Of a stretch of 64,000 bases of DNA, positions 1-64,000 are shown in pieces. The notes under the pieces were generated by a model, which had not been told where the DNA came from, searched no databases, and saw nothing but the letters and a program-made list of their open reading frames with translations. The translations under genes were made by a program, and so were the position numbers. Position 1 is the first letter of the stretch; each line of letters starts with the position of its first letter. The stretch covers positions 744,001 to 808,000 of the forward strand of contig OZ017752.1 of NCBI GenBank assembly GCA_963969365.1, written 5' to 3'. The DNA comes from Asterochloris sp. CNOR1 (Eukaryota; Chlorophyta; Trebouxiophyceae; Trebouxiales; Trebouxiaceae).

Positions 1-18
1 CCTGTCTGTGCGCTGCAG

Positions 19-1216
19 GTCAGACGCTGAAGCCTCGGGAGGTGCAGGCGCTGCGCCGCACTGCACGGGACCTCCTGACCTTCGTCCCCTTCGCCATAAT
101 TCTGATTGCTCCACTGACGCCTGTCGGCCATGTCCTCATTTTCAGCTTCATACAGAAGTACTTCCCTGGCTTTTTCCCCAGCCAATTTACTGCCAGGCGG
201 CAGACGCTCATGACCAGGTGAGCCCTCGACCTGAGTTCCTGCCTAACCCTGACAGAGGCAGCTCCTGCTGGGGCGACATGCCACTGGCAGATCTGGGCAT
301 CTTTACCAAGCCTGCATCAAAGTCGACCTGTTGATTCCAGCGTCAGGACCGTTGCATCTGCCGGTGGTGCAGCTGGCGGCCAAGTGGCTTTCCAGCAGGC
401 CTGCTGTCATACAGCACACTAAGGTGCTGTAAGTGATAGTGGTGGGTGTAAAGCAAGACAGTGGTCAGCTGTTGTGACTGGATGCAAGCTTACAAGCCCG
501 AGTGACCGCACTGCCTGCTATCGTGTTGGCAGCCACAGAGCACCCACCAAGTGGTCCATGATGCGGCCCTGCAGGTATGAAGACCTGAAGAAGCAGCTGC
601 TGCGTGTGTCAGAGCTGGCACAGCAGGAGGATGATGAAAAGGAGCTGGCGCAGGCCACAGCTGCAGTGGCTCGCCTGACGGCGCCGGCACCCTCAAGCCC
701 GTGGCCTCGCAAAAAGTCCGACAGGGCTGAGGTGGGCTCAGCTCAGCTGTTCAGGCCTGGTGCACTTGTTGTAGGGCCTGTGTTGACCTTACTTGTGTTT
801 GCATAAAGTGCCCAGCTGCTGAGACATGCCACACCATTTGGCAGGCTGCCTACGTTTTGCTGTGCAGAAAAAGACGTTTGCTGTCAGATCCTCATTGCCT
901 TGACCCCATGCTGCTCAATATTGCGAGGGGCATGGGATCTTCTAGGCTGTGCTCATGCTCGTAGTGCTGGACTTGACCGCATTGATCCCTGAGCCAAGAT
1001 TCTCCCATGCAGGTTGCTGGGGCTCAGGGGAGTGCCAGCCTGCAGGGGGCTGGCTCGTCTGAGTCTGCAGCAGAGGGAGAGGGTCCAGCTAACAGAGCAT
1101 TGCGCGACCTGCAGAAGCAGGTCGAGCAGGCAGAGGCAGAGACCCTGGCGGGGGCACTTGAAACTGTTGATGAGGGCCCAGAAGGCTCCCATCAGCCAGC
1201 ATATCGCAGCCGTTGA
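19..1216 (+). CDS. LETM1-like protein, 3' part
   Basis: Three exons are visible (about 19-217, 575-731, 1013-1216) and the 5' part lies outside the window. The first holds the LETM1 core: a LKPRE-type start, [18 protein letters not shown] and [15 protein letters not shown], a hydrophobic helix with the conserved proline, then FPGFFPSQF. The second exon continues as a charged helix ([17 protein letters not shown]), and the third encodes a Ser/Gly/Glu-rich tail with a short coiled coil ending at TGA 1214-1216. Exon phases agree (AG|G, then phase 0). LETM1 proteins sit in the inner mitochondrial membrane and are linked to K+/H+ or Ca2+/H+ exchange and ribosome binding; the plant LETM1-like branch includes organelle proteins of less certain role. 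A TGTAA poly(A)-like signal follows at 1335-1339. The family call is firm; organelle and activity are inference. Confidence 0.82.
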
Positions 1217-1334
1217 ATGATCGCAGCACACCCCATACGCCTGTTGTGCCTGGCACAGTTTTGGCAGGAATGACATTTGATTGCAGGAAGTTGCCAACCA
1301 GTGAAAGCGTCCCAATTATTTTTAAGCTCCATTG

Positions 1335-1339
1335 TGTAA
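1335..1339 (+). terminator. TGTAA poly(A) signal of LETM1-like gene
   Basis: TGTAA, the common green-algal polyadenylation signal, lies about 120 bases after the stop codon and before the 3' end of the convergent GUN4 gene. Confidence 0.4.
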
Positions 1340-1426
1340 CATAGCGAGAGAGCACGTGTGCAGAGATTTACGACAGCAATGTGCTGTTGAACCAAGGCAA
1401 TTAGAGCATTAATTAGTCACTGAAGA

Positions 1427-2801
1427 TCATTGCATCCATTCTGGGGTGGTGGATCCATTGGACCCCTTCCTGTCAAAGGCAGGGTGTTCCAAAATGGCCT
1501 TGAAGAGCTGGGTGCCTCTCAAGCAATTTGTGAGAGGCAGGTGGCCCTTGGGAGCTGAGCTGTTATACTTGAACTCCTGGGGCCACTTTCTGTAGTAGTT
1601 GCTCTCTGTGTGGGTCCAATCAATCTCCTTGAATAGCCTTGTCCACTGCTTGCGGTTCTGCAGCCAGATCTCACGCTGCACGCTGAAGCCAAACCTGCAG
1701 ATGATGAAAAGAGGTGGCGTCAGAGAGTAAGCACTGAAGTTTCATGGAGGGGCCAGCTTGCTAGCAGCCAGGGACAGCAGGAGCTACCAAGGCTCACAAA
1801 CAAAATTCAGACCTGGACACTGAGCACCCACAGCTGGAATACAGCCCTCCTGGAAAACAATGGTCAGCAGTGTTGCACATTCTGCACAGCATGCAAGATA
1901 CTTGTGCCCCCTTTGTGAGGGCAGAGGCCAGCAGAGCTATATCCTCTGCTCGACGCCAGGTCCAGTCAGGCAGACTGCACCTGCTGGACAGTCTTATGAC
2001 ATCTGTGGCCCACCTCTGGTTGCTGGCGGCCCTCCAGAGCGTGTCCATTGTCTGCAGGTCGGCCGCAGCAATGAACTGCACCTCGCTGAAGTAGACCCAG
2101 CCGCGCTTCTGGGCATCTGGGCCTGCCAGCTGAATGAGGTTGGCCCTGGTGATGTCGTCTGCCTTCTCAAACTCCCCTTTTTGCAGTGCATCCCTCAGAG
2201 GGCCATAGTCCAGGTCAGCCTGTATGGGGCAGCAGGGTGTGGACACATGGGCATGCAGCAACAGGCGCATGCAGCAACATGGGCAGCCGCTGCTTGATTT
2301 GGCTTTGCAGGGGATGCACAGCCTGCCACGAGACTCTGCCTTGCTGGTTTGCAGGTGCACACCAGAGGGCAACCCTGGCAAGCTGCTCCGTGCAGCCTGC
2401 ACGACCTCTCATGAGATGAAGCAGCGGTGATAGCAGCTGCCCCAGGCACCGCATGACTGACAAGGGTGAGGCTTCAATGGGTGCAGCACAGCATTAATGC
2501 ACCAGGAATGGCAGCACAGGCGCACCTCTGTCTCAAGGGGGACTTCTGCCAGGCTAGGCACCTCCTCCTTCTGCCCTGGCTGTCCTCCCCGCTTGCCAGA
2601 AGATGAAGGTCCAAATAGGCCAGCATTGTCCAGCAGTCCCTCATCAAAGTTGGCCACTGCCAGTGTGACCTGCTTGCGCTTGTTGCTGTGTGCCAGCCCT
2701 GCAGCAGGCCTGGGCCTGGTCTGCAAGCGATGCCGCTGCAGCTGTGTGCAGTCTGGGCTGCACTGAGCCTGCTGATGGGTGTGCATACTTTGGAGATTCA
2801 T
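1427..2801 (-). CDS. GUN4: GUN4, Mg-chelatase activator and tetrapyrrole-binding protein
   Basis: GUN4 binds protoporphyrin IX and Mg-protoporphyrin and stimulates the ChlH subunit of Mg-chelatase in chlorophyll synthesis; it also takes part in plastid-to-nucleus signalling. Three minus-strand exons (2801-2526, 2219-2014, 1694-1427) join in frame to about 249 residues. Exon 1 gives a basic, Ser/Gln-rich N-terminus fitting a chloroplast transit peptide. Exon 2 gives the start of the core (DYGPLRDALQKGEFEKADDI, then DLQTMDTLW). Exon 3 begins with the hallmark RFGFSVQ and continues with WTHTESNYYRKWPQEF and PKGHLPLTNCLRGTQLFKAI. Donor and acceptor phases fit exactly at AG|G. The C-terminus extends past the core, as in other eukaryotic GUN4 proteins. 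The gene converges with the LETM1-like gene, and 696 bases separate its ATG from the next minus-strand stop codon. Confidence 0.95.
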
Positions 2802-3497
2802 GGCGCCGGCTCAATCGAAGGATAGATCTTGAACCTAATATATTTTCAGTCTTGTGATTCCTGCTGGAGGATTGCTGGAGGATGTTGCCAACGAGCAGGC
2901 TTGAGAATTGTAGTGCTGTGACTGGCAAGGAATGAAGTCTGCGTGCTGTATGGCCACCCAAGGCTGAACTCACACGATATCATTGCTTGGCAACAGGCAG
3001 CTGTTCGCTTGCAGCAGTGCCCGGACATGCCGTCCCAGCCAACCTAGCCCATGCAGGTAACAGTAGTGGAGCTGCCCAGTTCACACTGCATTGGCAGCTG
3101 TCTTGCTCACAACAAGGCAACACAGGCAGCTCCACTTGTATGTGCCCTCTAGCTTCACTTGCTAATGAGACCCCATGAGCCAGTGTGAAAGTACTGTCTA
3201 GCAGCTGGGGCGCCAGCATGAAGAAATGCCCTTGCCCTGTCAAGCTCTGCCCCCCGCAAACAATGACCCTGGTTGCTGTGTCACAGCTGTGGCAGTTCGC
3301 GTCTATGCTGTGCACTGCAATGGTAAAATTGTGGTTTTCATGCTTTGATGTTGGCAGCTCAGGCCATCAAATGTCCTGGGAGCTCTGTCAAACAACACAT
3401 TCTGATGATCTAGAGGGTGCACCAATACTCGAGTAAAGCATGCAGACCAGCAGTCTGCCATGGGTCAAGCTTCTTGGCAGGTATGGGTCAGGTCACA
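2802..3497. other. Intergenic, GUN4 upstream region
   Basis: No coding exon could be supported on either strand; open frames are short and lack family similarity or paired splice sites. The stretch should contain the GUN4 promoter, reading leftwards, and the 3' flank of the minus-strand exons at 3498-4292. No clear TATA box or repeat was seen. Confidence 0.5.
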
Positions 3498-4292
3498 TCA
3501 AGCCTTGGGCCTGCCCTCTCCAGCGCGGCCTCCAGGCAGGGGGCTCTGGTTCCTGGCAGCGCCGCCAACCTTCTCTGTGGTGCTCTCTGTGCCTGAGTCC
3601 TTCTGAGTGGATGAGGTGAAGGTGCCTGGGTTGGCATTGCTGCCCCCTTCCTGAGCGGCTGCCTTTGGGTCACCGCCCCGGTCATCACCTGCAAAGAGCA
3701 TTCCAATGCTGTACTGTCCTTGTGGAAGAACTATCAGCCAGTGAAAGAAGGCAACGGTGCACGCGAAGCATGCAGGCTATGGCAGGCGGTTGCCGCATTT
3801 GGAGACGGCAGGCACTCACCAGCATCGCCCTGCTGGCTCTTGGAGACAGGGGACTGCTCCTTGTCCGTCGCTGAAGCGCCTGCATTCCCTGCAGACATGT
3901 AGGCCTGGTCAACCAGTCCTGCCATGCATCACTGCAAATAAAGGCTGCAGCAGGGCAGGGAGACGCAAATCTTCGGTGCCCCTGCCATTGGAAAGCTGCA
4001 GTAACCCAGCCCCAAGCATAGACTGATGCTGGTGGGACAGCAGCGCCAGCAGTAGCCTGCAATCCAGCACAAGCCAGCCACGATGGAGGGGAGCCACTCT
4101 GACTACAAGCGGCCTCACCCTGGCCGCCCTGAGTCTTTTTCAGCTCAGAGATCATGTCAGTGTCATGCTGACTGGCAGCAGACCCCTCCTCGCTGGATCC
4201 ACTCACTGCCCCAGCAGAAGGAGAGGGTGCTGCGTTGCTGGTACTGGTCACTGTGCGAGATTGCAGGGACGCCAGCAGGCTCCTGCAGTGGG
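3498..4292 (-). CDS. Disordered C-terminal exons: formin tail or a separate small gene
   Basis: Three minus-strand exons (about 4292-4124, 3893-3828, 3688-3498) join with matching phases, each junction splitting a Gly codon. They encode a low-complexity Ser/Gly/Ala/Gln-rich chain, including SGSSEEGSAASQHDTDMIS, GNAGASATDKEQSPVSKS and KDSGTESTTEKVGGAARN, ending in PKA and a stop. No domain is recognised. No convincing ATG was found upstream. The first exon needs two bases from a preceding exon, which a GT donor near 5814 in the last formin exon could supply. This may therefore be the far C-terminus of the RhoGAP-formin gene, with the plus-strand gene at 4820-5614 lying inside the connecting intron. 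A separate gene with a missed first exon is the alternative. Confidence 0.45.
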
Positions 4293-4819
4293 GTGGCAGG
4301 CAGCTTCATTGAGCCTCAGCTGGGCTGGCTGCATATGCTGCATGCATATGCTGCATGGCTGACTGCACATGCTGCATGTATGAGTGCTGCCTGGTCTCTC
4401 ACAGCAGCGAAACAGGTGGTATTGCATGTCTGGGAGGCACGATAAATCAGATGGACTCCAGACGGCATGTAGTGCATTACACAAGCAGCGCAAAGCTGCT
4501 GAGCTTGGAAAGCAATGATTTGCCTGCAGGCTGCATGATGCGACTCTATTGATACACACTTAAGCTTTACCTGACTGAAAGCCTGCTGCCTTGCTGAGCA
4601 GTTTGCCTCAACATTGTGTGGCTTTCAAAGTGATGGCAGATCGAAGTGGAATGCGAAGGGCGTCTGCTTTTAATCACGTACTGGGCAAGGTCAAAAGTTT
4701 GCAATAATCTTTGCAGGCATGCCAATGCTTGGGTTGAGCTGCTCCAACTTTGCACAGGCCCGATGGAGGGGTCATGTGCAGCCCCATCTTTCTACCAGAT
4801 CTAGAGAGTCACATGACAC

Positions 4820-5614
4820 ATGTGTATGCCTGCGGCGAAGCATTCATCTGTCAAGCTTTCCGCACCAGCAAAAGCCTGCTTCTTTGCGTGCAGCGTGCGC
4901 AAGCTGATCAATGGAGGTGCACCCAGCATGCTGTGTCTGCAGTCATCAGTGTGGTTCTGGGTGCCAGCCCCATGTCAGGTGGCCTGTCTACGACAAGGGT
5001 GCTGAACGACTCCCTGCTCATGACCTGTCATTGATGCCACACACAACCTGCAGTGCCTGCACTGCTGTGGCCCTTACCCTCGTCAGCCGCACCGGTGGAC
5101 ACCAGCGTGCAGAAAGCAGGTCCTGCAGCCAAGATAGAGGAGAGCGACATCTCCACAGAGGTGGGCCTGCTGCTTGTCGATCTGCAGTGCTTTCATTGAA
5201 GCTGCCAGCTATCGTCCTGCAGTGTCGTAGCAGCCTTGTGGCTGCTGTTGGCCAATGGCTTGGCGCATTGCTCAGCTGCCAAGCCCTGGCTGCACATCAC
5301 CATGATACTTACAGTCTCAAGGCTGCCCGCATGTTGGATTGTGTACAACATTGATGCAGGATCCCAAGGCAGTGGTCGAAACCCTGCGCAATGTTGTTCT
5401 GCCAAAAGTTGAGGCCAAGCTTAGTGAGGCTGCAAAGGATGATGGTGGCTTGTACTCTGATTCAACCATTGGAGAGCTCAAGTCTGTGAAGGGTCAAATT
5501 GATGACATTTTGGGCCAAGTCAAATCAGGACAGGATGCCTCTGTCGTAAAGAGTCAGGCAAGTTCAGTGGAGCAGCAGTTGAATGCTATAAAGGCCTTGC
5601 TGGGTTTTGATTGA
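4820..5614 (+). CDS. Small protein of unknown function, probably organelle-targeted
   Basis: Three exons fit: 4820-4916, 5085-5160 and 5360-5614. The junctions are phase 1 (GGA G|CC) and phase 0, giving about 142 residues. The N-terminus (KHSSVKLSAPAKACFFACSV) is Ser/Ala/Lys-rich without acids, as in chloroplast or mitochondrial presequences. The mature part is a soluble helical chain with DPKAVVETLRNVVLPKVEAK, then IGELKSVKGQIDDILGQV, and ends ALLGFD. A second in-frame ATG two codons downstream is an equally good start. A TGTAA signal follows at 5673-5677. I do not recognise the family. Codon use and splice agreement support a real gene. It converges with the formin stop at 5797, or is nested if the formin reaches 3498. 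Confidence 0.6.
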
Positions 5615-5672
5615 GCAGTGGCTAGCAGCTTACGTTGCAGCATTGGCCTATGCTTTCTATCTGTGCCCCTGT

Positions 5673-5677
5673 TGTAA
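5673..5677 (+). terminator. TGTAA poly(A) signal of the small unknown gene
   Basis: TGTAA lies 59 bases after the stop codon at 5612-5614, in the place expected for a chlorophyte polyadenylation signal. Confidence 0.45.
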
Positions 5678-5796
5678 GTGGGCTCTCCCCCTGCTGCTGG
5701 AACTAGTGCTTTAACCAAGTATGAGGCACATGGTTCATCATTGAGTGGGCAACGGCTGCTGAGTAGGGGTCAAAATTCACTTTTGTTGGCGGGCTG

Positions 5797-8700
5797 TCAC
5801 TGCCAGGGTTGCTGTCTTGCAGAGGTGTCACTGCACCAGGACCCTGCCTGGCTGCTGAAGGAGAGCTGCTGCATTGCAGCCCCGTAATCGCCTGATTGTA
5901 AGGCAGCTTCCAGTGCAGCATCGTCGGGGATGCTGACTGAAGCCAAGGACAGCAGGTCTAAGTCTTCAGTGTTGTGCCGAGCTGCTAGGACTGGAATGCA
6001 CAGACTCCGCGATGCCTGTGGCTGCGCTGGCAATCGGGCAACATCAGCGCTCTGTGGCTGCCCTGCGCCCTGCTGTGGATGCTGGCCAGCCGTGCCCTCA
6101 GACTGATGGCAAGCAGCACCCTGCTTATTCTGCCGCTGCCCTGCTGGCTGCGCCTGCTGCAGGGAGCCAGCAGCATCAGGCCCTCTATTTGGCCCTGCTG
6201 GCTGTGTCTGTTGCGGGGAGCCAGCAGCAGCAGGGCCCTTGCTTGGCCCTGCTGCTGCTTGCTGCGCCTCAGCTTGCTGTGCCTGCCCTCCATCATCTGC
6301 CCTGGGAATGCTGGACTCCCCAAAAGACAGAGTCCTGCTGGTGGGGCCAGGAGCAGACACAATACGCCGCACTTGCCGCTGCATTTCTGCCTGCTGCAGC
6401 TCAGCAGCTGCCTCAGCCTCCTCCTGAAGAGAGGGGTCTGCAGCCTGCTGCTGATGCCCATCCTCAGCAGATGCACTCAGGAGAGACCTTTGCCGGCGCC
6501 CAACTGTAGGGAAAGCAGCGTTCATTCAGACCTCACGCGCCTGAGAATGCATCAGCAGCAGGCCTCTGGCACCCAACTTGACCTTCTGCAAGACCTGAGG
6601 CCAGCACACAACCAGAGGTCGCCAAGAGCAATATGCTTCTGGAACATGAGGCCACGCAAGCTAACCTGCCACCGCAGGGGTGCTGCAGGAGTGGTCCACA
6701 AGAGCAACTCACATCAGGCCAGGCTGGCTGCTCAGGCTGACCAGTTGCCACAATGTGGTTTCTGCAGACATCTACAGCAGCAACTGGCATTAGGACAAGC
6801 TGGCTCTCGCAACCTGACCTGCCACCACGGGGCTGCTGCACTGGGTGTCCACCACGCCAACGATGGCTTGCATTGCCATGTCAGTAGCAGCCTCCTCTGC
6901 AGGGTTGCCAGGCTGTGCAGATGCCTTAGCCGCGCGTGCACCCCTCCGCAGGGGGCTGGGAGGGGGCAGCCCTGATATAAGGGGCGAGGGGTGGGGCTGC
7001 ACCTGAGCCTGCGTTGCTGCAGGTACAGGAGAGGCAGGGGCCTCCTGGGCAAGACCGTGCCTCTGCGGAGACTTGATCTGAGCGCTCCGGTGCATGCTGG
7101 TGGCATCAGTGCCTGCAGGCGCAGAGCAGGTCTGCTGTGAGGCTTGAGGTCTGGCAGCCGGGTCTGTTCTCCGCTGCGGCAGCTGCTGTGACTGCGTGCA
7201 GCAACTGCATGTCCTGTGACTGCGTGCAGCAACTGCATGTCCTGGTTTCTCCGGGGAGCTGTCTGAGCAGGCAGTATTGTACGCTGGCGAGCCTCCCAGG
7301 ACATGCCTGGCAGTCCCCAGCATGACAGACCCCTGTGTCATGCTGAGCATGCTGCGCTGCGCAGCCACATGTCCTCTGGCAATGTAGCTGCAGCCCAACT
7401 TGAGGTAGGTTTTGTTCAGGGTCCCATGCTCACCCTGCGTCCTGCGGGGGCTGGCGGAGGGGCTGTGCTGGGACTGCTCCTTGGCCGGCGACATGACGGG
7501 CGCTGAGTTGGCCCGGCTGGGGCGCATGAGCGCTGCCCTTTTGTCCTTCTTGCGCTGCTCCTCTTCCGCACGGTCCTTGACAGTCTGCAGCACAGCATGG
7601 CTCATCCATGTCAAGCAGCCAGCAGTGGTGCTTTGTTGTTTGAACCAGCAGAACAGTGAGCCGTGAGGTTGAAGCGAAATGCTTGTGCAGATGGCCAACC
7701 TTGTAGATCAGCCAAGGCATCAGGCCTTGTCCTTGACAGCTTGCACCACACGATGACTCAGGGACATGACTGTCATGCAGAATAGATGGGCTGTTGGGAG
7801 CCCTCAACAATCCCCATCAGCAAAGCATCAGCCTGGTCCTTGATGTGTTACTGCGCAGCATGATCTGTGGGTTCAGCGTCAGATGTCCCCTGGACTGGCT
7901 GTGGTATGGCTGATGGCAGCTGTTTGCCTACTGTCTGAGGTCACTGCCTGAAGCTTCAAAGCAAACTGGAGGGCTACAGAGCTGGATGCAATAGGCAGCA
8001 GTGCATGGCCCTGCTGTGCAGTCAGGTTCCTCAGGCCTGGACATGGCATGGTAGATTGGGGGTGGCACAAGCCCCACCTGAATTTTGAGCATGGCGGCAT
8101 CAAAGAGCAGCATGAAGTCACGGACCACACGCAGTACCCTGCCAGGGTCTACTGGGTTGTAGCTCTCTCCAAAGTACTTGGTCAGAGCCTCCACATCGCC
8201 CACTGTGCCGACCTCATACTTCTGCATGCGGGCAGCCACCATCTTAGTTCCCCGACACATTGCAAAGCAGTCAATCACGGCCTCCACGTTCCCCACCGTG
8301 CCAGCCTCACACCTTTGCATACAGCCACAGCTGCTGTATGAGTGTCCCTACAGCTCTGAAAGGCTTGGTCAAGAGCCCCTGCATCGCCACACAACCCATG
8401 CTCCTGCATGGAGGGCACATGCCACCCTGTGCCCCACAGCAGGTTGAACAAGACAGGCGGGGACCATCTGTCTCCTGCTGGCTACAGTGACAGACCACCA
8501 GGATGGATTGCCACGATATTGGATGCCTGCTGTGCTGACGGCAGGGCGCTGCAGGGTCTCCAGCTTTGCTGCACAGCCAGTACAGCAACCTTGCCAGGCT
8601 TGCACTGATGCAAAACAGATGTCTAGCCCTGCGGGGTGGCCTCCATTGATGCAGATTCAGTGCAGCATCAGCCATGCGCCAACCAGCAGCAAGCTGCCTG

Positions 8701-11700
8701 GCCCTGCAGGGTTGCCAACATTGCTGCCACAGTCTGTCCGGCAGACATGCCAAGCAAGCCATCACATGAACTTGTGCATGGAGAGCGCCAAGCTGACCTC
8801 TAGGCTGAGGAATGTCTGCTTGGCAGTCTGGTGGAAGGCCACCATCAGCTCCCCAAACTGCTTGTGGGCAGAGGCGCTGTCCTCCCCGCAGCCAGCCGCC
8901 TCCAGGATCTCTGTGTTGACTCGGGCGAGGCCCCCACGCAGGTCCCCAATGAGTGCCTTCAGACTGGAGAACTGCAGGCGCAGGTGGGGCAGGACGGTGC
9001 TGTGTGCTGGGACCGCATGCAGGCGACACACCTTCACAGGAGGCAGTGCTAACCAACAGCTGCAGGTGCAGGTATGACAACAGCGTGGCGCGGCGTACTG
9101 CCCAACTGCAGGGAAGACATCGTCAGCCAGAACGCTTGAAGGCCACCGTGAATTACAGGCAGGCTGACATCGTGCATAGCAGCCTAGATTCAAAGTCTCA
9201 ATTGCAGCCACATCTGACCAACAATGACTCTGCTGCTCTGCTCTGACGGGCCTCAGCAACATGAGCATGTGGTCCCGACTCAGAGCGTGCAGCAGGCGAG
9301 GCCTGCTGACCCCACCTGAATGTTGGAGGCGGGCTTGACTGTGCTGAGCTGGTGGTGCAGCGACTTCATGGAGGGGATCTCCTTCAGCAGCTGCTCCAGC
9401 ACAAAGTGCAGCAGGCTGGTCTTGCGGTCCGTGCCCTTCACGTCAGCCAGCTTCAGCAGCGTGTCCAGCTTGAACCCTGTAGCAAGCAGGGGTTGAAGCT
9501 GGATGCAGCGCACCTCAAGGTCAGTGACGGCATCAGAGGCGGTCAGGGTGCTCCCTCGCCACGCATGCTACGTTGCACCAACTAGAAGCAGGCGATGCCA
9601 GCAGGAGCACTACATGAGGGGGGCACAGCAGCAGCAGAACTAGGCCATACAAGCAGGAGCATCAACTGATGTGGGGCACAGCAGCAGCAGGCAAATATCA
9701 GCAACCACAAGCAGTATTCCAGAGAGAGCCCCATGGCACACACGCTTAGCTGAAATGGCGCAGCACAAAGTCAGCAGAGCAGAGCAACCATCGCACCTGT
9801 TGCGTTGCCCTTGTGCGTCCCCTGGTTCAGGTGGTTCCCCAGGGCCAGCACAGCCTTCAGCAGCGTCATGAAGTCGTCACACCCCTGCAGCTCGCTGCAC
9901 GCGTCCCGCAGCGTGTCCAGCTGGCCCTGCACCTGCGGCAGATGGGAGGCACTGACTGTGAGCTGACAGATTGTGAGCAGGTGACACATAGAGTGTTAGC
10001 AAAGCTCTGGAATTGATGGGCACTGCCTGTACTGTCGTGGCAGCAAACCCTTCTGACATGCAAATCTGCTGTGAGGTCCTTACTGCGTGCCCAAGGGTGC
10101 ACTATGGGCATTGCAGCAGCCAGCCCTGGGGCACTCTGGCTGCCTTTACATTCTATGTGCACAGGCCTCTTGCACAGGCAAATGCGGTGCTAAGATCTCA
10201 ACCCTAGCCACATGGCACAGGCACGCGAAGATTCAGCGCACCTCCACACAGCTACAGTGCAGTTGCCTGCCAATGCATTTTGCACCAGCCAGCAGGTGCC
10301 TGTTGCAGGCCAGCAGGTGGCTGCTCACCCTGGCAACGTTCGGGGCAAATTGGCGTGTAAAGATGAAGCAGTCTATGCGCTGCTGCAGGCGGGGAATGTC
10401 CATGATCTCCAGGAAATAGCGCTCCACCGTGCCCAGAAGGGCAGGGTCGCTCATGTCGCGGTGCTTGGTGTGCTGCCCCTGCAAAAGGGCAGACTGCCTA
10501 TGCTTAGACCAGTAGTATACAGTGCCAGTCCATGCTGCAACATCGATAGGGGAACCACAGCAGGGGAAGAGCAGGACCAGGTGCCGAGAGCAGCAGCTGT
10601 GCACCATGCATGGACATCTGGCTGCCTGGAGGTGCCGCCCCTGCAGGCATAGTCGTGGCCAGGCGGTCCAGAGGTGGTCAGGTAGTGCACCTGGCTTGCT
10701 GGCGCAGATGCCTTGCAGTGTGGCCTGGGTGCAGGCAGACCGCGTATGGGGAAACAGACGCCAATGCTGTTGGTAGGGCAAATGCTCAACATGTGTAGCA
10801 CACAGCATTTCGACCAGCATGACAAAACGCTGGAGGGTAGGTCCTGCTGGCTCCTGCACAGGCCGACAGCATTTGGACCAGCATGACAGAATGCTGCAGG
10901 GCTGGTCCTGCTGGCTCCTGCAATGGCTGCCAGGGGCGGCATGCCCACCACTGGAAGCAGGATCAGCCTGTGCTGCAGCAGCCTGAGCGGCAAGCTCACG
11001 CCGCCTTCTGGAGCCGCAGCATGGGCAGAGCTGCAGGCTGGTGCCACCTTCGGGCACAGCAACAGGGGGCACAGCTGCGGCAAAATCGCTACCTTCAGGT
11101 ACAGTCTGATGTCTTTGCGCTCTGTGTCGTCGGGCACAGCCCTTGACAGAGCATCCAGCTGGTCCACAGTCAGCGCGCTGTCATCCATGTTCTGCAGGGC
11201 CTCCTGCAGGACACATGGTAGTGTGCCAATGTGCATCTCAATGTCAGGTCATCCAACCGTCACTGTGCGCCTGAGAACTGCGACAATCGTCTCCCATGTT
11301 GTGCGGGGACAACATCAGTGGACAGGAAAGAGTGAGCAGCTGTGGGTTCAACACTTCAGACAGTGACAGCTCCCCTGACTGGGGCAGCACGACACTTCAG
11401 ACAGCATCACCCATCAGCTGTGCACAGAGGTGTGGCATGCATGCAGGCTGTCTCTGATGCTGCTGAGAGCACAAGCAGGTCTCACTGTCAACACAGAGGG
11501 CGGCTGCAAAGGGATGCCGCAGACCCACACCCTGATCCTCCCTGATCCTCAGCCCCTTCCTGATTGCAAGTGAGGCAAGACTGTGTCCGTCACCCACCTT
11601 GATCTGTGCAAACGGCATGCGGATGCCAGAGAGCTCAATGCAGATGTTGTGCGCCCGACGGTGCTCCACCAGCAGAATCTCATTGCTCCTGTTCTTGGCC

Positions 11701-14700
11701 AGCCGCCGCAGCGCCGTGTTCTCTAGGATCTGCAGATGGGCACAGAGCAGAAGCACTCTCAGCACAGGCTACTGCCAGCCGCCATAGAGCTGTGTCCAGA
11801 ATTGATGTGGCTAGGCAACAACTACCAGCTGTGCGTAAGCAAAGCACGTCCAGCAACCTCTGTGGGAGCTCAGTCCTAGCCACGCAGAAGCAGGAGGTGC
11901 ATGTGGGCTGCACAAACAGCTGCTGACAAGCCACATGCTGCAGCAATGGTTGCTGCAGATGAAAGAGCGATGTCATGTGCAAAATGCATCAGCTGCTGAC
12001 GTGCATGGCACTGCAGCAGCACCCTGCACAACAGCTATAGGTCTGAAGTTGGCCGTCGTTGTGGCCTTTGCTGACCTGAAACAGAGACTCGAGCTCTGCA
12101 AAATTGAGGTTGGGGTGTTGCCCCTTGGCCTTGCTCCAGATGGTGCCCTCCTGCGACCCCCGAATCTTGTCCCAGTGCAGTTGCTTCAGCTTGCGCCGCT
12201 GGCTGGCACTGGCACGCACCTGTGCCAGCATGCAAGATGCAGGCTGAGGAGAGCTTCTCTGACTATCAGCAGGTGGGGCACTTGCTACACAGACAGCCTG
12301 CCATAGTGCCTCCACAGCAAAGCAGTAGGCAGGCAGCACAGCAGCACAATGAGCACAGCGCACAAAATGTGGTCGGGGCGAGTACAGGCAGCACAATGTC
12401 CCCACCGTGGTGGTGCCTGCAGGCGAGTCCTCATCATGCTTCTCCGGCTGCGGCGTCTTTTGCTTGGGCGTGGGTGGCTTGCCCTTCCCAGGCGGCGGCG
12501 GTGGTGGGGGAGGGGTGGGCATGCCCTTCTTGCCCGACATGGGAGGCAGCGGTGGTGGAGGGGGCTTCTTGGCTGCAGTGAATCAGTTGCATTGATTTCT
12601 TGAGAGCGCATGGTGTTGGGCAGCATGCAGGAGCAGGCTGGCAGCAAGGCTTGAAAGCAGCATGACTCTGAAGCTGCCCAGATGTGAATGTTTTCATGAG
12701 CAGCGCAGCACTTGGTCGCTACACCCGTGCAGGACTGTCACCTGTGCTAGGGGGTGGAGGCCGGGCCCTGGGAGGTGCCTTCTTGGCTGCAAGCACAAAT
12801 GTTAGGCTTAGTCAACATGTTCATTATTTCATGCCAAGCAGCAAAGTACTCACGCAAGGTGCACGCTGCAACCTGTGGCCAGGAACAGTACATTTAGCCA
12901 TTGCAGAGGGTTGAAGGTTGTTCAGCTTCACCTGTGCTAGGTGGTGGTGGCGGCGGAGGGGGCGCAGGCGTCTTGGCAGCCGCCTTGGAGGCAGTGGCCA
13001 GCTTGGGCGGCAGCGGGGGGGGTGGTGGGGCTGGTGTCTTGGCTGCACCGCAAACATGCAGCAAGCTTCCTGTGAGGCCTTGAGCAACAGGGCCCGGCTC
13101 TGGACATGATTGCAGGCATCTCTTTCACATGCACTGTTTGCGACATGAGACTGTCAGGAGTAATCCAGCCACGGTAAAGCAGTTGTGTCACTGCCCTGGC
13201 AGCATGCAAATAGGGCACTCACGTGTGCCAGTGCTCAGAGGGGTAGGAGGCAGCAATGGTGCCTGAGGAGCAGCACCCTGCAGGCATTGCTCTGGCGTGC
13301 CAGCCCTTTGTGCTGCCCCTGCAGCTGAACTATCCTGCGAAGGCGTTGCAGCCGCAGCCACAGGGCCACGGGGCGGCTTCCCTGCACATGTCAGAGTGAG
13401 GTTCTCAAATGGCTCCACCACAGCTTCAGCTGCTCCTCGCAAAGCAGATGCAAGGACAGCAGGGACGTGCAATGGCTACTAGCATGTGCAGAAGGCTGGA
13501 TGGCTGAAGCCCTACAAAACACTGCAGACAGGGCCGCTTTCTGCAAACAACCATATTTGCCTGCTGCAGAAGCACCACTCCCTTCAGTGGCCAGGCTGGC
13601 TGCAGAGGTGCCTTGCATCTGTGGGTCTGGCCTGGCAGGCAGCCTCTTAGCATCCTCCTGAGGAGAGCTTGGGGAGCTGCCTGCTGACTGCCCAGCACGC
13701 CGCTGCTCGGCCTCGTCCTTTGCCTGCACATGTGAAGGGCACCGATGCTGGTCATCATGCCTGGGACCACCTTTGACAGCAATGCTTTGCATGCCTCAAG
13801 CAGCAAGCTTCAGGCATGAAACAGCCTTGGACGGTCTGCTGTGCTGCACTTCCAGCACACACATCGCAGCAGGCAGCACTGGGCACACCCCACACACTGG
13901 GCTGCTCTGCCTCATGCTTGTTCTGCAACATGAAACAGAAGGCACAAGGTGACATCTGAGACAAAGCCATAGGGCCAGAAGGAGGTGGCGGGCAGCCTGC
14001 TCCCTTCGTGCCCCATGGTTCCATCATTCCTCAAGGTTCAGGCAAGAGCTGTTCAATCATCCTGTGCTGGGTCTGCCAACCTTCCTGCCCTGCTCCATCA
14101 GGCTACACTTTCAGCAAGCGGCACTGAGACACAAAACAAGCCACCTGCCTCTCCTGTGGCATGAGAAGCTCTGAACAATTTTCCGAACCTCTGCGCAGCT
14201 TGCTGGGCAGGTTGTCATTGGTACGCAGCCCTTCATGCCTGCTAGCACTACCTGAACTTGTGCCAGCACTACATGCACTCGTGCCAAGTCCTGAAGCTCA
14301 GCCTCCAGGCACACCTTGCTTGTCAGATAAGCCGCCAGCTGCAGGGTGGAGTCTGCCTTCAGCACCATCCTGCGGCGCGCGCGCCTGGCACGGGCATCCT
14401 GCCCAGCCTGTCCCTCTGCATCGCCCCCGCGGGGGGACTGCAGGTCCTCTGCCAGAGTGATGAGGTCATTCAGTGCAATGCCCGCAGGCATGTACAGCAG
14501 CGGCTCATCGCTGCTGGTGCTTGCGCCGTCCCCGCTGGTGCGCCTGCAGCAGAGACGAGAGGGATACAGCACAGAGCCTGTGCTGGGGCATGGAGGGTGT
14601 GCAGCGCAAAAAGCCCCACTTGCAGCCTAGCTGGGCTCCTTTGCTGCACTGCCAGCTGTGATTTGCAATCAGGTGTCACAGGCTATGTGCTACCCAATGG

Positions 14701-17700
14701 CATTAGATCCAAAATGCCACAAAACAGCCCACCAATGTTTACCTTGAGGCCTGCTCGCTGGCAGCAGCCAGCCGCATCCCTGCAGGGCCAGAGCCCAAGG
14801 CGGTGTTCAGCAGGTGCTGCGGCAGCCGCACACTGGGCAGGCCCCCACTGCCAACCTGAACCTGCTGGCCCTCCTTTGGTGCCTCAACGGACCCCTCAGC
14901 GCTGACTTCTGCTTCAGGCCCTGGCAGTGCAGCTGTGCCAGCCGCCTGTTCTGGCGCAGCAGCTGCTGCATTGGAGCCTGCAGCCTGCAGCGTGCCGTCT
15001 GCAGCAGGTGGCAGGCTGCCTGGGCCTGCGCCTGTGCCATGCGGCTCACGTGGCGTAGATGCCCCTTCAGATTGTCCAGGGGACCCGCTGCTGTCAGCAT
15101 CATGCCAGACCTGCTGGCTGCTGTCCTCCGCCTGCAAGTCTGGCTTGCCAGGGCCTGAGCCAGCGCTGCTGCCAGGGCTCGTTGAGCCTGCCTTGCCCCC
15201 AGCAGCTGCAGCCTGTGGCAGCCCTGTGCGCTGTGGCTTGCCGGCAGCAGCTGCCAGCTCAGCTCCTGCCCTGACAGCTGCTGCCTGGCCATGGCTGTGC
15301 CCAGCAAGCACGCCGCTGCCTGCCAGCAAGCCTGCCTCGTCCAGGTCGTCAGCAGAGCCGAATCTCTCCAGCAGGCTGACAGGCGTCACAGCCACCTGGG
15401 CTGAGGGACCACCAGCCACAGAAGTGCTGACAGAGGTGGCGGCCTGACTAGCCCCCGGCACTCCTGTGCTGGCGCCGCCGCTTGCGGCTGCCTGCTGGTG
15501 CCCTGCTCTGCCAGTGTGGTTCTGGCCTGCATCGCCAGCTGCTGCAGCTGCGCTGCTAGGGTTGCCCTCAAGGCGAGCTGCTGCGCTGCGGCGCAGGCCG
15601 CCCTTGGTGGCCAGGTCTGCGGGGGTATTGCAGGCATTGCGCAGCTTGGCCGCATAGCCACGGACCTTGCGCATGGTGAAGGGCGCCTGCAGCAGCCAAC
15701 CAGACCGTGATCCATGCTGCTGTGGAGGAAGATGCCTGACACTGCCAGATGCATGCTCCCTGCCCTGGACATTGCAGCCTGAGCATCTTTATTGTTGCAG
15801 GTTGCACCGCCATGCGCCTCACGACCTTCTGATGGTGCCTCCTCCTCATGCAGAGTCAAGATACCAAAACCTGGAGAGGCTCAAGGTCTATGAGGCCCCC
15901 GTAAGTAAGGAGCAAAAAGAGTTGCAGCCTGTACCCACCTCAGCACCTCCCTTTGGACCTGAGCCAGACGCCTGTGGAGACCCTGTCGGACAAGAGCCCC
16001 AGGCTGAGTTCCCTGCTGCTCTCTCAGCCGCCTGGTGCTGCCGACCAGGAGCTTGGGTGCCCCCTGCTGGAGGGAGCACTGCACGAACAGCAGAACCGCC
16101 ACCTGGGCCGTCCCCCCGCACCCCTGCTCCCCTGCATTCACAGCCCTGCCCACCAGCAGAGCTTGCGACACTGTCACCACAAGCTCCAAGTGGGGCCTCA
16201 TCGTGACCAGACAGCTCTGTCTGGCCACTGGCAGAGAAGCCTTCTGAAGCTGCCTCTGCTGAGTCATATGCAAAAGTGCCTGCTGCTACTCCCTGTTGGC
16301 CCTGCTGCTGCACCACGCAGCCAGAGCGCTCGACGGCCTGTCGCACTCCTGCTGACTGCATCACCAGCTGCTTCAGGGAGATGTCAGAGGTCACAGGCTG
16401 GCTCCCAGTGGCCAGCTGGCTTGCAGGCGCAGCCTCCACAGCATCCACACCGATGTGGCCAGCGCCAACATCCGCTTGCACGGCGCCACCCGCCTGCTGC
16501 AAAGCTGCAGCGCCCTGCCGTGGCTGGCTGCCGGCAGACCCATGTGCCTGGGTGCCAACTGCAGCGCGCTCGCGGCGAGCATGGTGCGCAGCAATCTGCG
16601 CTGCACTTCTGGCAGCCAAGCAGTCCAACAGGTCCACGCTGCTGCTCAGCTGGCTGAAGTCAGCAACCAAATCCAGCAGGCTGCTGCCCTGCCGGGCATC
16701 CCAGCCTTGCGCCTGAGCAGTTAGCCCCTGCAGAGCCGCTGGGTCCAACTCACGCTGCGCTTCTAGCCCTGAGGCGTTGCCCGGCGCAGCAGGAAGTAGC
16801 AACGCAGCTGGGGGGCCTGCTGCCCCGGTGGCTGCCCCTGTGGCTGCCTCTGCCGGGCTGGAATGCAGCAAGCACTGCAGCTGGGCCAGGTCCAGCTTGC
16901 CAGGCTCCAAGCCAGGCTGCAGCTTTGCTAGCACCTCAGACAGCGCAGCAAAGCGCTTGGCATCCTCATCTGACAGCTGCGGGTGCTGTGCAGGCTGCTG
17001 CGCACTTGCGAATATGTCAGCGGCATCGCCTGCCTGTGGGTCTTTGTCAGACAATGGCGCTCCGAGCTGCACACTGGCTCCAGCGCCCTCAATGATGTTG
17101 ATAGTGAGCTTGACAGGTGGCTCGGCAGCAGCCCCTGGAGCTGCTGGTTCACACAAATCTGCAGGCGTGGTATGCTGCGCCCGAGCCTGGGCCAGGCCAG
17201 CATCAGCTCTGCCAGCAGCCCGTTGAGCCTCATCACCAGGAACAGCTGGTGCTGCTGATGTTCCAGGCTGTGCTGCTGGGTAAGACAGCACAGTGAAGCC
17301 GGCATGCTGCCCCCGAGCCTGCGCCCAACCTGGGCCGGCTTCAGTGCCGCCAGCAGCCCCTGCAGGCACTGCCTGTCCTGTCCAGTGGGCCAGAGGGGTC
17401 TCTGCTAGATTCAGCAAGCCCTGCTTTGGGCTGCTGCTAGATGGTTGCCCTGGGGCCCCGGTGCCAGCTCTGTCTGAGTCAGTGACAGGTGCCCCATCCT
17501 GATGCCCTGATTCTGTGGCTACATCAGCCTGGGTACTTGGCTGCTGCGCGGGCGCCTTGTGCTGGTGCTTGGCAGCAGGCAGCAGCGAGCGCAGCCCGAC
17601 AGCTGCTCCAGGGGCATGCAGCCTCGCTGTTGATGCCTGCTGGCTGCCTGTGCCAGCGCCCATCTCAGCCTTGGGCCCAGCAGAGAGACCCTGCCTAGGA

Positions 17701-20700
17701 GAGGCACCCAGCCTGGCTGCGTCGAAGGCACTGCCAGTGGAGTTGGCAGCAGAGGGCTCCTGGCTGCTGCCGAGTGGCTCCCCGGCGCTGCCTGTGGACC
17801 CCGAGCCTGTGAGACCCTGCCCAGGGGCGCCCTTCCTGTGCCTGCCCATGCGTCCCAGGACCCAGGTGTGGGCTGTGACCTCACTGTCGCTCAGCATCTG
17901 CGGGGCTCTGCGGCGCGGCGTCAGCTGGGGCGCCTGCAGGGGGCCCAGCAGACATGCAGCTTTGGCAGAAGCATGCTCATGCTGAGAGATGGCCTTCAAC
18001 TGTGCAGATGCTGCAGGAGGAGAGGTCACTAAATCGGAAGCATGCCGAACTGCAGTGGCTGGGCGCCTGCTCCTGCTCTCAGAGTGACGTGACGGGGCAG
18101 GCTGGCTGCTGCTTTGGCTTTGGCCTACACGAGAACTGCTGGTGAGCAGAGATTGGTCTAAGGAGCCTGTTGCACCTCACGCACCTCAGGCTGAGCCGGC
18201 AACGTATCTTGGGCCTCAGGCGCCACATCTACCTCCATTGTGGCAGCTGTGCTGTCTGAGTCGACGAGCTTGCGCAGGGCCTTTGCTGCAGCCTGCTGTC
18301 CCAAGGGCCTCTCACTGGCCTGCTGTCGGTGTCTCGGAGTGGATACAGCTGCAATCTGCCAGGCTGGGGAACCTGGCTCGCTGGCCAATCGCTCCAGAGC
18401 TGAGACAGCCCCTGTGCTGGGATTCAGCATGCACTCCCGCTGCTTGCACTTGGCACTGCCTGCTGCAGCCACCCAGCCTGTGCTCCCCCACGCCAGCTTG
18501 CCCTGCAGCAGAGCAGCTGCCGAGTCTGGCTGGGCAGCATGCCCGACCACATCCAAGGCCATGCTGCCAGGCTCAGGCTCAGCAAAGGCGCCTGCCTGGG
18601 GGTGACTGCTGGCATTCCCCTCTGACTCAGGGATGTGCAGCCCAGCCGCTGGCGCTGCAGCCAAGCGAGCCAGACTCCCAGCGTCTGCTAGGTCGTTGTC
18701 ACTGAGGTCAGAGTCAGGATCTTCCCTGGCACCATCTCGCTGCAGCTGGCTGCTTGCACCCCCCAGGGCCTGGCCCTCCTGCGTCTGCATGCTGTCACTA
18801 GGCTGCCTGCCTGGCGTGGAGGCAGGGCTGTTGCCAGCTTCGCCAGTGCTGCGCCAGGCCTCCTGCGGCCCCCCTGCTGTGCGGGGGCTCCACCCCCTGG
18901 ATCCGGGGCGCTGTCCTGCAGCTGCGGTGCTGCCCTGGCTGTTGCCCCGGCTGACGGCGTCGCTGCCGTCCATAGAGCACCTGCAGCAGGTGGCCGCCCG
19001 GCTGAGCAGGACCACTCTCTTCTGACCGCAGCCTCACACTCATGCGAATGCACGCATGCCATCAGTGCATCTCAGTGATGTAGAAAACTGATGTTGTGCA
19101 GAGGCACACCTGAATTTTGACATCAAGGGGCTCTCGGACTTCTGCCTGATCCACTCTCCGGTCTTAGACTGGGTCATGTCCCCTGCAGGGACCACAAAGC
19201 GAACCTGACTTATGGAATCTGCAGCAGGTGAAGATCACAAGCAGCCACGGCAGGCAGGGGCTGATGTCAGGTGTCCACCTGTCGCGAGTCCAGCCATGCG
19301 TATAGAGCCCAGCTCATGCTGCCGCAGGGGCACAAAAACGCCAGCAGGCGTTCTCCTGCCAGGCGGCAGCTCAGACACGGCCCGCCGCGACAGGCGCCTG
19401 TCCCCCAGGCCATCAGGGAGCGCGCTGTGCATGCTGGTGGCACTGTCCAGCATCTGCAGCTGTGCAGCAGACGGTGCCAGCCGCGCAGCAGCCTCCAGGC
19501 CTGAGCCACCCTGCTGCCCTGCAGTCCCCAGCAGTGGGCCACCCTGCCGCCCAGGACCATCCAAGCCCCAGCCAGCCTGCCAGCCTGCACCCTCCATGGT
19601 CGAGCCAGCCGTGGCAGAAGTTGAGGAGGCGGCACCCAGACCGGCGCCGCTGACAGCCCATGCCGCCTGGCGGCTGCCAGCCTGGTTGGTCAGCAGGTCT
19701 GGGCTGCCCTCCGTCAACTGCTGCCTGGGCCTGGCAGCCTGCCGCTGGCGCTTCTCTGCAGGTTCCAGCGTGTAATACTGGATGGCTGCCGCAGTGCCGC
19801 CACCCAGGGCTGCCAGACCCTGCTCCCCGGCCTGGTCTGGCAGCCGCCTCCTCGCAGACAGCTGCAGTCAAGCCAGGAGACATGATTCTTGCACATGAAC
19901 CGCGCCCCAGAGCCTCTGCCACCTTGATACACGCAGAATGCACTGGAGGCACGCCTGCCTTAAGCAGGGTGCCTCCAATGCATTGACAGAGGACTAAGCG
20001 AGCTTGCTCTTCATGCATGCCTTGCCCGGCACGTCAACTTGGGGGCTGACCTGGCCATCGCTGCCTGCGCTGGCCAGTGGGCCTTGCAGAATGGGGGATG
20101 GCGAGCGCTTGAACTGAACAGTGGGCACCCAGTCCACCTTGATCTTCTCCAGGCCCGGCTGGCGCTCCCGTGCCGGCGCGACACCTGCAGGCCACACCAG
20201 ACGATGGCTTCTGGCAACCTGGCGCCTACTGCCACAGCTCCTCCTGGCCGCTCACACAGAGCGCTTGCGCCAGTTCCATCATGCTGTTGCAGGCATGGAC
20301 GGCTCACCAGGAGGGCACCAGTCAGGCCTCCTGGTGCTGGTGACCTCCACCCCTCCATTGGCTGTTGCCACCCTGTAGCAGCACCAGATCGCGTGATTGC
20401 CATGGCATGTTTTGCTGCAAGTCACATGTGCACTGGCTCCAGCACCAGAAGACAAAGCCAGCGGCCAGCAGCACGCGAGCTCTGAGCTCACCGAGCTGCT
20501 CAGAGGCCAGAGGCTGCACACCTGGAGATGACCTTGCCCAACGGGTCAGTTGGCGTGGCAACAGCCAGGGCATGTTGCAGCCTCTGATCCTTCTGCTGGT
20601 GGCTCTTGAGCCAGGGCACCAGCTGCTGCTGCATGTCCCGCGCGCTGACAGCCCCCTGTAGCTGCCTGGCAGTCAGCGCATCTGCATCACTGGCAGAGCG

Positions 20701-22893
20701 TTTCTTGCCGGCCATGCCTGCTGCGGGCCTGTTGCTGGCTGGGCCTGAATCCTGGGGGGCAGAGTCGGGCAGCACCAGGGGCGGCATCTTGCGCTTGACA
20801 GCTTTATTGGCTGCCTGGGCTCCCACCTGTGCCCCGCCTCCAGCCTTGACAGAAGGCCTGTCGGACGCTGAAGAGGGCAGGCTGTTGCCGGCGGGGTGCT
20901 GATTCTCATCCCCTGCAGGAGTGACTTGCTTTTTCATGCAGTGTATGTGTCCTGGATTTTCAACAAAACCGTAGGGTGTGCGACCCAGATTGTTTGCTGA
21001 ACATGAGGCCTCACCTGGCCGGCTGAAGTGGCTGAGGCTGCCCACCAGGCTGATCATGCGCTGAGGCCCCAGGTCGGCCTGCACAGATTCCTTTGGCACC
21101 ACAGGCTGAGCCACCTGACGATGCTTGGGGGCCTGCAACACCCAAGCAATGGCTGCATGTATCACCCAGGCCTCTGTGCCAGGATAGACAGTCATGCTGA
21201 CATCAGACATGCCGTCATGCAGCTCAGGTGCGCCTGTGCTGGAGTGTGACAGGAATATATATGCCCATCACTCTGACCTGCTGCACGCCAATCATTCTAA
21301 CCTGCTGCATCGTTCTGACCTGCTGCATGGCAGTCTCAAGTGGGACTAGCGGCTGCTCCATATCTCTGGCAGGGGGCCTGGTAGGCTCCCCTGCTCCAGT
21401 GCGGTGTGTCAGGTCTCCAGGCATGAGCCTCTTGCCAAGAAACAAGTACTCAAAATGCCTGATCATCGCTGCAGCACCATCTATCTGCATAGGACAAGAG
21501 TCACATTGCTATGGTGCTGCTGGTCCAACGCCTCAGCTGAGAGTCAGTCCAAGTGCATGATGCAAACAGCTGGGCAGCAATTGGTGACTACATATGCTTC
21601 TGCTGGAGCCCTTCTGCCTTTGCAATAGCAGCAGGCAAACAGCTGTACAAACCCCGGTGCCGCTGTGCGCCATTCATGCCTGTTGCTTGCACTGCACTCA
21701 CAGCACTAGCCACCCAGCTGTGGATGTCCTCCGAGCTTTGGGCCCTGTCGCTGTGCTGGGGCCGAAACAACAGGGGACCCATGGCAGCGCCCAGGCTGGA
21801 GGCTGTCAGCCCACTCATCTGATTGTACTTGCGCAGGCGGTGCAGCAGGCCCAGCAGGTCCTGAAGAACCTCTGCAGGCAGGACACAGGATACTGTGTGC
21901 GTGCAGTTGGCCGCAGACAGGGCACAGGATGCTGTGTGAGTCCAGATGGCCGCAGGCAGGACACGGCATACTTTGTGAGTGTAGACGGCGGCAGGCAGCG
22001 CACAGGATGCCCTGTGAGCGCAGGCAGGGCACAGGACGCTGTGGGAGTGCAGGCAAAGGACAAGGTCCGGAGACTATGGCAGAGCTGCAGCATGTTAGCC
22101 TTGCTGTCTGAGTCCTGACATAAATGTCCATCAGTACAGCTGACGAGGCCACACAGCAGCATGTGTCATTCTGCATGGCTGCCTGCATCTATGACAGTTG
22201 GTCTGCTGCTGCCCCTTCCACTTTTTAATGAGCTTAACAACGGCCGCTGCCTCCTGTAACGCCAGCCTGGGCAGCCTGCATGTTTCACTCACTTTGGTTC
22301 TGCTCTGGCAGCTGCTCCAGGCGGCACTTGACCACGTACTGCTTGACATCATCAGATGAAAGGCTGTGCAGGCTGATCAGCAACTCGCTGGCCAGCTTGC
22401 TGGTGATCAGGGGCTCACTCAGCTGCTCCAGGCAGGCCACCACGGTTGCAGCCACTGCAAAGTCGCTGATGCGGCTGCCTGCCGAGAACCCTGCAAAAGA
22501 GGCAGAGTGACTTGGGCATAGCATGCCACTTCGAGGCAGCGTCAGGCGGGGGTGGACTACCTGTGAAGTCCTGGCGTGACAGGCATTCCTGCAGGGCTGT
22601 CACTTCAGCCTTGCTGACGTGGCCAGCATCCAGGAACAGCGCCTTGGAGTACCCATGTCCCACTGCAGGGGCAACGTGAGATGCATCAGAACACAAAGCT
22701 GGCTTGGGGCCACCCTGCTAGCAGCAGGGCCGGGAGACTTTAAGGTACCCTTCTTGTGCAGGTGCCCTGTAGCATGCCAAAGGATTTGCATGAGCTGGGC
22801 ATCGCGCTGTGCTGACAGCGCTTTGGCGCCACGTCGCTGCAGCTTGGCCTGCAGCTCGATGGCTGCAGCGTCGCTGACCAGCTGCTGCGGCAT
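5797..22893 (-). CDS. RhoGAP-FH1-FH2 formin, giant gene
   Basis: Formins nucleate and elongate actin filaments: FH1 feeds profilin-actin and the FH2 dimer rides the barbed end. About 30 minus-strand exons were followed. RhoGAP-like exons are 22893-22749, 22662-22561, 22490-22293, 21871-21702 and about 21488, and all phases match. The linker runs through exons near 21134, 20916, 20187, 19866, 19187, 18983, 18009 (about 2 kb), 15688 and 14546. FH1 exons follow at 13.4-12.4 kb, FH2 exons at 12.2-8.0 kb, then a Gln/Pro/Ser-rich tail near 7590, 7148 and 6525. Phases were checked through the 22.9-18.0 kb section and nowhere demand a new start. Joins near 15.9 kb and 7.1-6.5 kb are less certain. I recall that class III formins of mosses and lycophytes carry a RhoGAP-like domain, so the architecture has a precedent. 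Two separate genes remain possible. Confidence 0.72.
7190..7246 (-). repeat. 28-base tandem duplication in the formin tail region
   Basis: The unit TGTGACTGCGTGCAGCAACTGCATGTCC occurs twice back to back, nearly identical. It lies beside the exon that starts near 7148 and is probably intronic. Confidence 0.7.
8187..8324 (-). repeat. 45-base duplication at the last FH2 exon
   Basis: A segment encoding [15 protein letters not shown] (8187-8231) is echoed 93 bases upstream in the minus-strand sense as [15 protein letters not shown] (about 8280-8324). The second copy lies just outside the expected exon start and seems to be an intronic relic or an alternative exon. Confidence 0.6.
10802..10925 (-). 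repeat. Two-copy tandem repeat in an FH2 intron
   Basis: Two copies of about 63 bases share ACCAGCATGACA and TCCTGCTGGCTCCTGCA. They lie in the intron between the FH2 exons at 11.2 and 10.4 kb. Confidence 0.65.
12390..13395 (-). other. FH1 proline-rich region with cassette-like exons
   Basis: Minus-strand exons near 13395, 13045, 12790 and 12573 encode polyproline runs such as [42 protein letters not shown] and [18 protein letters not shown]. These are profilin-binding tracts placed just before FH2, as in all formins. Three of the exons start after a phase-1 junction with the same CCAAG, giving A/P-K. The exons near 13045 and 12790 are phase 1 at both ends, so they look duplicated from one unit and could be skipped without breaking the frame. 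On the plus strand the region appears as misleading Gly-rich open frames. Confidence 0.85.
13205..21134 (-). other. Long low-complexity linker of the formin
   Basis: Roughly 1,900 residues rich in Ala, Gly, Ser, Gln and Pro connect the RhoGAP-like part to FH1. One exon (about 18009-15940) contributes near 690 residues. Short, more ordered islands interrupt it: [20 protein letters not shown] (20.1 kb), [17 protein letters not shown] (19.8 kb), [20 protein letters not shown] (19.15 kb), [20 protein letters not shown] (17.9 kb), [20 protein letters not shown] (15.65 kb) and [19 protein letters not shown] (14.45 kb), the last followed by a basic helical stretch. They may be peptide-binding sites. 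No known domain was recognised in them. Confidence 0.6.
21702..22893 (-). other. RhoGAP-like domain of the formin, exons 1-4
   Basis: From ATG 22893 the four exons give about 200 residues. Later RhoGAP blocks are clear: [15 protein letters not shown] matches the LLKxFLRELPEPLI helix, [20 protein letters not shown] matches LPxxNxxLLxxLLxHL, and [20 protein letters not shown] matches NKMTxxNLAxVFGPxLLRP. The block that should hold the catalytic arginine finger (G-I-F-R-x-S-G) reads [11 protein letters not shown], with Leu where Arg is expected. GTPase activation therefore seems unlikely, while binding a Rho/Rop-type GTPase stays possible. An N-terminal helical stretch ([18 protein letters not shown]) precedes it. 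Confidence 0.8.
21880..22060 (-). repeat. Imperfect 40-base tandem repeat in a formin intron
   Basis: Four to five diverged copies of a unit like GGCAGGGCACAGGATGCTGT lie in the intron between the third and fourth RhoGAP-like exons. It looks like an intronic minisatellite. Confidence 0.7.
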
Positions 22894-23323
22894 GCTGTGT
22901 GCACCTCAGCCACAGGGGAGATTGCTGCTCTCAGATTGCATGCTGCGTGCATCAGCAGTGCCAAGCCGTGGGGCTGAACATCGATGGCCAGATGTGCTGC
23001 CCAGAGTCAAAGCACATGTTTACAGCATGACCACCGCTGCCTAAATGCAGCTGCTCGGACCAGCTTGCCCAGCAGCGGAAATCAATGCATGCACTGGATC
23101 AGCTTCAACCAACATCATGTTGAGGGGCAAGACTAGATTTAGAGTTCCAGTAGAGGGTAGGCCTTGTTGCGGTGCTTCCGTGTTGCAGCATAGCACATGT
23201 CTGTGCTGTGTTAGTCTCTTCACTGGATTGCTCACCTCGGTCAGACAGCAGCTCTGTCCGTGCACAAAGTCAGCTGACTGCATGACTGCGTGAGGGCAGG
23301 ACGAGGTCCAAGGATTTAGACTA
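22894..23323. promoter_or_regulatory. Left copy of the formin/S1P divergent promoter spacer
   Basis: About 430 bases lie between the intact formin ATG (leftwards) and the relic of the S1P start (rightwards). The same spacer, in the same orientation, recurs at 28694-29143 upstream of the intact S1P gene; both copies share a GGGGCAAGACTAGATTTAGA block (23123 and 28909). Conservation between copies is the only evidence for regulatory content; no named element was identified. Confidence 0.5.
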
Positions 23324-23900
23324 TGGTAACCCTGTAAAGAGCAGCAGCCCTACTTGCTCTTAGACATCTGGCAGCAGCAGATGGGGCTGCTGATGTCGGC
23401 GCAGCAGAGCCAGCCTGGCTGGGGAGGACCCGGCAGCAATAATGCCGCTTTAATCCATAGGTGAAACACAATCTTGGAGCTTGGCCTGCACCTGCACCGC
23501 TCTGCACTGCAATCTGCTTCTCCTCGCCTGACCTGATGCTTCGCTTGCAGGCGATGGAGCAGCAGCATGGCATGCCACACCTGTCTGCGGCCAGACTAGT
23601 TGGCACAGAGCTTGATCTTGATGCATCATTCGTGCCAAGGACATGGCTGACCATCACAGGAAAGGCTACAGCAGCAGCCCAGGCGCTGGAGCAGCCACAA
23701 TGTGGTGCTGAAATGCCAGAAGGATTTCACCCACCAGGATGCCAAAGATCTTGCGCTGCTGAAGCTGATGCAGCCAAGGCAGATGCTAGCAAGAAGGGTG
23801 CCTCTGGCTCCTTCAGCACCACTGCAGTGGCAGCTGCCCTTTGAAGCCCATCAAGGCTCCTCACTCTCAATGTATCTGCTGCCGATTGCACCCAACCCTC
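23324..23900 (+). pseudogene. Broken 5' fragment of the S1P protease gene
   Basis: The sequence from the start codon through the second exon of the intact S1P gene (29144-29720) is repeated here in the same orientation. The start is still visible (ATGGTAACC) but the frame closes after four codons. Exon-2-like DNA follows (GCAGCAGCATGGCATGCCAC is shared), with an altered remnant reading QKDFTHQDAKDLALLKL against the intact [14 protein letters not shown]. Similarity stops near 23900, where sequence matching the inverse of the glycosyltransferase 3' end begins. It is a decayed partial duplicate, not an alternative S1P exon. Confidence 0.75.
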
Positions 23901-23904
23901 ATTT

Positions 23905-24420
23905 GCCTGGGACTGGCTGCCTGCCATGGCAGTGGGCAAGCTGCTGGCACAGGGCTCCTGGCTGGTTTGCCACCTGCAGGTCATAGCTACCCTGCTCCAT
24001 GAGGCTGAGCGTGTGAAGGAGCACCCACCCCTGATGCTGAACCGCAACGCTACAAGTCCCAGGGGGCACCAGCCGCCTTCTTGACGCTCAAGCTTGACAC
24101 ATCCACTGGCTTCAACGGCAGCCACAGCCTGGCCACGTGCAGTGGGCGCGTCTTTGGGCCTGGCAAGGGACTCTTGGACTGCAACTTGGCAGACGCAGAC
24201 TGCCAGCCTTAGTGGTGCTTCAGGGTTTCGCTCATGGGCAGGACTAGGGCTGCACCATGACAATGCGGATCTGGTGTGGCCGCCCCGCTCTCCCAACAAT
24301 GCCATCCCCCTGCAGGGCCACCTCACAGTGAGGCCATCACCCCCTAGGGCCATCTCCTGCCAGGGCAATATGGGCCCCAAAGACGAGATAGGCCACCTCT
24401 GGGGCTGCATTAAATGTGCT
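23905..24420 (+). pseudogene. Inverted fragment of the glycosyltransferase 3' end
   Basis: On the plus strand this matches the last exons of the minus-strand glycosyltransferase at 40671-41070: CTGCAGGTCATAG, then LLHEAERVKEHPPL against LLQEAEHVKEHPPL, and a shared PRGHQ/PRGQQ stretch, after which the frame breaks. It is the outer end of the left arm of the inverted duplication and lies downstream of the left sHSP gene, mirroring the right side. Confidence 0.7.
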
Positions 24421-24718
24421 CACTAGCAGCGAAGTGCTGCTGTGTTCATCTGAGGCATGGCAATGTGAGGGCCTGAGGGTGGGCATGTCTGCGTTTTGGC
24501 TTGCTTCCAATGATTGCAACCAAAGCCACAGGCGTGGGCATCACTTGACAGCCTGTAGTTTACATACATTGTTCTAGGGCGCCTCCAGATAGTTTCATGG
24601 GCAGGTGCAGCAATGAAGCAGCAACAACATCATGCATTGTGTTGCTGCCTTGTCATTTCCAGGCACAAACTGATGAAACACCAAAATTGCATCTTCTTCC
24701 AGTCTTCATCAGGGACGC

Positions 24719-27221
24719 TTATTTGATCTCAACAGTGTGCGCAGGCTCTTCCTCCTCCTTCTTGCCAGTCTTGGGCACAACAATCCTCAACTGACCATTC
24801 TCCAGCTTGGCGTCCACCTGGTTGGGGTCCACATTGTCGGGCAGCTGCGGGGCAGGCATGGGGAGGGGGTCAGATTGGGAACATCATGGGGCAGCAAAGC
24901 ATCTGCTCCCTGCCTGCTGACTAAGCAGGCTACAGAGTGCAGAGCACTGGAGGATTTTTAATTTGCTCCAAGGTCTTCTGTTTGTGCCACTCTTGTGCCA
25001 CTCGAATGCGGGACCACGGCGGACATGGCGCAGCAGAGCCCGAGTCCCCAGGCATTGCCAAGAGGAAGGGTGGCTCTCTTCCAGCACAGCAGCAGTGGGA
25101 TCAGCAATGCGTAGTACAATCTGCAGTTTGCATTGCTACCGCCAGCCAGGAAGACCGCTGCAGTCAGGTGTTGCCTGGTGCAGCTACATGCCAGGTGACT
25201 TACTGCAGATGGGCCGTGAAACCAGAGCAGCTTTGTGACATGCACACCTGCTGCCCACTCTGCCTACATGTAGACAGCTGCCCGCTGCAAGTGGGACTGC
25301 ACCCACAGCAGTGCCCATTGCATACGCAGCACCCACCTGGAGGGGGTGCATATGGAGGACGCTGGCCCAGTCTGATGGGGCCTGGTGTGTGGTGCAAGCA
25401 CACAGTGCCTTGTGCAGGCAGACCTTCTACCTGAGAATTGTGAGCTGAGAGCATCTCTGCCTTGGTGCCAAGGCCACTGTGAGGGTGCCAGTACATGCAG
25501 GCAGTGCAATGCACAGTCGCGTTCCGCGTTCTTTGGGCAGACAGATGAACCTCAGACGAGCTGCCTCCGCAGAACAAGCTGCCCACCTGGAAGCGGCACC
25601 TGAACGATGGTGCAGCACACCCTTGCATGCAACTGCAGGCAGCAGCCAATCAGCTGCGGCATCTAAACTCAGGTGACTACGCCGCTCATTGCAGCCACAC
25701 ACCTGGAAGCGGCGCACGAATACTCCATAGCTGCGCTCGATGCGGCGCACACCCTCATCGTTCTCCTCATGCTCCTGCTTGCGCTCCCCCTCGATGGTCA
25801 GCGTGTGGTCTTTGTTGATGGTGACCTGCAGGCAGGTGGAGCCTGCCGTCAGTGTACACGTGCAGCCATTGCTGCTGCCCTCGATGGGGCAGCATGTCAT
25901 CAATGAAGCCTGCTGCAGGAACCCCCACCACCAGCAACCAGCAGACTGCAGGCACCCTGTGGGCACTCAGTGGGGGGCGTTGGCCCACAGCCATGGTACT
26001 CTGGCACACAGCAGGCTGCAGCAGTAGAAGCAGAATGCATCAAAGGATGCTGCAGTGTCTGCAACCACTCCATGCAAGGGCATCACTGCACTGCCCACTT
26101 CTCAGGACTGTCACTAGCACAGTCAGGCATTCAACAGACTGCTGCACCAACACCCCAGCACACACGTGGAGATTGCAGGGGGGGACTGCAGCACAGCCGG
26201 GGGGGCTGACCTCCGCCCATTGCCTGGCATCATGTGAGATTCCTGGGCAGGCATGCAGTCACCTCCTGGCCCACCTTGATGTCCCCCTTGCCCAGCCCAG
26301 GGGCATCGGCTGTGACGTAGATGGCCTTGTCATCCTCGCGGATGTCCACAGGGATGGTGGGCACCCGCGCAGCAGGGGCCAGGGCGGACCGGTCCCCCGG
26401 GGCGCCAAACAGGCTCAGCATGGACTCCATCTCGTCCTCCTGCAGTGGGGTCCAGCAGTCTTGAAACCTTGACCAATTTCCTCTGCTGCATGTGGAACTG
26501 TCTGCTGAGGCGTGCCAGTCTCCAAGGCAGCCATTGCCCTGAGGGAGCACCTTGTCACGCTGATCAGGGACATAACAGCCATTCCGCTGAGCAGGCTCAG
26601 CATGGGCTGCTTTCATCCAGCAGGTGCAGAGGTTTGCAGTCGCAGCAGACTCACAATGTCACGCAGGAAGCTGCCCAGGCGGCCAAAGGATGGAAAGGGT
26701 GCCAGGTCACCCATAACCACGGGGCCCACCAAAGCTGAGCCACGGGAAGGCCGCCTTGCCACTGTGGTTCCACCCCTGCAGCAATATGCAGAGTTAATGA
26801 GGGTAGGCTGGCCGCTCAAGCAGGAAGTGTTTCACAGTGCCAGCCAGTTTGAGTAGGTGGAGCATGGGCTGCGACGCCTGGTGATCCACAGCCATACAGA
26901 CATGACAGCAGCGATCAAGAAAGTTTGCTCAGGACCAGGCAACCCTGGGAGGACTCCGCCTCTGGGGAAGAGAGGTGGCACACAAGGACTGCTGCCTCTC
27001 AGACGGCCAGCCTACCTCTTGCCTGTGGTGACTGGTGCATCTGAAGCTCCAGGCTGCTGTTGCTGCTCCCCACTCCGGACATTCTGGCTCTGCTGAGCCT
27101 GCTGCTGAGCGCTGATGGACACCATGGGGCGGGCGATCCTGCGAGTGGCATGGCTGGGCACCAGGAGGGCCCGGGACAGGTTAGGCTTGGCAAGGCTGGC
27201 CATCCTGGTAAGGCTTTGCAT
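24719..27221 (-). CDS. Small heat-shock protein (HSP20), left copy
   Basis: An ATP-independent holdase chaperone, probably organellar. Five exons (27221-27016, 26775-26655, 26439-26275, 25825-25703, 24844-24719) join in frame to about 246 residues. The N-terminus (SLTRMASLAKPNLSRALLVP) is basic and Ser-rich like a chloroplast or mitochondrial presequence. Next come PFPSFGRLGSFLRDI and MLSLFGAP, then the alpha-crystallin domain: VPTIPVDIREDDKAIYVTAD, APGLGKGDIKVTINKD, LTIEGERKQEHEEN, RRIERSYGVFVRRFQLPDNV and ENGQLRIVVPK. A VEIK tail may act as the I-x-I/V oligomer anchor. Exon lengths equal those of the right copy base for base. Heat-shock-element-like palindromes lie 110-175 bases upstream. 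It occupies the left arm of the inverted duplication. Confidence 0.92.
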
Positions 27222-27330
27222 CAATCAGTGCTGTCCAGACACAACTTGTATGCGGCTGGCGAGGTGATCGGGGTGATTCGGGTTGATTGTGTCGGGTACC
27301 TAATAATCGCTCTCGGAAGTCTATGGCTTT

Positions 27331-27395
27331 GACCAGAAGACTCTAGAATCCTCTTCTGGTCTACGACTAACTCCTGGGGCCTGCCAGAAAGTTCT
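27331..27395 (-). promoter_or_regulatory. Heat-shock-element-like palindromes upstream of left sHSP
   Basis: A palindrome at 27331-27361 has ten-base arms (GACCAGAAGA and TCTTCTGGTC) around CTCTAGAATCC. A second site at 27386-27395 contains GAA-AG-TTC, a perfect nGAAnnTTCn unit. Both match the alternating GAA/TTC blocks bound by heat-shock factor and sit 110-175 bases before the ATG. They are conserved, in mirrored order, before the right copy. Confidence 0.6.
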
Positions 27396-27427
27396 GGGCC
27401 TGTTTTGGTGGTGTCTGACACAGATGT

Positions 27428-28050
27428 TATTGGGCCACCTGAAGTCGTTGTCTGCTTGTTCTGGAGCTGATTCATCAACTCATTGGTCCGTTGCCGCCAG
27501 CCAGCGCTGGCTGCAGGATGACAGCGTCCCCCTGCCATCTTCGGCTGCTGCATAGTCGCCAGAGCACCAGGCAGGCTCCAGCAACCGCAAACAGCTGCGC
27601 TGCGTGCGTGCTATCCAGCAGCATGCCGGCAAAGTCACTGGACCTGACTGCCGGCCCACCCGTGTCCTGATTAGCTCCAGAGCTCCACCCTCCTTGCCGG
27701 CGGTGCGATGCTGGCGCTCCAGCCTTCTGTGAGGCTGAGATGGCCGTCAGTGCGGAGACCTTGCTGGCAGCAGCTGCTTTCTAGACCTCGTTGTACACCA
27801 CAGCTGGCTTCAGCAACATGTCCGGCACCCTCTGCTGCGGGAGAGCTTGCTGTTGTTGAAGACCCTGCTGCTGCTCAGCATTCCTGACCTCCAGCTAGCC
27901 TCTGCCTGCTGCTGGGCCTGACCCTTGCTCGGCACCATGTCGGCCTGTAGGTCCACCCAGGCATCGGCAAATGCAGGCTTCTAGTGGGCCAACTCCAGCA
28001 AAGACAAACCTGACACAGCCAGCATCTCTGCTGGGAATGGGATGAGCATG
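27428..28050 (-). pseudogene. Inverted, decayed copy of the S1P 3' end
   Basis: Read on the minus strand, this matches the last S1P exon (36345-36941) and part of the preceding intron down to about 36235. Shared stretches include the exon start, the Gln-rich coiled-coil codons, the region of the C-terminal membrane helix and the ending CCAATAACATCTG. Substitutions, gaps and premature stops break the frame, so no protein is expected. It forms the inner end of the left arm and lies directly upstream of the left sHSP promoter, exactly as the intact S1P end precedes the right sHSP. Confidence 0.75.
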
Positions 28051-28072
28051 CCTGGCGGCACTTTCTGGTGAA

Positions 28073-28100
28073 GGGGGGGGCGGGGGGGGGGGGGGGGGGG
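28073..28100 (+). repeat. G-rich tract at a duplication junction
   Basis: Eight Gs, one C and nineteen Gs lie between the end of the inverted S1P remnant (near 28050) and the start of formin-derived sequence (near 28108). Such a run can form G-quadruplexes and stall polymerases. It may mark a rearrangement break, or its length may partly be a sequencing artefact. Confidence 0.7.
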
Positions 28101-28107
28101 TGTTTGA

Positions 28108-28693
28108 ATCAGCTGCTGTACCTGGCAGATGCTGGAGCAAAATTTCCCAGCTGCCCAACAGCCTCCAGACCTGAGCTAGCCTGCCTTCCAGGCCTGAGCC
28201 TCCTTGCCAGGCCTGAGCCTGCTTGCTGCCCTGCAGTCCCCTGCACTGGGCCAGCCTGCCGCCCTGCACAATCCAGGAACCAGCCAGCCTGCGACGTTGC
28301 AAACGGTGCAGCATGGTCAGTGTGCTCGGGCATGGCATGGCGGCTCATGGCAGCCTCAGGCGGCAATGGGCTACCTGTGAAATCCTGCCGGGACAGGCAA
28401 TCCTGCAGGGCTGCCAAGTCAGCCTTGCCAACGTGGCCAGCATCCAGCGCTTTGAGTATGCATGTCTCAATGTGACACAGTATGAGATGCAACAATTAGA
28501 GCTTTGCTAAAGGCGCCCTTCTGAGCAGCAGGGCCGGGCGCCTTAAAATCTCCCCTTCTTGTGCAGGCGCCCTGTGGCTTGACCAAAAGATGGCATGAGC
28601 TGGGCATTGCGCTGTGCTGACAGCGCTTAAGCGCCACATTGCTGCAGCCTGGCCTGCAGCTCTATGGCTGCGGCCTCGCTGACCAGCTGCTGC
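28108..28693 (-). pseudogene. Decayed fragments of the formin gene 5' part
   Basis: Two pieces of the formin gene are fused here. Bases about 28108-28320 resemble the linker exon near 19440-19620, including a CCTGCAGTCCCC...GGGCCA...CCTGCCGCCC block. Bases about 28325-28693 match exons 1-2 and the flanks at 22505-22893 (AGHVGKADLAALQDCLSRQD against [20 protein letters not shown]). The ATG and QLVS are preserved, but a TAA falls inside the first exon copy. The roughly 2.9 kb between the two source regions is missing. The fragment keeps the position of the formin 5' end next to the S1P promoter. Confidence 0.72.
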
Positions 28694-29720
28694 ATAAATG
28701 CACCTCACCACAAGGGAGAGAGCTGCTCCCAGGTTGCACGCTGGGGCAGCCCCAGCATCGATGGCCACATCAGTCGTCCAGAGTCCAGAGTCAAGTCTCA
28801 TGTTCACAGCATGACCATGTCTGCCTTGATGCAGCTGCATGGACCAGATGTCTGAGCAGCAGTACGCGGTGTTCAGCGCTGCTTACACCATTGGTACACG
28901 TTGTGAGGGGCAAGACTAGATTTAGAGTCATCAGAGGGAGTACTGTTGGTCGATCTGCGTAAGTGCAGTGGATCCTGGTTGAACCTATGCACAAGATGGC
29001 ATGTCCGTGGTGTCCCAGCCTCTCACATGAATGTCTTACCTGGAACCCAGTGGCACTCAGTCAGACATCGGCTTTGTCTATTTATATAGTCAGCTGGCTG
29101 CGTGACCGCGTCTGAGGCACACTGAGGTCCAAGGAATCAAACGATGGCAGGTCTGCTGAGAGCAGCAGTCCTGCTTGCTCTTGGATTGCTGACGGCAGCA
29201 GCGGGAGCTGCCAATACCTGCAACGCAAACTCTGCGTGGCTTGGGGGGGATACGCAGCAACGATGCCCATGGAAATCACAGGTGGAACACAATTTTGCAG
29301 CTGGCTGCACTGCTCTGCACCGCTAATGACTCCCTCATGGCTGACGCTGGCCTTCATTTGCAGGCAAGGAAGCAGCAGCATGGCATGCCACAGCCAGGCC
29401 ATGGGCATACCAGGTGGCAGCCAGTGGAACTTCGCTACATTGTGCGTTTCAAAGAGTATAAGATGGCTGACCAGCACAGGAGCCAGCTCCAGCAGCACCT
29501 CAGGGGCTGGAGCAGCCAAGACTGGCGCTGGGTTGCCCGAAGGAATGCAGCCACCAAGTTTCCGACAGACTTTGCGCTGCTGGAGCTAGATACACCAAAC
29601 CTGGATGCCGTCAAGGTCAGCCCTGGCCTCCCAGCACCACTGTAGTGACAAACGCCCTCAGCAGTCCTTCAAGGTTCCTACTCTCAATGCATTTGCAGCA
29701 GATTGCACCCAAGTGCAGCC
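28325..29720 (+). repeat. Direct repeat, right copy (formin 5' end, promoter, S1P 5' end)
   Basis: Partner of 22505-23900. Here the formin part is broken and the S1P part is intact. Confidence 0.75.
28694..29143. promoter_or_regulatory. Right copy of the formin/S1P spacer, S1P upstream region
   Basis: This is the duplicate of 22894-23323 and lies between the dead formin 5' fragment and the intact S1P ATG. It shares the TAGATTTAGAGT block and a GTCAGCTG-CTGC-TGAC segment just before the S1P start. It should contain the working S1P promoter; no defined motif was identified. Confidence 0.5.
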
Positions 29721-32700
29721 AACTTGACAAGTTATTGCTTCTGCAGGCCAGCATTGTATCATTGCCCAGTGTCAAGGACATCCATTCAGAGTTCAGAGTC
29801 ACAAGGTCCCTTGCAAGAGAGGCAGACCATGAGCACGAGGAGAACACACAGTGGTTCAGCAACAGCCAGGACTTTGCAGTGCACAAGCGCCCAGGGCGGT
29901 GAGCTGACACAGTGCTTGCCTGAGCAACATGCAGCTTCTGATATTTAAGGCAGCTAATGACAGAGATGCCCTACTTGCCTTCAGTGCTACAGGCTCCTTG
30001 TGCCAGAACAGGGTGCAGCAGCAACTGGCTGCTGGTGTGCTGCAGGATGCAGACACAGCCCAGCCTCGCGTCAGGCTGTGAGGAGCTGGTCAGCAATGCC
30101 TCCCTCGCCGGAGTGACTGGTGACGCCAGGCGCCGCCTGCTCAACGCACAGAACGGGGTGACGTCTCTCCTAGGGGCTGAGCGCCTGTGGGAGCAGGGGT
30201 TCAAGGGTGCCAAGGTCAAGATGGGGGTCTTCGACACAGGCATCAGGGCAGACCACCCTCATGTCAAGAACATAAGGTACATGGGGCAGCAAGCCAATGC
30301 TTGCTGCGCCTACGATGCTGTTCAGCCAGGCTGCTCACCCTGTCAGGGGACATAGTGCATGCATGGTGTGTGTTGGTGGCGAAGCACCGTGCCAAACTGG
30401 CTGCTTGTCCTTCAGGTCATCTGGTGCTGTTCAGCTATTACTTCGCCTGTGCCTCTGCACCTGTCAGGTGGTGTTGGCTGGTGGCTGCAGGGAGCGTACC
30501 AACTGGACGCATGAGCCCACGCTGGAGGATGGTCTGGGGCACGGCACCTTTGTGGCCGGCGTGATCGCAGGCTCAGATTACGCCTGCCCTGGCCTGGCCC
30601 CTGAGGTGGAGCTCCACACCTTCAGGGTGTTCACCAACGACCAGGCGAGCCAGTGTATCGCTGCTAGCACGCTTCAATGCAGGCAGCGGGTTCCCACAAC
30701 AGTGCATGCACTCCGCACCACGCCTGCTGTTGCCACAGGAGCAGTGCAAGCCCTCCTCACCAGGACTTCCACTCTGCCATGAGCAGGCCTATGCTGCTGG
30801 CAAAGCGAACAGCACAATCAAATCCCCTGGCCAGGCATGCTGGTGACAGCAGTGTGACTCTGCTATCTCAGCTGCCTGGGCCAGATCAGCATTAGCAAAG
30901 CAAGCAGAGACAAGCAACATTCAGCCTGCGCCACCCCTGCAGGTGTCCTACACGTCCTGGTTCCTGGATGCGTTTAATTATGCAATTGCCACGGAGATGA
31001 ATGTGGTCAACCTCAGCATTGGAGGGCCTGATTACCTGGACCAGCCCTTTGTGGAGAAGGCAAGCAGCCCTGCAGGCTGTGCTTCTGTCTAGCATGGTGT
31101 CTCTGGCTGCTGTTTTAGTGCTCCGAGCAAACTCAACCTTATATCACGGTTTTCTGCTACATAAGCTGGAGATGGCCAGATCAAAGCTGCACTGCACAGG
31201 CTCCTGCTGCCAGATTATGGGCTTTGGATGGCTCTAGCAGCGGCTGCCCTTGCTGTCCGTCCCTATGCCCTTGAAGCCTGTAGCTGCAAAACTGTTGTGC
31301 CTTGGGCAATCAAGATGATTCGCATGCGGTATCCAGTGCCCGCGCCTGTGCGCTGAGCAGCCAGAACTTCCTCAGACTGCACACAGAGGCCGCGACTGAG
31401 CTGGTCTGGAATTCGTTAGAGGCAAGGGTGCCCCTGCAGGTGTGGGAGATCACCTCCAATGGCATCCTCATGATATCAGCCATTGGCAACGATGGGCCGC
31501 TGTACGGCACCCTGAACAACCCTGCAGACCAGAACGATGTCATTGGTGTGGGCGGCATTGACTATGAGGACAACATTGCTGTCTTCTCCTCCCGCGGCAT
31601 GTCAACCTGGGAGCTGCCAAGGGGCTATGGACGCGCCAAGGTGGGCGCCTGCAGTCTGGCGGTTGTCGCTTGAGAGGCGTGAAAGGTTGAGCCACACAGC
31701 ACCGCACAGCGCAATGTGCAGGCAGCAGGTGGCAGGAAGTGACTCTGTGTATCTGCCAGCAAGTGTATCTTGTGTGTGCTGCCAAGCTGGCCTGTGAGAG
31801 CCTTCAGTCCCCATGCTCTGCTGCTCTGCCACGCTGCTGCCTGCCCCAGCGTGAGCTCATTGTGTGCAGCCTGATGTTGTGGCTTATGGGCGAGACGTCA
31901 TTGGCAGCAAGATTCAGGGCGGCTGCCGCAGCCTGTCGGGCACCAGCGTGGCATCCCCAGTGGTGGCAGGGGCAGTCTGCCTGCTGGCCAGCGTGGTGCC
32001 AGAAGAGCACAGGCAAGAACGACCCCCTGCTCTGCCTGCGCCTATGGCCAGCACAGCAATCAGAAGCACGACCGAGCACCACATCATGGCCAGCCAGCCT
32101 TAAATTTGAGGCTGAACGCAACTGGGTCAGCACGTGACCTTTTGGTGTCTGCTGAATTCACTTGGCCAACAACCTGCTGTGTCCAAATGCTCTGCGGCTT
32201 AGTGCCTGCAGAAATCTGGGCACGGTTCTGCTGCAGTTGTAACCTGCTGCACCCTGCCTACTAAAGTTGGCCCTGCAGCTTTGCAGCATCTGACTCGGCC
32301 TCCGTGACACAGGGTCTGCTGCTCATGGCACCCTCCTGCTGCAGGTGGAAGCTGCTGAACCCTGCGTCCATGAAGCAGGCCCTAGTTGAGGGGGCCACCG
32401 TCATTCCCGGCATCAACATGTTTGAGCAGGGGCAGGGCAAACTGAACCTTCACACCTCCCAGCAGATCCTGCAGGCCTACCAGCCCCGCGCCTCTGTCAG
32501 CCCGGGGGCCCTCAACCTCACAGACTGCCCCTACATGTGGCCCTTCTGCACGCAGCCCATCTATGCCAACGCCATGCCGCTCATCTTCAATGCCACTGTG
32601 CTGAACGGCATGGGCCTCACAGGTGGGTGCAGTCGCTGCTTTGCGACATTCACTGCTCATCTCTGATGCCGCTGTGCTGACCGGCATGGGCCACACCTTG

Positions 32701-35700
32701 GCCTGCTTTTGCTCTGCCAGCTTTGTGTGATACAGTTCTCCGTGGTGTCGCATGCATATTGCTGCCTGGCCGCTCAGAGGCAGTCTACCCAGACAAGCAA
32801 GATGACTTTCATACTGCTGGTCTGGCTGTGTGATGTGTCTTGAGAACAGTATGATGGTTGCGTGCTAGGCACCTTTGAGGATGAGCCCACCTTCACTCCC
32901 ACAAATGAGGCAGGCAAGCTGCTCAGCCTCAGCTTTGAGCACAGCACTGTCCTCTGGCCCTGGTCTGGCTTCCTGGCCTTGTACATCCGTGCCATGCCAG
33001 AGGCTGTGCAGACAAACGCTGTGGCCTCAGGAGAGGTCGCCTTCACGATTTTGTCTCCGCCGGCCCTGGGGGAGAGTGAGCAGCGCAGGTCTACTGTGTC
33101 CCTGCCGATCACAGTCCAGATCATCCCCACACCACCCAGGCAAGTCTAGGGTGGTCATCTTGGGGGCCATGCAGCTGGCTTAGCCTGCAGCTGCAATGAG
33201 GAGCCGCCACTGTGCAGCCTGATGGTTAGCAGCTAAGTCTTGCTTGCTACATGCTCAGCTAGTGGCCAACTGACTGTGTGGACAGCCACTGCAAAGCCTT
33301 GCAAGCAACTTGCCTATCGGATAGCCCTGCCACATACAGCTGCAGAGGACCTCATCCACAAACCCTACGCCGCACTCTGCAGGGCCAAGCGCGTTCTGTG
33401 GGACCAGTTCCACAGTATGCGCTATCCGCCGGCCTACATCCCTCGCGACACCCTCGAAGTGCGCTCTGACATCCTGGACTGGCACGGCGACCACCCGCAC
33501 ACCAACTACCACAACATGTATGATGCCCTGAGGCAGGCAGGCTACTTTGTGGAGGTCCTGGGCTCGCCGCTGACCTGCTTTGACGCGCGCCAGGTCAGCC
33601 ACTGCAAAGGCAGCCAATAGGAGCTCAATTTCTTAGCATGCATGCACGTGGCAACAGCTGGGCTCTGTCACTGCTGATCTCGCAAGATGTCCACAATTTG
33701 GGGCCTTTGAGCCGATTGCAAACCACTGCCAGCAATCCTGCTGTTGGTCATTGAGGGGACTCAGCTGTCCCTGCAGCAGCTGCAGTCGGCCGCCAATCAT
33801 GGGGGTAACATGTTTCTGCCTTTAACGTCATGGTGTGTCCCCTTCTGTGTCAGCTGTCTGCCATGACTGAAAACCGCCCAACAGGTTTTACTGACGCCAA
33901 TCCCCCCGTGGCTTCATTTGTCTGCCCACCTAAAGGCCGGCATGTTGCTTGCTGCAGTATGGCACGCTCATGATCGTGGACTCTGAAGAGGAGTTCTACC
34001 CCGAGGAGGTCTCCAAGCTGCACCAAGACGTGGTCAAGGAGGGGCTGGGTTTACTCATCTTTGCAGAATGGTACAATGTGGACACCATGGTCAAGATGAA
34101 GTTCTTCGATGATAACACCCGCAGCTGGTGGACACCGGTCACAGGTGGGCAGGGCAAGTGCTGCAGACCTGAGTGCTGCAGGCTGCACATCAGGCGGTGG
34201 TGCCGTTTTCTAGCAAATCCTGCAAAAGGCAAAGAGGCTGCTGTGCTGCAGACCAGCAGTGTGCAGCTTGTGTGGAAAGCAGCAGCCATTGTATATGTCA
34301 GGATGGGCAAAGCATGGTGCTGCTATTATTGTCTGCTGCCCGGTTTTATGCAAAGGGCAGCTGCTGTCGTCTGCCACTGCATTGGTAAACCCACCCACAC
34401 AAAGTGACTGCCATAGCCTGCGGCATGCCTTAGCCCTCGTCATGATGCAGTCGGTGCTGCCTGCTGCTACATGCTGCCACATGACCCAAGCGAAAGCGAG
34501 CTGTATGTGCTTCAGTTGCATGGCTCCATGCCAAAGCTACTGCTGTTCCTAGCTGGAGCATGGCCTTCTCAAAATTTCTCCCCAGCTGTCTCCTTCTGCC
34601 TGCCTGCAGGCGGAGCCAATGTCCCTGCGCTCAATGACCTGCTGGGCCCCTTTGGCATCGCCTTGGGGGACGCGGTCCTGGAGGGGGACACCACACTGGA
34701 GCCAGACAGGCAGCACTTTGCCTCAGGCACCCACATCCAGCATTTCCCTGCTGGAGGCTATGTGCACGGCCAGTTCCTGCAGGACAAGGCTGTGGAAGGT
34801 GACTCTGAGCTATGCGGTTGGGTGCTGGTGCTGAGAGGGGCCCGCGAGAAGCTGGCTGCCATGTCAGAACCTGCAGAAGCATCTCTGGAGATTGCTGCAA
34901 TGCTACCTGTCAATTTAAAGAATCCAAGTTTTTGGGGCAGGTCTCCAGCATGAGTCAGGTGTCTTGGGTAATCCTGGGTGTGTGCTGCAGGAGACAGCCG
35001 TGCCAGTGGCCGCTTTGGAGGGAATGCAGCAGCTGAGTTTGGCATTCTGGGCCTGACCCAGGCAGAGGCGGGACGCATCGGCGTATATGGCGACTCCAAC
35101 TGCCTGGATAGCAGCCACCAGCGTTCACCCTGCTTCAACATGCTCCTAGAGATGCTGAAGTATGCAGCAGAGGTGCGCATCTGGGACTTTGAACAGGCTG
35201 TGTCTTACCAAGACGCCACACCAGACCTTGGCTCAGCAGCTCTCTATGTCCCAGGTGATGCTGCCCTGCGGTTGAGGAAGCCGTGATGCAGTCAATGGTG
35301 CCGAAGTCGAGACCCGAGCTGCATGCTGCTCAAGCTGATGCACCTGTTGCCTGCTGGCGCAGGGTGAGGATCCGCCCCTGATGCTGAAGCCAGAGATGAA
35401 GCTAGGCGAGCAGCTGGGCTCCAGCAGTATGGCCCTGCCCAAGCGGCGGGTGGAAATTGACCTGACACCTGTGTCTCGCGTGCTTAGCGAGCCCATGGTG
35501 TGCCACCCAAATTCACCCGTTGAGTTCCAGCTGCTGACCAGTGCAAGGCGCAATGCCCGACCAGGGGGAGGGCTGGGGGCGGCAGCCACGGGCGCAGATG
35601 TGGTGCGCCAGGTGCAGCCCAACATCAAGTCGGAGCTGCACCAGGCTGCTGAGGTGGGGCTTTGCAGCAATGCCGGAGTCTGCCGAGGCTGCGCGTGCTT

Positions 35701-36941
35701 GGACACTTCTAAATTTTTGCAGCTGTGGCAGTTGCAGAGGGCAGACTCAACTTCCCTGTTTCTCAGTGTTCCAGTCAACCCCAGGCCCTACGCTGGGGTG
35801 CCTGGCCTGGCCTTATTGGCAGGTTCATCATAAGTAAAATGCTGCACAATGTGTGCATTGCTGCATCACAGTGGAAGTCTGATGCCAGCTGGGGGCAGAA
35901 TGACTTGCAGGTGGAGGGCGCTGCCCAGAGCGGCAGCTCACTGGCCAACCACACAGCGGGCCCAATTGTAGAGGCCGCTCTGCAAGCGCTGGCAGATGCT
36001 GCTGGCAGTGGCTCAACTGCGAAGGATGTGCCTGGCAAGGCCACAGATGTTAGCACAGAGCGCAAAGAGGGGTCCATGGCACATCAACAGGTGGGCGGAA
36101 GCAGCTGCCTTGGTCCATGTACAGCAGCTGACTCCGCGCCCCTCTAGGGAACGTGACTGCCCTGCTGTCTGGTGCCATGCACCACAGGACGGGCATGCGT
36201 GTAGCAGCATCACTCTGCTCTGTTCGCTGCCAGCTGTGCCCCTCCAATCCCAGCAGAGATGCTGGCTGTGTCATGTAGGTAAGGCTTGTCCCTGCTGGAG
36301 TGCTCAGGCCGAGGCTTGACCTCTGCTGGCCTGCCCACATGCAGGTGCCCAAGGACCTTGTCGCTGAGGAGGCCCACCAGAAGCCTGCATTTGCTGATGC
36401 CCAGGTGGACCCTCAGGCTGGCATGGTTGGCGGCAAGAGCCAGGCCCAGCAGCAGGCAGAGGCTGAGCTGGAGGCCAGGAACGCTGAGCAGCAGCAACAA
36501 GCCCAACAACAACAAGCTCTCCCGCAGCAGAGGGTGCCGGACGAGTTGCTGAAACCAGCTGTCGTGTCCAACGAGGACCAGAAAGCAGCTGCTGTCAACA
36601 AGGCCTCTGCTCTGGCGGCCATCTCAGCCTCACAGAACGCTGGGCGCCAGCAGCGCACTGCTGTTAAGGAGGGTGGAGCTCTGGAGCTCGATCAGGACGC
36701 TGGTGTGCCAGCAGTCAGGACCAGTAGCTTTGCCAGCATGCTGCCCAGCAGCACGCACGCAGCCCAGCTGTTTGCAGTCGCTGGAGCCTGCCTGGTGCTG
36801 GTGCTCTGGCGATTACGCAGCCGCCGAAAACGGCAGGGGGAGGCTGTCATCCTGCAGCCAGCGCTGGCTGGCAGCGATGAGCCAATGAGCAGGTGGATCA
36901 GCTCCAGGACAAGCAGACAACGTTTTCAATTAGCCCAATAA
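29144..36941 (+). CDS. MBTPS1: Site-1 protease (S1P, membrane-bound subtilase)
   Basis: A Golgi subtilase that releases membrane-tethered transcription factors such as the plant bZIP28 type. Seventeen exons align with human and plant S1P from end to end. A signal peptide ([20 protein letters not shown]) and propeptide ([10 protein letters not shown]) come first. Catalytic blocks follow: [14 protein letters not shown] (Asp), [18 protein letters not shown] (His), [18 protein letters not shown] (oxyanion Asn) and [16 protein letters not shown] (Ser). Later conserved blocks are [52 protein letters not shown] and [14 protein letters not shown]. The last exon has a Gln-rich stretch, a membrane helix ([16 protein letters not shown]) and a basic cytosolic tail. 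Introns after VFTNDQ, QPFVEK, PEEHR and IPTPPR use GC donors. The exon near 35.9 kb is the least certain. The sHSP gene begins 208 bases after the stop. Confidence 0.93.
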
Positions 36942-36974
36942 CATCTGCCTTAGTCAGCCCACCAGAAGAGGCCC

Positions 36975-37039
36975 AGAACTTTCTGGCAGGCCCCAGAAGG
37001 TCGTTGTTGACCAGAAGAGGATTCTAGAGTCTTCTGGTC
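36975..37039 (+). promoter_or_regulatory. Heat-shock-element-like palindromes upstream of right sHSP
   Basis: GAA-CT-TTC at 36976-36983 is a perfect nGAAnnTTCn unit. The palindrome at 37009-37039 has arms GACCAGAAGA and TCTTCTGGTC, with TTCTAGAGTCTTC inside it, close to a three-block element. The sites lie 110-175 bases before the ATG and are conserved before the left copy. The spacer to the S1P stop is so short that the S1P 3' end probably overlaps this promoter. Confidence 0.62.
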
Positions 37040-37149
37040 AAAGCCATAGACTTCCGAGAGCGGTTATTAGGCACACGACACAATCAAGCCGAATCACCCC
37101 GATCACCTCGCCAGCAGCATTCGCGTCGTCTTCAAGCCAGGACTGGTTG

Positions 37150-39975
37150 ATGCAAAGCCTTGCCAGGATGGCCAGCCTCGTCAAGCCTAACCTGTCCCGG
37201 GCCTTCCTGGTGCCCAGCTATGCCACTCGCAGCATCGCTCGCCCCATGGTATCCATCAGCGCTCAGCAGCAGGCTCAGCAGAGCCAGAATGTCCGGAGTG
37301 GGGACCAGCAACATCAGTCTGGAGCTTCAGATGCTCCAGTCACCCCAGGCAAGAGGTAGGCAGAACGTCTGGGAGGTGGCAGTCCTTGTGTGCTGCCTCT
37401 CTTCCCCTGCCAGGGCTGCCTGTGTCGTGAGCAATGTTCCATGATTGCTGCTGTCCTGTTTGCATGGCTGTGCGCCAACAAGCATCCCAGCCCATGCTCC
37501 ATGTATTCAAACTGGCTGACACTGTATACCAATCTTCCCGGCTCCTGCTCAAGCAGCCAGCCCGTCCTCATCACCCTGCATCTTGCTGCAGGGGTGGATA
37601 CACAGTGGCAAGGCGGCCCCACCGTGGCTCAGCTTTAGTTGCTCCTGGGGTTATGGGCGACCTGGCACCCTTTCCATCCTTTGGGCGTCTGGGCAGCTTC
37701 CTGCGTGAAATCGTGAGTCTGCGGCAACTGCACTTGCTGGGTCAGAGCAGCCCATGCTGAATCTGCTCAGCCGAAGTGCTGCTACGTCCCTGATCAGCAT
37801 AACAATTGTTTGCTTGCTTGCAAGCCGCTCGCTGCCCTGCAGGAGAATGGCTGCCTCAGGAACTGGCACGCCTCAGCAGACAGCCCACATGCGACACAGG
37901 CCACTGGTCAAGGTTCAAGACTGCTGCACCCCACTGCAGGAGGATGAGATGGGGTCCATGCTGAGCCTCTTCGGCGCCCCGGGGGACCGGTCCGCCCTGG
38001 CCCCTGCTGCGCGGGTGCCCACCATCCCTGTGGACATCCGCGAGGATGACAAGGCCATCCACGTCACAGCCGATGCCCCTGGGCTGGGCAAGGGGGACAT
38101 CAAGGTGGGCCAGGGGTGACTGCATGCTGGCCCAGGGATCTCACATGATGCCAGGCAATGGGCGGAGGTCAGCCCCCTCGGCTGTGCGGCAGATGGCACC
38201 GCTGATGCCCTGCCTGGGGAAAAGGACCCGGGTTGGGGTTGGGCTTCACTGCGGGCCTGCTAGGTGTCCTGACGCTGCCATTGCAGACTTCCTCACGTCC
38301 AGCTCTCACTGCCAATGCCCCAACCTTGGGAAGGCGGACATCATTGTGGGCCAGGGCTGTCTGCAAAAACTCATGTTGGGAGTTGAATCAATGGTCCAGG
38401 AGCACAGGTCAAGAGCTTCAGGGCAGGGGCCCAAAAGGTGCCAGCCAAAAAGCATGCATCAGTGTGGGCCTGGCAGCAGCAGCGCTGTAGCCACTTCAAG
38501 GCCAGCTGGTGTTTAGGTACAGCAGTCTTCTGAATCCTTGAGTTTGCTGGTGATGGTCCTGAGCAGTTGGCAGTTCAGTGATGCACATGCATAGAGTGTT
38601 TGCTGAAATTGCAGCATCTTTTGCATTATGCTCCAATTGCTGTAGCCTGCTGCGTGGCTTTGCTGCAGTACCATGGCAGGGCCCACATTGAAGGCCCACA
38701 GCGCGCCCGCAACCTGCTGATTGCTGATGATGGGACCCCTGCAGCAATTGTTGCATGACACTGTGCTGCCCCATCAAGAAAAGCAGCAATGGCTGACCTG
38801 TATACTGACTGCAGGCTCCACCGACCTGCAGGTCACCATCAACAAAGATAAAATGCTGACCATCGAGGGGGAGCGCAAGCAGGAGCATGAGGAGGACGAC
38901 GAGGGTGTGCGCCGCATTGAGCGCAGCTATGGAGTGTTCGTGCGCCGCTTTCAGGTGTGTGGCTGCAATGATGAGGGGCGTGGTCACCTGTTTTATGAGA
39001 AGTTCGCAGCTGATTGGCTGCTTGCTGCAGTTGCATGCAAGGGATGGGAGTGATGGATGTGCTGCACCATCAATTCAGGTGTCATTTTTGAGTGGGCAGC
39101 TTGTTCTGTGGGGGCAGCAAGTCTGATATTCACCCGTCTGGCCTGAGACGATGCCTGCCTGCGATACTGGCACCCTCACATTGGCCTTGGCACCAAGGCG
39201 GAGATGCTCTCAGCTCACAGTTCTCAGGTAGAGGGACTGCCTGCACAAGGCACTGTGTGCTTGCACTACACGCCAGGCCCCATCAGACTGGGCCGGCTTC
39301 CTCCACATATGCACCACCTCCAGGTGGGTGCTGAGTATGCATGGGGCACTGCTGTGGGTGCAGTCCCACTTGCAGCGGGTAGCTGTTGTCATGTAGGCAG
39401 ATTGGGCAGCGTACGCGTGTCTCAAAGCTGAGTGGCAAGCTCTGCTTTTCATGGCAAAAAGTTAGCAGCAAGTCACCCTGGCATGTAGCTGCACCAGGCA
39501 ACAGCTGACTGCCGTGGTCTACCTGGCTGGCAGTAGCTGTGGGGACTGCAGGTCGCACTGGCATTGCTGATCCCACTGCTGCGGTGCTGCCGGTCAGCCC
39601 CCACCCTTCAGCCTTGGCTGCAATGGCTGGGGCTGAGGCTCTGCTGTGTCATGCCCGCCCTTTCCCCGCACCCGAGTGGCCCATGAGTGGCACTCACCTA
39701 AGGCCTTGGAGCAACTCAACAAAGCGCCACTGCTCTGTTCTGCACTCCTTAGCCTGCTTAAACAGCAGGCAGGGAGCAGCCCCCAGTGCATGCTTTGCTG
39801 CCCCTTGACGCTCCCAATTTGACCCCATTCCCCCCCCCCTGCCCTGCAGCTGCCGGACAATGTGGACCCCAACCAGGTAGACGCCAAGCTGGAGAATGGC
39901 CAGCTGAGGATTGTTGTGCCCAAGACTGGCAAGAAGGAGGAGGAGGAGCCTGCGCACACTGTTGAAATCAAATAA
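37150..39975 (+). CDS. Small heat-shock protein (HSP20), right copy
   Basis: Five exons (37150-37355, 37592-37712, 37940-38104, 38832-38954, 39850-39975) give about 246 residues with the same domain order as the left copy: presequence (SLARMASLVKPNLSRAFLVP), SFGRLGSFLREI, alpha-crystallin domain (VPTIPVDIREDDKAIHVTAD, APGLGKGDIK, RRIERSYGVFVRRFQLPDNV) and a VEIK end. Hand comparison with the left copy gives about 9, 5, 2, 3 and 0 amino-acid differences in exons 1 to 5. Intron 3 carries an extra degenerate copy of the exon 3 end near 38290-38355 (GKADIIVGQG against GKGDIKVGQG). Intron 4 ends in a C-rich tract. ATG 37150 is the first Met in frame and equals the left start. Heat induction is inferred from the upstream elements. 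Confidence 0.92.
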
Positions 39976-40670
39976 GTGTCCCTGATGAAGACTTGAAGAA
40001 GATAACATTTTGGTGTTTCATCAATTGTGCCTGGAATGCAACCAGGCAGCGACACAATGCATGATGTTGTTGCTGTTTCCTTGCTGCACCTGCCCATGAA
40101 TCCATCTGGAGGCGCCTTATAATAAGTAGTGTATATTGGCTGTCAAGTGATACTAAGGTCCATTGCTTTGTTTACAACAAAGGCTTGCTTGTAGCAATGG
40201 GAGCTTAGCTCTGCTGCAGACATGCCTACCCATAGGCCTCCACACTGCTGTACCTCCTTTGAAGCAGTTCAATGGCTGGTACATGAGCACTTCAATGTGT
40301 GAAGTAGAGGTATATATAGAGGATGCAGCATGAAGGCTGGAATAGCTTGCATGCCTATCAACCTCACAATGTAGAGACAGTTTAAGCTTGAGTGTGGGGG
40401 CTTCTTAGGTCGCTCTTGCAAGGTGGGGACAAACTTGGGAAGTGATTCAACATAGCCCTGACATGCCAAGACCTGGGAACTGTCACTACTTTCAGTCTCC
40501 ATCACTGGTTTCTAGTTGTCATTGCTACCCTAGCACATTGCACACCCGGAGGTGGCCTGTCATTTCTTGGGGGCCCATATTGCCCAGGCAGAAGATGGCC
40601 CTAGGGGGTGTTGGCCTCACTGCGGGGTAGCCTTGCAGGGAGATGGCACTTTTGGGGGAAGGGGGGGCGG
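39976..40670. other. Spacer between convergent sHSP and glycosyltransferase 3' ends
   Basis: About 700 bases without a supportable gene. The first 150 or so match, inverted, the 3' flank of the left sHSP (24718-24590), and the last part matches 24420-24450, so the spacer belongs to the right arm of the inverted duplication. The middle part (40150-40550) has no recognised counterpart or feature. Confidence 0.5.
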
Positions 40671-43290
40671 TCACGCCAGATCAGAGAAGTGATGGTGCAG
40701 CCCTAGAAGCTGCGAGGCCTGCCCATGAGTGGGATCCTGAAACGTTGACCGGTGCTGGCACTCTGCATCTGCCCAGTCGCAGCCTGGGAATCCCTCGCCG
40801 GGCCCAAAGACACACACGCTGCTGTTGGCCAGGCTGTGGCTGCCATGGAAGCTGGGTGCATCTGCCAGCACAGGCATGAGCTCCCGAAAGGCAGCTGCCC
40901 AAAGCTGTTGCCCCCTGGGAGTTGCAGCGGTGCTGTCCAGCGTCAGGGGTGGGTGCTCCTTCACATGCTCAGCCTCCTGGAGCAGGGTGCCTATGACCTG
41001 CAGTGGCACATCAGCCAGAAGCTCTGTGCCAGCAGCCTGCCTACTGCCATGACAGCCTTTCTGGGCAGGTCTCAGTGGCCACAGTGTACTGCGGGCATGT
41101 TGTGCGCAGATTCAAGAGTCCACTGCAGCCCTATCCCATCTGCTGACCCACTTCAGGTGTTCAAAAGGGCCGATCACACAAATTTTGAGCCCTTTCGTCC
41201 GTGGCGAAGTCCAGGATCACCACACCAGAGCAGCTCCACATTGACCTTAGCATGCAGCCAAGCGTGTGGAGCAGTTGAGATGCCAGGTCAGGTGGGCCTA
41301 TGTGCTCACTTGTCCCCAGAAGGCGTGTTCAGGGGTGCTGGCTGCCACTCCTGTGTCCAGCACTTGCCCTGCCCGAGCATCACCTGCAGCGATGCCAGGT
41401 CTGCAGTTCAGATGCTGCTGACAGCTCGGCGCCATGCACCGCTGTTGTCCGCACCAAGGGTGTAGCAGCTTCCCCAGGGGTTGGCTGGGTCCACACAAGT
41501 CAGGGTGCAGAGCAGGGCAAGCACTAAGCACATGCCAGGACGAGGCTCACTTTGAAGGATGAGGGTGTGCTGCTCTGAAATCAGGTCCAAGGGGTGCAAG
41601 CACTCCACATCTGGGTCGAGGTACACTCCTCCAAAGGCGTGCAATATGAAGGCCTGGGCTGCACCACCTGCAGGGAAGCATGCAGAGACTGAGAGCAAAG
41701 TATGCATGTAGACAGGAAGGTTCATTTTGCAGGGTGAGACCCTGTGAGATGATCCTTGGGAATGCCTGCCTGGAAAGCACGAACAGGGCAGCCTGCCCAG
41801 TCCAACACTGCAGAGAATGTGGAGACTGCGGCAGCAGGGCATCAGCATCTGCATCTGCCCAACAGAAGGGCCTCCCAGGCCTGTGCTGAGGTTGACTGCC
41901 CATCTAAAGGCCATCACTGAGTCCTGTGGCTGAAGGAGACTGACACAGCCCAGGCTGTGCTCAATTGACCCCCTTACACATTGGAGGAGATGTGACCCCC
42001 TGATGATGCACAAGTCAAATGCGGCCAATGTGAAGCTCTGTAGCTCTGGCAGTGCCTCCTGGCAGTGACAGAGCTTCTGCATGCACGCTCCCCTGAGTTG
42101 CATGCAGACCCTGCCATGCAGGGAGCATGCCCCTCAAAGATGATCTCACCCTGCACAAAAATGCTAGGATACTGGTAAAACAACTCCAGGGACTGGGGAT
42201 AGCGCAGCTGCAGCAGCGTCTCCACTGCTGCAATGTCCCAGGTGCGGACCTCCCAGCTGCGGTGCAGAGCGCTGCATGCCTGGCCGAAGTGCTCCAGCAA
42301 GGGCCGCCGCACCTCGTTATGGTGCAGGGCTGCTGTTGCCACCAGCCCCCCTGCAGCACCACCATGCAAGACCTCAGAAGAGCTGGGCCCTGAGGCACAA
42401 ACTGAGTGCCAGCAGTTTGCCCTACAGAATCTAGGATGATGTGGCGGATCAATGGCGGGGAGGGGGGGGAAAAGGGGGTCTGCCCATACTGTGCAGCAAT
42501 CACCGCTTGGCGCTCAAGCCTGCTCTGGTGCCTGGCCACTTATGTGGGCCATGGCACAAAATTGTGCAGGGCCACACAGACATGCTATGCCAAGTGATGA
42601 TGTCATGATACAAAAATGTCACATTAGCAGAAGGCTGGGCATTGCGGGCATGTGTTCCTGCGCAAAGCAGGCTGCAGCTGATCTTGGGGACCAGCACTGC
42701 CTGCCAAGCTGCCGAGCCGCCAGCCAAGATGCTGGCGGCAGCATGGAACAGCTTTTGGAGATGCAACTTGTATGGCAGATCTTGACAGCAGGATGCCCCA
42801 CAGATGCTTGCGTCTTGCTGCCAGCTCTGCAAGTGCGCCTGCCACAAATGTATCAGGCCGCCTTGGCAGTCGGTTGGGGTCTTGAACCAGCCACCCTGTG
42901 CTTTCGGTGCAAAATCAGCCAGTGGCTTATGGCTGGACCACATGGTACACCCAGCAGACCCCTGGACACATGCAAGGCACCATGCAGTGTGCTAGTTGGG
43001 GACATCATGGACAACATCTGGTGTTTGGCGTAGATGCAGCATACTAGCACACCTGTCCCGCTCAGTTCCAGCCTGTGCAGAAGCCGGGGGATCTGCTCGG
43101 CCCCCTTCCACAACAGGGTCTTCCTGCTGGCCGCATTCGCTCCCACTTCCTTCCCAAAGCCTCTTTGCTGTGCAGAGATGGTCCGTTCGCTGGCGTAAAC
43201 GCCTAGCAGGCCAAAGAGGCTCAAAAACACCACTGAAAGCAGGACCAGCAGATTGCCGTGAGCTTGATGCGGCTTCAGCCTCTCATGCAT
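40671..43290 (-). CDS. DXD-type glycosyltransferase, Golgi type II membrane protein
   Basis: The N-terminal exon has a short cytosolic stretch (MHERLKPHQAHG) followed by a membrane anchor (NLLVLLSVVFLSLFGLLGVY), then AEQIPRLLHR, the usual start of the catalytic domain. Further exons give SWEVRTWDIAAVETLL with RYPQSLELFYQYPS (42.25 kb) and AFILHAFGGVYLDPDVECLH (41.65 kb), holding the sugar-nucleotide DxD motif of the Gly_transf_sug family (OCH1 and inositol-phosphoceramide mannosyltransferase relatives). GVAASTPEHAFWGQ (41.35 kb) matches the family NxFMAS-PxHPFW block. A C-terminal exon ends HHHFSDLA. Exons between 43.0 and 42.4 kb and near 41.2 kb are unresolved. The frame is open upstream to 43413, overlapping the starch synthase stop, but the Met at 43290 better precedes the anchor. 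Sugar and acceptor are unknown. Confidence 0.75.
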
Positions 43291-43393
43291 GAGCGTCCTT
43301 TGCTGAGCACATGGGCGGAATGCACCGCTTGTATGATGGTAGATCACGTTGAAACCACTCTCATTCAATGAAATGAAGTAATCGGTGGTAGCT

Positions 43394-46300
43394 TCAGCAT
43401 TGCGGGGGGTCATTGAAGGTCCATTCGAAGAGCTCCTCGTAGTTTCTGGCAGCTCTGTCCCAGCTAAGATCCTGCGCCATGCCGCTGCGCATCAGCTTCT
43501 GCCAGGAGTCTGGATAGCTGTGGAAGGTCTCCAGGGCATTGGCCATAGCGCCCATCATGGGCCCCACCTCTGGCGGCGTGAACGTCCAGCCAGTGCCAAT
43601 GTTTTCACCCTCTGCATGATGGCAGTCATTGCTCAGGCCCTGCCCTTGTACGGCGCTGCCGCAGGCAGATGCAAATTCAATCCCTGTATGGACAGGCATT
43701 GCTCACCTGGCGCAAAGGGGTTGTAGTCCTCGATTGTGTCTCTGAGGCCGCCTGTGGCATGCGCAATGGGGACTGTGCCGTAGCGCATGGCAAACAGCTG
43801 ATTCAGCCCGCATGGCTCGAAGCGCGAGGGCATCAGCAGGATGTCACAGCCCGCAATCATGCGATGCGCAAGCGGGATGCTGAAGCCGACCCAGCCCCGA
43901 AAGTGCTCCTGGAAGTCGTGCTCCATTGCTCGCATCTGCTGCTCATACTCGGGCACGCCGCTGCCAAGCATGACGACCTGCATGTCAGGGGCTTGTAGTG
44001 GTTCAGCATGCAGCTGATGGCTTACACACAACCTGTTGTACACAGCAGGGTCTGCTGTGCACCTGGCATGACGCCTGCGGTCTGAGGCATCTGCTGTTGC
44101 GGTGCAGGCTGCTGCCTGACTGCTCAAGCCCAGTCCTGGCAAATAATGCTGTGCTGGCATGCCACAGCGTTGGAAGAGATAGTTGCAGCTTATGTCAAGC
44201 TTGGGCTCAATTCTGTGGCAAAATTCGGGCAGCGATGGCCTGATCTAGAGTAGGTCATGCAGGAGATGGATGCTTGGCAAGTGTGCTGAATGCCTGGTGG
44301 TGAAGGGTCTTCCTCTAGCTTTGCAGGTGTCCATGTTGCTGCCAGCAGCAGAGTTACACCTTTGGAGCAACACCTTTGTGTGTTAGGAGCTGCACATGCC
44401 CCTTCAGCACCGATGGTGCTCGACTAGATGCTCCTGTGGCGGGCTCCCTGTCACAGGGTCACCACCAGGGGCACAGGGGCACTTTCCCACCTGACAACCT
44501 TGATGAGCCATCTCTGGCACTGCCTGCAGCACCACGTCAGGGCCCTTCTGGAAGTCCAGGCGCCCAATCCAGCCAACCAGGGGCTTGCTGGGATCCTGGT
44601 CAAAGCCGAGCTCCTTTTGAAGAGCCGCCTTGCACTTGGCCTTCCCTGCAGCAGGCAGCTTGCTAGCCTGAGCTCCTGCAGCACTGTCCAGGCTGCAGCA
44701 CAGCTTTCTACAGCACATTTCATGACAATGGCAGCAGCATGCTTCCTGCAGAACTTGAAGATTCCCAACACAGCTTCAAAGGTGACCATGGTTGGGCACC
44801 CCTGTTCCTGAGGGGACAGCAAGGCTTGGCAGGCCACATGCACTCAGAGGTGACATCAAAGGTGCTGGCACACCTGACAGGTCTGAGCTGCTGTAGGTTG
44901 AGGCTAGGAGCTGGTCCTTGCTGGGATCCCACTCCTCCATGTCAATGCCATTGGTGATGCCGTTGAGCTTGGAGGACCGCTCGCGCAGCACACCATCGAG
45001 GCCCCAACCACCCTCTGCTGTGGTGATTTCCCAGGCATACCCCTGCAGGGCAGGCAGCATGATGTACGGCAAAGCATGAGTACTGGCACACAATCTGGCT
45101 TCAGCAGCAGTCAACGACAGCAATGCAAGGCAGACAGACGGATGCTTGACATAGCACAGTGCAGCAGCGAGTAAGTGGCAAGGTGGGCCGGACATAAGGC
45201 TGCAATGAAGGTGCCATGTCTCTGCTGTGTGATGTTTAGATTGAGGGCCTGCCAAGTGTGACTGGGCAAACGGTTGGGTCAACATGGCGCTGTCACCCAC
45301 TAGGGGCTTCCTGGCTCACCTGGCTGACAGTGAGGACTCGATCGGCTGCCACAATGCCACCCTTCAGAATGTTGAAGGCTGGCCCAGGCGTGGCTGCCCA
45401 GTCTGGGAACTTCCAGGACAGCACATCGTACCTGCAGCATTGGCAGGAATGTGCTTACATGCCAGAGTCAGCTTCTATGCAGACCACGGTCCCAGTTTAC
45501 CACCTGACAGGGTACCAGCTAGCCACGACCAGGCGCTCTTTCCTAGCACACAGCTGGACATCAGACTACCAATGCAGGCTGCCCTCAACAGCCAGACTTT
45601 GCCAGGCTACAGCAGCATGCACAAGCAGCCTCAGCAACCCCAACGACGCACAGCCCTGCCCAGGGAAGCTTTTCGGATCCCTGCCAGTCAGCAGCAGGTA
45701 TCCAGGCAGGCCAGAGCAGCATGGTCTCTGTGATTCTGCCTCCGTGCGAAACAACCATCTACATCTCTGCCGTTGCACAGCACAAGCCCTAGGCAACACG
45801 CAGCAGCAGCCTCACTCACCAGTCCCCAGGGAGCCCGAGGTTGCCATACAGGTGCGCTGGCTCCACCCCCTGGTGCGACATGTTGTGGATGGCCAGCACG
45901 CTGCGGGCGTTTTTGTACACCCCATTCCGCCGATACTTTGCAGCCACAAAGGCGGGCACCAGGGCTGCATGCCAGTCGTTGGCCACAAACAGGCAGTCCT
46001 CCCCGTAGGGGTATCCTGGGGGCTGGCCGGACCTGCACAGGGGCAGGTGGGCTGAGGCCGCCACAGCTTGCAGCCAAGTGAGCAGTTCTGGCAGTCTGGC
46101 AGGGGTACTTGGACTGACAGCAACCGGATCAGCTGCCTGCAGCCAAGCTCTGAGCCAAGCTCTGAGCCAAGCTCTGAGCCAAGCTCCAAGCCAAGACTAT
46201 TTGAGAGGTCCGGCGGCAGCTGACAGGCACAGCAGCACAGGCAAGCCCACTTGTAGGCAGGCAGCACATCCAGCCATTCTTGCCTGTACCCGCCAATGTT

Positions 46301-48037
46301 AAGCTGAAGTGGGGCCTCGCAGGCGGCCAAACTGAGCAGGGTGTATCTGAAGACGTTATCCCCGAAGGCTCCATGCTCATCTGCATACGGGTTGCCTGCA
46401 CAGCAGGGTCGCACACCAGCCGTTGCCCGCCAGGCATGCCCGCCAACCATTCCACGCCATGGTTGGACACCATGCACAGCTAGCAGACATCCACAACATA
46501 GTGCTCTGCCTCTGCTCATGTTCTGCAGCCCATGCATGTGCACCTGTCAGAACAGCAAAGGGTCAGCTGAGGGCAGGCTATGCTCCAAGAGATGCCATTG
46601 CAGCATGTGCCACCCGTGCCAAACATGCCCGCTGAGTCCCTTCTGCCCTCACCTTTTCTCTGGTACACAACATGGTCCACAAAGCACCAGTCCACGCCGT
46701 GGCGGTGCACGTGGTAGAAGGACACCTCCTGCTGCCCACAGTCCCCCAGGTCCAGCGTGACCTTTGCATCCAGGGGCTCGGCAGAGTCATACAGGCGGTC
46801 ATTGTCGGTCCCATTCAGGTACCTGCAGGCAGAGCCAGTGAGGTGCGCAGAGATGTGTCTGGCAAGTGCTGCTGCTTGATGCGGTCCCTGCCTGCTGCCA
46901 GCGCCAGAACAAAGTCTACCATGATGTGCAAAGCCCTGTTGCCAGGCGTGGGGCCTGCACAACAAGACGGCTCGAATTGGTTCCTGGCCTGGACAGAGGA
47001 GCTACGGGGTTGGGCTACACAAGCAGCAACTGGCCTGTTGTCTTCCTGCAAAGTCGTCACGAACCCATTCCTGGGCAGGCAACACAGAGCTATGCCTTTG
47101 GGAAGTAGGCAGCAAAGTAGGCAGCGCCAGCGCAGATGAGCACATCTGCTGGGCTTGTGCTGCTCAGCAGGGGTAAGCAGCCCTACCTGGGTGTCACCAC
47201 CATGACCCTGTGGCCACGCTGCGCCAGCGCAATGGGCAGGGACCCCACCACATCCCCTAGGCCACCTGTCTTGCTCCAGGGTGCGGCTTCTGCTGAGACA
47301 AAGATTATGTCCATAACTTTCTGCGCCTTGGGTGCAGGAGGGGGCGGATCGGGTTGCGCCTGCTGCCTCGGCTGCAGACATGAATGCACAGTGTCAATGC
47401 TGCTGACACTCACTGCTGGCATGTTGGCAAGGGCAAAAGGTCCATCACCTCTGGAGACAAGAGTGCCAAGGGTCCTGAGGCTGCCAGACTTGAGACAGAG
47501 TGCACGATGCAGATGCGCTCTGCAGTGGTGCAAAGCTCGCCTTGCCATTGCTCGCAGCAGAGGCAGCTGCAGGGCTTGGCGATGCCACGCCAGCTGGTGA
47601 AGAGGCGCGGGCAGCCTCTTCATGCCCTGGCGATGCCGGCTCTGGTGGCGCTGCCTGGGCACCCGGGCCAGTAACATGGACAGCCTCTCCTGCGCCATGT
47701 TTGTATCGTCAATTTTGTGCCATTGCCAATCCAAAGTGGAAGCAACCTGACAACTTGATAAATTGCATGTTGAGATGAGGCCATCCAGACCTGCATTGCC
47801 TGCCTCCTGCGTCCATTCTGCAAAGCTCAGGCTGTCTTCCTGCGTCTTGCTGCCACCTTGCGTTTTTCCGTTCACTGTGGTCTGGCCCTCTGTTGCTGAT
47901 GTGATTGGCAGTGCTCGCTGCCTCTGCTGCTGACAACATCTCGTTGAGCATCGATCTCCAAGAAAAGAGGGGGGTGCATAGCCAGATGCTCTAGGTGTCA
48001 ATGCACCGCCACCATGCAGTGTACAAGCCCCCAACAT
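43394..48037 (-). CDS. SSI: Starch synthase I (granule/stromal, GT5)
   Basis: Transfers glucose from ADP-glucose to alpha-1,4-glucan chains, favouring short amylopectin chains, in the chloroplast. ATG 48037 opens a Cys/Arg/Ser-rich transit-peptide-like exon and a Pro/Ala linker. Catalytic exons follow: [20 protein letters not shown] (ADP-glucose K-x-G-G-L motif, 47.25 kb), [18 protein letters not shown] (46.7 kb), [20 protein letters not shown] (46.35 kb), [20 protein letters not shown] (45.95 kb), [19 protein letters not shown] (45.35 kb), [18 protein letters not shown] (44.95 kb), [18 protein letters not shown] (44.55 kb), [20 protein letters not shown] with [16 protein letters not shown] (43.8 kb), and a last exon ending WTFNDPPQC. 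Junction phases match. The ending and [13 protein letters not shown] match class SSI better than SSII-IV. Exons between 47.7 and 47.4 kb are not fixed. Confidence 0.93.
46140..46190 (-). repeat. Twelve-base tandem repeat in a starch synthase intron
   Basis: The unit AGCCAAGCTCTG is repeated about four times with a final diverged copy, inside an intron of the starch synthase I gene. It is a simple minisatellite with no supported function. Confidence 0.8.
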
Positions 48038-48115
48038 ACTTGATCAATCCTGCTGGACCGATGCCACTCGCTCAAAGTTTCATCGGGAAAAGGAAAGTCA
48101 AACTTTTCATGCTGC

Positions 48116-48120
48116 TTACA
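48116..48120 (-). terminator. TGTAA poly(A) signal, probably of the dehydratase gene
   Basis: TTACA on the plus strand (TGTAA on the minus) lies about 290 bases beyond the proposed dehydratase stop and 80 bases before the starch synthase ATG. It fits the dehydratase ending upstream of this point. Confidence 0.35.
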
Positions 48121-48409
48121 AGAGCCGGACATGCCAGAAGCCTCATGTACAATACCCAGGTGCCAGGCAAGGTGACACCCTCTTCAAAAATGTCAGGGGC
48201 TGAGACATGCTGAAGCATGGAGTTGCAGACCTGCTGGTGGTGGTGGGATGTCGAGTTGGATGCCTGATCTAGCTTAGTCTCCACTGAGTCAAGGCACTGA
48301 CGCTGCACTGATGCCTGCGCAGTCACTTTGCAGCCAGATAGGCCTTGACGCCCTATCTTCCTAGTCGCGACAGATTGTTGACCAGAGGAAACATGTGCAG
48401 GGCAGGCCA

Positions 48410-49629
48410 TCATGTGCTGGGGCTGGCGGACCTGCAAGAGTGGAAGCTGCTGGGGCACGGCCAGCAGGTGCAAAAGTAAGGTGCCTCTGGCATTACCGAT
48501 AGCCCTACACTGGTGACTGAACGCTTGTGAACCACTGGCTTGCCTGAGCTTGGACCGTCTGCTCCGCCATAGGCCCGCATAAAGCTGGAACCACGCGAAG
48601 GGATAGCACACCAGAAGCACTATCAGAAATGTTGAGTATGACCATGCGAAGTTCACTGAGTTGGGCATGGAGATGCGGTACCCACTTCCCTGCAAGGAGC
48701 GCACAATGTCACAGGCATCAATGTCGAGGTCAATGTGAACGTGTAAGCCCAACTGCCCTGCAGAAGTCCACCACCTGAGCTTAATTGCCAAGGAGCAAGG
48801 CCAGTGGCAAGGCCACCCTGTGGATGATGTTGCTTGAGCATGAGGGGAAGCACCCACCAGGGCCAGACCCACCTGCTGCAACTGTTCAAGCTCCCGAATG
48901 AAAGGCAGGGCATCATATATCAGCTTCATCTCCGACAGCATGCCCGCTGGGTAGATCACAATGAACAATGTGTATCTACAAGCCAGCAGGGATGGGGTCA
49001 GGTGAGCCACTGATAAGTCACAAATACAGGTGCCAGCCCCCTCACCGCAGCCACGTCAGGGCATCTGGGCAGCAGCCCAACAGCGTGAGACAGTACCAGG
49101 GGTACCGCACCACTTCGGAAAGGGACCACATGAATACGAGGACTGCTGCTGCAGGTGCACGCCACAGCTGCAGGGCGCAGCACAGCACGCGTCACAAGCT
49201 GGCTGGCAACTGGTGATATGCATCTGCTGCTGCTGCATGCTTCGTCACACAGGCTTTGAGCGAGTGACACCTGGGGGAAGGGCTCGAGAATCAGGTACAG
49301 AGTGTGGGCTCGCCCAGCCCATTGAGCGGCGGACATGACTGGGGAACCCCTGACCAGGCCCAGTGCCGCATGCAGACTCTCCAGCAGCGCAAGCCCTTGC
49401 ATGACGCCTGCAGGACAGAAGGCAGCAGCTTTGGCCGATGGGCTCAAGGAAGGCAGCGTACACGAGCGCTGCAGCACTCCTCACACACAGCATCTCGCAC
49501 AGCAGGGTACACCTGCCCTGCTTCCTGGGTCAGCCGATGGCAGGCCAACCAGAGGATAGAGGCCCAGCCTGCTGCTTGCACTGCATTATAGAGCACCAGG
49601 TAGCTCGTCAAGACTGGAAAGTTTGCCAT
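48410..49629 (-). CDS. PAS2: Very-long-chain 3-hydroxyacyl-CoA dehydratase (PHS1/PAS2/HACD)
   Basis: An ER multi-pass enzyme that dehydrates 3-hydroxyacyl-CoA, the third step of fatty-acid elongation. Exon 1 from ATG 49629 (MANFPVLTSYLVLYNAVQAA) matches the usual YLxLYNxxxxAGW start. Then follow ALLESLHAALGLVRGSPVMS, VLVFMWSLSEVVRYPWYCLT (expected catalytic Tyr in the SEVxRYxxY block), GCCPDALTWLRYTLFIVIYP with AGMLSEMKLIYDALPFIREL (catalytic Glu region), and NSVNFAWSYSTFLIVLLVCY. After RRSKLR I infer a GC-donor intron and a tiny last exon ending SASPST at 48410. Without that splice the frame stays open to 48072, adding about 110 unlike-coding residues. Starch synthase I starts a few hundred bases downstream on the same strand. 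Confidence 0.88.
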
Positions 49630-49949
49630 CACTGCAGACTTCACCAAATAATAGATGTGCAGATCAAACAAAAGTGGTTGTGGAGACCAAGTGTTGACTA
49701 CACTTTCTGAAGCCTCTGCGGAAGGTGAGCCCCAAAACCCATCTGCGCCTGGGGAAGCCAGACCCCAGCGCAGCAACGAGGGAGACTTTGACATTCAGGC
49801 CAAGGATCATTTGAACAAGTCCTTTTCAACCTCCTGCTGGATCTCGGAGTGGCCAACGGGAGGAGCCAGGAAAGCCGGGCTTGTGCGGCAAGGCGCAGCA
49901 GAAGGGAGCCACAGCCAGAAAGAATCCACTGCGCGGGGGACTCTTCACA
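49630..49949. promoter_or_regulatory. Divergent promoter between dehydratase and CBP60-like gene
   Basis: The 320 bases between two oppositely oriented ATGs (49629 minus, 49950 plus) must contain both transcription starts. No TATA box or known operator stands out. A frame that reads through part of it on the minus strand has no family similarity. Confidence 0.5.
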
Positions 49950-52900
49950 ATGATGGACAGGTCCGCTCTAGGGGACCGCCTGGGCTCTGTCCCCTCTGAG
50001 CTGGCCCTTACACCTCGCAGGGTGCTAGAGGTGAGCTCCCCGAAGGCTCGTGTTCTGCTTGCAGTAGTGCGCACCTCACGTGACATGCACCCCATGCATT
50101 GCAGCATTCCTCACAGCTGTATCTCCATGGGTGGCTGCAGACTTATGTACGGGACAGGCTGCTGCTCTTTGGCCAGCAGCCGGTGCTTGCACAGCGGCTG
50201 GGGCTGCAGCAGGAACATGTGACAGCAGCGGTCACAGCAGCGGTTCAGGACCTCTATCCTGGCCACCATGCAGCTGCTGGGGGGCTGGCCCAGGACCTGC
50301 TGCTGGTGTTCCGTCACGACTGCCAGTGAGTGCCCAGTGCTTGTGGCGCATCCTGAGCAGGCCTGCGCCATGAAATCCCCTCCACGACGAGCAGCTCTTG
50401 TGCTAGCCCAGGTCCTTGTCAGCCAGGAAGCCCCCCCTGAGATGGACCTTGCCATGCAGGAATCTGGGCTGCATGGATCCTGGCTGCAAGCTGTGCGAGC
50501 AGAACCCTCGGCGGCGCTGCACAGGGAACTTCGCAGAGAAGTACTTGGCTGGGGATCCCCTGAAAGCCAAGTGTGGGGCAGCCATTCGGGTGGAGGTCAT
50601 CGACCAGGACAGCAACGAGGCTGTGTTGCCAGAGACTGTGGGAGACATCTCACTTGAGGTGCAAAGACCTGGAATTCGAATCTGGTTATTGCTCTAGCGT
50701 GGGACTGCATTGTGCTGCTGGTGTTGAAGTGCACATCTAGCATGCTGCGGCCTTAGGAGCACTCCAACCTCGTGGGCTGTACTCACTCGCAGCTAATGCT
50801 CAGTCTCATCACCTGCCCCTCCAGATGTGCGTCCTGGATGGCAAGGCGTACCAGACCCTGCAGGAGGCTGGCAGGGAGGGCATCCTGGACGAGGTGCTCA
50901 ATTGTGTGCTTCTGGCCAACAACCAGGTGAGGCAGCAGCTTGGAGGTGGCAGCATGCAGCACTGAACCATCTCTGCTGTGACAGGGTCTGCAAGCAATGG
51001 ATGTGTCCATGCAGACAGGTTATGTCCGGGCTGTGTGGAGATGAGGGCTGCCTGTGCAGCCTTATGAGCGCAACTTTGCCAGGCTCCATCTATGTGAAGC
51101 AGCAGGGAACTGATGTGAGGCCTGTGTCTGCAGAACAAGGAGCTGCTGGCTCCTGGCAGGGGCGGAACGCACCGCGACATGAAGGTGGTGGTGCAGCTGC
51201 AGCGCACCAAGGCTCACCTGCCCGAGCTCAGCATCACAGGTGTGGCTGGAGGATGCTATCCTGACAGACAGGGCCCAGTGGGCCGCGATTTGCTCTCCTT
51301 TGTGCTGTGCATCACCACAGATGGGCTGGAGAGACTTCCCCAGCCAAGCAGAAGCCGTTTGACCAGCAGGCACCTCGTGCTTGCTGTGGATGTGTGTTAG
51401 CAGCAGGACAACCACCCTGGGGTTGATGCGTGGTGGAGGCTTGTCATTTCAGATGAGTCTGATCTGTTGCTGTGTCTGATGCTGCAGGCAGCTCAGAGGC
51501 CCTGCTGTCTGGCCACAAGCCCTCGTTCAGGTTGCTGGTGCAGGCAGTGAACACCGCAGGGGAGCCTGTTGACCACATCCGTTTTGCTGTGTCAGAGGCG
51601 TTCAGGGTGAGCATCTCATAGGTCATGCATGGAGGACCTGGGTTCCCCGAAACCATGCAGCCAAAGCCTGCACATACCGCATGGCAGTTGTGTCCTGCAG
51701 CAAAGTCTCAGCTGCTCTCACTCTGTTCCCGTCAGGCCCAACACCTTTATCTGAGAGGGCAATCCCCATGCATGCCTGGCGGGATGTTGTCTCTGCCTAA
51801 ACTCCCTGAGCAGACCTGATGACCTCCGCTGCTGACATTTTGGACCTGCTGTTGCAGGTGGCCACCCCCAGGGTGCGCGGAGCTGTCAAGGCAGAGATCC
51901 CCCACCTGGATGACCCTGTCAAGATGCTGGAGGCTGTGGGCGTAATGACCCTGCAGAAGCTCGAAAACATCAGCGAGGCTGCGCGGGCTGTGGGGGTGAC
52001 CAACCTGCATGTCCCCCACAACTCTGTGGAGACAGGTGGGCACTGGGCAGCCTGGAGACTGTCAGGCTGACTGCCCACAGCATGCCAGCTGCCGAAACAT
52101 CTGAGGTGGCCTGGGGAGGTCGACGCTCCCAGAAGCAACGCCTTGCAGGGCCCTGCTGCAGCACTGCATGATGCCGTGCACGTTGCACCCTATGGTTAGC
52201 AAGCCAGCAGGAAGCCCTCAGCTCAGACCAACGAGGCTGCCACCCAGGCAGCAGCGCAGCCTTGACATCCCCTGGTCCCATGCTGCGTGCAGTGGGGCAG
52301 TTCAAGGCCCTCACAGAGTGGGCCGAGCAGGACAAGGCGGTCTGCGAGACACTGAAACGAGTCCTGAAGCTGACCCGCGGGTGGGATGTGGCGCGGGACC
52401 ACGCACGCATGGCTGTGGGCACTGACAGCCGCATGCGCCTGTGGTACGCTGCCGATGGGCAGTCGGGGCTGCTGTATAAGTGCAACCTGGGCAGCGTGGA
52501 ACTGGACCAGCCTGTTGGTAAGGTTCTGGGCTGCCTTGTACTGACACCTGAGTGTGGCACTGTGGAAATAGGCGAAGAGCGCCAGACTGTGCTCGACTGG
52601 ACTGGATGCAGAGCATTCTATTACTTTTGGCTGTGCAGCCAGAGCTTTGCTGTGCAACTGCCCCAATATGTGGCTGGTACTCACTGCCAGCCTTGAGCAA
52701 AAGAGTTGCAGTGTGCACCTTTTTGCAGCTGCTGACCTGCGTTTCCTATTGCAGCCTGCTTTCATGTTCCAATTGCGTGAGGGTCTTGTGCCTGCAGGCC
52801 TGCTGTCCAGGAGCAACCCATCGGACCCCAATCAGATGGAGGCCATCATGACACCCCAGCTGACGGGGCGTCAGCGCGACTCCATGAAGAGCCTGCAGCG

Positions 52901-55900
52901 AAAGGCTCTCGTCAGCTGGTGGGAAACGGGGCACCCAGGGTGGCGCATCTGGGAGAGGGACACAGAGACCTTCATGCGCAGCGTGCACACCCCCTCGGTG
53001 AGCACTCCCTAGCAATGTTGCCTGCCAGGTCTTTACCTTCATACTCACACAAGGCTCGGCTGCAACAAGCTCTGCTTAGGTACTCCACATTGCACAGCCA
53101 GGATGCTCACAGGCAGCCACCTCCTGCATGCACAACTTGGCAGGTTGGGCATTGCCAGGAGCCGCAGCCTGTCAAGGGTTTGCAGCACGGCTGGCTGAAT
53201 CTGCAATCTGAGCTGCCTGCCCCCCCTGAGCCCTCTGTTCCTGCAGCCATGTGACATCCCAACGGGTGTGCTCTTGCAGGGCAACCTGGTGGAGACGCTG
53301 CCGGGGCGCATGCAGCCCCCGGCAGCAGGTGCCACACGTGCCCCCACTGCGCCTGCAGCTTCGGGGGCGCAGCAGCCGGCCCTGCGGAGCCAGCCCCATC
53401 AGCAGCTGCCTACCTCGGCGGCTGGCCAGGCATTTGGATCGCCCAATGTCCCTGCAACAGCTGCCATGGCGCCCCCTTCTCAGATGCAGCCTTTTGGATT
53501 CACCGGCCTTCAGCAGATGCCAGCAGGTCAGGCATGCCTGTGGGCACATCTCCTGTACCACTACTTCTGATGTGTCCCATATGTGCTGTCCTGTACATGC
53601 TGAAGGCCCTCTGGCTAAGCAGCTTGAGCTGGCTCCAGGTGCAGCCGTAGGTGTCTGCAGGCAGGCAGGCATCATGCTCTGGTGTCCCTGCTCTCCCTCA
53701 GCCCAAAAGGCTGTTGGGTATCCTGGTCTGCGTGTCCTCTGCACTCTGTTACCCTCAGAGACTGCAAGTCTTGCTGGGCTGGGCTGCAGACTCAGAGAGG
53801 TATTTTGCTCTGCTCATCCCCTGTACTCGAACACTCTGTAAAGGCTGCTAATGTTGAAAGATCTGCAGACACAGAAGGTGCCATCTTTGCATGACTTCTG
53901 CACTTGCTCACTTTGCACGGCTCAGTCATGCTGCGCTGAGCTGCAGACGTGGAGGAGTGTCATTGTCTGCTCCCCTGCACTCTGAGGCTGTTGGCACTGC
54001 CGGCCTGGGTTGCAGACGCAGGAAGGCAGCATGCTCTGCTCGTCCTCTGCACCTTCTTGCTCTCAGTCCCTGCAAGTTGTGATGGGCTGCGCTGTAGGCG
54101 CAGTGCCGATAGACGCACTGCCCAGCCAGCAGCAGATGGACGGCACCCGCCAGCACTCATGGGCCCAGTTTGCAGCCAACGCTGGGGGAGGGACGGAGCC
54201 GCTGGGCCAGCAGAACAGCTCCCACCTCATGCAGGCGCTCCTGGCCCAACGAATGGAGTCGCAAGGAGTGTCCCTGCCAGGCTCGACAGCAGGTATGTGG
54301 CCTCAGCTGGCAGCCTTTCAGCCACATCCCTGGGACTCTGCTTGTTCTGCTGAGCTGCCCAGTACAGCGCTGCACTCGACACAAGGTGTTTGTCTTGCAG
54401 TGGCTGCCTCCTAGACTGCAGTGGTCTCTGCCTGTCTTGCTGCACGATGCAACCCTGATCTGGAGCGGGCCCTGGCATGCACCCCCGTGAACTGAGACAC
54501 GCCGGGCCATGCAGGGCAAGGAGCCGGGCTCTTTGGGCTGGGGACCGGCAGTGGGCTGGGGGCCCAGCTGGGCAGTGCAGGGATGACCCTGCCTGCCCAC
54601 ATGGACACGCCAGGCATGGGGATGCGCTTTGGCGGCCAGGCACCCCTCCCGATAGACCCGCTGCAAATGGACAGCGGGGCAGGCAGCCACCTCCCCGCAG
54701 GTGATCTGATGCCCTTGCACACAATCTAGTTTCATAGGTAGTGACTTGCCGCAGAAAGGCAGGCAGCAAATGGCCTTCAGGTGATCACATGCCCCCTGCT
54801 GCTCATGTCACTGCCAAAGCGTCTCTGCTGCTCATTGACCAGGGTCTGCAAAGTTGCCGGGAGACATTGCGGCCCCTGCTGTCACATGCCACCCGGGGCA
54901 GTGGTGTGGCCAGCCCTAGCTGGATATTCCAGCCCGAAATGATTGCAGTTGGCAGCAGCGGCTGCCATTTGTTCTGTTTCGCTGACCTGCGACCACACCA
55001 GCACAGCTCTGCACCGCTGCTATCCGCAACTAATGCAGAAATGGCAATGCCTAGGATGCAGGCAGACCTTAGCCCAGAGGTTCTGAGGCCGTGCATTGCC
55101 AAAAGCCTGGGCTCACACCTGCGTACATTGCTGTAGGAGCAGGTGGGTCTGGCAGTGTGGACGGGTTTGGCAGCAGCCTGTACGGCAGCGGACCTCAGAG
55201 CGGCAGCAGCCCCCCTGGCTCAGCGCGCTCCACCGGAGGTACGGGGCAGGGGGCCTCACTGGCCCAGAGCCAGGGGTTCCTGGTGCCCATCACCCCGGGG
55301 TGGAGCCAGGGGACGCAGCAGCCTGCTCCTGGTGAGTGCTGGCCATGCAGGCCTCCTCAGTGTCTGAAAACGCAGGTTGAAACATGAGGCCCCTGCCTCG
55401 CTGGTGTGTGCGGCAGCTTGTGCAGGCAGGTAACATCTGCATCATCAGTCACGCTGAGCTTACTGGCTCGTCTTCACCATAGACACTGTGCAGGCAGCAG
55501 CATGCCTGAGCATATGAGCGCATCCAATATGCCGCTCAGCTCAAAATGATGGCTGGAATGCGAAGAAAGCCTCTACGTGTACAGGCTCGCAACCCATGGC
55601 GTCTGGCCCCTACCAGCCATTTGGGTCTGCGCCCCTTGACGATGCAGCAGGCACCTCCTCCCGCTCAGGCAGCCTGCAGGGTCTGCAGAACAGGTCTGGC
55701 AGCGGCAAGGCGCAGCCCCCGCCATCGCCCTTTGGCAACCCTGATCAGCAGAACACACTGATCCCACAGGCCCAAGGTGACCAGCCAGGTGCCTGTTGTC
55801 CTCTCAAAGTAGGTGTGCCACATAGTGTAGCTCCCAGGGGACCCTGGCACGCTGTCCGTGCTGCATTGTGAAGGTCACAGGGAGGCTCGTCACAAGGTGC

Positions 55901-57435
55901 ATGATGCATGTTGCTGGTCACAGGGAGCTGTGCGCTCCTGTGCAGTGCAGACAGCTGCTGCTGGTCATCTGGGAACGCCCTGCTGGGTGGCTGCCTCCTG
56001 CGCTGTCAGCGCTGCCTTGCACTGGTCATAGGCTCACTGAAGTGGTGTTCTGCGTGTGCTGGGTGCTCAGCCACAGCCCTCACCAGTGCAGGGGGGTCAA
56101 AGAAGCGTGGGGCGGACATCGCTGGGATGCCCTCCAAGCGCAGCAACTTGGCAGATCGCCTGGGACCAGCAGGGATGAGCACGCTGGCAGTCCTGCTGGG
56201 GCACGATGTCACTCAGGCAGACCTGGACAGGCTGCAACAGGTGGGCGCTGCAGAGGCTAGGCAGGCTGTCGGCCCCCCACACCAAAGGGGACAGGTGGCT
56301 GCACTGTGCGTGCACATCTCTCTTTGTGCAGCAGAGCAGCATGATTGCTCTGTGCCTGTTGTGACTAGTGTGAACTGGTTTTGATCGGGGTTTTGATTGG
56401 GTATTTGATGCCCTGTGCGGGCAAGACCAGCAAAGCGGTTGTCTTGAGGTGTGTGAGCTCTCATGTTGACAGGGCTGTGCGCCAATGCCTGCAGGCGCAA
56501 CCACCAGAACCATCGGCCGCCCAACCAGCCAACCCTGCTGGGCAGCAGCACCGGCAGCAGACGGTGAAGAGGCTCAGGCAGAGGTTGTCAGGTGCGTCTG
56601 GGGGCAATGAAGCCCCACATGCATGATTGCATAAGCCCTACACACTGCCTCAGCACTTGCTGACTGCACAGCCCCTGTGCATTTGCCCAGTGCAGCGATG
56701 TCAAGCGCTCTGGTGTAGCACCTCCCATATGCCACACACTAAATGCTTGGGAAGTGCCACTACATCTGTCCTTGCTGTGCCTGGGACCGCAGGCCACGTG
56801 TCTTGTGGCGTCTCTACACAAGTGGTACCACACAGGTCTCCCTTGCTGCTGAGCTGGCCACACTGCCACCCTCACTGCCGCCCTCCTTGCTGCAGCGCTG
56901 CCCTCCCTCCCTCCCCTGGAGGACAATGGAGTTGACACGTTTGTGGAGGTGTTTGGAGCCAACTTCACGGACCAGCTGCTGCAGAATGACTCCTTTGTCT
57001 TCAAGGGCACCTCTGGCAGCCAGGCGCTGGACGGGCAGCAGAACAGCTCAGCGCTGCTGGAGGTGCCGAACAGCAATGTCCCCGAGTCCTCGCGCCAGCT
57101 CACAAGTGAGCAATTCTGCCACGTCAGGCTGAAGCTGGCGCCTCAGAAAGCTGCGGCATGCCTGCAGGCCTTTCGCCTGTGGCAGCCTTGCATGCCGCAG
57201 ACTCCAGGATGCAGTGCTGGCATCGCTTGGTTCCACGCAGAGCTGCGTGACACCTTGCACAGAATGATTTGCATGGTGACTCTGCCAGTTGACCCCTGCT
57301 GTTAGATGCGCTGCAGCTGGATACAGCTACGGACGCACATTGCATCGCGGAGATGATGGCCAGGGGGGCAGCGGCAAAAGCGATGGGCTGCAGAGCATGC
57401 AGAGCATCGAGGATGCGCTTGTCAACCATCACTGA
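49950..57435 (+). CDS. CBP60-like protein with long Gln/Gly/Pro-rich C-terminus
   Basis: Eighteen exons fit. Exons 1-9 (49950-50030, 50105-50325, 50460-50658, 50825-50926, 51134-51239, 51488-51606, 51858-52035, 52293-52517, 52798-52997) join with matching phases. The order of blocks resembles plant calmodulin-binding proteins CBP60: KCGAAIRVEVIDQDSNEAVL (family: GAAIxVxLID), MKVVVQLQRTKAHLPELSIT (V-T-L-x-x-G...L-x-x-I-x-F-T), HKPSFRLLVQAVN (K-F-R-L-G-x-x-V), IRFAVSEAFRV (V-x-E-A), HLDDPVKMLEAVGVMTLQKL (D-x-V-W-R-L-x-x-I, then the GI-x-T-V-x-D-F helix), and QRDSMKSLQRKALVSWWETG. A Cys-rich NLGCMDPGCKLCEQNPRRRC motif precedes them. Exons 10-18 encode transactivator-like Gln/Gly/Pro/Ser-rich sequence with a basic patch (GSKKRGADIAGMPSKRSN). 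The relation is by remembered pattern, not by search. Confidence 0.6.
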
Positions 57436-57441
57436 AGAGTG

Positions 57442-57446
57442 TGTAA
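57442..57446 (+). terminator. TGTAA poly(A) signal of the CBP60-like gene
   Basis: TGTAA begins seven bases after the TGA stop at 57433-57435. The position is closer than usual, so another downstream signal may serve instead. Confidence 0.35.
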
Positions 57447-57730
57447 CAATGCACAGATGCTGGCTTCAGACTGCTGGCTTGGCTTTGTATTTTGTCCATA
57501 CTGCTTGTCTGCCCAGATACACATGACATACTGCAGTCTGCCCAAGATAGAGTGTCCCCCATGCTTCCTCCCTTTTTGCTGCTGCCGAGTGGATGTGACA
57601 CTGCTAGGTCACCCTGAGGGGTTTTCAGTCAATGCTGTTGACCAGCCCTTAGGCGGTGTCGTGAAGCAGACCTGCAGCAGCATGCGGTCAGACACAGGAT
57701 CAGAGCAGACAATGTGCTGATCAACACAGC

Positions 57731-60700
57731 ATGCTGTGGGTTGACAAGGCAGGTGCTGCTGTGCTGCCCAATGCCGCGCTTCTGGCTTTGCTCAATAATC
57801 TCCTCTGAGGTTTTGCATTAGTCTGTCTGTGCTGCAGTATCGCCCCAAGAAGCTTGACAAGCTTGTTCTCAATCAGGACATTGGGGACAACTTGCGAAAG
57901 CTGGTGCGTTCTGCCGAAAGCCTCATGATCTGGGGTGGAGGGAGCGTGCTATTTCGTTGAGGTTCTGATCGTGCTGCAGGTTGCCAGTGGGGACTGCCCT
58001 CACACCCTCTTTTATGGCCCCTCTGGGGCTGGCAAGAAGACCCTCGTGCAATGCCTGCTGAAGGAGATCTATGGCGCTGGCGCAGAGAAGGTGTGCATGT
58101 TAATGCTGCAGGCAATGGGCATGCTTGCCGAAGGAAGTAGTTACCACCTCGCTCTGCTGCTGCTGCTGCAGGTCAAGGTTGAGACCAAGCCCTGGAAGAT
58201 TGAGGTAAGAAGCGTCAACAAGCAGCCAGTGCAACACTTCAACATCGAGCTGCCATGTCGCTGCAGTTGTCAGCTGCGTGGCGTACCCCTTGACAGACCA
58301 CAGATGGCCAGCTGTCTGCGTTTCACCACCCTGCGTCAAGTCTGCTGCAGCCACTGGATGAGGCCGGTGATGTCTGTCCCCTGCAGCTGCCTGGCATGTG
58401 TGTCCTGCCCACAGACAGCTGCCAAGCATGTTTGCCCTGCAGCTGCCTAGCAGGAAGCTGGAGGTTGAGCTTACCACCCTGAGCAGTAACTACCATGTGG
58501 AGCTGAACCCCAGCGATGTGGGCAACAACGACAGATATGTTGTCCAGGAGATCATCAAGGTGGGGCCCGCCTCCTCCAGTGGCACTGGTGTCTGGTTCAC
58601 GCCAGCTGTCACCCAAGGGAGGCGTAGCGGGCGCAGGGGATTGCCAAGGGCCGCCTCGTAGAGATCATGATGCCCGCAGGTTGTGCTCAGAACTTTTTCC
58701 TGCTTGCGGCATCCACTGTGATAACCTTGCTGCCCTGTAAGGCAGTGCCCAGAACCACCCAATGAAATGGGCTGGCAGCAACACTTTGAACACTTACTGC
58801 TCAGAAGATGTGCCTCACCATTGGGGCCTGGCGCATGCAGGAGATGGCCAAGAGCCGCCCTGTGGAGCTCAAGGGGGCGCGTAGCTTCAAGTCGCTGGTG
58901 CTGCATGAGACGGACCGCCTGAGCAAAGAGGCCCAGCACAGTCTCAGACGGACGATGGAGAAGTACACGGCTGCCTGCCGCCTCGTGCTCATCTGCAATA
59001 ACGTCTCCAAGGTGGGTGCGCCCACCTCATCTGCATGCTGTGGGAGTGGGGCGCATCACAGTGCAGAGTGCAGAGCTGCAGCATGCTTATGTGCAGCATC
59101 GGCTGTGAGATGGCTGTGGTCGTCAAGCCTGAGGCATGGGACAAGGCAGGGCTGCCTGCTGCCTTGTGCTCATGGGCCTCCAGAGTGGGGCCAGAAGTCA
59201 GAAGGTGCACACCACGAGAACACTCTCCCTCTGTCTGGTTGCTGGTTGAAAAAGGATAGTGCAGCTCGGCATGTCCGTCTGTCCGGCAGTCCTTCAGCCA
59301 TCTGACCCTCACTTCTGTTATGTGAAAGTGTGCCAGGTGGGCGACACACTTTGCTGCATGGGGATGGGAGACTGCAATTTAGAGCACCATTCCTGCAGCC
59401 TGCTGCTGGGGTCGTTGCAGGTGATTGAGCCAGTGCGGAGCAGGTGCCTGTGTATCAGGGTTGCAGCCCCCACAGTCGAGGGGGTGGGGCACCTGTTGGA
59501 CCACGTGGCAGACAAAGAAAACCTGGCCCTGCCTGATGGCCTCAGGCAGCGCATTGCACAGGGTGAGCGTGCCTGGACACCTGACGCAGACGGTGCGGCA
59601 GGGTTACCAGCCCCGTCCGTAGGGGCAGGACCCTGTGTCAGTGACCGCCTGCTCGGCACAGTGGTCGTCAGCAATTGTATGCACATGCTCACCTGCTGCT
59701 GTGCACAACATATGCAAATCGACCAGCAAGACCACTGCAAATGCCTGAGATCTGCCTTCAGAGCATGGGTACAAAGCCTTGCTACAGTACGTCTGCCTGC
59801 CCCATGCTGCCCCTGCTCCCCTGCAGGGTCAGACAGAAACCTGCGGCGGGCACTGCTGGCGCTGGAGTGCTGCAAGGTGCAGCAGTACCCCTTCTCAGGG
59901 GACCAGCAGCCGCCAGCGCTGGACTGGGAGCTATATGTGCAGGTGAGGTCCTGCCCTGCTGCTTTCTGGTACACAATGTTGCACCGAAGCTGTGGTGATC
60001 ATGATTCAAACAGAGGGCCTAGTCTGCAGCCTGCTGCAGCCCATGCAGGGGCTCAGCCTGTCTAGCAGCAGCTGGCAAGCCCAGCTCTGATGCACATCTG
60101 CAGAGACTCCTGGGTGTGGTGACGCCCGCCCTTGTTGCACGCCACCTGTGGCCGCCTGCAGCCGCTGCCTGCTGTTGGCAGACCCAGAAGCCGCAGCCTG
60201 AGGGGGCTTGCAGCACGCCTTGCTGAGCCTGGGCGTCGTGCAAGGCTGGTCCACGTTTCCCATGACACCCTGGCTCCTGCAACCCTGTGAGCGCTCACAA
60301 GTCTTCATGTTCTGCAGATCAAGTACCTTTCGCAGCTGTTCTCTGCTTTGGCAGAGCATGACTGTGCTTGCGCCTGATGCAGAACCGCACCTGTGTCACA
60401 AGGCAGTTCACAAATACACATCTGGATCACACAGCCTTGCAGGAGATTGCCAGCGACATCCTGGCAGAGCAGAGCCCCAAGAGGCTGTATCTGGTCCGTG
60501 GCAAGTACTATGAGCTGCTGACCAACTGCATACCCCCAGAGCTCATCCTGAAGCGCCTGCTGCTGGAGCTGGTCAAGCGCCTGGACGATGAGCTCAAGCA
60601 CCAGGCCACAGACCTGGCCGCCAAGTACGAACACAGGCTGCAGGTGGGCCATGCATGGGGCTGAGGGGTGAGACACGCAGACAGCACAGGGCCGCAGACC

Positions 60701-61095
60701 TGGCCGTCAAGTGTGCACAGAGGCTGCAGGCAAGCACTGGCATACCCGGCCGGAATTTGGCTGGATGCCATTGCTCAGCCAGGTGGCCGCAGAGGTGCCC
60801 ACTGCATATGAGCATCACCTGCAAGTGTGTGCTTCAAGTCAGCACTTGCCAGCAGAAGCGATAAGCACTGCAGTACCCAGTGCGACAATTGTCCATGGGC
60901 TGCTTAGTGACATGTGTATGCCAGGCCAGAGACTCTGCAAAGCACTTGACAGTGCCAATAGAGTAGCACTGTGCACCTTGCTGAGGTGCAGCCACTGCCG
61001 TGCAGGAGGGGCAGAAAGCAATATTTCACCTTGAAGCCTTCACAGCCAGGTTCATGTCTACCTACAAGGAGTGGATCATTGCATCATTTGGCTGA
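57731..61095 (+). CDS. RFC3: Replication factor C subunit 3 (clamp loader)
   Basis: RFC opens the PCNA ring and loads it on primed DNA in the nucleus. Ten exons match human RFC3 and yeast Rfc5. They begin MLWVDK (57731-57748) and [20 protein letters not shown] (57838-57903). Next is [20 protein letters not shown] (Walker A, 57980-58090), then [20 protein letters not shown] (58.45 kb) and [20 protein letters not shown] (58.9 kb). [20 protein letters not shown] carries the SRC motif (59.4 kb). [20 protein letters not shown] (59.85 kb) and [20 protein letters not shown] (60.5 kb) follow, and the last exon contains [18 protein letters not shown]. The Walker B position reads HETD instead of DEAD-like, as expected for this weakly hydrolysing subunit. 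The first intron has a GC donor. The stop lies 59 bases from the convergent ZNHIT2 stop. Confidence 0.95.
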
Positions 61096-61154
61096 TTCCC
61101 CCTTTTCAATTCAGGTAGCCGCTGGTATCATGAAATGCATGAAATGAACTCATG

Positions 61155-63312
61155 CTATACTTCTTCAATCTTAACTGCTTGAGTTGGCGGTGTCCGTGGC
61201 GCAGGAGCCTGTGTGACACAAGTTGATAAGTGATGCTGCCAGAGCCCCTGTACAACGCTGGCAAGCTGCTGAATGTCGTCATCCTGCTGAGCATGAACCC
61301 AGACCGCGAAAAAGAATGCCTTGCGCTCCGCAGCCTTCAGGGCCTTCAGCCCCCGTTTCAAGCCGCGCAGAGGCTGCCTGCCAGTCTGCAGTGGGCCAGC
61401 AGGCGCTGCAGCAGCAGGGGTGGCTGCGTGCGCAGCTGCCAGCAGCCTCTGGAGGTCAGTCAGAGCCAGGAGCAGGATGGTGCGTCCCAGCGCCAGCATG
61501 GTAGCCACGTCCTGCAGCACCCCCACGGCTGTAACCCTGCTTGCCCGTCCTAGCACAGCCGGGTGGCAGGCTGCCTCCAGGCAGTGCAGAACCACCTCCT
61601 CAGCTGATGTCGCAACAGGGCCTGGGGTTTGGCTGGACTGAGGCTGCTGGGCAGCGCTGGGAGTGGGGTTTGGGGCCAGGACGGCAGAGAGCTGCAGCAC
61701 AGTGGAGGCAGTCTCCTGCATGGCACACATGAGTGGTTGGGATGCTGCTTGCAGCAAGCAACTTGACAATCTGCAGATGACCTCTGCAGGTTGCAGGCTG
61801 GACGCTTGGGAAGGTACAGGCCAGAGCCTGAGATACTCAGGCAGACAGGACGTCAGCCACCTGCAGAGTGTACGCCGTACCTGTGCCTGGCTTGACCAGT
61901 CGCCGTTGTACAGCCTCATGGCCAGGCAGTAGGAGTACAAAGGGTCCAGCACCTGCCACTGCAGCAGTGTTGAGGGGGTGCCGCGTACCAAGGCGCTCAG
62001 CTGGGGCAGGGGCTGTGCCACTGGGGCAGGCAGGCAACCTGCCTGCGTGCTGGCAGAGTCTGGGGGCTGGCCACCTGCAGAAGGGATCGAGTAGACAAGC
62101 TCTCAGGAGGCAGTGCATGCCAGACTATGCGCAGCCCACATGCTTCAGCACGCCCATGGGCGTGCACAGATGGTGCAGCCTGCTGTGTACAAACTGCTGA
62201 GGAAGTGCTGAGGTGACGGCGGAATCTGAGATTTACACTTGTGGCACATCCCCTCACCTGTCTCTGCTACCAGGGCTGTGCCTCCTGGGCCCAACTGCAC
62301 CTGCACAGCTGCATCTGTGAGCCACCAGGGCTGCCAGGGCTCTACCAGGCCGCTCAGCTGCCCGGCAGCCAGGGCGCGGCGGAAGTCCTGAAGTTCTCCA
62401 GGGGTCAGGTCTTCCTCTCCAATTGTGACGTCCTCACCTCCAGCCTCCAGCTGCAGGGGCCAGCGCCTTGCAAGTTTGGTGGGGCAGGACACTGGCACTG
62501 CTGGCTACCGCATGAGGAAGGGGCGTTGCACGAGACCGCAGGCAGATCTGAGGTACAGAGCAGACACAGCACTAGTTATGTTTGAGGGTGCGCAACAAGT
62601 GTGCCTGAATGCTCTAGTACTCCCTCCCTTCGGTCAGCGTCTCACCTGCAGGCGCCACGCTGGTGGCCACAGACTGCACTGCCGCTTATATGAGGTGGCG
62701 TGAGGCTCCCTTCAATCAAGGTCTCACCTGCAGGCGCAGCTTCTCAGCAAGGGCAGCCGAGACTTCAAGGTCGTCCACTTCCCCCTCCCCTTCCTCCTCG
62801 CCGGCGCCGCTCTGCAGATGCTCAGCCTGAGACCGCGCCTGGGCAGCCAGCACACTGCTGCCGTCTTCTGAGTTTGCATCCACATCCGTCAGCTGCGCCC
62901 TCTCTTCAAGCTCCTGGTCATGGATGCGCTTCAGGATCTGCAGCATCCTGTGCCGCTCAGCTGGGTCGGCTTGCGTCTGTTGCAGCTGCTCCACCGCATT
63001 CTCTCTGCAGCAGGGCATATGACTGCATCACTAAAGACACAGCTTCTTGTGGCAGGCTGCCGAGCAAGAGAGGCAGGGTAGACAGCAGGTGATCACCTAT
63101 AGAAGCCCTCTGTGCAGCGCTGGTCGTGCTCTTTGTAGCATGGCAGGGAGCAATAGCGCAGGTTGCAGCGTGGGCAGGTGTACCTGGCCCACTGCTGGTG
63201 GCATCTGCAGTGAAGCAGATCAGCCTCATGAAGTTTGACATCGACGCCAAGGAGGAATGGATGCATTTAGCTTGACTTACACACTGCAGACATCCTTGCC
63301 CTCTCGCTGCAT
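61155..63312 (-). CDS. ZNHIT2: ZNHIT2, HIT-type zinc-finger protein
   Basis: ZNHIT2 links the R2TP chaperone complex with the U5 snRNP and other assemblies. ATG 63312 starts a short exon (MQREGKDVCSV) that splices into CHQQWARYTCPRCNLRYC and CSLPCYKEHDQRC. The junction completes the zf-HIT Cys pairs (CSVC, CPRC, CSLPC, then H and C). The next exons give a helical acidic segment (RHRMLQILKRIHDQELEERA, EEEGEGEVDDLEVSAALAEK). Then LTPGELQDFRRALAAGQLSG with VEPWQPWW (62.35 kb) matches the ZNHIT2 middle motif. The last exon (from about 62030) holds PLPQLSALVRGTPSTLL and LDPLYSYCLAMRLYNGDW, the conserved C-terminal block, and ends KIEEV. The first Met is the only one giving the complete finger; upstream coding cannot be excluded. 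Confidence 0.92.
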
Positions 63313-63609
63313 GCTCAGCTGCCTGCATACAAATGGCAATAACAACTCAATCTACAGGTGCAACAGGGTAAATAGAAAGATCAAGATTAGGTGGCAAGGT
63401 AGGTCAACTCTGCCACAGCACTCAATCACGGTCGCCCACGGCGGCCAACTCTTGAGTTGCATGCTTGCAGACTTCCAAACAGCACATCATCATATGTTGC
63501 CTCAGAACCCGTATGTCACATGATCTGCAGGCAGCAATGAGGCAGCTCATTGCTGCCTGAGCTTCAGCGCTACTGGATCAGGCTAGAGCACAACACGGTA
63601 GGATGGAAG

Positions 63610-63990
63610 AGAGCAGGCTGCTCACCAACAGTGACATCCCCAGCAGTGAGGATCCCAGCTGGAGGCAGGATCAAGCAGTGCAGCATCTGTGCTAAGTGTT
63701 CTGCAGTCAGAGCTACAGCCGGCATGTTGTACACCAAACACATGCAGGGATCTGGATCTGAATGTCTACACTTGATTCAGATCAGTGTTCCAACTCAGGA
63801 AGCCTGTTCAGCAGGAGACTTGAAATCTTCATGTTTCATCAGATGCTCTACATGGTCATGGCAGCATGCTGTCAGCTCAGGCGCAGTGGCAGCGCAGGCT
63901 GCCCTATTAGATTGCCCTGCTTCTTCTGACAGTGATGGGGCCACCTCTAACCTGCTGCTGGTGGTGCTATCTCCAACTGCAGCATGAGGA
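63610..63990 (-). CDS. Possible partial gene of unknown function
   Basis: Two minus-strand stretches look coding. About 63985-63815 reads GDSTTSSRLEVAPSLSEEAG and continues to HDHVEHLMKHEDF. About 63735-63615 reads YNMPAVALTAEHLAQMLHCL and ILPPAGILTAGDVTVG, and ends at a good GT donor (GTGAGC). The 5' end would lie beyond the window, and no 3' exon could be placed before ZNHIT2 at 63312. No family is recognised. It may instead be the 5' untranslated or promoter region of ZNHIT2 with chance open frames. Confidence 0.3.
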
Positions 63991-64000
63991 TTGATAGTCA

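Follow-up and report, generated by a model that had tools for sequence, protein, structure and literature searches.

The closest described counterparts of the locus reported here are the class III formins of plants. In the portions of Grunt et al. 2008 (PMC2386819) drawn on here, class III formins with a RhoGAP domain are described from two species of Ostreococcus and, after a brief look, from Micromonas. Their RhoGAP domain has lost the arginine, with a downstream Lys changed to Leu, and the fusion of RhoGAP and formin is dated before prasinophytes and chlorophytes diverged from the vascular-plant line. Table 2 of that paper places no class III formin under Chlorophyta, and its text describes volvocal algae as being without class II and III formins, with Chlamydomonas having lost Rho and possibly the whole apparatus with it. 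Formins of the GBD/FH3 (diaphanous) type are said to be absent from plants (PMC2386819; PMC11194305), and the 2024 review (PMC11194305), in the part used here, cites one report of low expression and is otherwise aware of no functional work on class III formins.

We analyzed a window, that is, a stretch of 64,000 nucleotides (G000:C7:744001-808000), from a genome of 56.4 Mb in 21 contigs. The chlorophyll a/b-binding family (LHC) has 31 matches in the genome, which identifies a green plant, and within the window the Pfam matches to GUN4 (174.4 bits) and starch synthase (213 bits) likewise point to one. The formin locus of the window resembles the class III formins of Ostreococcus, Physcomitrella and Selaginella in having, at the N-terminus, a RhoGAP-like domain that is missing its arginine finger, with FH1-FH2 behind it. 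It differs from them in the roughly 1,880 residues that link the RhoGAP-like domain to FH1, and in a genome apparently without Rho. On its architecture and the missing finger, we consider it likely that the locus encodes one formin of the plant class III type, which would belong to an already known kind. The sequence-only reading had arrived at the same single-gene formin, and this remains the best reading; the dating of the fusion before the split of chlorophytes and streptophytes, which it also raised, is not new, having been published in 2008 from prasinophytes. What is new, as judged from sequence, is the combination of an inactive-looking RhoGAP front end and a predicted GBD/FH3 formin in a genome without detectable Rho. 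Among the literature matches listed (titles and starts of abstracts, few of them from subscription journals) there was no class III or GBD/FH3 formin of a core chlorophyte, so one may already be published.

Table 1. Features of the window (positions in the window) and other predicted formins of the genome (contig positions)
Feature	Location	Strand	Remarks
Class III-type formin gene (predicted)	5797..22893	-	33 exons, 2973 aa; ends uncertain
Exons 1-5, RhoGAP-like domain	21278..22893	-	Pfam 51.4 bits; PDB RhoGAP matches
Exons 6-19, long low-complexity linker	13223..21132	-	without Pfam domain
Exons 20-22, FH1	12406..13042	-	five polyproline tracts of 4-8 residues each
Exons 23-30, FH2	8078..12219	-	Pfam 290.2 bits; PDB best DAAM1
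Exons 31-33, C-terminal tail	5797..7584	-	last exon weak
Degraded duplicate of formin 5' end and upstream region (copy of ~22511-23895)	28325..29712	-	frame-breaking gaps
Formin, class II-like	G000:C8:88032-107790		weak PTEN_C2 upstream, 24.5 bits (cut-off 27.1)
Formin, class II-like	G000:C3:142308-158498		weak PTEN_C2 upstream, 22.0 bits (cut-off 27.1)
Predicted PH-GBD/FH3-FH1-FH2 formin	G000:C2:4102352-4118156		domain order and gene prediction

Gene model and domain order

Genes were predicted with a gene finder written for this work and trained on 264 kb of the same genome (the window and 20 further stretches). The intron signal that it learned was sharp, with a TGCAG acceptor (T 93%, G 94%, C 96%) and an AG/GTG donor. 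The start ATG at 22893 was picked in all runs except one at boundary bonus 0 and the one at 20; bonuses of 15 and 20 were rejected for over-fragmentation, the latter shattering everything. The formin model was then edited by hand at four places. Exon 1 was lengthened from 22833 to 22749, which regained the RhoGAP-like stretch in phase; the repeat block of the duplicated copy likewise stops near 22749, with similarity continuing into the intron. Exon 22 was split at 12406/12219, exon 30 was started at 8221 and the last exon (6503-5797) was taken from an earlier note.

The refined model has 32 introns and one open frame, with GT-AG at all 32 introns and TGCAG at 28 of the acceptors; within the linker lies an exon of 1995 bases (17933-15939). 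The matching splice phases claimed for 22.9-18.0 kb were recovered at all 13 junctions in that interval. By themselves such junctions say little, because the dynamic program builds in-phase chains only. The first donor is poor (AGG/gtacct) and the last exon, while in phase, has a coding score of -7.0, so the gene ends are uncertain, 5797 above all; left to itself, the gene finder placed the leftmost exon elsewhere, at 6125 or 6373. Intron 3 holds a tandem repeat of five copies of a 34-base unit, mostly 39 bases apart (21873-22052).

The spliced FH2 exons match PF02181 at an E-value of 3.2e-86 over profile positions 6-372 of 372. In the PDB, the best match of this FH2 was DAAM1 (E 1.4e-29), with mDia1 next, and none of the 19 matches was named as a plant formin. 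No other Pfam family was found in the window formin at E <= 0.1 in four pieces, or at E <= 1 in the FH2 piece. The window formin has FH1-FH2 in common with both class II formins and Diaphanous-related formins, the latter including its best FH2 matches, but a Pfam scan of the whole model gave no match to the PTEN_C2 domain belonging to the PTEN-like N-terminus of class II, and neither Drf_GBD nor GBD/FH3 as a whole was found in it by Pfam scanning.

The gene finder placed the RhoGAP region and FH2 in one minus-strand gene, and a forced split between them cost, in log units, 19.0 at a boundary bonus of 0, 16.0 at 5 and 11.0 at 10. At the two neighboring boundaries, which are real by homology, the costs were 4.2, 2.5 and 2.5 (Hsp20/formin) and 14.1, 11.1 and 2.8 (formin/GUN4), and the RhoGAP/FH2 join is clearly stronger than both at bonus 10 only. 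The gene finder falsely merges formin and Hsp20 at bonus 0, and formin and GUN4 at bonuses 0-10; since the latter two were fused across a real boundary, its joins are not proof. At bonus 15 the RhoGAP/FH2 split cost fell to 1.7, 22893-8762 nevertheless being kept as one gene. When the linker was swapped for random pieces of the genome, none of 30 matched the observed cost at either of two bonus values. After retraining without the window, 22893-8762 again came out as a single gene at each of three bonus values, and a split then cost 12.0, 7.0 and 4.8. This control is weak, since linkers swapped in from the training stretches equalled the observed cost in 6 of 40 cases at every bonus. In the run at bonus 10, everything below 8.3 kb, including the last FH2 exon, was split off as a gene of its own. 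No copy of the poly(A) signal TGTAA lies between 10152 and 23019 on the minus strand, where 1.9 were expected; the depletion is not significant and was rejected as evidence for one gene.

These results bear on a reading in which two genes lie side by side: the first, from 22.9 to about 21.3 kb, would encode a small RhoGAP-like protein, and the second a separate FH1-FH2 formin with the disordered region as its N-terminus. The tendency of the gene finder to join, the low costs and matching random linkers once the window was left out, and the length of a linker free of domains all speak for it. On the other side are split costs of 11-19 at bonuses 0-10, compared with 2.5-4.2 at the Hsp20 boundary, the 30 random linkers that all fell short, the in-phase exons that fill most of the interval and a domain order known from class III formins (PMC2386819, in the part drawn on here). 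We regard two genes as unlikely. A single predicted RhoGAP-FH1-FH2 gene is favored, though not proven, and the earlier claim that both domains share a gene gains support from the Pfam scores and the split costs.

Other formins of the genome

FH2 matches were found at at least four loci in the genome. The FH2 domains of the two class II-like formins are each other's nearest among the four (172 bits), while that of the window formin scored 95.5 bits with the formin on contig C2, 79.0 with C8 and 77.4 with C3.

The C2 formin carries a PH domain (48.6 bits), a Drf_GBD match of 40.1 or 43.5 bits in two scans (cut-off 30.1; only 25.9 when scanned exon by exon), a weak Drf_FH3 match (16.3 bits, cut-off 27) and, from hand-joined exons, FH2 (188.8 bits). 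This is the sole Drf_GBD match in a six-frame search of the genome; it covers profile positions 65-188, so the GTPase-binding start of the domain is not seen. The GBD/FH3 part gave 10 PDB matches, all to INF2 or mDia1, of which only the four to INF2 were significant (E 3.3e-8 to 4.5e-8; mDia1 0.35-0.76). The gene finder predicted one gene at bonuses 0-8, which overran the stop codon at position 4102352, but divided it into three at bonus 10; the cheapest internal splits cost about 9-11. Fungal contamination was considered as the origin of C2 and rejected, since this contig carries 2 of the 31 LHC matches and introns of the same TGCAG kind. If confirmed, the C2 GBD/FH3 formin would contradict the complete loss of that architecture in plants.

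The RhoGAP-like domain and the Rho system

Spliced together, exons 1-5 match the RhoGAP family PF00620 (cut-off 24.5 bits) at an E-value of 1.4e-13 over residues 65-187, and the domain retains 48.2 bits when scanned in a longer piece of the model; without splicing, the sole RhoGAP match in the window reaches 18.1 bits. A PDB search with the domain returned 29 sequences at E <= 1, OCRL and PI3K p85 among them, and the best was p190RhoGAP (E 2.6e-6). Residues 31-77 of the model contain no Arg, and KALFLDAG is, as placed by eye, the likely motif at the arginine-finger position of active RhoGAPs. The Pfam match (profile 27-147) begins past the finger region, the alignment of the finger being by eye, and the finger half of the domain, searched by itself against the PDB, gave no matches up to E 10. 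Placement by aligning the RhoGAP domains of the window formin and of a protein on contig C14 was dropped because they aligned poorly at the finger. In the column chosen by eye, the window formin lacks the arginine finger found in active RhoGAPs.

In the PDB alignment, a Val of the formin domain stands opposite a Lys of p190RhoGAP, which we take to be the second conserved catalytic-site residue. If the Lys is so identified, the window formin would have Val where Leu is reported for class III formins. The other RhoGAP-domain proteins predicted in the genome, on contigs C11 (54.2 bits) and C14, retain Lys at this position as judged by eye. The C14 protein (G000:C14:1446220-1448427, 62.8 bits) itself seems to have no Arg at the finger position, where Gln was read by eye.

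No Rho/ROP gene was found in the genome with one ROP query against unannotated sequence: its 10 candidates all had 27-38% identity, and three of them were also matched by RAN, at 32-45%. RAN as a control query gave 9 matches, including 6 exon matches at one locus at 66-91%. Searches of the genome for PRONE, RhoGDI and DHR-2 returned nothing and carry little weight, since control genomes were silent too. According to the part of a review used here, RHO was lost on the side of the core chlorophytes; this supports the absence of Rho here only on condition that the alga itself belongs to that group. If the loss is as old as that review has it, some prasinophyte class III formins may be without Rho too. 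In contrast to the volvocal algae, the alga of the window has kept its formin modules. The sequence-only reading had described the RhoGAP-like domain without considering the missing catalytic Arg or the undetected Rho.

OCRL and PI3K p85 carry RhoGAP-like domains that bind partners without GAP action. We propose that the domain of the window formin has probably likewise become a binding module, rather than an enzyme, for something besides Rho; a partner other than Rho is proposed because no Rho GTPase was found. By domain homology, the FH2 dimer would nucleate and elongate actin, with profilin-actin supplied by FH1, while the RhoGAP-like domain would most likely anchor the formin at a membrane or hold it inactive through its non-Rho partner. 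A GTPase of the Rab or Arf type is one candidate partner; a lipid and another region of the formin itself are others.

The lost arginine and the missing Rho could also mean that the domain is a functionless remnant in decay, and a partial copy upstream has already degraded. However, the domain keeps its Pfam score over five exons with the frame open, and in the copy the blocks corresponding to exon 1 (28553-28693, 87% alike) and to exon 2 with part of intron 2 (28325-28447, 82%) are better preserved than the longer flanking blocks (73-79%), although two flanking blocks of 33 bases are 88% alike. Decay therefore strikes us as quite improbable. It is somewhat less improbable, yet still not what we expect, that a Rho GTPase escaped the search, through divergence or a gap, and is bound by the domain as Grunt et al. 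proposed: a single query was used, scores are for first-look candidates only and the assembly may be incomplete. The exon-by-exon recovery of RAN, the uniformly low identity of the ROP candidates, three of them shared with RAN, and the loss reported in the review's core chlorophytes all argue against a missed Rho. A binding module for a partner besides Rho is the reading that we prefer.

With due reserve, one may go further and ask whether a Rho-less green alga has kept both an inactive class III RhoGAP and the PH-GBD/FH3 (DID) of the C2 formin by re-wiring the two to other inputs; this we put forward as a tentative and rather doubtful possibility. If true, autoinhibition or membrane targeting of formins would be separated from Rho. 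An alga apparently without Rho also lets the standard idea be tested, in which the RhoGAP-like domain replaces GBD/FH3 and so preserves the link between Rho and actin.

Upstream duplication and neighboring genes

The duplicate is part of a segmental duplication (22511-23895 and 28325-29712) whose copies lie about 5.8 kb apart. It seemingly also includes the 5' end of a divergent site-1-protease-like gene (MBTP1_N, from 29463 onwards), and the stretch at 23.5-23.9 kb resembles a relic of the start of such a gene. Two Hsp20-type genes, closely similar by eye, lie in opposite orientation at about 24719-27125 (minus strand) and about 38853-39975 (plus strand). The first, the one of the two that was scanned, matches Pfam HSP20 at 38 bits; the second was merged with the protease gene by the gene finder. 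A predicted plus-strand gene at 49950-61095, which has no Pfam match in its N-terminal 390 aa, seems to join CBP60-like and RFC-like parts as judged by eye and is probably two fused genes.
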